From contig PKUJ01000011.1 of NCBI GenBank assembly GCA_002869565.1, positions 1 through 64,000 on the forward strand: 64,000 nt of DNA, read 5' to 3'. A program made the position numbers and the translations under genes. Under the pieces are notes generated by a model. That model ran no database searches, was not told the origin of the DNA, and saw nothing but the letters and a program-made list of their open reading frames with translations. Shown here piece by piece: positions 1 to 64,000 of the stretch. Positions within the stretch are counted from its first letter, which is position 1, and each line of letters starts with the position of its first letter. Source of the DNA: Arcobacter sp. Its GTDB lineage: Bacteria > Campylobacterota > Campylobacteria > Campylobacterales > Arcobacteraceae.

Positions 1-208
1 GGATTACGTAAGAGTCTGAAGATAAAATTAGTTGATTATTACCTTGTAAATTATAAGAAAAGATAGAAGATTATGCACCCATATTTACTATTAAGTCTCT
101 TTTGCTTTATATAAAGCATTACCTGCACTTTTGTTTTAGTTGCTTGCTTGTGTGGTAGGGTTAAAGAAAAAATGTTACTAATTCAATATTCATAAATATA
201 ATAATTAA

Positions 209-229
209 ATAGGATAGTTTTTATCCTAT
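209..229. promoter_or_regulatory. Perfect inverted repeat upstream of chemoreceptor gene
   Basis: ATAGGATA (209-216) and TATCCTAT (222-229) form a perfect 8-bp inverted repeat around a 5-nt spacer. It lies two bases before the TTGAT box at 231-244 and about 70 nt before the chemoreceptor start. It could be an operator, or a weak terminator hairpin for whatever lies to the left of the window. The remainder of 1-298 is AT-rich and holds no gene that I can support. Confidence 0.4.
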
Positions 230-230
230 A

Positions 231-244
231 TTGATTTAAATCAA
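231..244. promoter_or_regulatory. FNR/DNR-type operator TTGAT-N4-ATCAA
   Basis: TTGAT (231-235), TTAA, ATCAA (240-244) is a perfect palindromic box of the kind bound by FNR- and DNR-family regulators. It lies 54 nt upstream of the chemoreceptor ATG at 299, a position suited to activation. The same box stands next to the DNR-like regulator gene at 54428-54441. The match to the consensus is seen directly; which regulator binds is inferred. Confidence 0.6.
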
Positions 245-298
245 TATAATATAAATATTATTTAAATAAACTCCTATTTCTAAAAACAAGGAGTTCAT

Positions 299-1708
299 AT
301 GTTTAATTTAAAATCATTATATCTAAGAATGACAATTGTGCATATAATTGGAATCATTCTTCTTCCTATAAATGCTATTTTTTTTACAGAAAATTCTATT
401 TCACAAATAATTCAGTTAATAATAGCTTTGGCACTAATTTTACATGAATTAGATGAAAGAAAGAATGGAAATCATTTATCAAAAAAATTAGTTAAGTTTC
501 TAAAAAATATGGACAATAAGGATGTAACTTTAGAAATAAATACATCAATGTCAAGTGAGTATACAGAAATTAAAGCTGTCATAGATAAAAGAGAAAGACA
601 TCTAATTGCTAAAGAAAAAGAAGAATCTATTTTAATTCAAGAGGCAAAAAAAGTCATGAGTAAAGTTAAGCATGGCGACTACTCAGAGATTATTAAATCT
701 AAAACATCGAATCTTTCATTAGAAGAATTTAAAGAAAGTGTAAATGACATGATTATTGAAACAAAACGACACTATTCTTCAATGAATAAGATATTAGAGA
801 ATTATACAAATTATAACTATATAGATGAATTATCTCTTAACGGGATAACTCAAGATAGTGAATTAAAACTTTTAGTAACAGCAATAAATAAGTTAAAAGA
901 AGCAATTACACAAATGTTATTAGAAAATAAAACTACTGGTGTAACATTACAAGTTTCCTCTGAAATATTATTAAGCAATGTAGATAAATTAAATCAATCT
1001 TCAAATGAAGCTGCAATTAGTTTAAAAAATACATCTGTCGTATTAAGTGATATTACACAAAATGTAACAAAAACATCAAAGCAAACAACTGAAATGTCAG
1101 AGCTTGCAAATGCCGTTATTTACTCAGCAAAAGAGGGACAGGAATTAGCCTTTAAAACAAACAAAGCAATGGATGAAATAAATGAACAAGTAAGTGCTAT
1201 TAAAGAATAAATTACAGTTATTGACCAGATTGCTTTTCAAACAAATATTCTTTCACTTAATGCTGCTGTAGAAGCTGCAACTGCAGGAGAAGCGGGCAAA
1301 GGATTTGCTGTTGTTGCACAAGAGGTTAGAAATCTTGCAAATAAAAGTACTGAAGCGGCAAAAGAAATTAAGAAGCTCGTTGAATCTGCAAATTTCAAAG
1401 CAAATGAAGGAAAAACAATCGCAAATGATATGATCAAAGGATATAACTGCTTAAATACTGATATTGATAAAACTATTGACATTATAAATGATGTTGGAAA
1501 TACTTCGAGAGATCAACAAATAGGAATTGTTCAGATTAATGAAGCTGTGAGTATTTTAAAAGAACAAATTAAAGCTAATACAGAAGTTTCATCTCAGGCA
1601 AATAGTATCGCAGAGAAAACTTTAAACATCGCCAACACAATTGTTGATAATACAAACGAAAAAAATTTTGATGGAAAAGATAATAGTAACGATAATGAAT
1701 GTGTTTAG
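299..1708 (+). pseudogene. Methyl-accepting chemotaxis protein, interrupted by an in-frame TAA
   Basis: An intact reading frame of 469 sense codons is split by one TAA at 1208-1210. The first part (303 aa) has two hydrophobic segments near the N terminus with almost no periplasmic loop, then a coiled-coil cytoplasmic region. The second part, in the same frame, starts with the highly conserved MCP signalling hairpin ([20 protein letters not shown], then [18 protein letters not shown]) and runs to 1708. The stop replaces the residue just before ITVIDQ, where related receptors usually carry Ala. The short receptor body suggests sensing of a cytoplasmic or membrane (redox) signal. Either it is a recent nonsense mutation, since the downstream half is still well conserved, or a sequencing error. 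A strong SD (aaggag) precedes the ATG. Confidence 0.85.
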
Positions 1709-1720
1709 AAAGGGCATAAA

Positions 1721-2926
1721 ATGAATTTAAAATCAAAAAATATAAACGAAAATAATTTTAATAAAGTATTGAAGCATTATAAATTTAATAGTTCAGATGC
1801 TAAAGCATTAAATGACATAAAAAGTATTACAGTTAAATATGTAGAAAAGCTACTAAAAGGATTTTATAAGTTTATTTTTGAATTTGATCATGCAAAAATG
1901 TTTCTCCATAATAATGAAGTTTTAAAAAGACATGAACAAGGAATCAAAGATTGGTTCCTAAGTCTTTTTTGTGGGAAATACGATGAATCATATTTTGAAA
2001 AACTAAATTTGATTAGTGAGATCCATGTGAGAATAGGCTTGCCTGCTCATTATGTGAATACTGCATTTAGTTATGTTAGAAGATTTGTAAAAGATATACT
2101 TATAAAAGAAAATAAGTTAACATCTTTATCTTCATGGGATAAAATTATAGATATAAACTTAGATATATTAACTATTGCATATAGAGAAGAAGAACAAAGT
2201 AAATTAGTTAGTGAAATTCTCTTTCTAAAAAACGCTGTTGCATCTGAGAATATCCTTCCTTATTTTCAGCCCATATTTAATTCAAGAACTTTAGAAATAG
2301 AAAAATATGAAAGCTTAATGAGAATTAAAGAAGCAGATTTAGGAGATGTGGTTTCAGTCTTTAAATATTTAGATTTATCAAAGAAAGTAAAGTTATATGA
2401 AGAAATGATGCACTTAATGTTCTCAAAATCATTAAAAATATTCTGTAAAAAAGATTTTGAATTTAGTCTAAATCTATGCTATGAAGATATTAAAAATGAC
2501 AAATTTAGGAATTTTATTTATGACAAAATAAAAGATTGTTCTACCTCAAATTATATTATATTTGAAATTTTAGAATCGGATTGTATAAAAGATTTTTCTA
2601 TTGTAGAAGATTTTGTTTCTACAATAAGAAAATACGGTTGTAAAATTGCAATTGATGATTTTGGAAGTGGCTATTCAAGTATGGAAAACATATTAAAATT
2701 AAAACCAGAAATCATTAAAATTGATGGCTCTTTAATAAAAGATATTGACACCTCAATAGAATCAAAAACAATAGTGAAAAATATTATTAGTATGTCTAAA
2801 GAACTAAATGCAAAAACAGTAGCCGAATATGTGCATTCAGAGGAAGTTTTCAAAACGGTAAAAGATTTAGGTGTAGATTTTTTACAAGGCTTTTATTTAG
2901 GAAAACCTCAAAGCTTTATTCGATAG
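1721..2926 (+). CDS. Globin-coupled EAL-domain c-di-GMP phosphodiesterase
   Basis: Residues about 1-165 form a sensor globin (protoglobin-like) domain. The segment EIHVRIGLPAHYV carries the proximal haem histidine in the pattern typical of globin-coupled sensors. Residues about 185-400 form an EAL domain with its signature residues in order: ESLMRI, NL-region, FEILES, DDFGSGYSS, IKIDGSLI, AEYVHSEE and LQGFYLGKP. The metal- and substrate-binding Glu, Asp and Lys residues are present, so hydrolysis of c-di-GMP is likely. O2, NO or CO bound to haem would control activity. It follows the broken chemoreceptor by 12 nt and may share its TTGAT-N4-ATCAA box. The DosP family uses PAS haem instead; here the sensor is a globin. 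Confidence 0.85.
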   Translation: MNLKSKNINENNFNKVLKHYKFNSSDAKALNDIKSITVKYVEKLLKGFYKFIFEFDHAKMFLHNNEVLKRHEQGIKDWFLSLFCGKYDESYFEKLNLISEIHVRIGLPAHYVNTAFSYVRRFVKDILIKENKLTSLSSWDKIIDINLDILTIAYREEEQSKLVSEILFLKNAVASENILPYFQPIFNSRTLEIEKYESLMRIKEADLGDVVSVFKYLDLSKKVKLYEEMMHLMFSKSLKIFCKKDFEFSLNLCYEDIKNDKFRNFIYDKIKDCSTSNYIIFEILESDCIKDFSIVEDFVSTIRKYGCKIAIDDFGSGYSSMENILKLKPEIIKIDGSLIKDIDTSIESKTIVKNIISMSKELNAKTVAEYVHSEEVFKTVKDLGVDFLQGFYLGKPQSFIR

Positions 2927-3242
2927 AACTAATTTTTAATATTAATCTTCTTTCTTGCCCATTTCCAGATAATTAAGTGGTTAAAAAAATGTCTAGTGTC
3001 AAAGTTAAATTAAAAAAGAAAGAAATAAAAAAAGGCTCCGTTAGGAACCTTTTTTTATTTCGGAGAATGAATGTTAAAGTTCGCATTCTTTAACTTAATT
3101 TAGAAAAGGGTTCACGTTCCTTTTCAACCTATGTAAAAATTATAATAGGTTTGAGTTAACACTAATCAAATGATATATTAATGATTAATTAATAGTTTTT
3201 TATTAAAATGATTGGGTTAAATTTAAAACAAAAAAAGAAATA
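2927..3242. other. Structured intergenic region with three hairpins
   Basis: This 316-nt gap has no ORF that I can support. It holds the terminator at 3027-3056, then GTTAAAG (3073-3079) facing CTTTAAC (3088-3094), then GAAAAGG (3103-3109) facing CCTTTTC (3119-3125). The segment 3030-3130 is visibly richer in G and C than its flanks. CTCCG in the terminator loop side could also pair with CGGAG at 3061-3065. A small RNA or a decayed element are both possible. Confidence 0.4.
3027..3056 (+). terminator. Rho-independent terminator after EAL gene
   Basis: A-tract plus GG at 3027-3035 pairs with CC plus T-tract at 3048-3056. Inside, TCC pairs with GGA around a GTTA loop, with one C/A mismatch. 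The symmetric A and T tracts could let it act on both strands. Confidence 0.75.
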
Positions 3243-3644
3243 TTAGATTAAAGAATCTAATCTATCTCCATTATCATTTAAAATTATTTCAAACTCACAT
3301 GTATACAATTCATTAGATTTTAAAAATTCAATTGAATCATATACTGTTTTTTGTGGATCTTTACAATATACATAAAACTGCATTAGTCCTTCACAAATAT
3401 CAACTGCTAACAAAGCTAAATCATTTTCTTCTTCTAAAGCTTCTAGATGATTATTTTCAAATACTGTAAAGAAAGCTATACAGGAAGGATCAGGGAACAT
3501 AATATCATCAGCCACATAGAAGTTATGTTTTATAATTACTAAATTTGGAAACTCTTTTATACTTTGATGAATATCTATATCATCTCTTACTCTTAGCATC
3601 TGGTTTATATTTCCAGTGTTTTCTAAGTACCATTTTTCTTCCAT
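3243..3644 (-). CDS. Hypothetical protein, possible DUF695-like
   Basis: 133 aa, acidic, no signal peptide or membrane segment. It begins MEEKWYLENTGN and has a central stretch DDIMFPDPSCIAFFTVFEN. The layout (short soluble protein beginning with a tryptophan-rich strand, with LRVRDDI) faintly recalls DUF695 proteins, but I cannot confirm this. It ends 10 nt before ung on the same strand, with its start downstream of ung's stop, so the two are probably co-transcribed in the order ung then this gene. Function unknown. Confidence 0.6.
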   Translation of the reverse strand: MEEKWYLENTGNINQMLRVRDDIDIHQSIKEFPNLVIIKHNFYVADDIMFPDPSCIAFFTVFENNHLEALEEENDLALLAVDICEGLMQFYVYCKDPQKTVYDSIEFLKSNELYTCEFEIILNDNGDRLDSLI

Positions 3645-3654
3645 TATTTTCCTT

Positions 3655-4305
3655 TTACCAATTAATTGCTTTTTTACCTATAGATTCTAAAAATTCATTT
3701 GTTTTACTAAAATGCTTACATCCAAAAAAACCGCGGTATGAAGAGAGTGGGCTGGGATGTGGAGCTGTCAAAATATGATGTTTTGACCTGTCTATAATTT
3801 TAGTCTTTGCAATTGCTGGACCACCCCAAAGAATAAACACTATATCTTTACAGTTTTGGGAGATATATTTGATGATATTATCTGTAAATATTTCCCAACC
3901 TAATTTATGATGAGATTTTGGTTTTGATTCTTCAACTGTCAAAATTGTATTTAAAAGTAATACTCCATCTTCTGCCCAAGGGTTTAAATCACCATCTAAA
4001 CAATAAGATGGTCTTTTTAAATCATCTTCTATTTCTTTTAAAATATTTTGCATAGAAGGTGGATTTTTTATCTCTTTAGGTGTAGAAAAAGATAAACCTT
4101 GCGCTTGACCAAAACCATGGTAGGGATCTTGTCCTAAAATTACAACTTTTAAATTTTCTATTTGTGTTTTAGAAAAGGCATTAAATATTTTCTCTTTTGG
4201 AGGGAAAACTGTAGAAGTTTCATACTTTGAATTTATTTGTTTTTCTAAGTTTTTATAATAATCTTTTTCTTTTTCTTCGTTAATTACTTCTTCCCAAGTT
4301 TTCAT
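3655..4305 (-). CDS. ung: Uracil-DNA glycosylase (family 1)
   Basis: 216 aa, the usual length. It removes uracil from DNA in base excision repair. Family-1 motifs are all present: the water-activating loop GQDPYHGFGQAQGLSFS (catalytic Asp), LLNTILTVEESKPKSH, ILWGGPA, and the DNA minor-groove loop HPSPLSSYRGFFG with the catalytic His. It is the first gene of a leftward pair with the 133-aa hypothetical gene. The start ATG at 4305 is preceded by an aaggaaat-type SD. Confidence 0.95.
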   Translation of the reverse strand: MKTWEEVINEEKEKDYYKNLEKQINSKYETSTVFPPKEKIFNAFSKTQIENLKVVILGQDPYHGFGQAQGLSFSTPKEIKNPPSMQNILKEIEDDLKRPSYCLDGDLNPWAEDGVLLLNTILTVEESKPKSHHKLGWEIFTDNIIKYISQNCKDIVFILWGGPAIAKTKIIDRSKHHILTAPHPSPLSSYRGFFGCKHFSKTNEFLESIGKKAINW

Positions 4306-4433
4306 TTATTTCCTTATCTTACATTTAGAATCATATTATTCCTAATTTATGCTAAATAGAAAAAATCCTTTTCATTATTTATTAATCAATATTTCAATAA
4401 TATACCCTAATTTTAAAATAAAAGGTATAAACA

Positions 4434-5024
4434 ATGAAAGCTTTTTTAATAGGACTTGCAGTAATAGTTTTAGGTCTTGTAGCTTTAATAGTTACAAATA
4501 TTAATAATGTGCCAAAATTAGATGAGAATGTTAAAGCATCTTGGTCTCAAGTACAAAATCAATACAAAAGAAGAGCAGATTTAATTCCAAATCTTGTTTC
4601 AACAGTAAAAGGTTATGCAGAACATGAAAAGTCAACTTTTAAAGAAGTTACAGAAGCTAGAGCAAATGTAGGAAAAATATCTTTAACACCTGAGATGTTA
4701 TCAAATCCACAAATGTTTCAACAATTTCAACAAGCACAAGGGGCTTTAAGTTCTGCCCTATCAAAACTTATGTTAGTTGTTGAAAAATATCCTGATTTAA
4801 AAGCAAATAAAAACTTCCTTGCTCTTCAAACTCAACTTGAAGGAACTGAAAATAGAATAACTGTTGCAAGAAAGGATTATATTCAAACTGTAAAACTTTA
4901 TAATCTTGAACTAAGAACATATCCAGGAAGAATAGTTGCTGCTATTATGTATCCAGAAGCCCAAGTTAGACAAACTTTTACAGCAAGTCCACAAGAACAA
5001 GAGACACCAAAAGTAAAATTCTAA
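4434..5024 (+). CDS. LemA family membrane protein
   Basis: 196 aa. One N-terminal membrane segment (about residues 2-23) leads into a helical domain. Typical LemA features are VKASWSQVQNQYKRRADLIPNLV near residue 35, and later LKANKNFLALQTQLEGTENRI and ARKDYIQTVKLYN. The molecular function of LemA is not established. It leads an operon with two TPM-domain genes, a common genomic pairing that suggests a shared membrane or protein-quality role. Confidence 0.9.
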   Translation: MKAFLIGLAVIVLGLVALIVTNINNVPKLDENVKASWSQVQNQYKRRADLIPNLVSTVKGYAEHEKSTFKEVTEARANVGKISLTPEMLSNPQMFQQFQQAQGALSSALSKLMLVVEKYPDLKANKNFLALQTQLEGTENRITVARKDYIQTVKLYNLELRTYPGRIVAAIMYPEAQVRQTFTASPQEQETPKVKF

Positions 5025-5025
5025 T

Positions 5026-5907
5026 ATGAAAAAAATAATTATTGCAGTAGTATATTTTCTTTTTTTACAAAATATCCTATTTGCAGAACCTTCTTTTCCT
5101 CAACTCACAGGAAGAGTTGTAGATAATGCCAATATTCTATCGGAGCAAGAAGAATCAAAGCTCTCTGCTATTTTAGAGAGTCATGAAAAAGAGAGTTCTA
5201 ATCAGATAGTAATAGTAACTCTAAGTTCACTAAATGGATATGACATTGCAGATTATGGTTATCAACTAGGTAGATATTGGGGAATTGGGCAAAAAGATAA
5301 AGACAATGGTGTTTTACTTATTATTTCAATGGCAGAAAAAAAGCTACGAATTGAAGTTGGCTATGGTTTAGAAGGTGCACTTCCAGATAAAACTGCCCAT
5401 GAGATTATTGAATATGTATTAAAACCAAAATTTAGACAAGGTAATTTTTATGGTGGAATAAATGATACCACAGTTAATATTATAAAAGCGATAAAAGGTG
5501 AATACAAACCAAGTGCAAATAAGCCATTATCAAAATCATCAGAAAATTGGTTTTTCCTATTTTTTGCAATCATATTTATTTCAGGGATACTCTTATCCGC
5601 AACAAATAAGAAAAAAAATAAAAAAATCACTAAACTATTTCATTCTAGTATGTTAGGAGGATTTGCAGGAACTTTTTTAATGGGATTTACCCAAAGTCTA
5701 ATCTTTGCAACTCTAGCATACTTTATTACTGCTATAATCGTTTATATAACTACAAAAAAAGTTTCTTACGATGCTTATTCCTCTACTCATCCTTCATATA
5801 CAGGAGGATATAGTAGTTCTGGTGGATTTGGTAGTTCTGGAGGTTTTGGAGGTTTCAGTGGCGGTGGCGGAAGCTTTGGTGGCGGTGGCGCTAGTGGAGG
5901 ATGGTAA
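5026..5907 (+). CDS. TPM-domain protein with signal peptide and glycine-rich tail (YgcG-like)
   Basis: 293 aa. A signal peptide (about 1-20, ending LFA) precedes a TPM domain (about 25-155) with FPQLTGRVVDNANILS, SNQIVIVTLSSLNG and LRIEVGYGLEGALPD. Two or three membrane helices follow (about 170-245), then a Gly/Ser-rich tail (about 255-293). This architecture matches YgcG-type proteins encoded beside LemA. Start lies 1 nt after lemA's stop, and the end overlaps the next gene by 7 nt, so the genes are translationally coupled. Confidence 0.85.
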   Translation: MKKIIIAVVYFLFLQNILFAEPSFPQLTGRVVDNANILSEQEESKLSAILESHEKESSNQIVIVTLSSLNGYDIADYGYQLGRYWGIGQKDKDNGVLLIISMAEKKLRIEVGYGLEGALPDKTAHEIIEYVLKPKFRQGNFYGGINDTTVNIIKAIKGEYKPSANKPLSKSSENWFFLFFAIIFISGILLSATNKKKNKKITKLFHSSMLGGFAGTFLMGFTQSLIFATLAYFITAIIVYITTKKVSYDAYSSTHPSYTGGYSSSGGFGSSGGFGGFSGGGGSFGGGGASGGW

Positions 5908-6518
5908 TGTATTTAAATGACAATGAAAAAAATCTAATCTCTAAAGAGATAGAAGAATTAGAAAAAAAGAGTTCCTCAGAACTTGTGGCAGTTGTAACTA
6001 AACAATGCTCTTCATATAAGTTTGAAACTGTAGTTTTAAGCCTTTTTATTACAATTATCATTTCTATATTTGCTCTACTATTTGAAATAAGTGCTGGAAA
6101 ATTCTTTCAGGTACAAGTACTATCCTTTTTTATATTTTATTTTGTTTTTGATAAGTTTAAAAAAACACTTCTAAGTTTTCTTCCAAAATCATTTAAATAT
6201 ACAAAAGCGTCAGCTTATGCTCATAAACAGTTTTCAAATCTTGGATTTCAAACAACAAAAACAAAACAAGCTATTATGTTTTTTGTTAGCTTAGATGAAA
6301 AATATGTAGAAATCATAACGGATAGTGTAATAAAAGAAAAGATTGATGACTCTTATTGGCAAACTATTGTTGATGAATTTATTATAGATGTAAAAAACAA
6401 CAATCTATCAGAAGGATATTTAAAAGCTATAAAAAGTTGTAATGAAATTTTAATCAAAAATTTTCCTATTCAAGAAAACGATGAAAATGAATTACCAAAT
6501 GAAGTTGTTGAATTATAA
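5901..6518 (+). CDS. Second TPM-domain membrane protein
   Basis: 205 aa. It starts within the last codons of the preceding gene. An N-terminal segment (SKEIEELEKKSSSELVAVVTKQC) resembles the start of TPM domains. Two closely spaced membrane helices (about 45-90) are followed by a soluble part with SAYAHKQFSNLGFQTTKTKQAIMFFVSLDEKYVEII. It is the TPM partner that lacks the signal peptide and Gly-rich tail. Function unknown; context suggests a complex with LemA and the previous protein. Confidence 0.75.
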   Translation: MVMYLNDNEKNLISKEIEELEKKSSSELVAVVTKQCSSYKFETVVLSLFITIIISIFALLFEISAGKFFQVQVLSFFIFYFVFDKFKKTLLSFLPKSFKYTKASAYAHKQFSNLGFQTTKTKQAIMFFVSLDEKYVEIITDSVIKEKIDDSYWQTIVDEFIIDVKNNNLSEGYLKAIKSCNEILIKNFPIQENDENELPNEVVEL

Positions 6519-6529
6519 AGGAAAATAAA

Positions 6530-7180
6530 ATGAATGAAAAAGCACTTATATTTGATTTAGATGGCACACTTATTGATTCATTAACAGATATTGCACTTTG
6601 CGCAAATGAAGTCTTAAAAAGACTTAACTTACCCACACATGAAATAGATGATTATAAAAAGTTTGTCGGTGGAGGAGCATTAGTTTTAATCGAAAACTGT
6701 ACTCCTGAAGATTCTTCAGAAGAATTAATAGAAAAAGCTCTAGAAGAGTTTAAAGAAGTTTATGATGAAAAACTACAAGGGAATACAAAACCTTATGAAG
6801 GTGTTTATGAATTACTTGAAGAACTCAAAAATAAAAATATAAAAATAGGCGTTTTATCAAATAAACCCCATAAATTTACACTTAAATATGTAGAAGAATT
6901 CTTTAATTCACATAATATTATTGAAGCTCATGGACAAAAAAAAGAGATACCTCCAAAACCCCATCCTTTGGGAGCTATAAATATAGCAAATTCATTTAAT
7001 CTTCCTTGTGAAAATATCTATTTTATTGGAGATAGTGATGTAGATATGCAAACTGCGAAAAATGCAGGAATGATTGCAGTTGGTGTGTCTTGGGGTTTTA
7101 GAGGAACAGAAGAATTAATAGAAAATGGAGCAGATTTTATAGTAGAAACTCCACAAGATATTTTAAAACTGTTAAATTAA
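6530..7180 (+). CDS. gph: HAD-superfamily phosphatase, phosphoglycolate phosphatase-like
   Basis: 216 aa. HAD motif I FDLDGTLIDS (nucleophile Asp at about residue 9), motif II GVLSNKPH, Lys in PPKPHP, and motif IV GDSDVDMQTAKNAGM are present. Size and the small helical cap between motifs I and II fit the Gph/PgmB group. 2-phosphoglycolate is the likely substrate, but other HAD enzymes of this group have different sugar-phosphate substrates. It lies 11 nt after the TPM gene and closes the lemA operon. Confidence 0.8.
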   Translation: MNEKALIFDLDGTLIDSLTDIALCANEVLKRLNLPTHEIDDYKKFVGGGALVLIENCTPEDSSEELIEKALEEFKEVYDEKLQGNTKPYEGVYELLEELKNKNIKIGVLSNKPHKFTLKYVEEFFNSHNIIEAHGQKKEIPPKPHPLGAINIANSFNLPCENIYFIGDSDVDMQTAKNAGMIAVGVSWGFRGTEELIENGADFIVETPQDILKLLN

Positions 7181-7184
7181 ACAA

Positions 7185-7205
7185 AGTAAGCTAAAAAAGC
7201 TTACT
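7185..7205. terminator. Bidirectional terminator between convergent genes
   Basis: AGTAAGCT (7185-7192) and AGCTTACT (7198-7205) form a perfect 8-bp stem with an A-rich loop. It overlaps the stop of the leftward gene and follows the rightward gph gene. No long T-tract follows, so strength is uncertain. Confidence 0.6.
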
Positions 7206-8016
7206 CTGGTTTTTTATAGCCTAATTCTTGGATAACATCCATTGGACTCATATCATATTTTTCAGCTACCTCTCTAAATTTATCATCTTCCTTCGCATCA
7301 ATTCCCAAAGCTTTTAACTTAATAATTAGCTCCTCATTTGACAATCTAAGAGTCTTAGCAACTTCAGATATAGTTTTCTTACCCATTCCAGTTAACTGAA
7401 TAGTTTCTTGCCCTACTTTTTCGAAATTTTTTCTAAAAAGATTATAAATAAACTGTGGACTCAAACTATTTTCATCCCCAATTTGAATAAGACTTTGAGT
7501 AGTTTCGAACTTAATATTATTTGATTTTAAGACTTCTTGACTTTTTTCAAAATCATATCCCATTTTCTTAACAAACATTTTAAGAGAAGACAACTCAGCA
7601 TGTGAATAAGGAGCTGTTCCATACTCTTTTTCCCAAGAGTTTTTTATGCCAGTTCCAAAATCTAAAAAGTTAGAAAATGGCGCAAGACCAGACAGTGTTC
7701 CCACTAAAAAAACTACAGTTAAAATAACTGCAACCAACATGTCTTTTGTAAAAACAACCATCTCTTTTGCTTTATTTTTCATATAACTAGTAAGAGGATT
7801 CCAATTATAATAAACATGAATTAATGTCATAATTATAAAAAGTGCCATAAAAGTGGAATGAATTTGAGCATAACTCTCTTTACTCAAGCCAAGTAACTTC
7901 CAATTTGCCCAATTTGCAATTCTTCCAGGAGGTGAAATAAAGAGCATAATACCTGTATAAGTCATAACCAACATGACCCACATCATTGTAAGTGAAGTGA
8001 TTTTTTTTAGATTCAT
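7201..8016 (-). CDS. DUF4405-like cytochrome b-type membrane protein with C-terminal helical repeats
   Basis: 271 aa. Three membrane helices (about 8-30, 50-70, 90-112) carry histidines in IHSTFMALFIIMTLIHVYYNW that could bind haem, as in DUF4405/cytochrome b561-like proteins. After a short periplasmic stretch, the second half (about 145-271) is soluble. It contains four similar helix-turn units (SSLKMFVKKMGYD, FETTQSLIQIGDENSLSPQ, KKTISEVAKTLRLSNEELIIKLKALGI, DKFREVAEKYDMSPMDVIQELGY) that resemble EF/SAM-like helical motifs. Similar tails occur on other membrane redox proteins. Redox role is inferred; electron partner unknown. Confidence 0.65.
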   Translation of the reverse strand: MNLKKITSLTMMWVMLVMTYTGIMLFISPPGRIANWANWKLLGLSKESYAQIHSTFMALFIIMTLIHVYYNWNPLTSYMKNKAKEMVVFTKDMLVAVILTVVFLVGTLSGLAPFSNFLDFGTGIKNSWEKEYGTAPYSHAELSSLKMFVKKMGYDFEKSQEVLKSNNIKFETTQSLIQIGDENSLSPQFIYNLFRKNFEKVGQETIQLTGMGKKTISEVAKTLRLSNEELIIKLKALGIDAKEDDKFREVAEKYDMSPMDVIQELGYKKPE

Positions 8017-8124
8017 AATAAATCCTTTTTCTTAGTTTTTCTTATTAAAATTATATATTAAGTATTTTAACAGCTTATTAATCAAAAAAGAACTTATTAT
8101 AAGAATACTTCAAGATAAATATAT

Positions 8125-8544
8125 TTAAAGATTAAGAGTTCTATCCCAATTTGTTGTTTTTATATGATGCATTAATTCATCTTTTATATTTTGAGGTATT
8201 GGCATCGATTCTTTTGTTATATGATTAAAATAAATCATTACACCTTTTCCTGTTGTGCAAAGTTGCCCATTTTGATATAAACCATGGATAAAATGCATAG
8301 ATGAAGTTCCTACTTTTTCTAAAGCCGTCTCTACTATCACATCCTTTCCATAAAAAACTTCTCTTAAAAAATCTGTACTAGTATGTGCAAGAATCATATG
8401 CATATTTTTGGGATCTAGAGTAGGATCAAAAAGTTTAAGGAAAGGTTGTCTACATAAATCAAACCATATTGTATAAACATTGTTATTTATATGTCCCAAA
8501 GCATCAGTTTCATTAAACCTTGGATTTATAATTTCTGTGAACAT
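8125..8544 (-). CDS. Hot-dog fold acyl-CoA thioesterase (4HBT/YbgC type)
   Basis: 139 aa. The 4HBT signature is clear near the N terminus: RFNETDALGHINNNVYTIWFD, with the catalytic Asp in ETDALGH. It is the third gene of the leftward unit paaN-paaY-thioesterase, 15 nt after paaY. It would hydrolyse an acyl-CoA, here probably a dead-end CoA ester of the phenylacetate pathway or an aromatic acyl-CoA. It is a different hot-dog subfamily from the PaaI gene at 14096, so the island has two such enzymes plus PaaY. Confidence 0.8.
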   Translation of the reverse strand: MFTEIINPRFNETDALGHINNNVYTIWFDLCRQPFLKLFDPTLDPKNMHMILAHTSTDFLREVFYGKDVIVETALEKVGTSSMHFIHGLYQNGQLCTTGKGVMIYFNHITKESMPIPQNIKDELMHHIKTTNWDRTLNL

Positions 8545-8559
8545 TCTTATCCTTTATTA

Positions 8560-9153
8560 TTAAGAGTATTTGGGTTTAAAATTCATCTCACATCGAAGAG
8601 AATCTCTTTGCTCATTTGTTTGATTTAAGGGCTTACATTTCTTAAGATTTTCCAGACAATTATATGCTAAATTTGTATACTCTACTGTACCTGCTTTTTT
8701 CCAAGATATCTCTTCTTTTTTAAGCTCTCTTCTTACTTTTGCAGGATTTCCAAATGCTAAATGATTATCTGGAATTACTGTTTTTGATGGAACTAAAGAT
8801 GAAGCTCCAATTATTGAATTTTCACCAATTACAGCTTCATCCATAATAACAGACCCCATGCCAACCATTGCGTTAAATTTTACATGACAACCGTGTAAAA
8901 TTGCACTATGTCCTATATGTCCATATTCTTCAACTATTACATCAATATTTGGAAAAGAATGACAAACACAACAATCTTGAATATTTGCATTTTTTTTAAT
9001 AATAATTCTTCCAAAATCTCCTCTTATAGAAGCATTAGGTCCAATATAGACCCCCTCTTCTATAAAAACATCACCAATAATTACAGCTGTTTCATGAACA
9101 AATGCTTTCTCGCTAATTACTGGAATTAATCCATCAATTTCATAAATTTGCAC
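8560..9153 (-). CDS. paaY: PaaY, gamma-carbonic-anhydrase-like thioesterase of phenylacetate pathway
   Basis: 197 aa, left-handed beta-helix hexapeptide repeats. The three metal-binding histidines lie in CHSFP and EYGHIGHSA. PaaY proteins hydrolyse the ring-hydroxylated CoA dead-end product of the Paa pathway and so rescue CoA. The C-terminal extension (about 150-197) is typical for PaaY against ordinary gamma carbonic anhydrases. The start is GTG at 9153-9151 and its first base is the last base of the paaN stop (TAGTG on the minus strand), so translation is coupled. Confidence 0.85.
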   Translation of the reverse strand: MQIYEIDGLIPVISEKAFVHETAVIIGDVFIEEGVYIGPNASIRGDFGRIIIKKNANIQDCCVCHSFPNIDVIVEEYGHIGHSAILHGCHVKFNAMVGMGSVIMDEAVIGENSIIGASSLVPSKTVIPDNHLAFGNPAKVRRELKKEEISWKKAGTVEYTNLAYNCLENLKKCKPLNQTNEQRDSLRCEMNFKPKYS

Positions 9154-10811
9154 TAGGCATCCCTTTTTATTGTAACAACAGAATAACGTCCTGAAACAAA
9201 ATTGTCATTTGATAATGCACAATTTGCAGCTTTATTATCTCCTGTTGCATGAAAATCAGTAAAAGCAGCAGAATGATTCATCAGTACATGACCAGTTAAA
9301 TTAACAGATAAATTAACTTTTTCTTCAATTGCTATATCTTCCACTTTTTCTAAATACTCTTCGTCTGATGTATATACACCTGCTGTAATTGCACCATGAA
9401 GTTCTACTGTTTCTTGCCACACTTTTAAACTATCTTCTCTTGATTCAGTCTCAATAAGTAAAATAATAGGTCCAAAATGTTCATTGTGATATTTCTCTTT
9501 ATCTTTAGCAGAAACTTTTACAATTACTGGTGTTTTAATTGTAGCATTTTCAAACATAGGATGCTTAATATTTTTTGATTTTAAAATTATTTCACCTATA
9601 TCTGCTGCTTTTTCAACTCTTTTGCAAATATCGCTATTTTGAATTGCACCCAAAATTTCTACTGCTCTTTCATCAACAGAAAGAAGTTTTTCAACACTAT
9701 TAGCTATCATTGAAGCAACTTCATCAAAACTAACTCTTTCTCCATTTGAGATAATTCCATCTTTAGGGATAAATATATTTTGCGGAGCTGTACACATTTG
9801 TGATGAATATAATGATAATGCCATAGAGATATTTCTAGACATTCCTTTTAAGTTATCATAATTATCTACAATTAGACAGTTTACTCCTGCTTTTTCAGTA
9901 TATACATTAGCTTGTGGAGCATTGTCTTCTAACCAATCACCAAATGAAGTACTACCTGTAAAATCTATGATTTTTACATTTTTATTTTTAACTAGATTTT
10001 GAGTTTGAGTTCTATCATCACTTATAATCATAGATACTAAATTAGGATTTATGCCATTCTCCTCTAATACTTCTCTTGCAATATCAACTGTTAAGGCAAT
10101 TGGCAAAATTCCATTTCTATGTGGTTTATAAATAATAGAATTCCCTGTAACTAAAGATGCAAATAGTGCTGAATATGAGTTCCAAGTTGGAAATGTAGAG
10201 CAAGTAATAATTAAAGAGATTCCCCTTGGTGCAAGCTTTAATTTTTTGTTAACTACGATAGGAGGATTATCTTTTCCTGTTGGTTTTTCAAATATAGATT
10301 CACTAGGTATTGCGGATAATTGTTTATATGCATAAGCTAAAGCTTCTAGCCCCCTATCTTGAGCATGTGGACCTCCCGCTTGGAATGCCATCATATATGG
10401 CTGACCTGTAGTATGCATAACTGCATTTGCCATTTCAAATGATCTTTTATTGATTCTATCTAAGATTTCTAAACAAATTCCAGTTCTCTCATCTAAACTC
10501 AATTTTTTCCATTGATTCATTGCTTCCTTTGAATTTTCTACTAAAATATCAGCATCAATAGAAGGATAAGTAATCCCTAAATCAAATCCATAAGGAGACT
10601 TTTCTGCTCCTAAATATTTATCTATATCTAAACCTTTAATTTCATATCTATTATTTAGTTGAGATTTAAAAGAGTTTATAGCTTCTTCCTTTTTCCCTTC
10701 ACCATAAACCTTCGAACTTGGTATTTCAAAATAAGGAGTCCAGAATCCTCTATTTTTAATTTCTTCTAATGCTCTTGTTAGTATTTCATTATGTTTCGTA
10801 AAAAGACACAT
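9153..10811 (-). CDS. paaN: PaaN-type aldehyde dehydrogenase of phenylacetate degradation (no MaoC hydratase domain)
   Basis: 552 aa. An aldehyde dehydrogenase domain fills the protein. The catalytic Cys lies in SSQMCTAPQNIFIP, with the Glu region in YTEKAGVNC and a FTGS nucleotide motif. It matches the PaaN (PaaN_2) group, which oxidises the semialdehyde formed by ring opening. E. coli PaaZ (about 680 aa) also carries a C-terminal MaoC-like hydratase that opens oxepin-CoA; that domain is absent here, so a separate crotonase must do that step. An aaaggattaaa SD precedes ATG at 10811. First gene of the leftward paa unit. Confidence 0.85.
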   Translation of the reverse strand: MCLFTKHNEILTRALEEIKNRGFWTPYFEIPSSKVYGEGKKEEAINSFKSQLNNRYEIKGLDIDKYLGAEKSPYGFDLGITYPSIDADILVENSKEAMNQWKKLSLDERTGICLEILDRINKRSFEMANAVMHTTGQPYMMAFQAGGPHAQDRGLEALAYAYKQLSAIPSESIFEKPTGKDNPPIVVNKKLKLAPRGISLIITCSTFPTWNSYSALFASLVTGNSIIYKPHRNGILPIALTVDIAREVLEENGINPNLVSMIISDDRTQTQNLVKNKNVKIIDFTGSTSFGDWLEDNAPQANVYTEKAGVNCLIVDNYDNLKGMSRNISMALSLYSSQMCTAPQNIFIPKDGIISNGERVSFDEVASMIANSVEKLLSVDERAVEILGAIQNSDICKRVEKAADIGEIILKSKNIKHPMFENATIKTPVIVKVSAKDKEKYHNEHFGPIILLIETESREDSLKVWQETVELHGAITAGVYTSDEEYLEKVEDIAIEEKVNLSVNLTGHVLMNHSAAFTDFHATGDNKAANCALSNDNFVSGRYSVVTIKRDA

Positions 10812-11016
10812 TTTAATCCTTTATGTAATATATTTTTTAAAATATTAATATATAATTTATTAACCTAATATTAAATATACTACTTAATCCTCATAAAAAT
10901 GGTATTTTTTAAGAGAATAGCAAAAAAATAGCATTTATTTTTAAGCTTTATTATATATTACATTTGTTAGAATTTTTCTAGTTTTTTTGAAATAGATATA
11001 TTATTTGGAGGAGAAA
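10812..11016. promoter_or_regulatory. Divergent control region between paaN and paaF operons
   Basis: 205 nt of very AT-rich DNA separate the divergent paaN (leftward) and paaF (rightward) starts. It contains the phased AATAGCA repeat described separately and a 6-bp site AAGCTT at about 10942. SD ggagga sits at 11007-11012. PaaX, encoded at 18351, would be expected to act here, but I could not recognise the E. coli PaaX palindrome. Confidence 0.6.
10916..10933. promoter_or_regulatory. Direct repeat AATAGCA with 11-bp period
   Basis: AATAGCA occurs at 10916-10922 and 10927-10933, one helical turn apart, in the paaN/paaF control region. The same pair with the same period occurs before livK at 27222-27239. 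Such spacing suits a regulator dimer binding one DNA face. The binding protein is unknown. Confidence 0.45.
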
Positions 11017-11787
11017 ATGGGCTTTAAAGATATTAAAGTAGATGTTGAATACTCACATATACTTACAATTACACTTAATAGAAGTGAAGTTTATAATGCA
11101 TTAAGAACTAATACCTTAAAAGAAATACACGAAGTGTTACAAAATAGTTCTGATGAGATTAGATGTGTAATATTAACTGGAGGAGAAAAAGTATTTGCTG
11201 CGGGAGCAGATATTAATGAACTTGAAGTTAAAGGTGCAATTGAATCAATAAACGATGTAAGAACTTCTTATTGGGATTCTATTAAAGATTTTAAAAAGCC
11301 TATTATTGCTGCGGTAAACGGATTTTGTTTAGGTGGAGGATGTGAACTTGCTATGCATTGTGACATTATTATATGCGGAGATAATGCACAATTTGGACAG
11401 CCTGAAATTAATTTAGGAATCATGCCAGGAGCTGGTGGTACACAAAGGACAGTAAAAGCAATGGGCAAATCAAATGCCATGTTAATACTTTTAACAGGAG
11501 ATTTCATTGATGCTAAGACTGCTCAAAAGATGAACTTAGTATCAGAAGTAGTTCCCGTACAAAGCACAATGATTAGAGCGATGGAAATTGCAAATAAAAT
11601 TGCAAAAAAATCTCCACTAGCAATTACAGCAATCAAAAATGCTGTTTTAGCATCATATGATAGTGGATTAAGTGCTTCATTAAAATATGAAAAAACAATT
11701 TTCTCAGGAATATTATCTAGTGAAGATAAAAAAGAGGGAATTAGTGCATTTAAAGAAAAAAGAAAACCAAATTTTAAAGGACAATAA
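11017..11787 (+). CDS. paaF: PaaF-type enoyl-CoA hydratase
   Basis: 256 aa from ATG 11017. An upstream in-frame TTG at 11005 lies before the SD ggagga (11007-11012) and cannot be the start. It is a crotonase with both catalytic glutamates: GGGCELAMHCD and FGQPEINLGIMPGAGG. The oxyanion-hole segment GGEKVFAAGADINE is intact. PaaF hydrates 2,3-dehydroadipyl-CoA in the lower pathway. First gene of the rightward paa operon, 2 nt before paaG. A second crotonase of the same type at 21772 makes it uncertain which of the two acts on dehydroadipyl-CoA and which on the oxepin ring. Confidence 0.8.
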   Translation: MGFKDIKVDVEYSHILTITLNRSEVYNALRTNTLKEIHEVLQNSSDEIRCVILTGGEKVFAAGADINELEVKGAIESINDVRTSYWDSIKDFKKPIIAAVNGFCLGGGCELAMHCDIIICGDNAQFGQPEINLGIMPGAGGTQRTVKAMGKSNAMLILLTGDFIDAKTAQKMNLVSEVVPVQSTMIRAMEIANKIAKKSPLAITAIKNAVLASYDSGLSASLKYEKTIFSGILSSEDKKEGISAFKEKRKPNFKGQ

Positions 11788-11789
11788 TA

Positions 11790-12581
11790 ATGTCATACGA
11801 AACAATAAAATATGAAATAAATAAAGGTATAGCTACTTTAACTTTTAATAGACCAGAAGTATTTAACTCACTAAATGAGCAAATGCATGGAGAAATAAAA
11901 GATGCTTTACAAAATATAAAAAAAGATAAATCTATTAGGGTATTGATAATCACAGGAGAAGGCAAAGCATTTTGTGCAGGTCAAGATTTAAACGATAGAT
12001 CTGTAAATAATAGTGATGAAAAGCTTGATTTAGGTGAATCAATTGAAAAAAAATATAACCCACTAATTAAAACTATATATAACTTAGAAATACCAGTTAT
12101 TTGTAAAGTAAATGGAGTAGCAGCAGGTGCAGGAGTTGGGATTGCCCTAGCTTGTGACTTTGTAATTGCAAATGAAAAGGTATCATTTATACAAGCATTT
12201 TGCAAAATTGGATTAGTTCCTGATAGTGGTAACTCTTTCTTTTTACCACAACTTGTAGGAATGGCAAGAGCAAAAGAGTTGTGTATGTTAGGGAACAAAC
12301 TTCCTGCACAAACTGCATTGGAGTATGGACTGATTTCAAGAGTATATTCGCTTGATACAATTGATGAAGAAGTTCAAAAACTAGCTGTTCATTTTTCAAC
12401 TGCTCCAACATATGGACTATCTTTAATAAAAAAAGCATTAAATCAATCCGTTGAGAACTCATTAGAAGAACAATTAGAATTAGAAAAGAACCTACAAAGA
12501 GCAGCTGGACACTCAAATGATTATAAAGAGGGGGTTGCTGCTTTCTTAGAAAAAAGAACTCCTAATTTTAAAGGAAATTAA
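11790..12581 (+). CDS. paaG: PaaG, oxepin-CoA-forming isomerase
   Basis: 263 aa crotonase-fold enzyme. It lacks the hydratase glutamates and carries the PaaG isomerase pattern AAGAGVGIALACDFVI and SFIQAFCKIGLVPDSG, whose Asp is the catalytic residue. PaaG converts the 1,2-epoxide of phenylacetyl-CoA to the seven-membered oxepin-CoA and also isomerises double bonds further down. One small difference is PDSGN where most PaaG proteins have PDSGG. It overlaps neither neighbour: 2 nt from paaF, 1 nt to paaH. Confidence 0.85.
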   Translation: MSYETIKYEINKGIATLTFNRPEVFNSLNEQMHGEIKDALQNIKKDKSIRVLIITGEGKAFCAGQDLNDRSVNNSDEKLDLGESIEKKYNPLIKTIYNLEIPVICKVNGVAAGAGVGIALACDFVIANEKVSFIQAFCKIGLVPDSGNSFFLPQLVGMARAKELCMLGNKLPAQTALEYGLISRVYSLDTIDEEVQKLAVHFSTAPTYGLSLIKKALNQSVENSLEEQLELEKNLQRAAGHSNDYKEGVAAFLEKRTPNFKGN

Positions 12582-12582
12582 T

Positions 12583-14103
12583 ATGAGAATAGATTCAAAT
12601 TCAATTATTGGAATTGTTGGTGCTGGAATTATGGGTAGAGGTATTGCTCAAGTTGCAGCAAAAGCAGGTCATAAAGTAATACTATATGATAATTGGGATG
12701 GAGCAGTTGATAATGCAATGAATATCAATGAAAAAGAGTTATCAAAACTTGTTGAAAAAGGGAAAATGACTCAAGAAACTAAAGATAAAACAATATCTCT
12801 AATGACCCCAACTATGCAAATAGAAGATTTGGCTCCTTGTGATTTAATAATTGAAGCGATTATTGAAAACAAAGAGATTAAGCAAGAGATATTTAAACAA
12901 CTTGAAGATATTTGTGGAGATGTATGTATCGCCTCAAATACTTCATCTATTTCTATTTCTGCATTAGCAAATGGTCTTAAAAGACCTGATAGAATGGTAG
13001 GTATGCATTTTTTTAACCCAGCACCTATTATGAAACTAGTAGAAGTGATTTCTGGCTTACAAAGTGATAAACAGCTAGTAGAAGATGTTTATAATCTAGC
13101 TAATTCTTGGGGTAAAAAAGCAGTTTTTGTTAAATCTAGTCCAGGATTTATAGTAAATAGAATTGCAAGACCTTTTTATGCTGAAGCATTAAGATTATAT
13201 GAGGAGGGAGTGTCAACTTTTGCAACAATTGATGAAGTGGCAAGAACATCTGGTAGATTTAAAATGGGTCCATTTGAACTTATGGATTTGATTGGAAATG
13301 ACACAAACTATTCTGTTACTGAATCAACTTTTAATTCATACTATCAAGATTCTAGATTTAATCCCTCATTAACACAACAAGAGTTCTCACAAGCTGGATT
13401 ACTTGGAAGAAAATCAGGTATAGGTTTTTATAAATATGAAGATGGAAAACAACTATGTAGAGAAAAATATAACGAAGTAGAACCATCAAATAATAAAATA
13501 TCAGATATTACAGTATTTGGTTCTTTAGGTGTAGCTAATGAATTAATCCCATTGTTTAAAAAAGCTGGAATTAATGTAATTGAAGATGAAGGTGATGGGT
13601 ATATTGAATTCAATGATATAAAACTATTTTTAACAAATGGAAAAATGGCAAGCCAAATCTCTAAAGAGTTAAATGAAAAAAATATTGCTCAATTTGATAT
13701 CAATATAGATTATGATTTAACAGATTCGATAACTATTGCAACTTCACTACTAGCACAAAAACATGTTGAAAAAAACATTGCAGCACTTTTTACACAAATT
13801 GGCAAAAGAACTCTAATAATAAAAGATTCTCCTGCAATGGTAATATCAAGAACTATATCTATGTTAGTAAATGAAGCAAGTTCCACTGTTACAAATGGTG
13901 TTTGTGATGAAGCTAGTGTTGATATTGCTATGGAAAATGGTGTAAATTATCCAATTGGTCCATTTAAATGGGCAGATAAATTAGGTATTGATTTTATATT
14001 AGAAACATTAAACAATTTAGAATCATTTTATAAAGATACTAGATATAGAGTAGATAGAGGTATCATAGAAAAATCAATTATAGGTGGAAAATATTATGAG
14101 TGA
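12583..14103 (+). CDS. paaH: PaaH, 3-hydroxyadipyl-CoA dehydrogenase
   Basis: 506 aa. An N-terminal NAD-binding Rossmann fold starts with VGAGIMGRGIAQVAAKAGH. The 3HCDH signature follows (NTSSISISALA, GMHFFNPAPIMKLVEVI, KSSPGFIVNRIARP). The C-terminal half holds a second, degenerate 3HCDH region and a final helical domain with VNYPIGPFKWADKLG, as in long PaaH proteins. It oxidises 3-hydroxyadipyl-CoA to 3-oxoadipyl-CoA with NAD. Its stop lies inside the start region of paaI. Confidence 0.88.
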   Translation: MRIDSNSIIGIVGAGIMGRGIAQVAAKAGHKVILYDNWDGAVDNAMNINEKELSKLVEKGKMTQETKDKTISLMTPTMQIEDLAPCDLIIEAIIENKEIKQEIFKQLEDICGDVCIASNTSSISISALANGLKRPDRMVGMHFFNPAPIMKLVEVISGLQSDKQLVEDVYNLANSWGKKAVFVKSSPGFIVNRIARPFYAEALRLYEEGVSTFATIDEVARTSGRFKMGPFELMDLIGNDTNYSVTESTFNSYYQDSRFNPSLTQQEFSQAGLLGRKSGIGFYKYEDGKQLCREKYNEVEPSNNKISDITVFGSLGVANELIPLFKKAGINVIEDEGDGYIEFNDIKLFLTNGKMASQISKELNEKNIAQFDINIDYDLTDSITIATSLLAQKHVEKNIAALFTQIGKRTLIIKDSPAMVISRTISMLVNEASSTVTNGVCDEASVDIAMENGVNYPIGPFKWADKLGIDFILETLNNLESFYKDTRYRVDRGIIEKSIIGGKYYE

Positions 14104-14530
14104 AACAAAACTTTGTTTTAAAGTAGCAGAAAAAATGATGGCCAATACAAAATTTGAACATACCCTTGGTATGAAATTATTAGAAGTGGAAGAAGGCTAT
14201 GCAAAAATGGAAATGGAAGTTACCCAAAAGATGTTAAATGGTCATGGAACTTGTCAAGGTGGGGCTATTTTTTCTTTTGCTGATGCAGCTTTTGCTATTG
14301 CTTGTAACTCAAGAAATATTGCAACTGTAGCAGCTTCTTGTGATATAAGTTTTGTAAAACCTGCTTTTTTAGGAGATACACTATATGCAAGTGCTACGGA
14401 AAAATATTTAAAAGGTAGAAATGGTATATATGATATTTTAGTTGTAAATCAAAAGTTTGAATCAGTAGCATTTTTCACTGGTAAATCAAAAGCTATAAAA
14501 GGCAGTATATTAGAGGAGAAGGAACTATAA
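14096..14530 (+). CDS. paaI: PaaI hot-dog thioesterase
   Basis: 144 aa from ATG 14096, which has SD aggtgg at 14082-14087; an upstream in-frame GTG at 14084 overlaps that SD and is less likely. PaaI motif GHGTCQGGAIFSFADAAFAIACNS with the catalytic Asp region, then ASCDISFVKPAFLGDTLYA. PaaI hydrolyses (hydroxy)phenylacetyl-CoA and frees CoA when the pathway stalls. It overlaps paaH by 8 nt and shares one base (taATG) with paaJ, so three genes are translationally coupled. Confidence 0.85.
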   Translation: MSETKLCFKVAEKMMANTKFEHTLGMKLLEVEEGYAKMEMEVTQKMLNGHGTCQGGAIFSFADAAFAIACNSRNIATVAASCDISFVKPAFLGDTLYASATEKYLKGRNGIYDILVVNQKFESVAFFTGKSKAIKGSILEEKEL

Positions 14531-15747
14531 TGAATGAAGCATATATTATAGATTATATTAGAACACCAATTGGCTCATATGGAGGTGCATTATCTTCTAT
14601 TAGACCTGATGATATGGGTGCAATTCCACTTAGTTATCTAATGAAAAATAATCCTAGTATAAACTGGGAAGAACTTGATGATGTAATTTTTGGTTGTGCA
14701 AATCAAGCTGGTGAAGACAATAGAAATGTTGCAAAAATGTCAGCACTATTAGCAGGACTTCCTTATCAAAGTGGGGGTACAACAGTTAATAGACTTTGTG
14801 GTTCAGGAATGGATGCAATTGGTATTGCAGCACGATCTATAAAAGCTGGTGAGTGTGATTTAATAATTGCAGGTGGAGTAGAATCAATGTCAAGAGCTCC
14901 ATTTGTTATGCCTAAAGCTGAGACTGCATTTACAAGAGCAAATAATGTATATGATACAACTATTGGTTGGAGATTTACAAACCCTAAAATGAATGAAATG
15001 TTTGGAACAGATTCTATGCCTGAAACAGGAGAAAATGTAGCCTACGAGTTTGGAATCACAAGAAAAGACCAAGATAAATTTGCTTTTAATTCACAACAAA
15101 AATGCAAAGAGGCTATGCAAAAGGGTTTTTTCAAAAATGAGATAACACCTGTTCTTGTAAAAAGAAGAAAACAAGATGATTTAATTGTTGACCAAGATGA
15201 ATATCCTAAACCAAATACTACATTAGAAAAATTAGCAGCACTTAGAACTCCTTTTAAAAAGGAAGGGGGTACAGTAACAGCAGGTAATGCTTCAGGGGTA
15301 AATGATGGCGCAGGAGCAATGATAATTGTCTCAAAAAATGCTGTTGAAAAATATAATCTAAAACCGAAAGCTAAAATCGTAATGATGGCTGTAGCTGGTG
15401 TTCCTCCAAAAATCATGGGAATAGGACCACTTTACTCATCAAAAAAGATTTTAGAAAAAACTGGCATGACAATAGATGATATGGATGTAATTGAACTAAA
15501 TGAAGCTTTTGCTTCTCAAGGATTGGCAACATTAAGAGGTTTAGGGTTAAAAGATGATGATCCAAAAGTTAACCCAAATGGTGGAGCAATATCTTTAGGT
15601 CACCCATTAGGAATGAGTGGAACAAGACTTGTTATGACTGCACTAAACCACTTGGAGCAAACAAAAGGAAGATATGGGCTTTGTACTATGTGTATTGGTG
15701 TAGGGCAAGGTATATCTATGATAATAGAAAATTTAAATAGGGATTAG
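14530..15747 (+). CDS. paaJ: PaaJ, 3-oxoadipyl-CoA thiolase
   Basis: 405 aa thiolase. Nucleophilic Cys in VNRLCGSGMDAIG, His in GHPLGMSGTRL, and second Cys in LCTMCIGVGQG are all in place, with GGVESMSRAPFVM before them. It cleaves 3-oxoadipyl-CoA, and in the PaaJ version also the dehydro form, to succinyl-CoA and acetyl-CoA. The same family serves the beta-ketoadipate pathway as PcaF; the operon supports PaaJ. Confidence 0.9.
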   Translation: MNEAYIIDYIRTPIGSYGGALSSIRPDDMGAIPLSYLMKNNPSINWEELDDVIFGCANQAGEDNRNVAKMSALLAGLPYQSGGTTVNRLCGSGMDAIGIAARSIKAGECDLIIAGGVESMSRAPFVMPKAETAFTRANNVYDTTIGWRFTNPKMNEMFGTDSMPETGENVAYEFGITRKDQDKFAFNSQQKCKEAMQKGFFKNEITPVLVKRRKQDDLIVDQDEYPKPNTTLEKLAALRTPFKKEGGTVTAGNASGVNDGAGAMIIVSKNAVEKYNLKPKAKIVMMAVAGVPPKIMGIGPLYSSKKILEKTGMTIDDMDVIELNEAFASQGLATLRGLGLKDDDPKVNPNGGAISLGHPLGMSGTRLVMTALNHLEQTKGRYGLCTMCIGVGQGISMIIENLNRD

Positions 15748-15756
15748 GAGAATAAA

Positions 15757-17058
15757 ATGGAAAATAAAAGAAAAACTGTAAGTTATTATCCAAAAGTTCT
15801 TGTTTCAAAAGATGAACTTACTGCTTTACAAACAAGAAGAATGAAACACACATTGTTAAGAGCTTATTCTTTTGTACCTTATTATAAAAAAAAATGGGAC
15901 GATCATGGTGTTCATCCAGATGATTTTACTTTTTTAGAAGATATTAATAAGTTTCCTTTTACTACAAAAGAGGATTTAAGATTAAACTATCCATTTGGAA
16001 TGTTTGCAAATCCTATGAGTGATATTGTAAGACTTCATGCTTCAAGTGGAACAACTGGTAAACCAACTGTTGTTGGATATACAAGACAAGATATTGATAC
16101 TTGGTCTGATTTAGTTGCTCGTTCACTTAGACTTGCAGGTGGTGGGAAAGGTGATATAGTTCATGTATCTTATGGATATGGTCTATTTACTGGAGGTTTA
16201 GGTGCTCATTATGGGGCAGAAAAACTTGGTTGTACAGTTGTTCCTGCTTCTGGTGGTTTTACTGATAAACAAGTTACTTTAATAAATGACTTCAAAGCAA
16301 ATGTAATAATGGTTACACCATCATATATGCTAAATATTATTGAAGAAATGGAAAACAGAGGAATAGATCCAAAAGAGACTGCACTTAAAATTGGTATTTT
16401 TGGGGCTGAACCTTGGTCTATGGAAATGAAAAGAAATATTGAAGAAAAAGTTGGAATTGATGCTCTTGACATTTATGGTTTATCTGAAATGATGGGTCCG
16501 GGTGTAGCTTGTGAAGTTTTAGAAGATAGAGGTGATTTATATGTTTGGGAAGACCACTTTTACCCTGAGATTGTTGATAAAGATACCTTTAATCCTCTTC
16601 CTGATGGAGAAGAAGGTGAGTTAGTTTTAACTACTTTAACAAAAGAAGCTTTACCAATTATTAGATATAGAACAAAGGATTTATCAACACTATATAAAGG
16701 TGATCTTTTAAATATGCGAAAAATGAAAAGAATTCATGCAAGAACAGATGATATGATGATTATTAGAGGGGTAAATGTATTCCCATCACAAATTGAAGAG
16801 ATTTTGATGAAAATTGAGGCATTTTCTCCTTATTATCAAATTGTAATTTCAAGAACTGGAAATATGGATGATTTAGCTATAGATATAGAACCAGAATTAA
16901 CAGCAAGCGATATTGAAATAAGTGAAGCAATAAAAACTCTAATTCACAAAATAAAATCAGGTATTGGAGTATCTGTAAAAGTAAATGTAAAAAAACATGG
17001 TGAGGTTCCAAGAAGTCAAGGGAAAGCTCAAAGAGTAGTAGATACAAGGGAAAACTAG
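15757..17058 (+). CDS. paaK: PaaK, phenylacetate-CoA ligase
   Basis: 433 aa. AMP-forming ligase of the short PaaK type: phosphate-binding HASSGTTGKPTVVGY, then GLFTGGLGAHYGAEKLG, YGLSEMMGPGVACE and the C-terminal RGVNVFPSQIEEILM. It activates phenylacetate (or a close aromatic acid) to the CoA thioester, so CoA-bound intermediates are used from the first step. The SD aggag lies just before ATG 15757. PaaK-like ligases can also take other phenylacetates, and the natural substrate cannot be read from the sequence. Confidence 0.9.
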   Translation: MENKRKTVSYYPKVLVSKDELTALQTRRMKHTLLRAYSFVPYYKKKWDDHGVHPDDFTFLEDINKFPFTTKEDLRLNYPFGMFANPMSDIVRLHASSGTTGKPTVVGYTRQDIDTWSDLVARSLRLAGGGKGDIVHVSYGYGLFTGGLGAHYGAEKLGCTVVPASGGFTDKQVTLINDFKANVIMVTPSYMLNIIEEMENRGIDPKETALKIGIFGAEPWSMEMKRNIEEKVGIDALDIYGLSEMMGPGVACEVLEDRGDLYVWEDHFYPEIVDKDTFNPLPDGEEGELVLTTLTKEALPIIRYRTKDLSTLYKGDLLNMRKMKRIHARTDDMMIIRGVNVFPSQIEEILMKIEAFSPYYQIVISRTGNMDDLAIDIEPELTASDIEISEAIKTLIHKIKSGIGVSVKVNVKKHGEVPRSQGKAQRVVDTREN

Positions 17059-17066
17059 GATATAAA

Positions 17067-17600
17067 ATGTCTAAAAACATATTGGTAATACAAGCTCATG
17101 ATGATATGAAAACATCAAGAGTAAATAAAAGATTTTCAAAAGAGATTGAAAATCTCGATAATGTAGAGATAAGAGATATAAAAGCTTTATATCCTGATTA
17201 TAAGATTGATGTACAAGCTGAGCAAGAGGCTATTAAGAAAGCAGATAAAATTGTATTTCAATTTCCAATGTTTTGGTTCAATGCCCCATCAATATTAAAA
17301 GAATGGATGGATAAAGTTTATACTCTTGGTTTTGCATTTGATGTTACTAAAGATGGTTATCAAAAAAGAGAACTAGATGGAAAAGAATTCATGCTTACTG
17401 TTTCTATGGGTGGGCATGAAGCTGCATATTCAGGTGATTATAAAAGTGTAGATGAGTGTCTAACTCCTTATATTTATACCTCTAAATTTTGTGGAATGAA
17501 AGTTCTTGAACCATTTTATACCTATAGAGCTATGCAAAACTTAAGTGATGAAAAACTTGAAGAAATAGCAGCAGAATTTAAAAAAGCAATTTTAAGATAA
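17067..17600 (+). CDS. Flavodoxin-fold NAD(P)H:quinone oxidoreductase (MdaB/KefF/NQO family)
   Basis: 177 aa. N-terminal FMN/FAD-binding strand and loop NILVIQAHDDMKTSRVN, a central FQFPMFWFNAPSILKEWMDKV motif typical of the NQO2/KefF/MdaB family, then SMGGHEAAYSG. It would carry out two-electron reduction of quinones with NAD(P)H. It sits 8 nt after paaK, inside the operon. A role in reducing quinones formed from ring-hydroxylated by-products is plausible but inferred. Confidence 0.75.
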   Translation: MSKNILVIQAHDDMKTSRVNKRFSKEIENLDNVEIRDIKALYPDYKIDVQAEQEAIKKADKIVFQFPMFWFNAPSILKEWMDKVYTLGFAFDVTKDGYQKRELDGKEFMLTVSMGGHEAAYSGDYKSVDECLTPYIYTSKFCGMKVLEPFYTYRAMQNLSDEKLEEIAAEFKKAILR

Positions 17601-17606
17601 AACATT

Positions 17607-18197
17607 ATGATTAATTATTTAGAAGTAAAATTTAGTGAAGTAGAAAATAAAGAGGTTGATACTTCTAATTTTATTTCCAATGTTATAAATAATCAATCAA
17701 CATTAGGATTAAATACAAAACAAAACTTTTTTAATCATGAAAGACTTAAAAAGTTAGGTTTCCAATTTAATCCTACAACTAATGGGTATGCCCTAAAAAA
17801 AGAGTTTTCATTAGAAGAACTTGAATACTTATCAAAACAAATTGATTTACTTGAAAACCATACTTTAACTCATGGATATATAGAACTAAAAATATATCAT
17901 GAAAAGCTTTATTTTTGGGATAAGGCTTTGATTTATGAAGGTATAGATACTTTTGAATATTGTATGAAACATCATAATATATTCAATTTAAAAAACTTAA
18001 ATGTTCTGACTAAATCAGATACTATAAATGAAACTCTATTAAACTTAGTAAATTATACAAAAAGATATTCTGAACCATCATTAGAGTTCATTACACAAAA
18101 CTGTTTGTGTGATAAAAAAGAGGCTTACAAAATTTTAAAAGAGTTTGTAAAAAATGCTAATGAATATATACCTATGAATGAAGCACTAGATTTTTAA
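17607..18197 (+). CDS. Unknown protein at the end of the paa operon
   Basis: 196 aa, soluble, no signal or membrane segment, and I do not recognise a family. The middle part alternates short strands and helices (LKKLGFQFNPTTNGYALKKEFSLEELEYLSKQ). The C-terminal part has LEFITQNCLCDKKEAYKILKEFVKNANEYIP, which could be a small helix-turn-helix. It lies 6 nt after the flavodoxin-like gene, so it belongs to the same transcript. Coding use matches its neighbours. Confidence 0.7.
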   Translation: MINYLEVKFSEVENKEVDTSNFISNVINNQSTLGLNTKQNFFNHERLKKLGFQFNPTTNGYALKKEFSLEELEYLSKQIDLLENHTLTHGYIELKIYHEKLYFWDKALIYEGIDTFEYCMKHHNIFNLKNLNVLTKSDTINETLLNLVNYTKRYSEPSLEFITQNCLCDKKEAYKILKEFVKNANEYIPMNEALDF

Positions 18198-18350
18198 ACC
18201 GTTTTATTTATTAAACAAAAAAATACATTACAAGTTCATTCATCACAGATCTTCTTTTAAAACTAAAGTATTTACCTTTTTATAGTACTTTATTAAGTTT
18301 TTTTAATAGTTTTTATACAATATTTCATAATTTCACCCGAGGATTAAGAA

Positions 18351-19295
18351 TTGAATAATAGTGAATATAATGAAGTAGATGAATATCTAAAAGAGATACT
18401 AGAGGAAATATCACCAAAAGCGAAATCTTTGATTATTACATTTTTTGGAGATACTGTTTTTCCATATGGAGGAACAATATGGCTAGGTTCTTTAGTTAAA
18501 TTTATGGAAGAATTTGACATTAGTGAAAAACTAACAAGAACTTCTATCTTTAGACTTACAAAAGAAGGCTGGTTAAGTTCAAAAAAATTTGGAAGAGAGA
18601 GTTACTATTCATTAAGCGATTTGGCTATTGATAGATTTATAAAAGCCCACTATAGCGTATATGCATATGATGAACAAGATAAAGACAAAGATTGGCTAGT
18701 TCTTTTCACAAATGCTGTAAAACCTGAAAATGAATTTGAATTAAGTAAGGTTCTAAAAAAAGAAGGTTTTGCCAATCCTTCAAAACATGTACATATTCAT
18801 CCTCATTATAAAATGGAATATATGCAAGATATTTTATTAAAGAATGAACTTCAAAATGAAGTTCTTTTAGTAAAAGGTCCAATTCATATGCCTATGAATA
18901 AAGAGATGATAAAAGATATGGTTCATACTTATTGGGATTTAGACCATGTGGAAGAGAGATATCAAGATTTTATTACTAAATTTAGAAGAATATTTTCACT
19001 TAAAACCCCTATAGAACAATTTACTGATAAACAATGTTTTATATTAAGAATTATGCTTATTCACGAATATAGAAGAGCTTTATTATTCGATCCAAAACTT
19101 GGGAATGATTTAGTATCAGTTGATTGGTTAGGGAAAGCGGCTTCATCTCTTGTTGAATCAATTTATGGAAAAATTCATAATCAAGCAAATACTTATGTAC
19201 AAAGCAATCTTCTAACTGTTGGAGGTAACAATCCTAAATTAGATAAATTCTATTTTAATAGATTTGGTGGAATAGATAATTCTGCTAAAAAATAA
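18351..19295 (+). CDS. paaX: PaaX family transcriptional repressor
   Basis: 314 aa, close to E. coli PaaX (316 aa). An N-terminal winged-helix (about 15-85) contains AKSLIITFFGDTVFPYGGTIWLGSLVKFM and TRTSIFRLTKEGWLSSKKFGRESYYSLS, both hallmarks of PaaX. The central and C-terminal domains contain MLIHEYRRALLFDPKLG and DWLGKAA. PaaX represses paa genes and releases DNA on binding phenylacetyl-CoA. The start is TTG at 18351 with SD gagga at 18339-18343; no ATG fits. It follows a 153-nt gap, so it may have its own promoter. Confidence 0.9.
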   Translation: MNNSEYNEVDEYLKEILEEISPKAKSLIITFFGDTVFPYGGTIWLGSLVKFMEEFDISEKLTRTSIFRLTKEGWLSSKKFGRESYYSLSDLAIDRFIKAHYSVYAYDEQDKDKDWLVLFTNAVKPENEFELSKVLKKEGFANPSKHVHIHPHYKMEYMQDILLKNELQNEVLLVKGPIHMPMNKEMIKDMVHTYWDLDHVEERYQDFITKFRRIFSLKTPIEQFTDKQCFILRIMLIHEYRRALLFDPKLGNDLVSVDWLGKAASSLVESIYGKIHNQANTYVQSNLLTVGGNNPKLDKFYFNRFGGIDNSAKK

Positions 19296-19296
19296 A

Positions 19297-19329
19297 ACTA
19301 ATCGTAGAAAATATATTCCTACGATTAGT
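19297..19329. terminator. Strong stem-loop between convergent paaX and reductase genes
   Basis: ACTAATCGTAG (19297-19307) and CTACGATTAGT (19319-19329) form a perfect 11-bp stem with an 11-nt loop. It follows the paaX stop directly and lies about 75 nt past the reductase stop on the other strand. No clear T-run follows, so it may end transcription from both sides with help from flanking AT. Confidence 0.65.
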
Positions 19330-19405
19330 ATAGTTTGATTGAATAGTTTTTGAGAATTTTTTACTTTACTTGTTGAGCGAAATATTCTTCCATATGGATT
19401 AATTC

Positions 19406-20380
19406 TTATTTTGCCCCAAGTTTATCAACGATTTTTTTACAAGAGTTTACAAAAGATACTCCTCCAGCTATATAAACAGAATGATTAGAAAGATCTGAAA
19501 GCAATTGCGGTAAAACTTTTTCAATTCTTCCTTCTAATCCACCTTCTTTATTACTCTCTTGAGTAAGAGTAAATTTGTATTTAAAGTTTACATATTTAGA
19601 TTCTAAATATTTAAGTTTTCCAAAATCAAGTAAATCTGCTTTTGTTTTTGCGGAAAACAAAAGTGTTACCGGATTTTTATGACCTCTACTTAAGTAGGCA
19701 TTTAAAAGTGATAAAATAGGAGCTAAACCACTTCCTGATGCAAGACATAAAATAGGAGTATCAACACTAGGATCTCCTAAAAAAGTTCCATATGGTGCAT
19801 TTATTTTAATATTATCACCAATATTTACTTCTTCATGAATCCAAGGTGAAGTTTTTCCTTCTCTTTCTTTAGTAATAAGAAAAGACAATTCTCCATTAGG
19901 TTTTGGTGAATTAGCAATAGAATATGGTCTTAAAGGATGTCCTGTAGACTCATCTCCAATCATTGCATATTGACCTGGCCAGAATTTAATTCCTTGCCCA
20001 AGAGGAGATAATCTTAACTCAAGAATTTTTTCTGTTCGTTGAATTTTATCTGTAACAATATGCCAAGAATTTTCTACTGGTGGGAATAATTTGGGTTGTG
20101 CATCTTCAGTACCAAACTCTATTTCTAAAACATCAGAAGTTGGTTTAGCCATACACATAAGACCATAACCTCTATCTCTATCTTCTTGAGATAAAGCCAT
20201 GTCCATAATAAAACCTTGATCAAACTCACCACTTAAAACTTTTATTTTACATTCACCACATGCTCCAGCTCTACAATTATTTGGTAAAGCATAGCCTTGT
20301 TTTTCAAGAACAGATAAAACAGTTTCTCCTGAAGGACAATCTATTTCTTTCCCTGATGGCTGCATAATAATCTTTTTCAT
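19406..20380 (-). CDS. Oxygenase reductase: N-terminal 2Fe-2S ferredoxin, FAD and NAD domains
   Basis: 324 aa. Residues about 1-90 form a plant-type 2Fe-2S ferredoxin with Cys in NCRAGACGECKIKV and a fourth in GLMCMAKP. An FAD domain follows (about 105-200, with RPYSIANSP). The NAD domain is about 205-320 (LASGSGLAPILSLL). This order is that of MmoC, DmpP and TmoF-type reductases. PaaE has the reverse order, FAD-NAD first and ferredoxin last, so this is not a PaaE orthologue. It lies 41 nt after the di-iron gene on the same strand and probably feeds electrons from NADH to it. Confidence 0.85.
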   Translation of the reverse strand: MKKIIMQPSGKEIDCPSGETVLSVLEKQGYALPNNCRAGACGECKIKVLSGEFDQGFIMDMALSQEDRDRGYGLMCMAKPTSDVLEIEFGTEDAQPKLFPPVENSWHIVTDKIQRTEKILELRLSPLGQGIKFWPGQYAMIGDESTGHPLRPYSIANSPKPNGELSFLITKEREGKTSPWIHEEVNIGDNIKINAPYGTFLGDPSVDTPILCLASGSGLAPILSLLNAYLSRGHKNPVTLLFSAKTKADLLDFGKLKYLESKYVNFKYKFTLTQESNKEGGLEGRIEKVLPQLLSDLSNHSVYIAGGVSFVNSCKKIVDKLGAK

Positions 20381-20421
20381 ATCAAATTCCTGGTCATTTT
20401 ATTTATATTTTTTAATTTTTA

Positions 20422-21447
20422 CTAGAATACTGGGATAATATCTTCCATATCAATATCACTAATTTCTTTTCCCGTAATTCCAACTTCAGGAATTGCTGGA
20501 AAGTCTGTATCATATTTGTCTAATACACCTTTTAAATTAAGCATTGCTTTTTTCCAGTTTTCTTTTTTTGTTTCATAATCTGGAATAAAGAAACCAGCTT
20601 CTCTTGCTAATCTTTCACCTTCTCTTTGATTTTCAATAAAATCTTCTGGAATATCCCAGAATTCCATTGGTGGCTCAAATAATACTGCAGATAAGAATAA
20701 ATAACCTGCTCTAATTTGTTTAGTAATAATCTCTTTATCTTCTTGTGCTAATTTTGGATAATCTCTTTCCATTAATGTTAAAACGATAGCCATATGTCTA
20801 CCTTCATCTTTACCAATTTTAGAGAATCCTTCTTTAAATACTAACTCTTCACATCCTGCTGCCATTTGGTGAAAAATTGTTGCGGCTGCAATTTCACCCA
20901 TAAGGAATGAAGAGAATAATACTGCTAGTGAATATTTAGGTACTGCACTTTTAAATCCGTCCCAGTATCTACCTCCATTGTAATATAACCATTTAGCATT
21001 TTTTTGTAATCTTCTTCCAATATCTGTTTTTGGTTCATAAGTTATTGGATCTGGATGTTCTAACATTTTAGTAATAACTAAACCACACATTTGTTCATGA
21101 TTTTGTTCATCTCTTGTTACAGAGAAGAAACATCTTCTTACTACATCTTCTTCATGTAATTCATAAGTTTTAATAAATGCAGATGCAAATACAGGTGGTG
21201 CTGATGCATCAAATACTGAAAGAATTGTCCACCAGTATGCAATTGATTCTCTTTGTTCCCATGTATATTTTGTTACATCAAATGTATCCCATGGTAATTT
21301 TTCAGGATCCCAATATTCTCTTTGAGATGCTTCCCATACTTCTTGCAACTTTGTAGTTACATTTTCCCAACTTAATGGATAAATATTTGGTTGTGGTGTT
21401 GCTGGTGGAAATTCCATAGTTCCAGCTAATTTTTCTTTAGATGCCAT
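20422..21447 (-). CDS. Ferritin-like di-iron carboxylate protein, putative aromatic/CoA-ester oxygenase
   Basis: 341 aa, soluble and helical. Two ExxH motifs, TRDEQNHEQM (E114, H117) and GKDEGRHMA (E215, H218), each follow an acidic residue about 30 positions earlier (D80 in SVFDAS and E185 in MGEIAA). This is the ligand layout of the R2/BMM/ferritin-like di-iron fold. It is not PaaA, PaaC or BoxB by motif or length. A reductase gene follows directly. Position within the paa island and the absence of paaABCDE here suggest it oxygenates phenylacetyl-CoA or a related aromatic. Other options are a hydroxylase or desaturase that acts before the pathway, or a radical or N-oxygenase-type enzyme. 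SD aggag precedes ATG 21447. Confidence 0.75.
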   Translation of the reverse strand: MASKEKLAGTMEFPPATPQPNIYPLSWENVTTKLQEVWEASQREYWDPEKLPWDTFDVTKYTWEQRESIAYWWTILSVFDASAPPVFASAFIKTYELHEEDVVRRCFFSVTRDEQNHEQMCGLVITKMLEHPDPITYEPKTDIGRRLQKNAKWLYYNGGRYWDGFKSAVPKYSLAVLFSSFLMGEIAAATIFHQMAAGCEELVFKEGFSKIGKDEGRHMAIVLTLMERDYPKLAQEDKEIITKQIRAGYLFLSAVLFEPPMEFWDIPEDFIENQREGERLAREAGFFIPDYETKKENWKKAMLNLKGVLDKYDTDFPAIPEVGITGKEISDIDMEDIIPVF

Positions 21448-21771
21448 TCTTACTCCTTGAGTTATTTTTGTTTATAAAGAAGCGAAATATATTTATCTCT
21501 AAATATACTTCACTTTTATGAATTAATTCAAAATAATTGTATCACATAAATTTTAATTCTAACTTAATTTTACAACATATATGACATTATTGTTATAATA
21601 TTTAAATAAAGTGTAATATATTTAAGTTCGTATAAATGACGTTTATATAGGGTATAGAGTAGTATTTTTATATTTATAGTATTTTTATGATAATAAATAG
21701 ATATTTTTTAATAAAATAGTTATACATATTTTACGTATAACTATTTTTTTTGTAATATATTAATAAGTGTT
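21448..21771. promoter_or_regulatory. Intergenic region upstream of the di-iron/reductase pair
   Basis: 324 nt without an ORF that I can support. It must hold the promoter for the leftward di-iron gene. It contains a 12-bp palindrome TGAATTAATTCA at about 21519, an ATGACA site at 21581-21586, and the terminator at 21713-21747 for the crotonase/liv operon arriving from the right. I do not see the AATAGCA pair here. Confidence 0.5.
21713..21747 (-). terminator. Terminator of the livKHMGF-crotonase operon
   Basis: AAAATAGTTATAC (21713-21725) and GTATAACTATTTT (21735-21747) form a perfect 13-bp stem with a 9-nt loop. On the minus strand it ends in a U-run just past the crotonase stop at 21772. 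Confidence 0.75.
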
Positions 21772-22551
<780 letters not shown>

Positions 22552-22554
22552 CTT

Positions 22555-23280
22555 TTACATTCCTAAATATGCTTCTTTAACTCTTGGATCTTTTACTAAA
22601 TCCTTAGAGTTTCCACTTAAAACAATCTCACCATTTTCTAAAACATATGCTCTATCTGAAATAGTTAGTGCAAAATAGGAGTTTTGTTCAACCAAAAATA
22701 CAGTCATGTGAAGTTTTTTTAGTTCTTCAATGAATGCAAATATTTCTTCAACAATAACAGGAGCTAATCCCATAGAAGGTTCGTCCATCAGTAATAAATC
22801 TGGTTTAGACATTAATGCTCGCCCAATAGCTAACATCTGTTGTTGACCACCAGAAAGATTACCCGAAATCAAATCTTTCTTTTCAAACAAAATTGGAAAT
22901 TTTTCATATACAAATTCTAAATCTTTTTGTATTTCAACTTTATCATTTCTTGTATACGCACCTAACATCAGATTATCTTCCACTGTTAAAGATTTAAAAA
23001 GTTCTCTTCCTTCAGGAACTTGTGCAATTCCAAGTTTTACTCTCTTTTCAGGTTCTGTATCAGTAATATTAATATTATCTTTAAAAGTAATTTCACCTCT
23101 ATTTTGTTCTTTAAGACCAGAAATTGTTCTCATTAAAGTTGTCTTCCCTGCACCATTTGCTCCGATTAAAGCTACTATTTCTCCTCTATGTACTTCAAGA
23201 TTAATATCTTGTAGCACATGAATATTTCCATAATGACAATCTAACTTTTCAATATTTAATACTAAATCAGACTTATGCAT
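22555..23280 (-). CDS. livF: LivF-type ABC transporter ATPase
   Basis: 241 aa from ATG 23280, which has an aaggg SD seven bases upstream; an in-frame GTG at 23295 is less likely. Walker A GANGAGKTT, signature LSGGQQQMLAIGRAL, Walker B LLLMDEPS, and the short ATPase typical of the branched-chain amino acid (HAAT) family. It overlaps livG by 8 nt. Operon context points to uptake of an aromatic acid rather than an amino acid. Confidence 0.88.
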   Translation of the reverse strand: MHKSDLVLNIEKLDCHYGNIHVLQDINLEVHRGEIVALIGANGAGKTTLMRTISGLKEQNRGEITFKDNINITDTEPEKRVKLGIAQVPEGRELFKSLTVEDNLMLGAYTRNDKVEIQKDLEFVYEKFPILFEKKDLISGNLSGGQQQMLAIGRALMSKPDLLLMDEPSMGLAPVIVEEIFAFIEELKKLHMTVFLVEQNSYFALTISDRAYVLENGEIVLSGNSKDLVKDPRVKEAYLGM

Positions 23281-24043
23281 GTAATGACCCTTCACCTAAA
23301 TAAGCTTTTATAACCTCAGGATTTGATGAAATTTCAGAAGGTGTTCCTTCTGCCAATTTAACTCCAAAATTGACAACAGTAATATGATCTGAAATATTCA
23401 TAATCATTTTCATATCATGTTCTATTAATAAAACAGTTACCCCTTCAGCTGCTATTTCTTTAATTATAACTGCAATTTCTGATGTTTCTGTTCCATTTAA
23501 CCCAGCAACTGGTTCATCTAATAAAAGCAATCTTGGATTAATTGCAAGAGCTCTAACAATTTCAACTTTTTTTAATATTCCATAAGATAATTCCGAACAC
23601 AAAGTTTCTGCATGTTCTTCTAAGCCAACTCTTTTTAAATGAGAAAGAGCAATATGTCTAAATTTCTCTTCATCATCCATAATTGATTCAAATCTAAATG
23701 AACACTTTAAAAGTGATTTATTCATATTTATATTAAAGCCTAATAGAACATTTTCCATAACTGTCATATTTTTACAAATTTCTAAATTCTGAAAAGTTCT
23801 CATAATATGTTTATTTACTAATTTATAGGTAGGAACATTTGTGATTTTTTCATCAGCAAAATATATATCACCCTCATCAACAGAATATATGCCTGAAATC
23901 ATATTTACTAATGTAGTTTTACCTGCACCATTTGGTCCAATCAAGGCGTGTATTGTTCCCTCTTTAACTTCAAAAGAGATATTATCAACAGCTTTTAATC
24001 CCCCAAAACTTTTACAGATGCCATCAATTTTTAATAAACTCAT
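23273..24043 (-). CDS. livG: LivG-type ABC transporter ATPase
   Basis: 256 aa. Walker A GPNGAGKTT, signature LSYGILKKVEIVRAL (degenerate, as usual in LivG), Walker B LLLLDEPVAGLN. The long insertion between Walker A and the signature is typical of LivG. ATGA overlap with livM: start codon and livM stop share bases 24040-24043. Pairs with LivF to power import. Confidence 0.88.
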   Translation of the reverse strand: MSLLKIDGICKSFGGLKAVDNISFEVKEGTIHALIGPNGAGKTTLVNMISGIYSVDEGDIYFADEKITNVPTYKLVNKHIMRTFQNLEICKNMTVMENVLLGFNINMNKSLLKCSFRFESIMDDEEKFRHIALSHLKRVGLEEHAETLCSELSYGILKKVEIVRALAINPRLLLLDEPVAGLNGTETSEIAVIIKEIAAEGVTVLLIEHDMKMIMNISDHITVVNFGVKLAEGTPSEISSNPEVIKAYLGEGSLHA

Positions 24044-25005
24044 GTATTATCCTTTTTGATTTCACTCTTTTTTTCAACTTTTAAAACATCAAAAATAGAA
24101 ACAATACCTTTTGGCATAAAAATCATTACAAAAATAATAATTGCACCAAATACCATTTGCTCGTAATCATGTAAAAATGTCAAAAACTGAGGAAGAGCAG
24201 TGATAATTATTGCACCAAAAACTGCACCATAAATTCTACCAAGTCCTCCAAAAACAATCATTACTACAAGTTGAATACTTCTCATAAATCCAGACTCTTC
24301 AGGTGAAATAAAACCTGTATAATATGAGTAAAGACTTCCAGCAACTGTTGCAATTACTACAGAAATTACAAATACATAGGTTTTATAATATGGAACATCA
24401 GCTCCAATTGCTTTTGCGGCAGTTTCCGAATCTCTAATACATCTAAGAATTCTTCCAAATGGTGAATTTACAACATTTTGTAAAGCCCAAATTGAGAATA
24501 CTAAAAATACTGCCGATAATACATACCATTGAATATCATTTTCAAATACATATCCAAAAATATCAAAAGTGCTTACACCCATTCCATCAGGTCCACCAGT
24601 CAATTGATCTTCATTTGTTAATACAATAGAAATTATAATACCAACAGCTAGAGTTCCCATTGCAAGATAATGTCCTTCAAGTTTTAATATAGGTTTAGAT
24701 ACAAAGTAAGCAATTATTGCTAATACAACTGAAGCAATTAAAATACTTAATACAGGATCGAACTCATAAGTTGTAGATAAAATAACTGCTACATAAGCTC
24801 CAAGACCTGCAAAAGCTCCATGGCCAAGGGATATTTGACCTGTATATCCAACAAGCATATTAAGTCCAATACAAATTACAGCATTTAACATACACATAAT
24901 TGCAATTTCATAGTGAAAACTATTCTGTAATAAAAAAGGTAATAAGCATAAAACAATAATTGTTATGACAATACCTCTATCTAAAAATACACCTTTATTT
25001 CCCAT
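24040..25005 (-). CDS. livM: LivM-type ABC transporter permease
   Basis: 321 aa, about nine membrane helices. The HAAT permease signature GYTGQISLGHGAFAGLGAYV lies near residue 50, and a conserved loop RILRCIRDSETAAKAIGADV lies near residue 190. It forms the membrane channel with LivH. Start ATG at 25005, 8 nt after livH stop. Confidence 0.88.
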   Translation of the reverse strand: MGNKGVFLDRGIVITIIVLCLLPFLLQNSFHYEIAIMCMLNAVICIGLNMLVGYTGQISLGHGAFAGLGAYVAVILSTTYEFDPVLSILIASVVLAIIAYFVSKPILKLEGHYLAMGTLAVGIIISIVLTNEDQLTGGPDGMGVSTFDIFGYVFENDIQWYVLSAVFLVFSIWALQNVVNSPFGRILRCIRDSETAAKAIGADVPYYKTYVFVISVVIATVAGSLYSYYTGFISPEESGFMRSIQLVVMIVFGGLGRIYGAVFGAIIITALPQFLTFLHDYEQMVFGAIIIFVMIFMPKGIVSIFDVLKVEKKSEIKKDNT

Positions 25006-25013
25006 GACGTAAC

Positions 25014-25883
25014 CTATACTCTTGTTGATTTCTTCGCCCCAAATAAACCACCTGGGAAAAAGAATAAAATTAAAAGTAGTACAATAAATGCAACTGCATC
25101 TTTGTATTCACTACTTAAATAACCAGCAACGAAAGATTCTAAAATTCCTAGAACTACTCCTCCAAATACTGCACCAAATGGATTACCTATACCACCAATA
25201 ATAGCTGCACAAAATCCCTTAAGACCTAACATAATTCCAATTTCATAATTAGTTGATGTAATTGGAGTTAATACAATTCCTCCAATAGCTGCAATACCTG
25301 CACTAATCATAAAATTCATAATTAGCATTTTTTTAACAGAAATACCAACAAGTTTTGCGGCATCTTTATTATCTGCTGTCGCAAGCATTGCTTTTCCTAT
25401 CTTTGTTTTGTTAAATAAATAATACAATCCAAAAACAATACAAAGTGAAACAACAATTACTAAAATTGCTTGAGGTGTTATAGTTGCACCAAATATAGAA
25501 ATTGGTGTATCACTTATAAATGCTGGCAAGGTATGCATTTGTTTATCAAATCCAACTTGCGCTGCACCTCTTACAAAGATAGAATAACCTAATGTTAAAA
25601 TAATCAATGATGTAACTGATGAGTTACTAGACATTGAAACTAATTTAAAAAGCATATATCCTAACAAAGAAGATACTATTATCGCCAAAGGAAATGCTAA
25701 GACAAATGGAAATTTTGCATATGATAAAAATACTGCAGCCATTCCTCCTATCATTACAAACTCCCCTTGCGAGAAGTTTATAATTTTACTCGAGTTATAA
25801 ATAACAGTGAATCCTAAACCTACTAGTGCATAGATGAACCCAACTGTTATACCTCCAAATGAGTATTGTAATAATTCAACCAT
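25014..25883 (-). CDS. livH: LivH-type ABC transporter permease
   Basis: 289 aa, about eight membrane helices, with IINFSQGEFVMIGGM near residue 35 and the cytoplasmic coupling segment ATADNKDAAKLVGISV near 165. These are standard for the LivH permease of the HAAT family. 4 nt separate it from livK. Confidence 0.88.
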   Translation of the reverse strand: MVELLQYSFGGITVGFIYALVGLGFTVIYNSSKIINFSQGEFVMIGGMAAVFLSYAKFPFVLAFPLAIIVSSLLGYMLFKLVSMSSNSSVTSLIILTLGYSIFVRGAAQVGFDKQMHTLPAFISDTPISIFGATITPQAILVIVVSLCIVFGLYYLFNKTKIGKAMLATADNKDAAKLVGISVKKMLIMNFMISAGIAAIGGIVLTPITSTNYEIGIMLGLKGFCAAIIGGIGNPFGAVFGGVVLGILESFVAGYLSSEYKDAVAFIVLLLILFFFPGGLFGAKKSTRV

Positions 25884-25887
25884 TTTA

Positions 25888-27033
25888 TTACTTTGCTAAG
25901 GTCCAGTCACCATTTTTGATTTCAAGCATTTTTATACCAGAATCAATATCTAATCCTAAATGATCTTTTTTATTCATATTAAACATACCATTTAATCCAA
26001 CATAAGAAGTTGTACTTTCAAGAGCATCTCTAATTGCTTTGGGATCAGATGAGTTTGCTTTTTTTATTGCTTCAACAATTAAATTTAAAGCATCATATGC
26101 ATACCCACCAAATGTAGATACAGGAGCATTATATTTATCTTCATAATTTTTAATATAATCTAAGGCAATTTGTTTAATAGGATTTGAATCATCCAATAAA
26201 GAAGCAACAACAACAGGTGGTGAAGCTACTATTACTCCTTCACTAGCATTACCTGCTAACTCAATAAACTTTTTAGATGCAACACCATGTGATTGTACTA
26301 ATGTTTGAGTCATTCCTAATTGCTTAAAGTTTTTTGTAACAATTGCTGGACCTTGTCCAAAACCTGGATTTACAACAGCTTGAACATTATCTAAAGATTT
26401 TATTTTAGTTAATTGTGGTGTCATATCTGTATCTTTTGGACCATATGTTTCATCTGCAACAATATTAATTCCATAATCACCTGCAATTTCTATACACTGT
26501 CCTCTCATTGATTTACCAAAACCACCATTTCCAGAGATTAAGGCAACATTTGTTTTATTCTTAGCTTTTAAATAAGTAAATATTTTTTGACATGCCATTC
26601 TATCTGTAGCTGGCGTTTTAAATACATATTTTTTTACTGGTTCTACAATTTTGATTGATCCAGCCATAGAAACTAAAGGAATTTTAGCTTTTTTAATAAA
26701 TGGTAAAATTGCCATTGTTTCGCCAGATGCCGAACCTCCCATTATTGCAACAACTTCATCTTGATTAATAAGTCTTTTTACAAAGGTAGTTGCATTTTTA
26801 GGATTTGCACCAGTATCATAAGAAATAAGTTCTAATTTTTTACCTAATACTCCACCCTTAGCATTTATCTTTTCAACATATAATTCAAGAGTCTTTAACT
26901 CTGGATCACCCAAAAAAGAAGCTGGACCAGTCGCGGCAACTAAAGCACCAATTTTGATACTATCTTTTGCACTTGCACTTAATGTGAAACATAGAACAAA
27001 GAGTCCTAAAATTATTCTCATCATTTTTTTCAT
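25888..27033 (-). CDS. livK: LivK-type periplasmic substrate-binding protein
   Basis: 381 aa from ATG 27033, preceded by SD aaggatg. An in-frame start 60 nt further upstream would put 20 residues before the signal peptide and is rejected. Signal peptide about 1-22 (ends ASA), then a type-I periplasmic binding fold beginning IKIGALVAATGPASFLGDPELKTLE. It determines substrate specificity. Proteins of this group bind amino acids or aromatic acids such as benzoate-type compounds. Attachment to the paa island and the shared AATAGCA repeat favour an aromatic acid. First gene of the six-gene leftward operon. Confidence 0.85.
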   Translation of the reverse strand: MKKMMRIILGLFVLCFTLSASAKDSIKIGALVAATGPASFLGDPELKTLELYVEKINAKGGVLGKKLELISYDTGANPKNATTFVKRLINQDEVVAIMGGSASGETMAILPFIKKAKIPLVSMAGSIKIVEPVKKYVFKTPATDRMACQKIFTYLKAKNKTNVALISGNGGFGKSMRGQCIEIAGDYGINIVADETYGPKDTDMTPQLTKIKSLDNVQAVVNPGFGQGPAIVTKNFKQLGMTQTLVQSHGVASKKFIELAGNASEGVIVASPPVVVASLLDDSNPIKQIALDYIKNYEDKYNAPVSTFGGYAYDALNLIVEAIKKANSSDPKAIRDALESTTSYVGLNGMFNMNKKDHLGLDIDSGIKMLEIKNGDWTLAK

Positions 27034-27221
27034 ATTTACATCCTTTTTACTAAGATTCATATTCAAGACAAAGCTTAATATATCCTGATACAAGAAATTC
27101 TATTACAAGAAAACTTAAATTTTACATAAAAAAGTAGTACTTAATGTGTAAAGTTTAAAATTTATGTCATTTTTTTGTCATTATATTTTTTTTATGTAGT
27201 ATATTGTATTAAATTTAGAAA

Positions 27222-27239
27222 AATAGCATTAGAATAGCA
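27222..27239. promoter_or_regulatory. Direct repeat AATAGCA with 11-bp period upstream of livK
   Basis: AATAGCA at 27222-27228 and 27233-27239 repeats the motif and period seen in the paaN/paaF control region. A second phased pair, TGTCAT at 27165-27170 and 27176-27181, lies nearer the gene. The repeats stand about 130-205 nt before the livK start. Confidence 0.45.
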
Positions 27240-27248
27240 TCGTAAAAT

Positions 27249-27275
27249 AGGCATTTGCAAGCATTACAAATGCCT
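27249..27275 (-). terminator. Terminator of the NDH-2-like gene
   Basis: AGGCATTTG (27249-27257) and CAAATGCCT (27267-27275) form a perfect 9-bp stem with a 9-nt loop, a few bases past the stop of the leftward flavoprotein gene, followed on that strand by an AT-rich stretch. Confidence 0.7.
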
Positions 27276-27281
27276 TACATT

Positions 27282-28412
27282 TTAATTGAATTTTTTAGTA
27301 TGTAGTGAATAAATTAGTTTTTTTAGCCAAAGTGCGATTTTACCCGATAAATTAATGTTTAAGACTCTTCCAATAGCACAATTTGGACCACCTAAATCTA
27401 TTAAAATACCTTTATTTGATATATTATTTGAAATAAGTGTATCCCCATTTATATCTTTTAATATATTCTTAGCTGTCAATTCTGCTTGCATTCTTGAAGC
27501 TTGTGCTGTTGGTGCTTGAAAATCATTTGTATTAGAATCTATTGCTTGAACAATATCCCCAATTGCAAAAACATTATCATAAGGCTTTACCTTATAATAA
27601 TCATCTACTATAAGCTGATTTCTTGGGTTTTCTTGAATATTCTCATCATGACTTATTATATTATTCCCAATTGCACCTATTACAAAAAGAAGCATATCAT
27701 AAGAGATTTCATCACCATTTGATAAAATAACACTATCTTCTAATATTTTTGATGCAAAGAGATTATTTATAACTTTTATATCCAGTTCGGCACATCTTTG
27801 TATAGATTTTTCAATTAAAAAAGAATCCATTCCTGGTAATATTGTATCCATGCCTTCAATTAAAGTGACTTGAATATTATCTTTATTTAAACCTTTTGAT
27901 TTAATAGTATATGCAATCTCACAAGCTATTTGAAGTCCAGAAACTCCACCTCCAACAACCAATACTGATCTATTGGTATCATGAGAATCTAAGATCTTTT
28001 GGAATTTATTTCTATAAAAATCTAAATTATCTATTTTTTTTATATCTTTTGTATATTCTATTACATTTTCAATTTGACTTGGAAACATTGATACTGAGCC
28101 TGTTGCAATAATTAAATAGTCATAATGATACAAAATATTTTCCCTACTAATTACATAATTATCTTTATAATTAATATTACTAATCTCTTCACAGATAAAC
28201 TCAATAGAGTTTTCCTTACAATATTTTTCATGATTAAAAGTAATATCATCTTTTGAATAATAACCTGAAATGTATTTGTGCAAATGTGTTTGTAGTAAAT
28301 GTGTTTGTGACTTATCAACTAAAATAAGCTCTATGCCAATTTCATTTTTTAATTTATGTAAAAGTGATACCCCCGCGTATCCTCCACCAATAATCATAAC
28401 TCTCTTTTTCAA
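27282..28412 (-). CDS. NDH-2-like FAD-dependent pyridine nucleotide oxidoreductase
   Basis: 376 aa from TTG 28412, which has SD GGAGG five bases upstream; it could extend to 28433 on another TTG. Two dinucleotide-binding folds are visible: FAD site RVMIIGGGYAGVSLL at the N terminus, and NADH site VLVVGGGVSGLQIACEIAY at about residue 165. The second FAD motif FAIGDIVQ lies at about 290. The protein resembles type II NADH:quinone oxidoreductases. The C-terminal basic/hydrophobic stretch (ALWLKKLIYSLHTKK) may attach it to the membrane. Link to the paa island is positional only. Confidence 0.75.
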   Translation of the reverse strand: MKKRVMIIGGGYAGVSLLHKLKNEIGIELILVDKSQTHLLQTHLHKYISGYYSKDDITFNHEKYCKENSIEFICEEISNINYKDNYVISRENILYHYDYLIIATGSVSMFPSQIENVIEYTKDIKKIDNLDFYRNKFQKILDSHDTNRSVLVVGGGVSGLQIACEIAYTIKSKGLNKDNIQVTLIEGMDTILPGMDSFLIEKSIQRCAELDIKVINNLFASKILEDSVILSNGDEISYDMLLFVIGAIGNNIISHDENIQENPRNQLIVDDYYKVKPYDNVFAIGDIVQAIDSNTNDFQAPTAQASRMQAELTAKNILKDINGDTLISNNISNKGILIDLGGPNCAIGRVLNINLSGKIALWLKKLIYSLHTKKFN

Positions 28413-28661
28413 GTTAGCCTCCATTTTTATCAATTTTTAACTTCATCATACATTTATAAAAATTTATTGTACTACATGATTACAATATTTGTTAAGTTTT
28501 TTGTAGTATAACACATAATTTTAATACTTTGTTAAAAAATGAAACATGTTTTTTTATTAATGTATTTCAAATTGATAAAAAATCATAATATATATGTAAC
28601 ATCTTATTAAGTGATATTTGATTAGAATATGAATTAAAAATTTAAGATCAAAGGATAAAAA

Positions 28662-29444
28662 ATGAAGAGTTGCACTTTTGAACTCATAGTAAATATCTTA
28701 ACTTATGCAATCAAAAATAACCAAAATAGCTTTTCACAAAAAGATTTTAAAAATGTTGTTTATACAAAAGAATTTAATAACTATGACATAAATGAAAAAA
28801 TTGCTGATGGATTTGAATATTTACTTAAAAGAGGTTTACTTCAACTAGAAAGTAATAAGATGACATTTTTTGAAAAATATAAACTTCCAGAAACAATTAA
28901 AATAAATACAAAGAATTATACAAAGGTATTTAAAGAACTCTCAAAAAGAATTATCTTAATGCATGAAGGCAAAGAGATGATAAATAATACATATGAAGTT
29001 AAAGATGATTATGCAGATATCATAGAAGTAGTAGATATTGTAAATTCTGGTTTTTTATTACACCCTGATAAAGAAGAGATTAAAGTAACTCTTTCTAAAA
29101 TTCTTATTTCTCTTAATGTAGAATCAAGTGCCCACTATTCTTTATTAACTATAATTCAATTACTTGAATTAAAATCTGCAATGAAAATTAAAATTAAAAC
29201 TAAAACTTCTGAATTTGCAGCATCAAATATTAAATTTTGTCATTTACAATTTAATGAAAATAGTATGGTTTTATATTTTGATAAATGTTCTTTTGAAATT
29301 GATAATATAGAAGATATATTACATATTGATTCAATTGATAGCTCTTCAATAGAAAAAGATATTAATAAATCTATTGAAATATTAAATAACTATCCTAAAG
29401 ATAAAACTGAATATATAATAAACTTTTTGAAAAATTATTCATAA
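28662..29444 (+). CDS. Unknown 260-residue protein
   Basis: Soluble, lysine-rich, no recognisable family. Residues 1-70 read as a possible winged helix (SFSQKDFKNVV, DGFEYLLKRGLLQLESNKMTFFEKY). The rest is mixed alpha/beta and ends in a run of acidic turns (IDNIEDILHIDSIDSSSIEKDI). It resembles a transcriptional regulator with an N-terminal DNA-binding part, but that is a guess. The SD aaagga precedes ATG 28662. It stands alone between a leftward flavoprotein and a leftward hypothetical gene. Confidence 0.65.
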   Translation: MKSCTFELIVNILTYAIKNNQNSFSQKDFKNVVYTKEFNNYDINEKIADGFEYLLKRGLLQLESNKMTFFEKYKLPETIKINTKNYTKVFKELSKRIILMHEGKEMINNTYEVKDDYADIIEVVDIVNSGFLLHPDKEEIKVTLSKILISLNVESSAHYSLLTIIQLLELKSAMKIKIKTKTSEFAASNIKFCHLQFNENSMVLYFDKCSFEIDNIEDILHIDSIDSSSIEKDINKSIEILNNYPKDKTEYIINFLKNYS

Positions 29445-29474
29445 AGGGAAAAATACAATCAAAGTTAAGTAAGT

Positions 29475-29505
29475 AAACTAAAATAGAAAAATTCCATTTT
29501 AGTTT
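29475..29505. terminator. Bidirectional terminator between convergent genes
   Basis: AAACTAAAAT (29475-29484) and ATTTTAGTTT (29496-29505) form a perfect 10-bp stem. It follows the rightward 260-aa gene and overlaps the stop of the leftward 128-aa gene. Confidence 0.65.
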
Positions 29506-29885
29506 GTTTCTAATTCAAAAAAAGTCTCATTTATTTTTTGATATTCTGCAACAGAACACGTGATTTTTAAGGCATTATCATAATCTTTAAAATTCTCTAA
29601 AAAAAGTTTTTTTAATTCTGTTAAGTTTGCTGTTCTAAAAATAAAATATCCTAAAACATTTTTCCCTCTAGAACCAGCTTTTTCTATACCAAAGCTATCA
29701 AATTTCCATTCAATACCTTTTGAATAAAAAAACACCTCTTCTATTCTTTCTGATAATTCATCCCTAACATTATTGTTATACTCTTTTAAATGTACATAAA
29801 AAGCAACATTAACATTATATTTATCTTGAACAAGCTTCTTTTCATATCTTGATTCAGGTTCTTTAGTTAAATTTTTGTTGTCCAT
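29499..29885 (-). CDS. Hypothetical protein
   Basis: 128 aa, soluble, charged, no signal peptide. It has VNVAFYVHLKEYNNNVRDELSERIEEVFF and FDSFGIEKAGSRGKNVLGYFIFRTANLTELKKLF, which suggest a compact ferredoxin-like alpha/beta fold. I do not recognise the family. Single gene transcribed leftward, SD agggagag before ATG 29885. Confidence 0.6.
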   Translation of the reverse strand: MDNKNLTKEPESRYEKKLVQDKYNVNVAFYVHLKEYNNNVRDELSERIEEVFFYSKGIEWKFDSFGIEKAGSRGKNVLGYFIFRTANLTELKKLFLENFKDYDNALKITCSVAEYQKINETFFELETN

Positions 29886-30027
29886 TCTCTCTCCCTGACT
29901 TTGTAAAATGTAATTATATACTATAAAAATTAGATACTTATTATAAAACCTATTTTATTCTTAGTAATTCTATAAAATATTCCTACCCTTTTAAATAAAA
30001 GAATTCTAAATAATTATAATTTGTTAT

Positions 30028-30045
30028 TATAATTATAATTATAAT
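30028..30045. repeat. Short ATTATA tandem repeat
   Basis: ATTATA repeats about three times in a row here within a wholly A/T stretch (30010-30052). It may bend DNA in the rhodanese promoter; no other role is visible. Confidence 0.5.
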
Positions 30046-30056
30046 ATTATAAGTTT

Positions 30057-30086
30057 TACTTAAGTTAAGACTAAAAAATCTTAACT
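30057..30086. promoter_or_regulatory. Putative operator of rhodanese gene, shares half-site with the sulfur operon
   Basis: TACTTAAGTT (30057-30066) is identical to the left arm of the palindromic operator before metY (41352-41361). Overlapping it, AGTTAAGA (30063-30070) and TCTTAACT (30079-30086) form an 8-bp inverted repeat. The site is 36-65 nt upstream of the rhodanese ATG. Confidence 0.45.
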
Positions 30087-30121
30087 ATAATATTTACTTA
30101 TATAAAAAGAAGGGGAAGAAG

Positions 30122-30637
30122 ATGAAATTAAAGGCAATATGTTTAGCACTATTATTAGTTGGAACATCAGTATTTGCAGGAGAGTTTGTTTCTTATAAAC
30201 AACTAAGTACAAAGTTAAAAGCAGAAAATAAAAAAGCTGGTAACTATGCAACAACAGAAGAAGTAAAGAAAGCTCTTAAAGCAAAAGATTGGCTAGTTGT
30301 AGATGTTAGAACAATGGAAGAGTGGTCAGCAGCTCATATGAAAGGTGCGGTTAGAGTAGGAAGACAAGCTTCTGAAAAAGGTGTTGCTTTACATGCTCTG
30401 GATGACAATGATAAACTAATCAAACCAAATCTAATCGTTGTTTGTAACTCAGCAGCAAGAGCATCTATAGAAGCACAAACATTTAGACAAATGGGATTTG
30501 ATAAGGTTAAAATCTATGATTTATATTCATGGATTGATGAATGTAATCCTGTAGTTACAAAATATACAGTTAAAAAAGACAAAGGTGGAATGAATCTTAA
30601 GTTTGGTAATTTCTACGCAGAGCACTGTAAAAAGTAA
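30122..30637 (+). CDS. Periplasmic rhodanese-domain protein
   Basis: 171 aa. Signal peptide about 1-20 (ends VFA). A single rhodanese domain has DVRTMEEWSAAHMKGAVRV and the active loop VVCNSAARAS with the catalytic Cys. Two further Cys occur near the C terminus (DECNP, EHCKK). It would transfer sulfane sulfur in the periplasm, for example from thiosulfate or polysulfide. SD gggga lies six bases before ATG. Monocistronic, closed by a perfect stem-loop. Confidence 0.85.
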   Translation: MKLKAICLALLLVGTSVFAGEFVSYKQLSTKLKAENKKAGNYATTEEVKKALKAKDWLVVDVRTMEEWSAAHMKGAVRVGRQASEKGVALHALDDNDKLIKPNLIVVCNSAARASIEAQTFRQMGFDKVKIYDLYSWIDECNPVVTKYTVKKDKGGMNLKFGNFYAEHCKK

Positions 30638-30644
30638 TCAAATA

Positions 30645-30679
30645 TAGTATCATGTGAAGTTCTTCTTAACATGATACTA
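30645..30679. terminator. Bidirectional terminator, rhodanese/plsC
   Basis: TAGTATCATGT (30645-30655) and ACATGATACTA (30669-30679) form a perfect 11-bp stem with a 13-nt loop, overlapping the last codon of the convergent plsC gene and followed by a pyrimidine-rich run. Confidence 0.75.
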
Positions 30680-31402
30680 CTCTTTAATAAACTGTTTTCT
30701 GTAATTTTCTTCTAAAGATGTTTTATCTTTGTAATCTATAATATCACCAATATCAATCTGAATTTTTAAACCTTTTGTTCTATTCATAATTGCATCTTTT
30801 AAAACCTCATTTGCATTTGATTTTATATGAACAGGCAAAATAGGAAGCCTATTTTTAAGTGCTATAATTCGTGAACCCTCTTTAAAAGATGATAAAGGAG
30901 TATTCTCTTTATTTCTAGTTCCTTCTGGAAAAATAAAAATAGAATGCCCCTCTTTTACTATCTCTTTCGTATCTTTAAAAAATGGTGCCATGTTTGGGGC
31001 ATCTCTATCTAATAAAACTGTTCCTGCATTTTTTGTAAATGTTCCAAAAAAGAAAGAGTTATATAACTCTTTCTTTGCAACCCAGAAACCATCAACTTTT
31101 GTATTTTCTAATGCCACTTGTATGATTAAGGGATCAACTATACTTCTGTGATTTGAGATTAATAAATACTGTCCACCTTTTGGTAGTTTTTCTTTATTTA
31201 TAACTTCAACACTAATGTTTAATTTATTTAATACTAACTTCGCATATTCTAATCTTAAAGCAATTCTTTCATGTGAAGTTTTTACTTTTTTTAGTTTAAA
31301 TCCATATTTATTTGTTAGATATGTTGTATAAAATGCCATGCTTATTTGATTGAAATTCACTATCATCCTAATAATTTTTGCGTAGTATAGCCAATTGAAC
31401 AT
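30677..31402 (-). CDS. plsC: 1-acyl-sn-glycerol-3-phosphate acyltransferase
   Basis: 241 aa. Catalytic NHRSIVDP (HxxxxD) at about residue 90, then AGTVLLDRD, FPEGTRNKE (phosphate-binding) and LPILPVHI. It adds the second acyl chain to make phosphatidic acid at the inner membrane. An N-terminal hydrophobic segment fits membrane attachment. No strong SD precedes the ATG at 31402; later in-frame ATGs are possible. Confidence 0.85.
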   Translation of the reverse strand: MFNWLYYAKIIRMIVNFNQISMAFYTTYLTNKYGFKLKKVKTSHERIALRLEYAKLVLNKLNISVEVINKEKLPKGGQYLLISNHRSIVDPLIIQVALENTKVDGFWVAKKELYNSFFFGTFTKNAGTVLLDRDAPNMAPFFKDTKEIVKEGHSIFIFPEGTRNKENTPLSSFKEGSRIIALKNRLPILPVHIKSNANEVLKDAIMNRTKGLKIQIDIGDIIDYKDKTSLEENYRKQFIKE

Positions 31403-31491
31403 ATGATAATCATTGATTTGAAAATCTTCATTTAAAACAAAACTCCTTCAAAACTTTTACTTGCTATAATAATTTTTTTACAAGGATAAGA

Positions 31492-33642
31492 ATGAAAATA
31501 TTATTGATTAAAGTGCTTATTATATTTTGTTTTTCAGTAAATGCAATAGCTGAATCTATTTCATTCACTAAAGAAGAAAATGATTTTTTAACTTCAAATC
31601 CTGTCATCAAAGTTGCCATGATGCCAGATTTTACACCGTTTACATATTATATTGAAAATACACCAGTTGGATTTGAACATGATTTATTAAAAATAGTTTC
31701 AAAAAGAACAGGTTTAGAATTTGAAAAGACCATAGCTAACTGGACAACTATTTATTCCTCTTTTAAAAATAAAGAAGTAGATATGATAACTAGTATTTCA
31801 TACAAAAAATATAGAGAACCTTTTACTACTTTTACAAGTTCTTATTACGATATACCTATAATGATATTTGTAAGAGATACTTTTGGTGAATACAATGGTA
31901 TAAAAAGTCTTAAAGGCAAAAAAGTAGGAGTCTTAAAAGACGTCTTTTATGTAAAAGAATTAGAAAAATTAGGAACAATGAATTTAGTCTATTATGACAA
32001 CTATTCAGATTTAACAAAAGATTTAGTATTTGGTAAAATAGATGCTCTAATTCAAAACTTAACAAATATTAATTATCTTATCAAAGAAAATCTCTATTCA
32101 AATCTAAAACTTGCCAGTGAATTAATTCTTCCAAATACAAAAAAAGAAGATTTACGTTTTGGAGTACAGCCTGAAAAACCACTTTTAAGTTCCATATTAC
32201 AAAAAGCTCTTAATTCAATAAGTAACAAAGAGAAAGAGGCCTTAGTAGACAAATGGATTGGCTCAATAAAAGAGTACAAAGGTGGACATATTGAACTTAA
32301 TAAAAATGAAATAGCCTATCTTGATACAAAAGTCATTAAGTACTGTATAAATCCAGATGGATTGCCATTTGAAGGACTTAACGAAGAAGGTAAACATTCA
32401 GGAATGAGTTCTGATTATTATAATCTATTTGAAAATATCTTATCTGCAAAATTTACACTTGTAAAAACAGATAATTGGAATGAATCAATAAACTATATAA
32501 AAGAACATAAATGTGATATGTTGGCTCTGGGGATGGAAACACCAGAGCGTAAAAAATACCTAAACTTTACAAGTAATTATTTGGAAGTTCCCTTAGTAGT
32601 AGCAACAAAAGTTGATGTGCCATTTATAAATCAAATATTAGATTTAGAAGGTGAAAAGATAGGGATCATAAAAGGTGATGCTTTTGTAAAAATACTCAGA
32701 CAAAAATATCCTTCTTTAAATATCATAGAAGTTGAAGATATAAAAGAAGGGTTGGATAGTGTAAAAGATGGCAAACTCTTTGCATATATAGATACCTTAG
32801 CAAGTATTGGATATGCATTTCAACAAAACTATTTTGGAGAACTTAAAATTGCAGGAAAAATATCAGAAAACTTGAAACTATCAATTGCGGTTGTAAAAGA
32901 AGATAAGATTTTATTAAATATTTTGCAAAAAACAGTTAATAATATAACTAATGAAATGCATAGAGAAATTTTCACTAAATGGATTCCAATAAAATATCAA
33001 AAAGGAATAGATTATAAGCTTGTTTGGCAAATATCTTTTGCTGCAATATTTCTAATAATTCTTATAGTTTATTGGAATAGAAAAATTATACAAGCTAATA
33101 ATTTATTAAAAGAAGCCAAAAAAGATATTGAAGAGAAAAATAAAGAATTGCAGAAACTTTCAATTACAGATAAGTTAACAAATCTATACAATAGAAGAAA
33201 ATTAGATGAATTATTACAAAGTGAAATACATAGATGTGAAAGATTTAATCATACTTTTGGCTTAGCTATTTTAGATATAGACCACTTTAAAAAAGTAAAT
33301 GATACTTTTGGACACCAAGTAGGAGATAAAGTTTTAATAGAAATTGCAAATATATTAAAAACTAACATAAGAAAAACCGATTTTGTAGGTAGATTTGGTG
33401 GTGAAGAGTTCCTCATAATCTGTCCAGAATCAGATAAAGATGGTGTATATAAATTGATAGAAAATATTAGAAAAGATATTGCAAATTATGATTTTAAAGA
33501 TGTAGGTAAGATAAGTGCTAGTTTTGGTATTGCTCTATTAAAAGAAAAAGATAGTATTGAATCTCTTTTAAAAAGAGCGGATGAAGCACTTTATTTGGCT
33601 AAAAATTCTGGTAGAAACAGAGTTGTTGTTAGTGATAATTAA
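31492..33642 (+). CDS. Diguanylate cyclase with two periplasmic binding domains
   Basis: 716 aa. Signal or anchor peptide (about 1-21), then two SBP_bac_3 (amino-acid-binding-like) domains in tandem (about 30-260 and 275-500). A membrane helix follows at about 510-530 (ISFAAIFLIILIVYW), then a short coiled coil and a GGDEF domain (about 555-716) with GGEEF. An RxxD inhibitory site (RKTD) lies five residues before it. The layout resembles BvgS-type sensors with GGDEF instead of kinase. It would make c-di-GMP in response to a small periplasmic solute. The next small gene starts at the following base. Confidence 0.88.
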   Translation: MKILLIKVLIIFCFSVNAIAESISFTKEENDFLTSNPVIKVAMMPDFTPFTYYIENTPVGFEHDLLKIVSKRTGLEFEKTIANWTTIYSSFKNKEVDMITSISYKKYREPFTTFTSSYYDIPIMIFVRDTFGEYNGIKSLKGKKVGVLKDVFYVKELEKLGTMNLVYYDNYSDLTKDLVFGKIDALIQNLTNINYLIKENLYSNLKLASELILPNTKKEDLRFGVQPEKPLLSSILQKALNSISNKEKEALVDKWIGSIKEYKGGHIELNKNEIAYLDTKVIKYCINPDGLPFEGLNEEGKHSGMSSDYYNLFENILSAKFTLVKTDNWNESINYIKEHKCDMLALGMETPERKKYLNFTSNYLEVPLVVATKVDVPFINQILDLEGEKIGIIKGDAFVKILRQKYPSLNIIEVEDIKEGLDSVKDGKLFAYIDTLASIGYAFQQNYFGELKIAGKISENLKLSIAVVKEDKILLNILQKTVNNITNEMHREIFTKWIPIKYQKGIDYKLVWQISFAAIFLIILIVYWNRKIIQANNLLKEAKKDIEEKNKELQKLSITDKLTNLYNRRKLDELLQSEIHRCERFNHTFGLAILDIDHFKKVNDTFGHQVGDKVLIEIANILKTNIRKTDFVGRFGGEEFLIICPESDKDGVYKLIENIRKDIANYDFKDVGKISASFGIALLKEKDSIESLLKRADEALYLAKNSGRNRVVVSDN

Positions 33643-33831
33643 ATGAATATAGAACAAAGGTTTTTATTAAAAGCTATGGAAGATAAAAATTTCGTCTGCT
33701 TTAATTATGAAGACAAAAGTTTTAAGAGTGTCAAAATTCTGAAGTTTGAAAATGACTTAGTGTATACGGATAATGGCCATTTTGAGATTAGGAAGATTAA
33801 GAAGATTGTTGTTTTGAAAGAAAAATTTTAA
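33643..33831 (+). CDS. Small 62-residue protein downstream of GGDEF gene
   Basis: It starts at the base after the GGDEF stop (taaATG), so it is probably translated from the same mRNA. It is basic and made of short strands (FVCFNYEDKSFKSVKILKFENDLVYTDNGHFEIRKIKKI), like one beta-sheet unit of a WYL/Sm-like fold. Function unknown. Confidence 0.6.
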   Translation: MNIEQRFLLKAMEDKNFVCFNYEDKSFKSVKILKFENDLVYTDNGHFEIRKIKKIVVLKEKF

Positions 33832-33853
33832 TAACTTAATATTCTCATTCATA

Positions 33854-34123
33854 TTATTCCCTTATTATAAAATAAAAAAGACCTGCAATTATTATGAATA
33901 AAAATATAGTTATTTTCAAATCTTTTTTTTGTTCTGCTGTCCAAGGATTTTTATTTTTATTGAGGATAACTTTCTTAACTCCAACATATAAACCTACTAA
34001 TAATATTAAAGTGAATATCAGTAAAGCAAAAGGATTTCCTAATACTACTTGAAAATAAAAAATTATATGCAAAATCAAATCAATAAAACTATCTAAAAAG
34101 TTTAAATTTCTCTCTATCCCCAT
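33854..34123 (-). CDS. Small membrane protein
   Basis: 89 aa. Two membrane helices (about 30-48 and 66-86) connect through a basic loop (KKVILNKNKNPWTAEQKKDLK). A first hydrophobic part (LDSFIDLILHIIFYFQ) may add a third. No family recognised. SD aaggaaa lies before ATG 34123. Confidence 0.6.
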   Translation of the reverse strand: MGIERNLNFLDSFIDLILHIIFYFQVVLGNPFALLIFTLILLVGLYVGVKKVILNKNKNPWTAEQKKDLKITIFLFIIIAGLFYFIIRE

Positions 34124-34186
34124 TTTTTTCCTTTGTTAAAATATATTTTATAATAAACATGTCACAATTTTAAAAATAACAGATAG

Positions 34187-34306
34187 AAATTAGTCAATTT
34201 TGTTCTAGTTCAAGGCGGAGTGAAAATTAGCTTAGGAGCTTACTAGAAGTAAGTGAGTAAGTTAATTTTTGTGACAACACAGAAATCGGACAAAAGTGGC
34301 TAATTT
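34187..34306. mobile_element. 120-nt palindromic mini-element (MITE- or REP-like)
   Basis: Terminal inverted repeats: AAATTAGTCAATTTTGTTC (34187-34205) against GGACAAAAGTGGCTAATTT (34288-34306), 16 of 19 pairs matching. Within, AAAATTAGCTTA (34223-34234) faces TAAGTTAATTTT (34258-34269) with one mismatch, and CTTACT (34239-34244) faces AGTAAG (34248-34253). The whole can fold as one long hairpin. It has no ORF and lies between two leftward genes. It has the shape of a non-autonomous transposon relic or dispersed palindromic repeat; no second copy is seen in this window. Confidence 0.6.
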
Positions 34307-34313
34307 ATAGCTA

Positions 34314-35543
34314 TTATTTCTTTGAGAGAGATTTTCCTGCTAGAAACCCACTCGCCCATGCAAACTGTAGATTATATCCACCACGGTTCCCCACTACATC
34401 AAGTACTTCACCTGCTAAAAATAGACCTTTACATTTTTTACTCTCAAAAGTATTACTATCCACCTCATCTGTTCTCACGCCACCACCACTGGCTTCTGCG
34501 TGTTTGAAGCCTTGGGTGTCTGTGATTTTGAATCGCCAGTTTATTAGGATGTTTACTATTCCTCTTATTTGTTTTGCATTTATATCTTTGGCTTTGATTT
34601 CTTTATCTATTTTACATACGTCTAAAAGTATTGGTGCTAGCTTATTTGAGATTATTCCGGTTAATAATGCTAATGCTTTTTCATTTGGCAGTGTTTTAAA
34701 TAAAGACTCTATCATTCCTAATACTTCATTTCTATTTTTTGTTGGAAATAGATTTATTGATATTTGTACATCTTGATATAAAGATAGTGGATAAACTGCA
34801 TACTGTGATATATCTAATATTGCAAATCCTGATACTCCGTACTTTGTGAATAATACATCCCCTAAGATTTCATTCTCTTTTTGTCCATCTATATATAAAG
34901 TTACAAGAGATTCTTTTTTTACACCTTGGATTCTATTGTTATGTTCAAAGTCCGTATGAAGTCCTACAAGTGATGGATAAGTTAGATTTGAACTATGTCC
35001 TAACTTTTCTGCGATTGTCATGCCATCTTCTGTTGCGTTTAATTGTGGAGCAGCTTGTAATCCTGAGCTTATTAGTACTTTGTCGTAGTCTTTAAACTCT
35101 TTTCCTTCACTTACTACTATAAATTTATTATTTTCTTTTTTTATATCTATTACTTTTGTTTCTAAAATAAGATTGATTCCTAAACTATTGATTGTATTTT
35201 CTAATAGAGTTACAACTGATTTTGCTTCGTTTGATAGTGGGTATACTTTGTTTGTCTCTTTTATATCAAGTAAGAGTCCTATTGATTTACAGAACTTTTC
35301 AAAGGCTTTAAAGTCAAACTCTTTTATAGCATGACTTACGAAATTGGGATTCTCTCCTATAAAGTTTGCTTCAGTAACATCTGTATTGGAGATATTACAT
35401 CTTCCATTTCCTGAAGCTAATATCTTTTTTCCAATTGCATTGTTTATATCAAACAAATCAATATCTATATTCTTATCTAATCTCTTAGCAGTAATTGCTG
35501 CAATTATTCCAGCTGCTCCTGCTCCTACAATAGCTATTTTCAA
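34314..35543 (-). CDS. HI0933-family (BaiN/RdsA-like) flavoprotein
   Basis: 409 aa from TTG 35543, giving MKIAIVGAGAAGIIAAITAK, the usual N terminus of the family. The frame extends to a GTG at 35579, but that adds 12 residues before the FAD fold. Motifs: ILASGNGRCNISN near residue 45 and the C-terminal ASGGGVRTDEVDSNTFESKKCKGLFLAGEVLDVVGNRGGYNLQFAWASG. These are NAD(P)/FAD-dependent oxidoreductases of mostly unknown substrate. Confidence 0.85.
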   Translation of the reverse strand: MKIAIVGAGAAGIIAAITAKRLDKNIDIDLFDINNAIGKKILASGNGRCNISNTDVTEANFIGENPNFVSHAIKEFDFKAFEKFCKSIGLLLDIKETNKVYPLSNEAKSVVTLLENTINSLGINLILETKVIDIKKENNKFIVVSEGKEFKDYDKVLISSGLQAAPQLNATEDGMTIAEKLGHSSNLTYPSLVGLHTDFEHNNRIQGVKKESLVTLYIDGQKENEILGDVLFTKYGVSGFAILDISQYAVYPLSLYQDVQISINLFPTKNRNEVLGMIESLFKTLPNEKALALLTGIISNKLAPILLDVCKIDKEIKAKDINAKQIRGIVNILINWRFKITDTQGFKHAEASGGGVRTDEVDSNTFESKKCKGLFLAGEVLDVVGNRGGYNLQFAWASGFLAGKSLSKK

Positions 35544-35665
35544 GATATACCCTATTTTCTTATTTTTGTGATTATACACTTTTTATCGTAAAACAGAGTT
35601 TTATTAGATTTGGCATACTTCTTGCATAAGTACTAATATAAAGTTTATCAATACCAAGGAGTATT

Positions 35666-36667
35666 ATGAATCCCCAAAGTGCCAAAAGAGCAATAGCCCA
35701 TCTCTCAAATAGAAAAGTTCCTGTATTTTTATGGGGTCCTCCTGGTATTGGTAAATCATCAGTTGTAGCACAAATTGCAAAAGAGAAAGGTATTGCTTGC
35801 ATAGATTTACGGCTTTCACTTCTTGATCCAACAGATTTAAGAGGTATTCCTTTTTTTGATGCAAAAAATGATAGCGCTATTTGGGCACCGCCATCTTTTT
35901 TACCTGACGGAAGCGAAAAAGAGGGAATTTTATTTTTAGATGAATTAAACACAGCAGCCCCAATGGTGCAAGCTTCAGCATATCAACTAATATTAGATAG
36001 AAAAATTGGAGAATATACTCTTCCTGAAGGTTGGTCTATAGTTGCAGCAGGAAATAGAGAAAGTGATAGAGGTGTAGTATTTAGAATGGCTTCTCCTTTA
36101 GCAAATAGATTTGTGCATTTAGAAATGGAAACAAATGCAGATGAATGGAGAACTTGGGCAATAAGTGCGAATATAAATCCTTCAATAGTTGCTTTTATTG
36201 CTTATAGACCTGATGCTCTATTTGCTTTTAGTACCCAAAGTGATGTTAAAGCCTTTGCCACACCTAGAACTTGGGAATATGTAAATGAAATATTAGAATC
36301 TAAACCCGATGAAGATTTACTTCTTACTATGGTTAGTGGAGCTATTGGAGAGGAATTAGCCGCCTCATTTTTAGGATTTAAAGCAGTGGAAAAAAACTTG
36401 CCAGATTTAGATTCTATATTAAATGGAAAAACAAATGAAGCTCCAAGTGATACCTCATCTTTGCATATTTTATGTACTGCTTTAACTATGAGAATAAATG
36501 AAGATAGTAGAGCAAAAGAGATAAACAACCTAATAGCTTACTCTTTAAATCTTCCAGGTGAATTTGCTGTAATGATTATTCAAGATTTAAGACAAAGAAA
36601 AATTGAACTAGATTATTTAAGCAACTGGCCACTTTGGATGAAAAAATTCAATAATCTACTTCACTAA
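35666..36667 (+). CDS. MoxR-type AAA+ ATPase
   Basis: 333 aa. Walker A LWGPPGIGKSSV at about residue 22, Walker B GILFLDELN at about 90, sensor 1 IVAAGNRES at about 130. MoxR ATPases act as chaperones that insert metals or assemble complexes and work with a VWA-domain partner. That partner is the next gene, 11 nt downstream. SD aaggag precedes ATG 35666. Target complex unknown. Confidence 0.85.
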   Translation: MNPQSAKRAIAHLSNRKVPVFLWGPPGIGKSSVVAQIAKEKGIACIDLRLSLLDPTDLRGIPFFDAKNDSAIWAPPSFLPDGSEKEGILFLDELNTAAPMVQASAYQLILDRKIGEYTLPEGWSIVAAGNRESDRGVVFRMASPLANRFVHLEMETNADEWRTWAISANINPSIVAFIAYRPDALFAFSTQSDVKAFATPRTWEYVNEILESKPDEDLLLTMVSGAIGEELAASFLGFKAVEKNLPDLDSILNGKTNEAPSDTSSLHILCTALTMRINEDSRAKEINNLIAYSLNLPGEFAVMIIQDLRQRKIELDYLSNWPLWMKKFNNLLH

Positions 36668-36678
36668 GTATTAATCAA

Positions 36679-37827
36679 ATGGATGCAAATACACTTCTTA
36701 TAAAAGCTAAAAGCCAACTAACTTCCAAACATCCCTACTTTGGGATGTTAGCTTCAAGGCTTAAACATCAAGAAGATGAAAAAATCAGATTCTATGCCAG
36801 TAATGGAGTGAGATTTAAATACAATCCAAACTTCATAGAAAAGTGTAGCATAGATGAAATAATCTTTATTTTGACAAATTGTGTAATGCATCATATCTTA
36901 GCCCACCAGCAAAGAAAACTAAAAAGAAAAGGTAGCCTTTGGCAACTCTCAACTGACTTTGCAATAAACAATCTTCTTAAAAAAAGTGGCTTCAAAATTC
37001 CTGCTGGGGCAAACTTCAATAATGAATTTAAAAATATGTATGCAGAAGAGATTTATGATGTTTTAAAAGAGCAAATGAATTATCAAGGAACAGATGCTTT
37101 TGATGATAAAACTACAAATAATACAACTCTAACTGTAAGTGAAGCAAAAAATAGTGAAGACAAAAGATTTGCAAATACTGAAAATATAGATGAAGACTTA
37201 GATGAAGATGACGAATCCCAATGGGAATATGCAGCCTCTTTAGCAAAAGAAGTTGCCATGAGAAAAAGTAGTTTTCCTTTAGGCCTAGAAAGACTTGCAA
37301 AAAAGATGAAAGCTAAAGATATTGATTGGAAATTTGAACTGTACAACGCAATCAATCGTCATATGAGAAACAACTACTCTTTTATGCCTCCAAATAAAAA
37401 ACATCTTTATAGAGGTTTTGCCCTACCTAGTTTGACAAGTGATACTTTGAGTTTAATTGTTGCAATTGATACTTCAGGTTCTATAAATGATGAACTTCTT
37501 GGAGCTTTTATAGAAGAGTTCAAATCTATAATGCAAAATTTTCCAGCAGTAGCAATTGAACTTATTATTGCTGATGCAAAAGTACATGGACATTATAGTT
37601 TTCAAGGTGGAGAGAAAATGGATTTTCCACTAAAAGGTGGAGGAGGAACTGATTATCGACCAGTATTTGAATATATTGATGCAAATCTTCCTATGAGTTC
37701 TATGCTTCTATATTTTACAGATGGTGAAGGTATTTTTCCCCGAATACCACCACCATATGAAGTTTTATGGGCTTTATCTCAAAATAAAAATAAAATCCCT
37801 TTTGGAAGACCTTTAGTTATACTTTAA
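36679..37827 (+). CDS. DUF2201/VWA-like metallopeptidase-type protein, MoxR partner
   Basis: 382 aa. N-terminal half contains VMHHILAHQQRKLKRKG, an HxxxH-like zinc-peptidase remnant typical of DUF2201. An acidic linker follows (about 150-185). The C-terminal half is a VWA-like domain with the MIDAS motif IVAIDTSGSINDE and LYFTDGEG. Works with the MoxR ATPase. Its stop overlaps that of the convergent nhaD by 4 nt. Confidence 0.8.
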   Translation: MDANTLLIKAKSQLTSKHPYFGMLASRLKHQEDEKIRFYASNGVRFKYNPNFIEKCSIDEIIFILTNCVMHHILAHQQRKLKRKGSLWQLSTDFAINNLLKKSGFKIPAGANFNNEFKNMYAEEIYDVLKEQMNYQGTDAFDDKTTNNTTLTVSEAKNSEDKRFANTENIDEDLDEDDESQWEYAASLAKEVAMRKSSFPLGLERLAKKMKAKDIDWKFELYNAINRHMRNNYSFMPPNKKHLYRGFALPSLTSDTLSLIVAIDTSGSINDELLGAFIEEFKSIMQNFPAVAIELIIADAKVHGHYSFQGGEKMDFPLKGGGGTDYRPVFEYIDANLPMSSMLLYFTDGEGIFPRIPPPYEVLWALSQNKNKIPFGRPLVIL

Positions 37828-39188
37828 TGAATACCTAAAACAATAAATTGTAAATACCAAATACTAACAGAAACTACATATCCTATTAATACAATCCATG
37901 CATATCTAAAATGTGTACCAAAAGTATAAATACCATGAAGTTTACCCATAACACCAACACCAGCGGCACTTCCAAATGAAATTAAAGAACCTCCAATTCC
38001 TGCAGTTAGAGTTACTAACATCCATTGAGAAGTATTCATATCTGGATTAGCTTTTAAAATAGCTGACATTACAGGAACATTATCAACTAGAGCTGATAAA
38101 AAACCTACTGCAATATTTGACCAAGTAGAAACTAAAATATCAGGATGATAAACAATTGAAGCTAAAGTTAACCAGCCAATAAAATATAAAGCTCCAACAG
38201 CTGCTAAAATACCAAAGAAAAACATTAATGTGTTATTTTCTATTTTTGCCATTGATTTAAAAACATCAAAATGCTCTTGTCCAAACTTTTTGTTTAAAGT
38301 AAATGAATACATTTTAAGTAGAACTAAACCAAACATCATACCCCACATTGCAGGGAAATCTAAAATCTGGTGAGATAATATTGCGGATAAAACCGTAACA
38401 AGTCCTAAAACAATAACTGTTTTTGCACCTTCTAACATTTTTGGAACTTCAGAGGAAAAACTGTTTTCTGGTTTTATATCAGGAACAACCCTAGATAATA
38501 AAAATGCAGTAACAACATATCCTAATATAGAAGCTGGAAATAAAAACAAGAAATCACCAAATTGTCCTTTTCCAGATGTCCAAGCCATTAAAGTAGTTAT
38601 ATCTCCAAAAGGAGACCAAGCTCCACCTGCATTTGCAGCTACTACAATATTTATTGCACCAGGAACCAAGAAATCTTTTCTTGTTTTATCAATCGTAATT
38701 AATACAGTAGAAAGAATTAAAGCTGTTGTTAAATTATCTGCAATTGGAGATAAGAAAAATGCAATAAATCCAGTTACCCAATATAACTTTCTGTAGGTAT
38801 AACCCTTTGTAATTAGATTATATTTTAACCTATCAAAGACTCCCATATGTATCAAAGACTCAATATAAGTCATTGCAACAAATAAGAAAAAGAATATTTC
38901 TGCAATTTCTAAAATCACACTTTCCGATTCATCATGTACAGAATGAATATTTAAACCATTTATATAATAATATAAAGCAATAAGTAAAAAAGATATTATC
39001 CCTACAAAAAGTGCAGGTACTGATTTATCAATTTTATATTTCTCTTCTGTGGCTATAAAATAATAGCCAACAACAAATAGTACTAATACTAAAATACCTA
39101 CCCAACTCATAGTTAAATCAATCGGCTCAATTTCATTTGCGAAAATTGGGCTTAGAAAGAGAAGTAAAAACAAAACTATTTTATTCAT
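37824..39188 (-). CDS. nhaD: NhaD-type Na+/H+ antiporter
   Basis: 454 aa. Signal-like N terminus, then about 12 membrane helices of the ion-transporter (ArsB/NhaD) superfamily, with FLSPIADNLTTALILSTVLI, NAGGAWSPFGDITTLMAW, and NVPVMSAILKANPDM near the C terminus. It exchanges Na+ for H+ at the inner membrane; a marine or brackish lifestyle would fit. 9 nt separate it from the upstream MFS gene. Confidence 0.85.
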   Translation of the reverse strand: MNKIVLFLLLFLSPIFANEIEPIDLTMSWVGILVLVLFVVGYYFIATEEKYKIDKSVPALFVGIISFLLIALYYYINGLNIHSVHDESESVILEIAEIFFFLFVAMTYIESLIHMGVFDRLKYNLITKGYTYRKLYWVTGFIAFFLSPIADNLTTALILSTVLITIDKTRKDFLVPGAINIVVAANAGGAWSPFGDITTLMAWTSGKGQFGDFLFLFPASILGYVVTAFLLSRVVPDIKPENSFSSEVPKMLEGAKTVIVLGLVTVLSAILSHQILDFPAMWGMMFGLVLLKMYSFTLNKKFGQEHFDVFKSMAKIENNTLMFFFGILAAVGALYFIGWLTLASIVYHPDILVSTWSNIAVGFLSALVDNVPVMSAILKANPDMNTSQWMLVTLTAGIGGSLISFGSAAGVGVMGKLHGIYTFGTHFRYAWIVLIGYVVSVSIWYLQFIVLGIH

Positions 39189-39197
39189 AAGATTCCT

Positions 39198-40349
39198 TTA
39201 TTTGTAAGTTCTTATTATTAAATAAGAAAGAAATGATAGTATGGTAAATCCTAAACCAATTGGTAAAAAAGTTTCATTATGAAAACTTAAAACCACAGTT
39301 GAAAGAATAGCTCCCAGTCCAAATTGAATTACCCCAGCAACTGAAGAGGCAACTCCAGCATTTTTTGGAAAATGCTCTAAGGCTAAAGCCATTCCATTTC
39401 CAAAAATAAATCCAAACATACTCATATACATAACAATAAATATCACTGTTTGAAGCAAAGAAATATTTTCATAATTAAAAGTAATTAGTAATCCCGCTAA
39501 AGTTTGAATAAATATTGCCACTTTAATTATCTCCATAGTAGTAAAACTTTTAAGAAGTCTCATATTAATAGCCGTCATAGTAATTAGCCCTACAAAATTT
39601 ATTCCAAAATAAAAAGGGAAATAATCTGTTGAGATATTAAAGTGTTCAATAAAGATAAATGAAGATTTTGAAATAAAAATAAAAAGACCTGAGAATCCTA
39701 AACCTAATATTAACATTGCTTTCATGGCAGTTTTATGTGATAGTACTTCTTTAAAAGAGTGTAAAATATTTTGTTTCACATAAGTATAACTCTCTTCTAA
39801 TTTAGACATCACAAAGAATATTCCTATTAAAGGATAAATAGTCAAGAATATAAACACTACTTCCCAAGAAAAGAAATGTATAATAAAAGCTCCAACTGCA
39901 GGAGCAATTAGAGGAGCTGTACTTCTAACCGTTCCCATAAGTGAAAAGACTTTTGCCGCTTCTTTCCCATGAAACTTATCTCTAACCATTGCCGAAGCAG
40001 CAACTACAACTATTCCACCTGAAAAAGCTTCAAAGAATCTATATATCCAAAATTCAAGTACACTTGAACTAAATATAATTAGAAAACTAAAAATATAAAA
40101 ACCCAACAATCCAATTATTAAACTCTTTTTTCTTCCATAGGTATCAGAAATAGGTCCACCAAATATTTGACCAATAGAAAAACCAATTAAAAAGATAGAT
40201 AATGATAATTCTATTTTTTCTATACTTACTTGAAAAAATATTGCCATTGCTGGAATTGAAGGGATATAAGTATCAATTCCCATTGGCCCAACAGCAGATA
40301 CTCCTGCTAATAAAATAGCAAAGATAAGATGATTATTCATTTTAATCAT
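39198..40349 (-). CDS. Bcr/CflA-type MFS drug efflux transporter
   Basis: 383 aa, 12 membrane helices. The first loop MGIDTYIPSIPAMA and GQIFGGPISDTYGRKKSLIIG are signatures of the Bcr/CflA drug:H+ antiporters. It overlaps the marR gene by 8 nt (start ATG 40349; a second in-frame ATG at 40340 is possible), so regulator and pump are one unit. Confidence 0.85.
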   Translation of the reverse strand: MIKMNNHLIFAILLAGVSAVGPMGIDTYIPSIPAMAIFFQVSIEKIELSLSIFLIGFSIGQIFGGPISDTYGRKKSLIIGLLGFYIFSFLIIFSSSVLEFWIYRFFEAFSGGIVVVAASAMVRDKFHGKEAAKVFSLMGTVRSTAPLIAPAVGAFIIHFFSWEVVFIFLTIYPLIGIFFVMSKLEESYTYVKQNILHSFKEVLSHKTAMKAMLILGLGFSGLFIFISKSSFIFIEHFNISTDYFPFYFGINFVGLITMTAINMRLLKSFTTMEIIKVAIFIQTLAGLLITFNYENISLLQTVIFIVMYMSMFGFIFGNGMALALEHFPKNAGVASSVAGVIQFGLGAILSTVVLSFHNETFLPIGLGFTILSFLSYLIIRTYK

Positions 40350-40782
40350 GTTTGTTAGAATCCAGTCCTAAAACAACTTTGTCAAGTAAATTGAAAAGAG
40401 TATCTATCTCTTCTTTACTCAGATTTGAAATCAAATCATTTCTAAATTTAGTAATAGATTCTTGACTATTATTCAGCGTCTCTTCACCTTTACTAGTCAA
40501 TTCAAGCATAGTGCTTCTTCTGTCCTCACTATTATTGTTTCTTTGAATAAGAGCTTTTTTCTCTAATACTCTTACCGTACGGCTTATAGTTGTTTTATCT
40601 TTATCTAAAATAGCTGCAATTTTTGTTAATGTTACATCATCTTCATATTTGATAATTTCTAACGTAGCTCTTTGTTCAATAGCAATATCAAATTCTGCTA
40701 ATATTGGATTGATAATGCTTAACATATGATTGGATGTTTTGTTAATTTTAAAACCAAGTGAATTTTTCAAATCGATTAGCAT
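40342..40782 (-). CDS. MarR family transcriptional regulator
   Basis: 146 aa winged helix. Recognition region VTLTKIAAILDKDKTTISRTVRVLEKKALIQRNNNSEDRRSTMLELTSKGE is typical MarR, with the wing Asp-Arg (DRRS). It probably represses itself and the efflux gene from the palindromes just upstream (40796-40823), released by a small aromatic or drug ligand. Confidence 0.88.
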   Translation of the reverse strand: MLIDLKNSLGFKINKTSNHMLSIINPILAEFDIAIEQRATLEIIKYEDDVTLTKIAAILDKDKTTISRTVRVLEKKALIQRNNNSEDRRSTMLELTSKGEETLNNSQESITKFRNDLISNLSKEEIDTLFNLLDKVVLGLDSNKHD

Positions 40783-40795
40783 ATTTAATCCTTTT

Positions 40796-40823
40796 ATTGT
40801 ATATACAATAATTGCATATACAA
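40796..40823. promoter_or_regulatory. Tandem MarR operator palindromes
   Basis: ATTGTATATACAAT (40796-40809) is a perfect 14-bp palindrome. A near copy, TTGCATATACAA (40812-40823), follows 15 bp later. Both lie 14-41 nt upstream of the marR start, where they would block the promoter. The 40850 cupin gene on the same strand ends just beyond. Confidence 0.65.
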
Positions 40824-40849
40824 CCTTATATTTTAATCAATTATGTTGA

Positions 40850-41164
40850 TTAATAGAAAATTGCCAACCAAATTGTTGGATTTTCTTTGTTAGTCTCTTT
40901 TACTCTATGTCTAACTTTTGCTTTAATTTCTAAATAATCACCTTTCTGTAGAGTTATTTCATTATCTTCAAATTCGATAATTGCACTTCCCTCTAATAAT
41001 AAGATGAATTCATTTTCATCTTGATCATACCAAAAATTATTAGCACTACTTTGTCCATTTGATACAATTCTTTCTATTCTTATATTTTCATTTTTTAATA
41101 TATCTATAAACTCTTCATTCTCTTTGTTTATAAAAACATTTTTATAAATATTATTTTTTTCCAT
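40850..41164 (-). CDS. Small cupin-domain protein
   Basis: 104 aa, single cupin barrel. NFWYDQDENEFILLLEGSAIIEFED corresponds to cupin motif 1, and KGDYLEIKAKVRHRVKETNKENPTIWLAIFY to motif 2, with His in VRHRV. Motif 1 lacks the usual two histidines (it has Gln/Glu), so the metal site is atypical. Single leftward gene upstream of the marR unit. Function unknown. Confidence 0.75.
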   Translation of the reverse strand: MEKNNIYKNVFINKENEEFIDILKNENIRIERIVSNGQSSANNFWYDQDENEFILLLEGSAIIEFEDNEITLQKGDYLEIKAKVRHRVKETNKENPTIWLAIFY

Positions 41165-41351
41165 TTTATACCCCTTCCTTTGATCATATTATATCAATTT
41201 AAAAGTAAACTATTCACTTTTATACAATACTATTTTAATCAACTATTAGTTTTATTCCAAAAATTTTGCAATTTTTTTTAAATTTCCTAGTTTTTTAATC
41301 AAGATTTATATAATTTAAAATAAAACCCTTATTTATGGGATTTAAAAAGTA

Positions 41352-41374
41352 TACTTAAGTTTATAACTTAAGTA
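41352..41374. promoter_or_regulatory. Perfect palindromic operator before metY
   Basis: TACTTAAGTT (41352-41361) and AACTTAAGTA (41365-41374) form a perfect 10-bp inverted repeat with a 3-nt spacer. It ends 70 nt upstream of the -35 box. An Rrf2 regulator is encoded in the operon and is the obvious candidate to bind it. The same arm occurs before the rhodanese gene at 30057. Confidence 0.65.
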
Positions 41375-41444
41375 AATAAGTATTAAAAACAAGCAAATTA
41401 TACTAATTTACTATAGAATATTATTTTAATTACTATTAATTTAC

Positions 41445-41473
41445 TTGACATTACTTTAAAAATATATTACAAT
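41445..41473 (+). promoter_or_regulatory. Sigma-70 promoter of the sulfur operon
   Basis: TTGACA (41445-41450), 17-nt spacer, TACAAT (41468-41473). Five to six matches to each consensus hexamer with ideal spacing. Transcription would start near 41480, about 37 nt before metY. Confidence 0.65.
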
Positions 41474-41516
41474 TTCACTATATAAATTCAAAAACAAATA
41501 AAAAAAGGAAAACAAA

Positions 41517-42785
41517 ATGCAAAAAGAAACAATTGCGGTTCACGGAGGCTATAACAATAAAGAGGGTTATGGAACAATGTCCGTACCAATTGCTCAAACA
41601 ACAGCATACGCTTTTAGAGATGCAGAACATGCAGCAAACTTATTTGCACTAAAAGAACTTGGACCTATTTATACAAGATTGAATAATCCAACGACTGATG
41701 TTTTAGAACAAAGATTTGCACAACTGGAAGGTGGAGCTGGAGCTTTATGTGTTGCATCTGGACAATCTGCAATTTTTTATGCAATTGCAAATGTTGCAGA
41801 AGCTGGTGATAATATTTTAATCTCTGATAAATTATATGGGGGAGCAGTTACTCTTTTAACTCATACAATCAAAAGATTTGGTATCTCTGCAAAAGTTTTT
41901 AAAAGTGCTGATGCTTCTGATTTAGAAGAGCAAATTGATGATAAAACAAAAGCAATTTTCTTTGAATCATTATCAAATCCACAAATTGCAATTGCAGATG
42001 TGGAAAAAATCGTAGAGATTGGTAAAAAGACTGGTGTTTTAACTATTTGTGATAATACAGTTGCAAGTGCAGCTTTATTTAACCCAATTGATTGGGGTGT
42101 TGATGTTGTTGTTCACTCAACTTCAAAATATACAAATGGTCAAGGTAGTGCAATTGGTGGAATCATTGTAGAAAGAGATGGTTTAGCTGAATTTTTCAAA
42201 GAAAACTCACAAAGATATTATAACTTTACAGAACCTGATACCTCATACCATGGATTAGTTTATACTGATGTTCCATTGCCAAACTTTACACTAAGAGCTA
42301 GATTATCTCTATTAAGAGATATTGGTGCGGCACAATCACCACACAACTCTTGGTTGTTATTACAAACTATTGAAACATTAGCTTTAAGAGTTGATAAACA
42401 CTCAGAAAATGCACTTGAAATTGCAAAATTCTTAGAATCACATCCAAAGGTTAAATCAGTAAATTACCCAGGATTAGAATCAAGTCCATATTATGAAAAA
42501 GCACAAAAATATTTCAAAGATGGTAAAGCTTCTGGTCTTATCTCTTTTGAAGTTGAATCTTATGATGCAGCAAAAGCTGTAATTGATTCAGCAAAACTGT
42601 TCTCTGTAGTTGTAAATATTGGTGACTCAAAGTCACTAATTGTACACCCAGCATCGACAACTCACTCTCAAATGAATGAAGAAGAGTTAGTTGCAGCAGG
42701 AATCAATTCAACTACAGTAAGGTTATCAATTGGATTAGAAGATCCAAAAGATTTAATAGAAGATTTAGAATTAGCATTAAGTTAG
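41517..42785 (+). CDS. metY: O-acetylhomoserine sulfhydrylase (aminocarboxypropyltransferase)
   Basis: 422 aa PLP enzyme of the Cys/Met metabolism family. The PLP lysine lies in VVVHSTSKYTNGQGSAIGG; substrate-site segments are YTRLNNPTTDVLEQRFAQLEGG and SGQSAIFYAI. The length of about 420 aa and the NNPTTDVLE motif favour MetY over MetB/MetC. It joins sulfide to O-acetylhomoserine to form homocysteine, so it uses the sulfide that the rest of the operon makes. Confidence 0.9.
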   Translation: MQKETIAVHGGYNNKEGYGTMSVPIAQTTAYAFRDAEHAANLFALKELGPIYTRLNNPTTDVLEQRFAQLEGGAGALCVASGQSAIFYAIANVAEAGDNILISDKLYGGAVTLLTHTIKRFGISAKVFKSADASDLEEQIDDKTKAIFFESLSNPQIAIADVEKIVEIGKKTGVLTICDNTVASAALFNPIDWGVDVVVHSTSKYTNGQGSAIGGIIVERDGLAEFFKENSQRYYNFTEPDTSYHGLVYTDVPLPNFTLRARLSLLRDIGAAQSPHNSWLLLQTIETLALRVDKHSENALEIAKFLESHPKVKSVNYPGLESSPYYEKAQKYFKDGKASGLISFEVESYDAAKAVIDSAKLFSVVVNIGDSKSLIVHPASTTHSQMNEEELVAAGINSTTVRLSIGLEDPKDLIEDLELALS

Positions 42786-42795
42786 GAATGACAAG

Positions 42796-43209
42796 ATGCC
42801 ATTAATTTCAACAAAAGGTGTATATGGTTTAACTGCCATGTACGAGCTTAGTAAACATGAAAAAGATTCTCCAATGCAAATTAGAGAAATTTCTTCAAAT
42901 GCTAACATTCCTCAAAACTACTTAGAACAGCTTCTTAGTAAATTAAGACGAGCTGAACTTGTAAAAAGTATAAGAGGTGCAAAAGGTGGCTATATCTTAG
43001 CAAAAGAGCCAGAAGATATTTTAGTAAAAGATATTTTGATTGCATTAGAAGGTGACTTAAAAATCATTGATAATAAAGCTGAAAATCCAATCTTAAATAT
43101 TTTCTTTGATGATGCTAAGAGTAATATGAAAAAGATTTTTGATATTAATCTTTCTAAGTTAGATGAGTATCAAGATAAGTACAACGAATTTTTACACTAT
43201 AGTATATAA
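42796..43209 (+). CDS. Rrf2 family regulator, CymR-like
   Basis: 137 aa. Rrf2 winged helix: STKGVYGLTAMYELS, IREISSNANIPQNYLEQLLSKLRRAELVKSIRGAKGGYILAK. It has no cysteine at all, so it is not an IscR-type Fe-S sensor. In Bacillus, CymR without a cluster represses cysteine genes in complex with CysK; here cysK is the next gene (23 nt). It therefore probably controls this operon in response to cysteine or O-acetylserine. Confidence 0.85.
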   Translation: MPLISTKGVYGLTAMYELSKHEKDSPMQIREISSNANIPQNYLEQLLSKLRRAELVKSIRGAKGGYILAKEPEDILVKDILIALEGDLKIIDNKAENPILNIFFDDAKSNMKKIFDINLSKLDEYQDKYNEFLHYSI

Positions 43210-43232
43210 ATACGAATTAAAAGGAATATAAA

Positions 43233-44159
43233 ATGAATTATGCAGAAAATGTAACAGGATTAATTGGAAATACTCCATTAGTTAAGCTTCAAAAATCAAG
43301 TGAAAGAACAGAAGCAATAGTTTTAGGAAAATGTGAATTTATGAATCCAACTCATTCAGTAAAAGATAGAATTGGAACAAATATGATTACTACTGCTTTA
43401 GAGCAAGGATTAATCAAAGAAGGAACTACAGTATTTGAACCAACAAGTGGAAATACTGGGATTGCATTAGCTTCAATTTGTGCAGGGCTAGGTATTAAAT
43501 TAGTACTTACAATGCCTTCTTCAATGAGTATTGAAAGAAGAAAACTTCTTAAAGCTTTAGGAGCAGAATTAGTATTAACTGAACCTGAAAAAGGAATGAA
43601 AGGTGCGGTTGATAAAGCTAATGAATTAGCAGAACAAACACCTAATTCTTTCGTACCACAACAATTTGGAAATGCAGCAAATCCTGATATTCATAGAAAA
43701 ACGACTGCTAAAGAAATTTTAGCAGATACAGATGGAAAAATTGATATTTTAGTTGCTGCTATTGGTACTGGTGGAACAATTACAGGAACAGGTGAAGTGT
43801 TAAAAGCTCATAATCCAAACATACAAGTTATTGCTGTTGAGCCTGATGCTTCACCAATTTTAAGTGGTGGGAAACCAGGACCTCATAGAATTCAAGGTAT
43901 TGGAGCAGGATTCGTTCCTGATGTTTTAAATACAAAAGTTTATGACGAAGTTATTCAAGTTAGCAATGATAACGCAATTGCAACATCAAGAAAACTAGCA
44001 ACTGAAGAAGGTTTATTAGTTGGTATTTCAGCTGGAGCAAATGCATTTGTAGCAGAACAAGTTGCTTCAAGACCAGAAAATAAAGGAAAAGTTATTGTTA
44101 CTATTCTTTGTGATACAGGTGAGAGATATTTAAGTTCAGGATTATATGACGATGAGTAG
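43233..44159 (+). CDS. cysK: Cysteine synthase (O-acetylserine sulfhydrylase)
   Basis: 308 aa. PLP lysine in [15 protein letters not shown], then [14 protein letters not shown] and the phosphate loop [14 protein letters not shown]. The ISAGAN motif lies near the C terminus. It makes cysteine from O-acetylserine and sulfide. The upstream Rrf2 gene suggests a regulatory complex as well. The stop codon lies inside a long hairpin (44142-44177). Confidence 0.92.
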
Positions 44160-44177
44160 AAACTCATTGTCATATAA
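44142..44177 (+). other. Long hairpin spanning the cysK stop codon
   Basis: TTATATGACGATGAGT (44142-44157) pairs with ACTCATTGTCATATAA (44162-44177) through 16 positions with one G-U pair and a loop of AGAA. No T-run follows, so it is not a classic terminator. It could reduce read-through to the downstream genes, protect the upstream mRNA 3' end, or be a processing site. Confidence 0.6.
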
Positions 44178-44196
44178 GCTTTAGAGGATTAAAAAT

Positions 44197-44421
44197 ATGG
44201 CAGAAAAAGCTTACAGATCTGTAGCTAAAACTGTTTCATGGAGAACAGTAGGGACTTTAGACACAATTATTATTTCATACTTTATTACAGGCAACTTAGT
44301 AATGGCTGCCTCTATTGGTTCCATTGAAGTTGTTACAAAAATGATTTTATACTATTTTCATGAGAGAGCTTGGAATAAAATCTCTTTTGGAAAAATCAAA
44401 GAACCTGATTATCAGATTTAA
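44197..44421 (+). CDS. DUF2061 membrane protein
   Basis: 74 aa. AKTVSWRTVGTLDTIIISYFITG and SIEVVTKMILYYFHERAWNKISFG match DUF2061, a two-helix membrane protein often found in sulfate assimilation operons. Specific role unknown. SD agagga precedes ATG 44197. Confidence 0.85.
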   Translation: MAEKAYRSVAKTVSWRTVGTLDTIIISYFITGNLVMAASIGSIEVVTKMILYYFHERAWNKISFGKIKEPDYQI

Positions 44422-44450
44422 TTGATACCAATAATAATTATGGATAGAAA

Positions 44451-45146
44451 ATGAATATAGAAAAATTAAATACACAATTTGTAAATGCAGATGTTAAAGA
44501 AATACTTTCATACTTTTTAAATGAGTATGGAAATGAAGCTGCTTTATCTAGTAGCTTAGGCGCAGAAGATCAAGTCTTAACAGATATTCTTCTTAAAATT
44601 GATAAAAATGCTAATATTTTTACATTAGATACGGGAAGATTACATCCTGAGACTTACGATGTAATGGATGCAACAAATCTAAAATATGGCGTAAAATTGA
44701 ATGTTTTTTTTCCGATTAATTCGGATGTTGAAAAATTATATGAAACTCAAGGTATCAATGGACACTTTGAAAGTATAGCTAATAGAAAAAATTGTTGTGG
44801 TATTAGAAAAATGGAACCACTTAAACGTGCTTTAAAACCTCTAAAAGTTTGGATTACTGGACTTAGAGCTGCACAAAGTGTAACAAGAACTGATATGCCA
44901 ATAGTTGAATTTGACGAAAATTTTAATGTAATAAAAGTTAATCCTTTGATTAATTGGAGTGAAAAAGATGTTTGGGATTATATTAAATCAAATAATGTTC
45001 CATATAACAAACTTCATGACCAAGGGTATCCTAGTATTGGATGTGCACCCTGTACAAGACCTGTTAAAAAAGGTGAAGATATAAGAAGTGGAAGATGGTG
45101 GTGGGAAAACCCAGAACACAAAGAGTGTGGATTACACGCTAAGTAA
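44451..45146 (+). CDS. cysH: Adenylylsulfate (APS) reductase
   Basis: 231 aa. The adenylyl-sulfate-binding LSSSLGAEDQVL and TLDTGRLHPETYDV are followed by NRKNCCGIRKMEPL and GCAPCTRPV. The CC...CxxC cysteines bind a 4Fe-4S cluster, which marks APS reductases rather than E. coli-type PAPS reductase. The C-terminal catalytic Cys lies in HKECGLHAK. No cysC (APS kinase) is present in the operon, as expected when APS is used directly. Confidence 0.88.
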   Translation: MNIEKLNTQFVNADVKEILSYFLNEYGNEAALSSSLGAEDQVLTDILLKIDKNANIFTLDTGRLHPETYDVMDATNLKYGVKLNVFFPINSDVEKLYETQGINGHFESIANRKNCCGIRKMEPLKRALKPLKVWITGLRAAQSVTRTDMPIVEFDENFNVIKVNPLINWSEKDVWDYIKSNNVPYNKLHDQGYPSIGCAPCTRPVKKGEDIRSGRWWWENPEHKECGLHAK

Positions 45147-45226
45147 ATAATAAAGAGATAGAATAAATCAAACTTTTAATTTGACAAATTCTAACAAATA
45201 TTCAAATAAAAATTAATGGAGCGATT

Positions 45227-46153
45227 ATGATAAGTACGCAAGAAATTAGTACTGAACGACTTACACATTTAAAACAATTAGAAGCTGAATCTATGCACAT
45301 CATGAGAGAAGTGGTTGCGGAGTTTCAAAACCCAGCAATGTTATATTCAGTGGGAAAAGATTCTTCTGTAATGTTACACATTTTACAAAAAGCATTTTAT
45401 CCAGCACCTCCACCACTTCCACTTGTACATGTTGATACAAAATGGAAATTTAAAGAGATGATAGAATTTCGTGATAGACGAGCAAAAGAAGTTGGAATGG
45501 AACTATTAGTTTACTCTAACCCAAAAGGTGAAGAGATGAATATTTCTCCATTTACTCACGGAAGTGCCGTTCATACTGATATTATGAAAACAGAAGGTCT
45601 AAAAAATATGCTTAATATCCAAAAATTTGATGCAGTTTTTGGTGGAGCGAGACGAGATGAAGAAAAATCAAGAGCAAAAGAGAGAATCTACTCATTTAGA
45701 GATGAGAATCATAGATGGGATCCAAAAAATCAAAGACCAGAACTGTGGAATACTTATAATGGTAGACATACAAAAGGTGAGTCTATTAGAGTTTTTCCTA
45801 TATCAAATTGGACTGAGCTTGATGTTTGGCAATATATCTATTTAGAAGGGATTCCAATTCCTGATTTATACTTCTCTAAAGAGAGAGAAGTTGTAGAATA
45901 TATGGGTACAAAAATCATGGTAGATGATGAAAGAATGCCTGAAGAACTACGAAAAACAGCTAAAAAAGAAAAAGTTAGATTTAGAACACTTGGATGTTAT
46001 CCATTAACAGGAGCTGTTAATAGTGAAGCTTCAACATTACCTGAGATTATTCAAGAGATGTTGATTTGTACAACAAGTGAAAGACAAGGTAGATTGATAG
46101 ATAGTGATGGTGACGCATCAATGGAGAAGAAAAAACAAGAGGGGTATTTCTAA
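45227..46153 (+). CDS. cysD: Sulfate adenylyltransferase subunit 2
   Basis: 308 aa. PP-loop-like [14 protein letters not shown], then [19 protein letters not shown] and [23 protein letters not shown], all typical for CysD. It makes APS from sulfate and ATP with CysN. The spacing to cysN is 1 nt. Confidence 0.92.
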
Positions 46154-46154
46154 G

Positions 46155-47621
46155 ATGGCACACCATTCAGATTTAATAGCAGAAAATATAGAACAATATT
46201 TAAAAGAGCACGAAAATAAGGAGATACTAAGATTTATCACATGTGGAAGTGTTGATGATGGGAAAAGTACTTTAATTGGAAGATTACTTTATGATTCAAA
46301 AATGATTTTTGAAGATCAATTAGCTGCAATTGAAAAAGATAGTAAAAAATCAGGAACTACTGGAGATAAGATTGACTTAGCACTTTTAGTTGATGGACTA
46401 GCAAGTGAAAGAGAACAAGGTATTACTATTGATGTTGCTTATAGATTTTTCTCAACTGAAAAAAGAAAGTTTATCATAGCAGATACTCCAGGGCATGAAC
46501 AATATACAAGAAATATGGCAACTGGCGCTAGTACAGCTGATGTGGCTATTATCTTAATTGATGCAAGACAGGGTGTTTTAACACAAACAAAAAGACACTC
46601 TTTTATTGCTTCACTTCTTGGAATTAAAAATCTTATTGTTGCCATAAACAAAATGGACTTAGTTGATTTTTCTCAAGATAGATTTGAAGAAATTAAAAAA
46701 GATTATGCACAAATTATTCCCAATCTTCCACATAATGAAGATATTAATTTTGAGTATATTCCACTATCTGCATTAGACGGTGATAATATTCTTACAAATT
46801 CTCCAAAATGTACTTGGTACAAAGGTCTTCCACTTATGCAACTACTGGATACTATTGATATTCATAAAGCTGAGAATCATGACTTTAGATTACCAGTTCA
46901 GTATGTAAGCCGACCGCACCTTAATTTTAGAGGATTTTCTGGAACGATTGCAAGTGGAAGTATTAGTGTAGGTGATGAAATTACAGTTTTGCCATCTAGA
47001 AAAACTTCAGTTGTAAAATCAATTGTTTCAAATGATATAAAAGATTTAAGACCTATTGGAAAAGATGGAACTGTTGAAACTATAGAAACAGCATTTGCAC
47101 CAATGGCAACAACTCTTACATTAAAAGATGAAATTGATATAAGCCGTGGAGATATGATAGTAAAATCAAACTCTATTCCTCACGTATCAAATAAACTTGA
47201 AGTAATGATTGTTTGGATGGATGAAAAACCACTGGAGATTAATAGTAATTATATTATTAAAAGAGCAACTTCTGTTATAAATGGAACATTTAAATCAATA
47301 GAGTATAAAAAAGATATTAATAACTTTAAAGAGATTGCAACAGATACTTTAGAATTAAATGATATTGCAAAGTGTACTCTATCTTTAGATAGACAAATTG
47401 CAGTTGATCCATATCATGAGAATAGACATACAGGAAGTTTTATTATCATAGATAGATATACAAACACAACTGTAGGTGCTGGTATGATTGTATCTTCTGT
47501 AGGAAATGTATCTGTAGATAAAGAAGAGAAGTTAAGAAAGTATACAAAAGCAGAAATTGAACTGAATGCGTATATAAGAAATAATTACCCTGAATGGGAA
47601 TGTAAAGAGATTCTAGGATAA
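46155..47621 (+). CDS. cysN: Sulfate adenylyltransferase GTPase subunit 1
   Basis: 488 aa from ATG 46155, with gagggg SD at 46139-46144. The open frame extends 51 nt upstream into cysD, but that would overlap it. G1 CGSVDDGKSTLIGRLL, G3 DTPGHEQYTRNMATGAS, G4 NKMD, EF-Tu-like domains after. No CysC fusion at the C terminus. It drives APS synthesis by GTP hydrolysis. Confidence 0.92.
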   Translation: MAHHSDLIAENIEQYLKEHENKEILRFITCGSVDDGKSTLIGRLLYDSKMIFEDQLAAIEKDSKKSGTTGDKIDLALLVDGLASEREQGITIDVAYRFFSTEKRKFIIADTPGHEQYTRNMATGASTADVAIILIDARQGVLTQTKRHSFIASLLGIKNLIVAINKMDLVDFSQDRFEEIKKDYAQIIPNLPHNEDINFEYIPLSALDGDNILTNSPKCTWYKGLPLMQLLDTIDIHKAENHDFRLPVQYVSRPHLNFRGFSGTIASGSISVGDEITVLPSRKTSVVKSIVSNDIKDLRPIGKDGTVETIETAFAPMATTLTLKDEIDISRGDMIVKSNSIPHVSNKLEVMIVWMDEKPLEINSNYIIKRATSVINGTFKSIEYKKDINNFKEIATDTLELNDIAKCTLSLDRQIAVDPYHENRHTGSFIIIDRYTNTTVGAGMIVSSVGNVSVDKEEKLRKYTKAEIELNAYIRNNYPEWECKEILG

Positions 47622-47624
47622 ATT

Positions 47625-49196
47625 ATGGCAAAAGAAAAAAGAGAAAGTAAAGCTGCTCGAGTTGAGCGTATAAAAAAAGAAAAAGATGGTCTTGATGTAC
47701 TTCAAGATATCTATGTTTATGCAATAACAGGGGAAGAAGTTGATCCTGAAGATATCGATAGATTTAAGTGGTACGGAATGTACACACAAAATAGAAATCT
47801 TCAAGCAGAAGATGATCCAACTTTATATTTTATGCTTAGGGTTAAACTTCAAGGGGGAGAATTAACACTTCCTCAATTAAAAATAGTTTCCCAAATAAGC
47901 GAAAAATATTCAAGAGGAACTGCTGATTTTACAACAAGACAAGATATTCAATTTCATTACATAAGAGTTGTAGATTTACCTGAAGTTTTTAGACTTCTTG
48001 ATACTGTTGGATTATCAAGTATTTTTGCAGCAGGAGATGTACCTAGAAATGTAGTATCTTGTCCAATTAATGGAATTGACCACGATGAAATTGCTGATGT
48101 TAGAGATATTGTTGATAAATTAAATGCTGAATATAAAGGGAATAGACTTTTTTCTAATCTTCCAAGAAAATATAAAATTGGAGTAAATGGTTGTTCAAAA
48201 AATTGTATGCACCATGAAATCCAAGATTTAAGTTTCAATGCAGTTAAAACTTCAAATGGAAAAATCCAATTTGAAGTAAGTGTTGGAGGAGGATTAGCTT
48301 CTAATAAGAGAATTGCAACACATATTGGATATGTAACACCATCTCAAGTTGTGCCTTTATCAAAAGCTGTAACTAAAATCTATAAAGAACATGGTATCAG
48401 AGAAAATAGACACAAAGCTAGGTTAGGTCATCTTATTGAACTTTGGGGAATTGAAAAATTTATTGAAGAGTTACAAGCTTCTATCTCTTTTACACTAAAA
48501 GATAGAGCAGAAATAGAGTATACAAATTCAAGATTTAGAGAGCATTTTGGTATTCATCAAAGTAAAGAAAAAGAGAAAAGTTATATTGGTTGTGCCCTAA
48601 ACTCAGGTCATATTGGAGCTGATGGGTTAAACAACCTAATAAAACTTTTAGAAAAATATGGAGCAACAAGTTTAAAAACTACTGTTACACAAAATATTAT
48701 TATTTTAGATGCCCCGACGTCTAATGCAAAAGATTTAGCTGAGGAATTAGAAAAAGTAGAAATATCTGCATTTCCATCTAATTTTAAAGCAAGAGTTCAA
48801 GCTTGTACAGGACTTGATTTCTGTAAATTTGCAATTTCAGAGACTAAAGGTGTTTCAAAAAAACTAGTATCACATTTAGAAAATAAATTCCCGGATTTTG
48901 GGGAAAGAGTATCAATCTCTGTAAATGGTTGTCCAAACTCTTGTGCCCATCCACATATTGTTGATATTGGGCTTATGGGTGGAAAAGTTAAAAATGAAGC
49001 AGGAGAATCAGTTCCTGGATTTGAACTTCTTGTAGGAGGATTTCTTGAAGGTTCTAAATCACAATTTACACAAAAAACTGGTATTAAATTTACACAAGAT
49101 GATGTAAATGAAACTATTGAAAAATTAATTTTGGAATATACAAATTCAGATTTTAAAACATTAAATGAATTTCTTCTAACAAAAGTTAAGGCATAA
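47625..49196 (+). CDS. Sulfite (or nitrite) reductase, sirohaem/4Fe-4S, ferredoxin type
   Basis: 523 aa. Two ferrodoxin-like repeats; TADFTTRQDIQFHYIRVVDLPEV is the first sirohaem-region motif. The cluster cysteines are QACTGLDFC (Cys-x5-Cys) and NGCPNSC (Cys-x3-Cys). Operon position after cysN makes sulfite the expected substrate. No flavoprotein CysJ is encoded, so electrons probably come from ferredoxin. NirA-type nitrite reduction cannot be excluded. A strong terminator follows. Confidence 0.85.
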   Translation: MAKEKRESKAARVERIKKEKDGLDVLQDIYVYAITGEEVDPEDIDRFKWYGMYTQNRNLQAEDDPTLYFMLRVKLQGGELTLPQLKIVSQISEKYSRGTADFTTRQDIQFHYIRVVDLPEVFRLLDTVGLSSIFAAGDVPRNVVSCPINGIDHDEIADVRDIVDKLNAEYKGNRLFSNLPRKYKIGVNGCSKNCMHHEIQDLSFNAVKTSNGKIQFEVSVGGGLASNKRIATHIGYVTPSQVVPLSKAVTKIYKEHGIRENRHKARLGHLIELWGIEKFIEELQASISFTLKDRAEIEYTNSRFREHFGIHQSKEKEKSYIGCALNSGHIGADGLNNLIKLLEKYGATSLKTTVTQNIIILDAPTSNAKDLAEELEKVEISAFPSNFKARVQACTGLDFCKFAISETKGVSKKLVSHLENKFPDFGERVSISVNGCPNSCAHPHIVDIGLMGGKVKNEAGESVPGFELLVGGFLEGSKSQFTQKTGIKFTQDDVNETIEKLILEYTNSDFKTLNEFLLTKVKA

Positions 49197-49206
49197 ATAT
49201 AATCAA

Positions 49207-49234
49207 AAAAGAGAGATTTTTCAATCTCTCTTTT
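49207..49234 (+). terminator. Terminator of sulfur assimilation operon
   Basis: AAAAGAGAGATT (49207-49218), loop TTTC, AATCTCTCTTTT (49223-49234): perfect 12-bp stem ending in a T-run. It lies just past the sulfite reductase stop. Confidence 0.88.
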
Positions 49235-49277
49235 AATATTAATTATATATATAATTAAAATAAGATAAAATTATCAA

Positions 49278-50570
49278 ATGAAAAAAAATATATACAGACC
49301 ATTTTTTGATAAAAATACAAATACTTTAGACTTTATAAGATATAACACTATTGGTAAAAGTAAAAAAGAGTATTTTGACTACACTGCTTCAGGACTTGCT
49401 TTTAGGCAAATAGAGAACCGTATAAGAGATGTACTTGAAACTTATGCTAATACTCACTCAAAAGAGTCAGCAAACGCTAATATAACCAATCAATATTATA
49501 ATGAAGCAATTGAAAGTCTTCATAAGTCATTAGAATTAAATGATGAGTTTTCAATTATCCCTTCTGGTTGTGGAGCAACTGCTGCTATTAAAAAATTTCA
49601 AGAGATTATGGGATTATATATTCCTCCTGCAACTAAAAAAAGATATCAAATAGATATACCAAAAGAGCAAATGCCTTTGGTAGTTGTTGGTCCATATGAA
49701 CATCACTCAAATGAAGTAAGTTATAGGGAAGCCTTTTGTGAATTAAAAAGAATCTCTTTAAAAGAAGATGGACTTATTAACCTTGAAGAGTTAGAAGAAA
49801 TATTAAAAACAAATCAACATAGAGAAATCATTGGAAGTTTTTGTATTGCCTCAAATGTAACAGGTATCATAACTTGTTATAAAGAAATATCAAATCTCTT
49901 GCGTAAGTATAATGCCAAAGTATGTTTTGATGCGGCAGCTAGTTCTCCATATATGAATGTTGATTGTAATTATTATGATGCTATTTATATTTCACCTCAC
50001 AAATTACTTGGAGGTCCAGGTTCTTGTGGATTGTTAATTATTAAAAATGATTTAGTAGATACAAATCTTAGCCCTACTTTTGCAGGTGGGGGAACAGTAA
50101 TGTATGTAAATTCACAAATCCGAGAGTATGAAAAAAACATTACAGCAAGAGAAACAGCTGGAACACCTGGAATTTTACAATTAATCCGTGCAGCACTAGC
50201 TTATCAACTCAGAAATGAAATTGGTTTTGATTTTATTCTTGAACAAAAAGAAAAGCTTTTAAAACACTTTATAAGTGAACTAAAAGATATTGAAGATATA
50301 ACAATTTATGGAAATAAAACTTCAAGAAATATAGGTATTATCTCTTTTAATATAGGAGATATAAATCCATATGATATATGCGAAACACTTTCTAAAAACT
50401 CTGGTATTCAAACCCGAGCAGGATGTTCTTGTGCGGGACCCTATGGTCATGATTTATTAGGGATTAAGAGTAAAGACCTTATGCAAGAAAAGCCAGGATG
50501 GCTTAGAATTTCAATTCATTATTCACAAACTATTGAAGATATAGACAATTTATTAAAAGCAATAAAATAG
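49278..50570 (+). CDS. Aminotransferase class V, cysteine desulfurase-like
   Basis: 430 aa. PLP lysine in AIYISPHKLLGGPGSCGLLI, with PYEHHSNEVSYREAF and the C-terminal TRAGCSCAGPYGHDLLG cysteine loop. The fold matches the Csd/selenocysteine-lyase group, which removes sulfur from cysteine. It lies 81 nt after the sulfur operon, past its terminator, so it has its own promoter. The exact role (sulfur donor or another class V reaction) is not clear. Confidence 0.8.
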   Translation: MKKNIYRPFFDKNTNTLDFIRYNTIGKSKKEYFDYTASGLAFRQIENRIRDVLETYANTHSKESANANITNQYYNEAIESLHKSLELNDEFSIIPSGCGATAAIKKFQEIMGLYIPPATKKRYQIDIPKEQMPLVVVGPYEHHSNEVSYREAFCELKRISLKEDGLINLEELEEILKTNQHREIIGSFCIASNVTGIITCYKEISNLLRKYNAKVCFDAAASSPYMNVDCNYYDAIYISPHKLLGGPGSCGLLIIKNDLVDTNLSPTFAGGGTVMYVNSQIREYEKNITARETAGTPGILQLIRAALAYQLRNEIGFDFILEQKEKLLKHFISELKDIEDITIYGNKTSRNIGIISFNIGDINPYDICETLSKNSGIQTRAGCSCAGPYGHDLLGIKSKDLMQEKPGWLRISIHYSQTIEDIDNLLKAIK

Positions 50571-50592
50571 TCATTCTAATTTCAAATTTTTG

Positions 50593-52530
50593 TTAAACTT
50601 TTACTACACTTATTTGATTTCTACCTGCTTGTTTTGCTTTATATAAAGCTTTATCTGTAACATCAAAAATTTCATCTTTATTAAGAGTAGAGATATCTTC
50701 ACTATAAAAAAGTCCTATAGAAATAGTTAAATATTTACTAATAGCTGAATTTTTATGTTCTATATTTAAAGCTTCAATTCTTTTTCTTATTTTTTCTGCA
50801 AACTTTTTAGAATCCGCTAAAGATTTTGTTGAAAATAAAATAGAGAATTCTTCTCCTCCTATTCTAAATCCCAAATCAGTTGATCTTTTTAATACAAAAG
50901 TAATTTCTTTTGCAACATTTTTAAGAGCTTCATCTCCCATTTGATGTCCATAAGTATCATTATATTGTTTAAAAAAATCAATATCAAAAATAATCATTGA
51001 AAATGGGTATTTATACCTTTTTGATTGTGAAATATAAGTATCAAGAACTCTGTTAAACTCTCTTCTATTAAAAAGTTTTGTTAATTCATCAGTTACAGAC
51101 AATTTTTCTACTTCTTTTTGATAGGTAATATCCTGAATATATGATGTAAAAGTGCTAATCTTTCCTTTGTCATCAAAATTTGGTTTTATTAATACCTTTG
51201 CTTCAAATTTCTCACCATTCTTTTTAAGATTACTTATTTCTCCTTGCCAAATTTTTTTAGAAAGAATAGTAGCCCATAAATCTTCGTAAATAGTTTTATC
51301 AGTATCAGTAGGTTTTAAAATGGCATGTGTTTTGCCTACTAAATCTTCTTTTTTATATCCTAATAAATCTAAATAAGCCTGGGATATATTCAAGATTTTT
51401 CCATTTTTATCAGTAGTAGAGAGATATACATGCTCATCTACAATTTTCATTTGCTCATCTAGATTCTTTTTCATTTTAAACAGTTCATCATTTAACATAG
51501 AAGGAAGCATAGAAATAATAAAAGACAAAGGTAAAGATAAAAGTAAAACAATAATAGTAACTGTGAAAATATAGTTTTGATCATTCTCTTCAAACTCTTT
51601 TAGCTCTTTAAGTTTAGGTTCATAATGTACAGATAAATCATCTGCATTTGGTATTATATGATGAATAGATTTTTCAAATATATAATCATTTGCATTTACA
51701 TCAAGAAGAACTGTTTTCAAGTTTTTTTTATGCATATTAAAATTAAAATCTTTTTTTAAATATTTACTCCATGAATAATCTTTTAATTTACCATCTTTAG
51801 TCAAGTGCTTATGATAAATAAATTCTCCATCTTTGTCATAAATTGAAATATAAAAAAATGGTGATTGCACATATTTTTCAAGAATATCTTTAAAGAAAAT
51901 ATTCATTATTAGAATACCTTGAAAACCTTTTTTGTTATAAACTGCTTTTCCTACTCTAAGTGTAGGAACAATAGGCATTTGAATTTCGCCTCTTTCTATA
52001 TTTAAATCCAATTTTGAATACCAAGTCTTATTTTTTGGACTATATTTAATCTCTTTAAAGTAATACCTTGTTTTTTTATTTTGAAGATTCTCTCCTAATA
52101 CTTCAAAAGACTTCTCCCCCAATTCATTTCTATCGAATCTAATTTTTTCATTACCATCTTTATCAATAAATCTTAATTGTGATAATTCTTTATTGTCATT
52201 CATAATTACAGAGAACAGATCTCTTATATTTTCATTTTCTGTTCCTAAATCAATATATCTTTTAAAAATTTCACTTGAATTAAAAGATTCCAAAGCATTC
52301 TCAAATCCATTCATTTTTTCTTTTAAATGATTTGATTTAATATTAAAACTTTGTCTTTGATCTTCCATAAGCTTTATTTTTGTAGATCCAGCTTGATAAT
52401 GATGAGTAAGAGAATAAGATATAAAGGAAATTAGCATCCCATATATTATAAATGTAAATATAAGTAATAATTTCATTTGAGCAGGATGTTTAATAAAATA
52501 CTTTAGAATAAATTCGATTTTGTGCAGCAT
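50593..52530 (-). CDS. Membrane diguanylate cyclase with periplasmic Cache, PAS and GGDEF domains
   Basis: 645 aa. Membrane helix about 20-43, periplasmic dCache-like domain about 45-315, second helix about 320-345, coiled coil, PAS domain about 360-470 (TDKNGKILNISQAYLDLLGY), GGDEF domain about 480-645 with GGEEF. The RxxD inhibitory site (RSTD) lies five residues before it. It would make c-di-GMP in response to a periplasmic ligand. Single leftward gene. Confidence 0.88.
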   Translation of the reverse strand: MLHKIEFILKYFIKHPAQMKLLLIFTFIIYGMLISFISYSLTHHYQAGSTKIKLMEDQRQSFNIKSNHLKEKMNGFENALESFNSSEIFKRYIDLGTENENIRDLFSVIMNDNKELSQLRFIDKDGNEKIRFDRNELGEKSFEVLGENLQNKKTRYYFKEIKYSPKNKTWYSKLDLNIERGEIQMPIVPTLRVGKAVYNKKGFQGILIMNIFFKDILEKYVQSPFFYISIYDKDGEFIYHKHLTKDGKLKDYSWSKYLKKDFNFNMHKKNLKTVLLDVNANDYIFEKSIHHIIPNADDLSVHYEPKLKELKEFEENDQNYIFTVTIIVLLLSLPLSFIISMLPSMLNDELFKMKKNLDEQMKIVDEHVYLSTTDKNGKILNISQAYLDLLGYKKEDLVGKTHAILKPTDTDKTIYEDLWATILSKKIWQGEISNLKKNGEKFEAKVLIKPNFDDKGKISTFTSYIQDITYQKEVEKLSVTDELTKLFNRREFNRVLDTYISQSKRYKYPFSMIIFDIDFFKQYNDTYGHQMGDEALKNVAKEITFVLKRSTDLGFRIGGEEFSILFSTKSLADSKKFAEKIRKRIEALNIEHKNSAISKYLTISIGLFYSEDISTLNKDEIFDVTDKALYKAKQAGRNQISVVKV

Positions 52531-52644
52531 AATCCTCCAATGATGAAGATTATATCTTAATTATATTATACTAAAAATTAAATAAATGATTTTTCTTTAA
52601 AATATGATTCAATATCTATTAATATTTAAAAGATATAATCCCCC

Positions 52645-53760
52645 ATGAGATTTTTAATATTTGCAACAATTTTTTTACTAGTAATGACAATTTTCACTCT
52701 TCTTATTTCAAGAAGATTTGTAAGAAAACTTCATTTCTCAAAAAAAACAAAAATTTTTATAAACATTTTTCTAGCTATAAATCTACTTGGTGTAATAGGA
52801 TATATGCTTGCTAGATATAACCCAAGTATTCCAAACTGGGCATATTTTTTACTTTCTATTCCAATTGGTGTGATTTTTTTACTTTTTATTGCCACTATAT
52901 TTTATGAAATCTCTTCAAGAATTTTAAATACCATTCCTATGAATGATACTAGAAGAGAATTTTTCAAAAAGAGTTTAGATATTGGCTCAATTGCAATTGC
53001 AGGTTCAATAAATGCTAAAGCTATGTACAATGCCAAACATGTTGAACTTGAAAAAGTAGAAGTAAAAATCAAAGATTTAAAACAGCCCTATTCCATAGTA
53101 CAATTAAGTGATATACATATTGGAGGATTAATTGACCAAAAATTTATAAAAAATCTTGTAGAAAGTGTAAATAATCTCAAGCCTGATATTATAGTAATAA
53201 CTGGTGATTTAGTTGATACAAATTTAAAATATGCAAAAGCTGCGCTAGATGAATTAAAAAATCTAAAATCCAAATATGGTAACTACTTTATTGTTGGTAA
53301 CCACGAGTATTTTCATGGTGTTGTTTCTATTATTAAATATGTAAATACACTAAATATTAAAACTCTAGAAAATGAAAATATTTATATAGGTGAAAAAGAA
53401 AAAGGCTTTTTTCTTGCGGGAGTTTATGATGTTATAGGATATAGAATCAATAACTACAAACCTAATTTAAAAAAAGCACTAAAAGGTATAAATAATTCTC
53501 CCATCGTACTATTAGCACATCAACCAAAATTTATAGAAGAAGTTGAAAATATAGATTTAATGTTAAGCGGGCATACTCACGGTGGGCAAATTGCACCTTT
53601 TAATTTACTCGTAAGACTTCAACAACCATATGTAAAAGGTCTTCACCAACACAATAAAAGAACCCAAATTTATGTAAATAAAGGGACAGGGTTTTGGGGA
53701 CCACCAATGAGACTTTGTGCTAGTTCGGAAATTACTTACTTAAAACTTACTCCAGCTTAA
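52645..53760 (+). CDS. Membrane-anchored metallophosphoesterase (YaeI-like)
   Basis: 371 aa. Three hydrophobic helices (about 1-22, 35-60, 67-95), then a TAT-like stretch DTRREFFKKSLDIGSIAIAG inside the chain. The calcineurin-like domain has all five motifs: LSDIHIGG, ITGDLVDT, VGNHEYFHG, LAHQPK, SGHTHGGQ. Substrate is unknown; YaeI-type enzymes hydrolyse phosphodiesters of lipids or nucleotides. Confidence 0.85.
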   Translation: MRFLIFATIFLLVMTIFTLLISRRFVRKLHFSKKTKIFINIFLAINLLGVIGYMLARYNPSIPNWAYFLLSIPIGVIFLLFIATIFYEISSRILNTIPMNDTRREFFKKSLDIGSIAIAGSINAKAMYNAKHVELEKVEVKIKDLKQPYSIVQLSDIHIGGLIDQKFIKNLVESVNNLKPDIIVITGDLVDTNLKYAKAALDELKNLKSKYGNYFIVGNHEYFHGVVSIIKYVNTLNIKTLENENIYIGEKEKGFFLAGVYDVIGYRINNYKPNLKKALKGINNSPIVLLAHQPKFIEEVENIDLMLSGHTHGGQIAPFNLLVRLQQPYVKGLHQHNKRTQIYVNKGTGFWGPPMRLCASSEITYLKLTPA

Positions 53761-53778
53761 TATTTGATACAATAAACC

Positions 53779-54414
53779 CTAAATAAACTCATTCAAAAGC
53801 TTCTGATGATCAACTATTAAAATATCTCTTTTTTCTTTTCTTATTATTCCTTTTTTAATAAGTAATGAAATTTTTCTAGAGAGTGTTTCTTCTCTTATAT
53901 TTAATATTTCTGCTATTTTTATTTGTTTTATTGAATTAATAGTCTTTTCATTATCATAAATAAATTTTGCTACTTTTGCATTTATATCTATAGACATATT
54001 TGTATGAATAAACTCTTCTAGATATTTTATTTTTTTACTAAGTGATTTTATAAATAACATGGAAATATCTTTTTTATATAAAAATTTATCTTTGAATTTT
54101 TTATAATCAATCAATAATATTTCCGAATCTGCTTCAAAAGAACAATTTGCAGTGAAAGATTTTTCTTCATAATTAGAAATCTCTGCTACAAAAGATGGCC
54201 CATTTATATGATGTAAGACTATTTCCTTATCTCTAAAATCATGTTTATATAATTTTACAACCCCAGTGAGTAAAAGGTGTAAATATTTAGGTTCATCGCC
54301 ACTAAAAAAAAGCAACTGCCCTTTTGAATATTTTTTAATAATAGAGATATCTTCTAAATCCGTTAACTCTTCTTTGCTTAAAGAGTTAAAAAAATAAAAA
54401 TTTTTTAAATCCAT
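53779..54414 (-). CDS. Crp/Fnr family regulator, DNR-like
   Basis: 211 aa from ATG 54414; an upstream in-frame TTG at 54441 falls inside the TTGAT box. The effector domain (about 1-120) has the cNMP-binding fold but only one cysteine, so no FNR-type Fe-S cluster. The C-terminal helix-turn-helix IKIAEILNIREETLSRKISLLIKKG has the E..SR residues that read TTGAT half-sites. Such proteins (Dnr, NssR) sense NO through haem and control nitrosative stress or denitrification genes. The divergent neighbour is a nitrosative-stress family gene. Confidence 0.85.
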   Translation of the reverse strand: MDLKNFYFFNSLSKEELTDLEDISIIKKYSKGQLLFFSGDEPKYLHLLLTGVVKLYKHDFRDKEIVLHHINGPSFVAEISNYEEKSFTANCSFEADSEILLIDYKKFKDKFLYKKDISMLFIKSLSKKIKYLEEFIHTNMSIDINAKVAKFIYDNEKTINSIKQIKIAEILNIREETLSRKISLLIKKGIIRKEKRDILIVDHQKLLNEFI

Positions 54415-54427
54415 AATATACTCTTTC

Positions 54428-54441
54428 TTGATAAAAATCAA
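54428..54441. promoter_or_regulatory. FNR/DNR-type operator between the regulator and the YgbA-like gene
   Basis: TTGAT (54428-54432), AAAA, ATCAA (54437-54441) is a perfect palindrome. It lies 14 nt before the regulator start (autoregulation, probably repression) and 69 nt before the rightward YgbA-like gene, a usual distance for activation. The adjacent regulator has the matching E..SR recognition helix. Confidence 0.7.
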
Positions 54442-54509
54442 TGCAATTATGAAAATTTTATATAAAAATAGTAAGAGTAAATTTAAATAAAAAGAGTAAT
54501 ATTTTAATT

Positions 54510-54860
54510 ATGGAAACAGCAAAGTTTAAAAATGAAATTCAAACACTTAAAAAGTTTTTTGAGATTTACTGTAAAGAAAAGCATAGTGATCAAGAAAAAA
54601 CTGTAAAAATACTAAACTATAAAAATGAAATTATTGAAATTAATTTAAATCTTTGTCCTGAATGTTTAAAAAAAATAGAATATTCCTTTGAGAAACTCTT
54701 AGCTTGCCCACATGAAATTAAACCTAGATGTAGAGCTTGTCCTAATCCTTGTTATGAAAAGAAACAGTGGAAAGAGACTGCAAAAGTGATGCGTTATAGT
54801 GGGATGAAATTAGGCTTATCAAATATAAATAAAAAAATAAAAAACTTATTTAAAAAATAA
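54510..54860 (+). CDS. Nitrous-oxide-stimulated promoter family protein (YgbA-like)
   Basis: 116 aa. The cysteine-rich pattern CPECLKKIEYSFEKL, then CPHEIKPRCRACPNPCYEKKQWKETAKVMRYSGMKLG is the signature of the NO_stim/YgbA family. In E. coli, ygbA is induced by NO through NsrR control and helps growth recovery from NO. The cysteines may bind a metal or cluster. A DNR box stands upstream, and a DNR-like regulator is encoded divergently, so NO control is likely. Confidence 0.85.
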   Translation: METAKFKNEIQTLKKFFEIYCKEKHSDQEKTVKILNYKNEIIEINLNLCPECLKKIEYSFEKLLACPHEIKPRCRACPNPCYEKKQWKETAKVMRYSGMKLGLSNINKKIKNLFKK

Positions 54861-54887
54861 AAATTACCAAAAGAAATACATGCAAGT

Positions 54888-56933
54888 TTAAATTGGTACT
54901 TTTATGATAAAAGTTGTACCTTTATTTTTTACACTTTTACAATCAATTGTGCCTTTTAAATTTGTTACTACCAAATTATACACAATATTTAATCCCAATC
55001 CCGAGCCACCATTTGCTCTATTTGTTGTAAAAAATGGATCAAATATTTTTAATAGATTTTCTTCAGAAATACCTTTTCCATTGTCAGAATATTCTAAAGT
55101 CAGAAATTTTTCATCACTTTTTACAAGAAAAGTAATTATTAATTTTTTCCCTTCATAATATGCATGAATTATAGAATTTGATACAAAATTTGTTATTATT
55201 TGAGCAAAAAAACCAGGATAAGATGTGATTTCTAGCTCTTCATCACACTCAATTTTAAACTCAATGTCACATTTTTTGGTAAGAGTTTCAATACTAACTA
55301 AAATACCTCGAATATACTCTTTTACTCTAAATACTCTTTTTTGTTCGCTAGTTTCATCAACTGCTACTTGTTTAAAGTTTTTTATAATATCTGCTGTTCG
55401 CTCTAAATTAGAACTAATTAACTTAACTAAATCACGTGTACTGCTTAAATAATTTTCAAACTCTTCTTCTGTCATTTCTCCCTTTTTATATTTTTCATTT
55501 ATTTCTTCACTAATATAATCTAAATGAGAAGCTCCCGTAAGTCCTATTCCAACGGGGGTATTAATCTCATGGGAAACACCAGCAACTAAACTACCTAAAC
55601 CAGCTAGTTTTTCAGATTCAATTAGCTTATTTTGAGTCATTGTTAAATTTTCTATCATTGCTTCAAGTTCATCATTTGATTCTTGTAAATCAATATTTTT
55701 ATTTTCGATTTCTAATTCAAGCTCTTTTCTACTTTGAATATTTCTCCAAACGGCATGTATTAACTCTTCATTATTTAAGACAATATGCGTCAAAATAATT
55801 TCAGCTAAAAAAACTTCCCCATCCAATTTTTTATGAAGCCATTCAAATTTTATTGTTCCTTTTTCTAAACATTTTTCAATATTTGACTTTACCAAATCAG
55901 CAGATTTTCCCCCATTTGGTTGAAGTTTAGGTGATAAAAATACTGGGTCTAAATTTAAAAACTCTTCTTTACTTTTACACTTTAACATTTCTAAAAGAGC
56001 ATTATTACAAGCAACAAATTTAGATTCTTTAATTAAAGACATACCATCACAAGACTTATTAAATAAAGTTTCAAAAACCTCTTTTTCTGATTCTAATTCT
56101 TTTGTTCTTAATTTCACTTCTTCTTGGAGCTTACTATTAAATGCTAATATCTTTTCCTCTTGCTCTCGTAATCGATGAATATCTTCAACAATCTTATCTC
56201 TCATCTTTTCAAAATTTGCAGATAATATTTTTAACTCTTTCGTCCCTGATACATCTATTTTGGCATCCAGATTACCCGCTGCAATCTTTTTTGAAACGTT
56301 GGATAACATATCAACTGGCTCTAATACTTTTCTCACTATAAGTATGATAAATAACGAAATAAATAAAACAATTATCAGAGATATACTTAAAAATATCTCT
56401 CTAAATTTATACAACTCTTCATATTTGACATCTTTATTAATCCTATAACCAATAATCCAATCCCAAGGTTCATAATATTTAAAAATAACCCATCTATCAT
56501 TATCTTCTCTGTGAATTTCAAAATTACCATCTTTTTTTTCTAATATCTTTTTATATTCTAATTTATTTTTATATAAATTACTATTATGTTCATTAAATGT
56601 ATGATGAAATACAATGAATTTTTTTTCATTTATTATAAAAGGAAAAATATCATTATTATTTTTGTCAAAAACATTTTTAACAATATTTAAGGTTCCTTTT
56701 TTAAATGACTCTTCATAAGATTTTTCCATTTGTGTTTTTAATAATGTTTGGTATTTCTGATTTACAAGATAAATGATATTATCAATTTTTTCATTGTATA
56801 TCTTTTCTTGTGATATATCTATCTCTTTTTTTAAATCAGAGTATGTAAAGTAAAAGATAGCTCCTATTCCTAAAATGACAACAAAAAGGATTGAGACTAA
56901 AAGTTCCATTTTTAACGAGCTGTTTTTTATCAT
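54888..56933 (-). CDS. Hybrid-free sensor histidine kinase with periplasmic domain, HAMP and PAS
   Basis: 681 aa. Helix about 10-30, periplasmic single Cache-like domain (about 35-180), helix about 182-200, HAMP (about 200-255), coiled coil, PAS (about 285-405), HisKA with VSHEINTPVG (phospho-acceptor His) and a HATPase domain (NFVSNSIIHAYYEG, DNGKGIS, FFTTNRANGGSGLGLNIV). No response regulator gene is adjacent. It overlaps the upstream binding-protein gene by 4 nt (ATGA), so they form a unit. Confidence 0.88.
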   Translation of the reverse strand: MIKNSSLKMELLVSILFVVILGIGAIFYFTYSDLKKEIDISQEKIYNEKIDNIIYLVNQKYQTLLKTQMEKSYEESFKKGTLNIVKNVFDKNNNDIFPFIINEKKFIVFHHTFNEHNSNLYKNKLEYKKILEKKDGNFEIHREDNDRWVIFKYYEPWDWIIGYRINKDVKYEELYKFREIFLSISLIIVLFISLFIILIVRKVLEPVDMLSNVSKKIAAGNLDAKIDVSGTKELKILSANFEKMRDKIVEDIHRLREQEEKILAFNSKLQEEVKLRTKELESEKEVFETLFNKSCDGMSLIKESKFVACNNALLEMLKCKSKEEFLNLDPVFLSPKLQPNGGKSADLVKSNIEKCLEKGTIKFEWLHKKLDGEVFLAEIILTHIVLNNEELIHAVWRNIQSRKELELEIENKNIDLQESNDELEAMIENLTMTQNKLIESEKLAGLGSLVAGVSHEINTPVGIGLTGASHLDYISEEINEKYKKGEMTEEEFENYLSSTRDLVKLISSNLERTADIIKNFKQVAVDETSEQKRVFRVKEYIRGILVSIETLTKKCDIEFKIECDEELEITSYPGFFAQIITNFVSNSIIHAYYEGKKLIITFLVKSDEKFLTLEYSDNGKGISEENLLKIFDPFFTTNRANGGSGLGLNIVYNLVVTNLKGTIDCKSVKNKGTTFIIKVPI

Positions 56934-57898
56934 TTTATTAGTACCGCATTATCAATTAATTCAAAAGGGAAAACAATATTAAACTTTTTTGCTAAAGTTG
57001 TATTTATAATAATACTTGACTTTTTATTTGTAACAATAGGGATATTTTTTATATCTTCACCTTTTAAAATTTTAAGTGCCATATTCGCTACCATTTCACC
57101 TTGTTCCTCTGGTTTAAGAGGTAGAGACAAAAGAGCAAATTCGACTAAATTCCCATCTCCAGTTCCAGTGGGAATAAGAGTATTTTTAAGTGTGAAATTT
57201 TTTATCTGTTTTTTATTTTTATCCCACTCTTTTATAGACCCACCATATCCAATAATAAGAATATCCACGCTATTTTGTAAGTCAATAAACTCTTTTTTCC
57301 ACTCTTCAACTGAAGTAACTAGTCTAGCCTCCATCTTTTTATTTAACTGTTTTTGAAAATATGCTAATTCTATTCTTGTGGTCAAAGAGTCATCTTTTAA
57401 AAAACCTACTCTATCACCTTTTGAGTATTTACTTAAGATTTCAACAGTTTGAGGAACTAATTGTACCTCTTCAATACCTGTTATATTAGCTATTGGTAAG
57501 CCATACTTTTTACTAGAACCATTTATTCCACAAAAAACAACAGGAATATTACTATCTTTAAAGTAAGGTAGAATTACATATTTAAAAGCATTATCATCAG
57601 AGGTAATAATTACATCAGGTTTAAAATTTTCAATTTGATTTTTGATTTTTTGAGCTATTTTTATTTTATAGGCTTCATTATTATTTCTTTTGGAGTTCAT
57701 TTCGACTTCTCTAAACTCAAGGGGGATTTTAGATTTAGAAAGTGTTTCTTTTATACTTTTTTCAATCCCATCACTCCAATAAAGCCCAGAATGATAGGAA
57801 TTGATGTAAAAGACTTTTTTCTTGGCAATAAGATTTTCTGCTTTTATAAAGCTAAAAAATAGGAACAAAGAAAAGAAAAGAAAAAATATTTTTTTCAT
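56930..57898 (-). CDS. ABC transporter substrate-binding-like periplasmic protein (PF04392 type)
   Basis: 322 aa. Signal peptide about 1-20, then a type-I binding fold with YINSYHSGLYWSDGIEKSIKE and FKPDVIITSDDNAFKYVI. These match the ABC_sub_bind (PF04392) family. No permease or ATPase is nearby. The start of the sensor kinase overlaps its stop, so it is probably an external ligand-binding partner for that kinase rather than a transporter part. Confidence 0.8.
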   Translation of the reverse strand: MKKIFFLFFSLFLFFSFIKAENLIAKKKVFYINSYHSGLYWSDGIEKSIKETLSKSKIPLEFREVEMNSKRNNNEAYKIKIAQKIKNQIENFKPDVIITSDDNAFKYVILPYFKDSNIPVVFCGINGSSKKYGLPIANITGIEEVQLVPQTVEILSKYSKGDRVGFLKDDSLTTRIELAYFQKQLNKKMEARLVTSVEEWKKEFIDLQNSVDILIIGYGGSIKEWDKNKKQIKNFTLKNTLIPTGTGDGNLVEFALLSLPLKPEEQGEMVANMALKILKGEDIKNIPIVTNKKSSIIINTTLAKKFNIVFPFELIDNAVLIK

Positions 57899-57954
57899 AA
57901 TAAATACCTTTTATTTATTATAACACAAACTTTTCATAATTATAATAGAACATC

Positions 57955-58050
57955 TTAATTTATTATTATTGCATAACTTGTTGTAATTATAATTATGTAA
58001 ATTCCAATTACTATTAAATAATCATTTATATTTGTATTTATGTTATTCAT
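57955..58050 (-). CDS. Putative 31-residue membrane peptide
   Basis: ATG 58050 follows GGAGAAAAAA (SD ggag, 6-nt spacing). It encodes 31 residues: a polar start (MNNINTNINDY) and one strongly hydrophobic helix (LIVIGIYIIIITTSYAIIIN). The stop is at 57955-57957. The gene is too short for most finders. Its SD can be hidden in a hairpin (58051-58079). No homologue is known to me. Confidence 0.45.
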   Translation of the reverse strand: MNNINTNINDYLIVIGIYIIIITTSYAIIIN

Positions 58051-58086
58051 TTTTTTCTCCTTTTTTATAGGAGAAAAAATTCTCCT
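58051..58086 (-). promoter_or_regulatory. Mutually exclusive hairpins that hide or free the SD
   Basis: On the minus strand: element a AGGAGAA (58086-58080), loop TTTT, element b TTCTCCT (58075-58069). Element b extended (TTTTTTCTCC, 58079-58070) also pairs over 10 bp with element c GGAGAAAAAA (58060-58051), which contains the SD of the 31-aa ORF. If a pairs with b, the SD is free; if b pairs with c, it is hidden. Confidence 0.5.
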
Positions 58087-58135
58087 ATGTTATTTTTGTT
58101 TTTTTGTTTATCCTCTTCGAATCATCGTCGGACAT
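58085..58135 (-). CDS. Putative 16-residue leader peptide ORF
   Basis: ATG 58135 with SD aagga eight bases upstream encodes MSDDDSKRINKKTKIT, then TAG at 58087-58085. Its stop overlaps element a of the hairpin pair, so a ribosome ending here would cover a and let b pair with the SD of the next ORF. Small size makes this uncertain. Confidence 0.3.
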   Translation of the reverse strand: MSDDDSKRINKKTKIT

Positions 58136-58175
58136 CAATTTCTTCCTTTTTATTAAGATTTATAATTTTAGACAT
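58122..58175 (-). CDS. Putative 17-residue ORF at the start of the small-ORF cluster
   Basis: ATG 58175 follows aggattac. It encodes MSKIINLNKKEEIDVRR, then TGA at 58124-58122. It overlaps the 16-aa ORF by 14 nt. Either a short leader or a fragment of a decayed gene; no function can be assigned. Confidence 0.25.
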   Translation of the reverse strand: MSKIINLNKKEEIDVRR

Positions 58176-58201
58176 GTAATCCTATTTATATGCATAAAAA
58201 A

Positions 58202-58229
58202 AGGGGAAGAGCTAAAAAGCTCTTCCCCT
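58202..58229 (-). terminator. Terminator of typA
   Basis: AGGGGAAGAGCT (58202-58213), loop AAAA, AGCTCTTCCCCT (58218-58229): perfect 12-bp GC-rich stem, followed on the minus strand by a U-run. One of the strongest terminators in the window. Confidence 0.9.
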
Positions 58230-58255
58230 CGGATAAAATTTAGTTTTTTTAAATT

Positions 58256-60070
58256 TTATTCGTATTTAGCCTTTTTAGCTGTTCTTTTTCTAACTGTTGG
58301 ATCAAGTTCTCTCTTTCTAACCCTAACCGAGATAGGAGTAACTTCAACTAACTCGTCTTCTTCAATCCACTCTAAAGCGTTCTCTAAAGACATAACTCTT
58401 GGTGGAATAAGCTTGATAGCTTCGTCAGCACCCGAAGATCTTACATTCGATTGTTGCTTAGCTTTAATTGGATTTACATCTAAATCATTTGATTTTGCAT
58501 GTTGACCAATTACCATTCCGTTATAAACTTTATCTTGAGGTTTAATATACATGATTCCTCTATCTTGTAAGTTAAAGATTGAGTAACCAACAGCTTCACC
58601 ATTTTCCATAGAAACTAGTGCACCATATTTTCTAGATTCGACAACACCTGAGTGAGGTCTAAAATCTAAGAATGAGTGGTTCATAACACCCTCACCTTTT
58701 GTTTCAGTTAAGAACTCAGTTCTAATACCAATTAATCCCCTTGCAGGAATTTCAAATTCAAGTCTTGTATAACCAGAACCCATTGGTACCATATTTGTCA
58801 TATTTGCTTTTCTTTTTCCAAGTTTTTCAATAATTGCACCTGAAAATTCATCTGGAGTATCAATAACTAAATGCTCAAAAGGCTCAAGTGTTACTCCATT
58901 TTCTTCTTTTACGATTACTTCTGGTCTACCAATACAAAACTCAAAACCTTCTCTTCTCATGTTTTCAGCAAGGATACAGATTTGAAGTTCACCCCTACCA
59001 TTTACTTTGAATTTACCCTCACCAGTTTGCTCATAATTCATAGCAATATTAGTGTTCATTTCAGCAGCTAGTCTTTCATCAATTTTATTTGATGTTACGT
59101 ACTTACCTTCAGTTCCTGCTAATGGAGAATCATTTACTGCAAATGTTACAGATAATGTTGGCTCTTCAATATGCATTGGATCTAGTGGCATTGGATTTGC
59201 AGGATCACAAAGTGAATCACCAACATCAATAGTTTCAAAACCTGCAACAGCAACAATATCACCAGTACCAGCAGTTTTGATATCAAATCTATCAACACCT
59301 TTAAATCCAATAAGTTTTGTAACTCTACCTTTGATTTTTTCACCATCAGCTTTAACTAAAACTACAGTTTCACCCATAGAGATTGTTCCATTAAAGATTC
59401 TTGCAATACCAATTTTTCCAATGAAGTTATCATAATCAAGTGTAAATACTTGAAGTTGAAGACCATTTTCATCATCACCAACTGGCTTTGGAACTTCTGT
59501 TAAAATAGTTTCAAATAATGGAATTAAATTGTCATTTGCATCTTCTAATGCTAATTTTGCATAACCATCTCTAGCTGCAGCATAAACAACTGGGAATTCT
59601 AACTGTTCTTCAGTTGCACCCATTTGATCAAATAGGTCAAATACTTCATCAACAACTCTATCTGGATCTCCACCTGGCTTGTCAATTTTATTAATAACAA
59701 CAATTGGTCTATGACCTAATGAAAGTGCTTTCTTTACAACAAACTTAGTTTGTGGCATTACACCCTCTTGTGCATCAACAAGTAACAATACTGAATCAAC
59801 CATCTTAAGAACCCTCTCAACTTCTCCACCAAAGTCAGCATGGCCTGGAGTGTCAATGATGTTAATTCTTACATCTTTATAGTCAATAGCAGTATTCTTA
59901 GAAAGAATTGTAATTCCTCTCTCTTTTTCGATGTCATTACTATCCATTACTCTTTCAGCCATCTCTTGGTGAGCAGAAAAAGTTCCTGATTGTTTTAATA
60001 ATTCATCTACTAATGTTGTTTTACCGTGGTCAACGTGTGCGATAACGGCAATATTTCTAATATCTCTCAT
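58256..60070 (-). CDS. typA: Translational GTPase TypA/BipA
   Basis: 604 aa, the normal length. G1 [20 protein letters not shown]3 [17 protein letters not shown]4 NKID, then EF-G-like domains and the TypA-specific C-terminal domain ([24 protein letters not shown]). Ribosome-associated factor for growth under stress. A TATAAT-like element on the minus strand (ATTATA at 60103-60108) may be the promoter -10. The typical BipA start [17 protein letters not shown] is complete. Confidence 0.95.
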
Positions 60071-60220
60071 AAATTAAGTTCACTTTACATTAAATTTTCG
60101 CGATTATACTAAAACTTGGCTTAAATTAAGTTATAAATAATACATTGATTTCAATTTAATTTCAAAGTTAATAATAAAGTATATCTATTATAAAGACACT
60201 ATTTATACTCCTATACTTGT

Positions 60221-60226
60221 TATAAT
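60221..60226 (+). promoter_or_regulatory. Promoter -10 of glsA
   Basis: TATAAT at 60221-60226 preceded by TTGT, 27 nt before the glsA ATG. No clear -35, as is common in this phylum. Confidence 0.4.
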
Positions 60227-60253
60227 TCTAAAAACAATTATAAAAAGAGCAAT

Positions 60254-61171
60254 ATGAACTATCAAAACATACTTGAAGAGATTCAAGAAGAGATTAAACC
60301 TTTTTTAGAAGAAGGTGCTTTAGCAGATTACATTCCAGCTTTGGAAAATGTAAATGGCAATGATTTTGCAATGAGCATAATTACTTTAAATGGAGAAGAA
60401 TTTCATATTGGATGTAGCGATAAAAACTTCTCAATACAAAGTATTTCAAAAGTTTTTACTTTCACTTTAGCCCTTCAAAACTATGGTAGAAAATTATATG
60501 AAAGAGTTGGGCATGAACCTTCTGGTGATCCATTTAATTCCCTAGTACAACTTGAATATGAAAATGGTATTCCTAGAAATCCTTTTATAAATGCCGGAGC
60601 AATTGTTACAACTGATAGATTAATCTCTATATATAAAGATAATACTTTTCATGAAGTTTTAAAATTCATAAAAAATGCATCAAACTACAATACCATTGGT
60701 TATGATGAAGAAATTTTCAAATCTGAACTAAGTCACGGATTTATGAATCTTGCACTCATTAATATGATGAAAAGTTTTAAGAATATCGATAATGAAACAA
60801 ACAGAGTTATTGAAACATATTTTAAGCAGTGTTCAATTTTAATGACTACAAAACAGTTAGCGCATGCAATGTTATTTTTAGCAAACCATGGAGTTAATCC
60901 TCTTACAAATGAAGTTTTAGTAAGTGAATCAAAAGCCAAAAGAATTAATTCAGTTATGTTAACTTGTGGGCATTATGATGCATCAGGAGACTTTGCTTAT
61001 AGAGTGGGACTTCCTGGAAAAAGTGGTGTGGGAGGGGGAATTGTTGCTATCGTACCAAAAAAGATGGCAATTTGTGTATATAGTCCTAAATTAAACAAAC
61101 AAGGGAATTCACTTGTTGGTACAAAAGCCTTAGAACTTTTTACTACAAAAACGGGCTTATCAATTTTTTAA
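60254..61171 (+). CDS. glsA: Glutaminase
   Basis: 305 aa. Beta-lactamase-like fold with catalytic Ser in FSIQSISKVFTFTLAL (SxxK), then NPFINAGAIV, VSESKAKRINSVMLTCGHYDASG, and PGKSGVGGGIVAIVP. Hydrolyses glutamine to glutamate and ammonia. SD aaagag before ATG. Divergent from typA. Confidence 0.93.
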   Translation: MNYQNILEEIQEEIKPFLEEGALADYIPALENVNGNDFAMSIITLNGEEFHIGCSDKNFSIQSISKVFTFTLALQNYGRKLYERVGHEPSGDPFNSLVQLEYENGIPRNPFINAGAIVTTDRLISIYKDNTFHEVLKFIKNASNYNTIGYDEEIFKSELSHGFMNLALINMMKSFKNIDNETNRVIETYFKQCSILMTTKQLAHAMLFLANHGVNPLTNEVLVSESKAKRINSVMLTCGHYDASGDFAYRVGLPGKSGVGGGIVAIVPKKMAICVYSPKLNKQGNSLVGTKALELFTTKTGLSIF

Positions 61172-61174
61172 AAA

Positions 61175-61216
61175 GATTATGAATATTTTTTAATAATTTA
61201 TTCATAATCTATTCAT
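61175..61216. promoter_or_regulatory. TATTCAT direct repeat and palindrome before the cytochrome gene
   Basis: TATTCAT at 61199-61205 and 61210-61216 is an 11-bp-period direct repeat. GATTATGAATA (61175-61185) and TATTCATAATC (61199-61209) also form a perfect 11-bp inverted repeat, which may end glsA transcription. The same TATTCAT unit recurs at 61940-61990 and 63953-63970. Confidence 0.5.
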
Positions 61217-61264
61217 AAAAAAAATATATAATTCCGAAAAAATTATAATTTTTAAGGAATATTA

Positions 61265-61924
61265 ATGAATCAATCTTATATTTGGACTTTACCTACCCGT
61301 ATTTTTCATTGGAGTTTTGCACTACTAATAACTATCTGCCTTTTAACAGATGATGATTTAATGGCAGTACATGCAATCTCTGGTTATCTAATATTAGTTC
61401 CTCTTACTTTTAGATTTTTTTGGGGATTTTGGGGTCCAAAGTATTCAAAATTTAAAGATTTTCCTTTAGGAATTCAAAGAGCAAAAAATTTTGCAAAAAA
61501 TGTTTTAACTGGAGATGAAATCTATGTTGGACATAATCCTCTAGCTTCATATGTAATGTTAAGTATTTTAATAATAGCACCAATCATAATATTTACAGGA
61601 ACTTTAGCACTTGGCTCTGAAGAAGCTCAAGGAATATTTGCAAGTTTAGAAAAAGATAAGATATTTAAAAAAGTACATGAATTTTTCGCAAACTTTTTAT
61701 ATCTTCTACTGTTCTTACATCTAGGAGGGATTTTTGTAGATAGATTAATTCATAAAAAACATAAAACATTGAATTCAATATTTAATGGTTATAAAAATAC
61801 TAAAAAAGATGAAAGCATAAAATTAAATCTTTTTCAAAAATCTTTTTCGTTATTTTTTATGTTTTTATTTTTAATATTTGCAAGTTATCTAATTTTTAAT
61901 ACGACTAATCAATTTATCTATTAG
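61265..61924 (+). CDS. Cytochrome b561-like diheme membrane protein
   Basis: 219 aa, four to five membrane helices. Haem-binding histidines are plausible in TRIFHWSFALL, MAVHAISGYLI, KVHEFFANFLYLLLFLHLGG. This fits the Ni/Fe-hydrogenase b-type/cytochrome b561 superfamily. It passes electrons between a membrane quinone and a periplasmic partner, often a small cytochrome c encoded nearby; none is seen here. It lies in the TATTCAT-repeat neighbourhood with the next gene. Confidence 0.8.
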   Translation: MNQSYIWTLPTRIFHWSFALLITICLLTDDDLMAVHAISGYLILVPLTFRFFWGFWGPKYSKFKDFPLGIQRAKNFAKNVLTGDEIYVGHNPLASYVMLSILIIAPIIIFTGTLALGSEEAQGIFASLEKDKIFKKVHEFFANFLYLLLFLHLGGIFVDRLIHKKHKTLNSIFNGYKNTKKDESIKLNLFQKSFSLFFMFLFLIFASYLIFNTTNQFIY

Positions 61925-61928
61925 TCGT

Positions 61929-61990
61929 ATATGAATTTTTATTCATATTCTATTATCTATTCATTCACTATTTATTCATTTTTTATTCAT
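61929..61990. promoter_or_regulatory. TATTCAT repeat cluster and palindrome before the phosphoglycerol transferase gene
   Basis: ATATGAAT (61929-61936), TTTT, ATTCATAT (61941-61948) is a perfect palindrome. TATTCAT occurs at 61940, 61958, 61973 and 61984; the last two are 11 bp apart. The sequence lies 39-100 nt before the ATG at 62029, over the likely promoter. Confidence 0.5.
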
Positions 61991-62028
61991 AAATGACATA
62001 TATACTTCTAAAAAATCTAGGAAATTAA

Positions 62029-63927
62029 ATGACTCTATTATCTCAACTTATTAAATATTATTTTTATATGATAGCTATCTTTTTTACGGGAAGACTTGCC
62101 CTTTTTATATTATATTTTGATTCATTCAAAAATAGTGATGTAAATTATTGGTTAACTTTTATTTATGGTATTAGGATGGATACAATAACTGCCTGTATGC
62201 TTTTATTACTCCCTACAATACTTTTATGTTTTTCACCAAAACTAATAGAAAAACTAGTTGGTAAATTTTTAAAAATCTATTTTTTAATCGTTTTATCTTT
62301 TTTAATCTATATTGAGTTTGCAACTTTCCCATTCTTTGCACAATATGACGTAAGACCAAATTATCTTTTTGTAGAATATTTAGCATATCCAAAAGAACTT
62401 TTTTCAATGATATTTTCAAAATATAAAAAAGAGTTGTTTATCACTTTTTCTATAATTGCTCTATTTGTATTCTTATATACAAAATATTCAAATGATAATA
62501 CAAAAAAAGTTTTCAAAATTCATTACCTAAAAAGAATTTTATTATTTATTCCCCTACTTATAATCTTATTTATTGGTATACGTTCTTCATTTGGACATCG
62601 TCCTGCAAATAATTCTGATGCCCTGTACTCTTCAAATAGAATAATAAATGAACTTACGAAAAATTCTCTTTATAGCATAGGTTATGCAATTTATGCAAAT
62701 TCAAAAAATAGTAACAAAATCAAAAACTATGGAAAGATGGATATAAAAGAAGCTCTAAATAGAGTGAAAAAAAGAATAAATATTGAAAATTCTGATGAAG
62801 CAAGTGTATTTAAAAGATTAGTAAAAAGTAATTTTAAATCCAATAATCCAAAAAATCTTGTAATTTTTTTACAAGAGAGTATGGGTTACCAATTTGTTGA
62901 AGCAGTTGGAGGAGAAAAAGGTATAACTCCACATTTAAATAAACTAAGTAAAGAAGGTATTCTTTTTTCCAATCTTTATTCAAATGGAACAAGAAGTGTT
63001 AGAGGAATAGCAGGTGTGACTTCAGGAAACTTTTCAGTTCCAGGGAAAGGTGTAGTAAAAAGAAATAAAGCACAACATGATTTTTTTACATTCTCTTCTT
63101 TACTTAAACCTTATGGATACAAAACTTCATTTATTTATGGAGGAGAAAGTAGATTTGATAATATGAAAGAGTGGTTTTTAGGAAATGGATTTGACAAAAT
63201 TATTGATCAAAGTAAATTTAAGAACCCATCGTTTGTTGGTACTTGGGGTGTAAGTGATGAAGATTTAGTTACAAAAGCAAATGAAGAGTTTAAAACTTTA
63301 TATAAAAATAAACAAAAATTTGCATCTTTAATGTTCTCAACATCAAATCATTCACCTTTTGATTTTCCAGAAGATAAAATTGCTTTAGTAAAAGATGTTG
63401 ATAAAAAAAGTGTGAAAAATGCAGTTAAATATGCAGATTTTGCAATAGGAAAATTTATAGAACAAGCAAAAAAAGAAGATTATTATAAAGATACAATTTT
63501 TGTAATTCTTGCAGATCATAATGTTAGAATTTATGGTAACGATGTTCTCCCAGTAAATATGTTTCAAATCCCAGGCTTAATTTTAGGGAAAGATATAAAA
63601 CCAATGAATTATGAAAATATTTCTAGTCAACCTGATGTTTTAGCAACTGCACTAGACTTAATTGGTTTAGATTTAGAATATCCTATTATGGGAAACTCTA
63701 TTTTTAGTGATAAAAAACAGAATATTTCATTAATGCAGTTTTATGATACATATGCTTTAAGAGTAAATGATAAGGTCTCTATAGTAAGACCATTTCAAGA
63801 ACCTACTACATATTTATATAAAAATAAAAAACTTATTCAAACATCGAAAGATGAAGAGTTAGAGAAAGATGCACTAGCTTTTGTCATCTCCTTAGACTAC
63901 ATATACAATAAAAAACTCTATAAATAA
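62029..63927 (+). CDS. LTA synthase/MdoB-like sulfatase-fold membrane enzyme
   Basis: 632 aa. Five membrane helices (about 5-210), then a periplasmic alkaline-phosphatase-fold domain (about 275-600). Motifs: FLQESMGYQFVEAVGG (metal-binding Glu), NLYSNGTRSVRGIAGVTSG (catalytic Thr), STSNHSPFDFPE and VILADHNVR. These match phosphoglycerol transferases (LtaS, OpgB/MdoB) that move phosphoglycerol or phosphoethanolamine onto envelope glycans or lipids. The NGTRSVRG form is nearer the Gram-negative OpgB type. Acceptor unknown. Confidence 0.85.
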   Translation: MTLLSQLIKYYFYMIAIFFTGRLALFILYFDSFKNSDVNYWLTFIYGIRMDTITACMLLLLPTILLCFSPKLIEKLVGKFLKIYFLIVLSFLIYIEFATFPFFAQYDVRPNYLFVEYLAYPKELFSMIFSKYKKELFITFSIIALFVFLYTKYSNDNTKKVFKIHYLKRILLFIPLLIILFIGIRSSFGHRPANNSDALYSSNRIINELTKNSLYSIGYAIYANSKNSNKIKNYGKMDIKEALNRVKKRINIENSDEASVFKRLVKSNFKSNNPKNLVIFLQESMGYQFVEAVGGEKGITPHLNKLSKEGILFSNLYSNGTRSVRGIAGVTSGNFSVPGKGVVKRNKAQHDFFTFSSLLKPYGYKTSFIYGGESRFDNMKEWFLGNGFDKIIDQSKFKNPSFVGTWGVSDEDLVTKANEEFKTLYKNKQKFASLMFSTSNHSPFDFPEDKIALVKDVDKKSVKNAVKYADFAIGKFIEQAKKEDYYKDTIFVILADHNVRIYGNDVLPVNMFQIPGLILGKDIKPMNYENISSQPDVLATALDLIGLDLEYPIMGNSIFSDKKQNISLMQFYDTYALRVNDKVSIVRPFQEPTTYLYKNKKLIQTSKDEELEKDALAFVISLDYIYNKKLYK

Positions 63928-63935
63928 TCTTACAA

Positions 63936-63970
63936 AATAGAATATGAATTTTTATTCATATTCTATTCAT
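63936..63970. promoter_or_regulatory. Long palindrome and TATTCAT repeat after the phosphoglycerol transferase gene
   Basis: AATAGAATATGAAT (63936-63949), TTTT, ATTCATATTCTATT (63954-63967): perfect 14-bp stem. TATTCAT occurs at 63953-63959 and 63964-63970, period 11. It can serve as terminator and as the third member of the TATTCAT repeat family; a gene beyond the window may use it. Confidence 0.5.
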
Positions 63971-64000
63971 TAATCTTTCATATTCACTTGTTATTATTTT

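Follow-up and report, generated by a model that had tools for sequence, protein, structure and literature searches.

DIFE-RED, a predicted two-component di-iron oxygenase and candidate arylacetyl-CoA epoxidase of phenylacetate gene clusters lacking PaaABCDE

The paa island and the DIFE-RED gene pair

The window, the 64,000-nucleotide stretch of Arcobacter sp. DNA that was analysed, carries a phenylacetate (paa) island in which paaN and paaY are divergent from paaF-G-H-I-J-K. NCBIfam models gave these genes and paaX the same names as the initial annotation. On the minus strand, paaY (8560..9153) was a clear match below the curated cut-off, and the aldehyde dehydrogenase gene paaN (9153..10811) scored 724 against a cut-off of 579. 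On the plus strand, the 1,2-epoxyphenylacetyl-CoA isomerase gene paaG (11790..12581; TIGR02280, 353.9 against a cut-off of 345), the thioesterase gene paaI (14084..14530) and the 3-oxoadipyl-CoA thiolase gene paaJ (14530..15747) lay above their cut-offs, while the enoyl-CoA hydratase gene paaF (11005..11787), the 3-hydroxyacyl-CoA dehydrogenase gene paaH (12583..14103) and the phenylacetate-CoA ligase gene paaK (15757..17058) were clear matches below theirs. The gene paaX (18351..19295, plus strand; 243 bits, cut-off 264.6) belongs to the repressor family of the pathway. In paa chemistry, ligation by PaaK is followed by epoxidation, isomerisation to the oxepin by PaaG, hydrolytic opening of the ring and oxidation by PaaZ, and beta-oxidation. 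The usual bacterial enzyme for the attack of oxygen on the ring of phenylacetate is the multi-subunit PaaABCDE, to which the epoxidation step has so far been assigned.

The initial annotation had found PaaABCDE missing from the island, and this extends to the genome (3.49 Mb, 99.7% complete), in which no match to PF05138, the family of PaaA and PaaC, was found at E<=0.001. Absence of the epoxidase is judged here and below by genome-wide searches for PaaA/PaaC. This result rules out a second paaABCDE elsewhere in the genome, and BoxB is ruled out as a substitute since even a weak PF05138 match is lacking. Another contig than that of the paa genes encodes a bacterial multicomponent monooxygenase (PF02332, two subunits; G000:C16:234340-236243), with an aldehyde dehydrogenase-like match ~8 kb away; this enzyme possibly serves phenol degradation.

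Beside paaX, as the initial annotation had described, lie two minus-strand genes separated by 41 bp. DIFE (20422..21447) encodes a 341-aa predicted di-iron oxygenase component of ferritin-like fold and no named family, and RED (19406..20380) encodes a 324-aa NAD(P)H reductase component of the MmoC/BenC type, with its domains in the order Fer2-FAD-NAD. RED and paaX are convergent. Upstream of DIFE stand the third enoyl-CoA hydratase gene of the island (21772..22551, minus strand), itself conserved in Arcobacteraceae, and then a livFGMHK-type ABC transporter (22555..27093, minus strand) presumed to take up aromatic acids; between the hydratase gene and paaX there are DIFE and RED alone. Hydratase and transporter genes, on which the initial annotation is silent, are conserved together with the pair. 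The hydratase is possibly a separate oxepin-CoA hydrolase, as a PaaN-type pathway would need: PaaN has 551 positions, against 664 for the bifunctional PaaZ. Two further proteins of the window (17607-18197 and 28662-29444) have no Pfam match and keep the same island places in Arcobacteraceae at 58-76% identity.

On its plus strand the window contains two copies of an 18-bp direct repeat, AATAGCA-N4-AATAGCA, one in the paaN/paaF intergenic region (10916..10933) and one upstream of livK (27222..27239); shuffles gave an expectation of 0.01 per window. The repeat probably serves the regulator of the island as an operator. Upstream of DIFE in the window itself, a search for such an operator found none. 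In the relative L015 the repeat occurs at 4224, 9780 and 20799 and precedes paaF, livK and DIFE, lying ~200 bp upstream of DIFE and otherwise at places matching those in the window. This arrangement, with the repeat before DIFE seen in L015 alone (L003 is that same relative), suggests that in this one relative DIFE, paaF and livK may form a shared regulon.

Sequence and predicted fold of the two components

The metal ligands that had been proposed for DIFE, D80, E114xxH117, E185 and E215xxH218, are invariant in six sequences reaching down to 48% identity. They are likewise invariant in 40 aligned sequences, the others being 76-92% identical; the row used for numbering begins at codon 2 in this alignment, so that numbers are one lower there. 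Cys121 is also invariant, and the first ExxH motif reads ExxHxxxC. The radical tyrosine motif of ribonucleotide reductase (RNR) R2 is ExxHxxxY, which would put Cys121 at the place of that tyrosine. DIFE was ruled out as an RNR subunit on account of this replacement of Tyr by Cys, and it scored 15.9 with the RNR R2 subfamily model (cut-off 486).

Searches of Pfam and NCBIfam with DIFE returned only sub-cut-off matches, and sequence searches of the PDB, whether started from the protein or from a six-row profile, returned nothing meaningful. PF05138 gave no match up to E=1 with DIFE and none at E<=0.01 with 40 relatives, and DIFE did not match PF02332. A family with another known substrate, which the initial annotation would have held against its own proposal, did not emerge from Pfam, NCBIfam or the PDB. 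The AlphaFold2 model of DIFE (pLDDT 84, pTM 0.85) is a ferritin-like bundle. Its best VIA-align match was R2lox (Z 16.2, rmsd 3.9, 247 aligned, 12% identity), followed by sMMO hydroxylase (Z 15.4, rmsd 4.1, 260 aligned), R2 (Z 15.2, rmsd 4.5, 244 aligned) and a chain of the PaaAC structure (3pwq; Z 14.8, rmsd 3.7, 227 aligned), with all top matches at 9-14% identity. Since these Z scores are close together and helical bundles can reach Z ~13 by arrangement alone, the predicted fold assigns DIFE to a superfamily and to no particular family. The ferritin-like fold predicted for DIFE is also that of PaaA, and the earlier description of the pair as an 'unrelated' oxygenase therefore goes too far.

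The reductase has the domain order first read from its sequence, with Fer2 at residues 7-81, FAD_binding_6 at 112-200 and NAD_binding_1 at 213-315. RED scored 115.5 with the PaaE model (cut-off 420.8) and resembles BoxA in the NAD domain only (28.9 bits). In some 85,000 species genomes scanned, 425 DIFE relatives were found, of which the best 80 were read, so that locus statistics describe the close family and not its distant members; genes in high-GC loci were called by codon-position-weighted ORF picking. RED immediately follows DIFE in 72 of these best 80 loci. Because the ligands are invariant, the modelled fold is ferritin-like and the reductase gene is adjacent in so many loci, DIFE-RED is, by prediction, a two-component di-iron oxygenase.

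Occurrence of the pair with and without PaaABCDE

Within Campylobacterota, DIFE and PaaN over its cut-off were found in exactly the same seven of 60 genomes, our own included, and none of the 60 had a PF05138 match. With our own genome left out, the identical set of 6 of 59 has a chance of ~2e-8 if the genomes are treated as independent, an assumption that holds only in part. A 298-genome sample of the phylum added one further DIFE bearer, the single-contig genome G109, which has PaaN and no PF05138 match. Nearest to the window's DIFE among the named loci are Arcobacter/Aliarcobacter records. The identical PaaN and DIFE genome sets, together with the conserved loci, rule out co-location of DIFE with paa genes by chance.

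In the best 80 of the 425 relatives, paaX lies at most two genes from DIFE in 29 loci, and 32 loci lack any paa-specific gene within 10 kb. Three settings with paa genes were distinguished. In Comamonas, Marinospirillum, Nitrincola and relatives, paaK-DIFE-RED-paaABCDE form one operon; the pair sits between paaK and paaA in 11 loci with PaaABCDE operons. In Azospirillum, Roseateles, Curvibacter and others the order is paaX-DIFE-RED. In the Arcobacter group, Sedimenticola, a Chromatiales MAG, Polyangiaceae, Rhodospirillum and Rhodanobacter, DIFE-RED accompanies paa genes without paaABCDE. The initial annotation had pointed to paa loci lacking paaABCDE as the place to look for the pair; it was found there in several lineages, and it also occurs with paaABCDE, as in Marinospirillum, Nitrincola and Comamonas, a co-occurrence that the annotation had missed. 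Azoarcus/Pseudothauera loci have no paa gene near the pair. On a Vitreoscilla plasmid the pair is close to paaZ, between paaZ and an hpa cluster, with paaABCDE nearby.

On three Variovorax plasmids (L010, L011 and L013) a DIFE-RED pair of 48% identity belongs to what looks like a self-contained cluster, together with an indolepyruvate:ferredoxin oxidoreductase, an FAD-linked oxidase, a ligase, hydratases, an OB-fold protein, a thiolase and a Liv transporter, with no paaABCDE nearby; in L011 and L013 the cluster also includes PaaN. This cluster may be a separate arylpyruvate degradation pathway. The oxidoreductase, which yields arylacetyl-CoA, is near the pair in Variovorax and two other loci, and such a route has been described for phenylpyruvate (PMC9765128). 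Five loci (L046, L050, L052, L067 and L092) form one well supported DIFE group despite their distant taxonomy, being MAGs of Burkholderiaceae, Polyangiaceae, Desulfovibrionaceae and Rhodanobacter. The grouping looks as it would after recent transfer or misbinning, and the isolate names suggest that these come from insect-gut samples.

We then considered replacement of PaaABCDE in 50 DIFE genomes, including Arcobacter-type ones, that had been selected for a locus without a visible paaA. About 25 of these had a true PaaA and PaaC, four had one partly matched PF05138 protein, and 21 lacked PaaA/PaaC, three of the 21 with only a weak, BoxB-sized PF05138 match. Of the four single proteins (277-306 aa, 84-135 bits; G339:C53:249159, G341:C333:1167, G360:C100:15453 and G380:C235:24442), three are from Bdellovibrionota and one from Azospirillum isscasi, all with DIFE, and they are neither a PaaA+PaaC pair nor BoxB-sized. 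A ring-opening enzyme was kept in 20 of the 21 genomes lacking PaaA/PaaC, with PaaZ over its cut-off in nine (including G342, where it is cut by a contig end) and PaaN in eleven; they include Sedimenticola, Magnetospirillum, Rhodobium, Polyangiaceae and Arcobacter. Only one MAG (G358) had neither, and PaaK was over or close to its cut-off in most of the 21. The Magnetospirillum locus has paaF-G-H-I-J-K divergent from paaN-Y, the plan of the window, and Rhodobium orientis has paaG-I-J-K / paaN / liv, both with no paaABCDE in the stretch; two similar loci (L138 and L140) also have paa clusters without paaABCDE. In Sedimenticola (L081/L085) the order is paaK-J-H-G-F / paaZ-DIFE-RED / paaX / liv.

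On the DIFE tree the PaaA/PaaC-less state changes seven times, and well-supported branches force at least four of these changes. DIFE proteins from genomes with and without PaaA are 76-97% identical to that of the window and are mixed on the tree. Several PaaA-less genomes are MAGs, where absence may reflect incompleteness or misbinning; the 'Stygiobacter' DIFE, which groups with Magnetospirillum, is an example of possible misbinning. More weight therefore falls on the isolates Sedimenticola hydrogenitrophicus, S. selenatireducens DSM 17993 and Rhodobium orientis DSM 11290, on the single-contig G109 and on our own genome. In several separate lineages, then, no candidate for the epoxidation step other than DIFE-RED came to light.

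Proposed function and comparison with known systems

Taken together, these observations make it likely, as far as sequence can tell, that DIFE-RED takes the part of PaaABCDE as a ring epoxidase of phenylacetyl-CoA (arylacetyl-CoA), with two components, a di-iron site and a dependence on NAD(P)H and O2; gene content points to the same substrate and product. PaaK would make phenylacetyl-CoA, RED would hand electrons from NAD(P)H through FAD and the 2Fe-2S centre to the di-iron site of DIFE, and DIFE would activate O2 and form the ring 1,2-epoxide. PaaG would then isomerise the epoxide to the oxepin, a hydratase with PaaN (or PaaZ) would open and oxidise the ring, and PaaF, H and J would end the route by beta-oxidation. 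The initial proposal of a simpler epoxide-forming oxygenase thus stays the leading explanation, shorn of the word 'unrelated', with the same substitution in several unrelated lineages. DIFE-RED may replace PaaABCDE in some lineages, while in others it would duplicate the step, perhaps for conditions of low oxygen. Many DIFE bearers belong to genera of denitrifiers or microaerophiles, with which a low-oxygen role would fit. That the pair is a second, separately evolved aryl-CoA epoxidase family for low oxygen, giving microaerophiles and denitrifiers a two-protein paa route that PaaA/PaaC markers miss in many species, is a reading that we favour only slightly.

Many genomes have both DIFE-RED and PaaABCDE, at times in one operon, and a different substrate would fit this too. 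If DIFE-RED epoxidised or hydroxylated another arylacetyl-CoA, such as 4-hydroxyphenylacetyl-CoA, indole-3-acetyl-CoA or another substituted phenylacetyl-CoA, and fed the shared paa lower pathway, then substrates would be divided where both enzymes exist. The shared operons, the placement of the Vitreoscilla pair next to an hpa cluster, and the distant Variovorax relatives, with their indolepyruvate:ferredoxin oxidoreductase and second set of thiolase, hydratase and ligase, speak for this reading. We nevertheless consider it unlikely, since lineages with PaaK, PaaG and PaaN/PaaZ and without PaaABCDE need an enzyme for phenylacetyl-CoA, and since the DIFE proteins of PaaA-bearing and PaaA-less genomes are so similar and intermingled. 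A peripheral oxygenase whose substrate, say a free aromatic acid or amine, comes before phenylacetyl-CoA in the route, and which is unconnected with ring epoxidation, would suit the transporter that adjoins the pair as well as the paa genes, and also the 32 of the best 80 loci without a nearby paa-specific gene. It would leave 20 genomes keeping a ring-opening enzyme without an epoxidase, and it sits poorly with the close paaX link, so that we give it very little credence; the earlier suggestion that the pair hydroxylates an aromatic upstream became less likely in the same way, because the paa route would then lack its epoxide-forming step. That another oxygenase of this genome, such as the PF02332 monooxygenase, does the step with DIFE-RED incidental is hardly credible at all, since that enzyme, present as it is, sits on a different contig, the substrates of characterised PF02332 enzymes are free hydrocarbons and phenols, and what repeatedly turns up within or next to paa islands lacking PaaABCDE is DIFE-RED.

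If the epoxidase reading is true, the distribution of the pathway needs re-counting (Arcobacteraceae, Sedimenticola, Magnetospirillum, Rhodobium and others), and surveys for the known epoxidase alone miss the pathway in many microbes. A two-protein ring epoxidase of ~75 kDa in total would be available for mechanism work and biocatalysis, and it could be tested whether bacteria maintain a second oxygenase for this step when oxygen is low. A description of DIFE-RED was not found in the literature covered, which was mostly open-access. A 2026 survey of the pathway puts PaaA and PaaC forward as its genomic markers and reports paa configurations without the core epoxidase; no proposal of a substitute was found there, and Arcobacter and Sedimenticola go unmentioned (PMC13186573).

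DIFE-RED resembles PaaABCDE, the 1,2-phenylacetyl-CoA epoxidase, in pathway position, gene neighbours, ferritin-like fold and a separate NAD(P)H flavin/2Fe-2S reductase. It differs in lacking a PF05138 match, in having a single oxygenase protein where PaaABCDE has PaaA+PaaC+PaaB(+PaaD), and in carrying the 2Fe-2S domain at the N-terminus of RED, whereas that of PaaE is C-terminal. Since all three tested features of that family (PF05138, the PaaA/PaaC/PaaB operon and the C-terminal ferredoxin) are absent, we call DIFE-RED a putative new form of aryl-CoA epoxidase, outside the PaaABCDE family. R2lox and class I RNR R2 are the best structural matches and share the ligand order D/E, ExxH, E, ExxH, but DIFE is only 10-14% identical to them, has Cys121 for the radical tyrosine, has its own reductase as partner, and shows no sequence match to the R2lox family. 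With sMMO and the bacterial multicomponent monooxygenases the pair shares the fold and the MmoC-type reductase order, and presumably a Cys at the ExxHxxxC place (Cys151 in MmoX); unlike them, it has no PF02332 match and no beta or gamma subunits or coupling protein adjoining. The AurF/CmlI arylamine N-oxygenases share the fold class and a weak profile match over residues 103-265 (PF11583, 15.9 bits against a cut-off of 29.6; 25.3 for the Variovorax relative). Closest in idea is the benzoyl-CoA 2,3-epoxidase BoxAB, a single di-iron oxygenase with a reductase acting on an aryl-CoA; PF05138 weakly picks up proteins of the size of BoxB (about 475-530 aa) in other genomes, but not the 341-aa DIFE.
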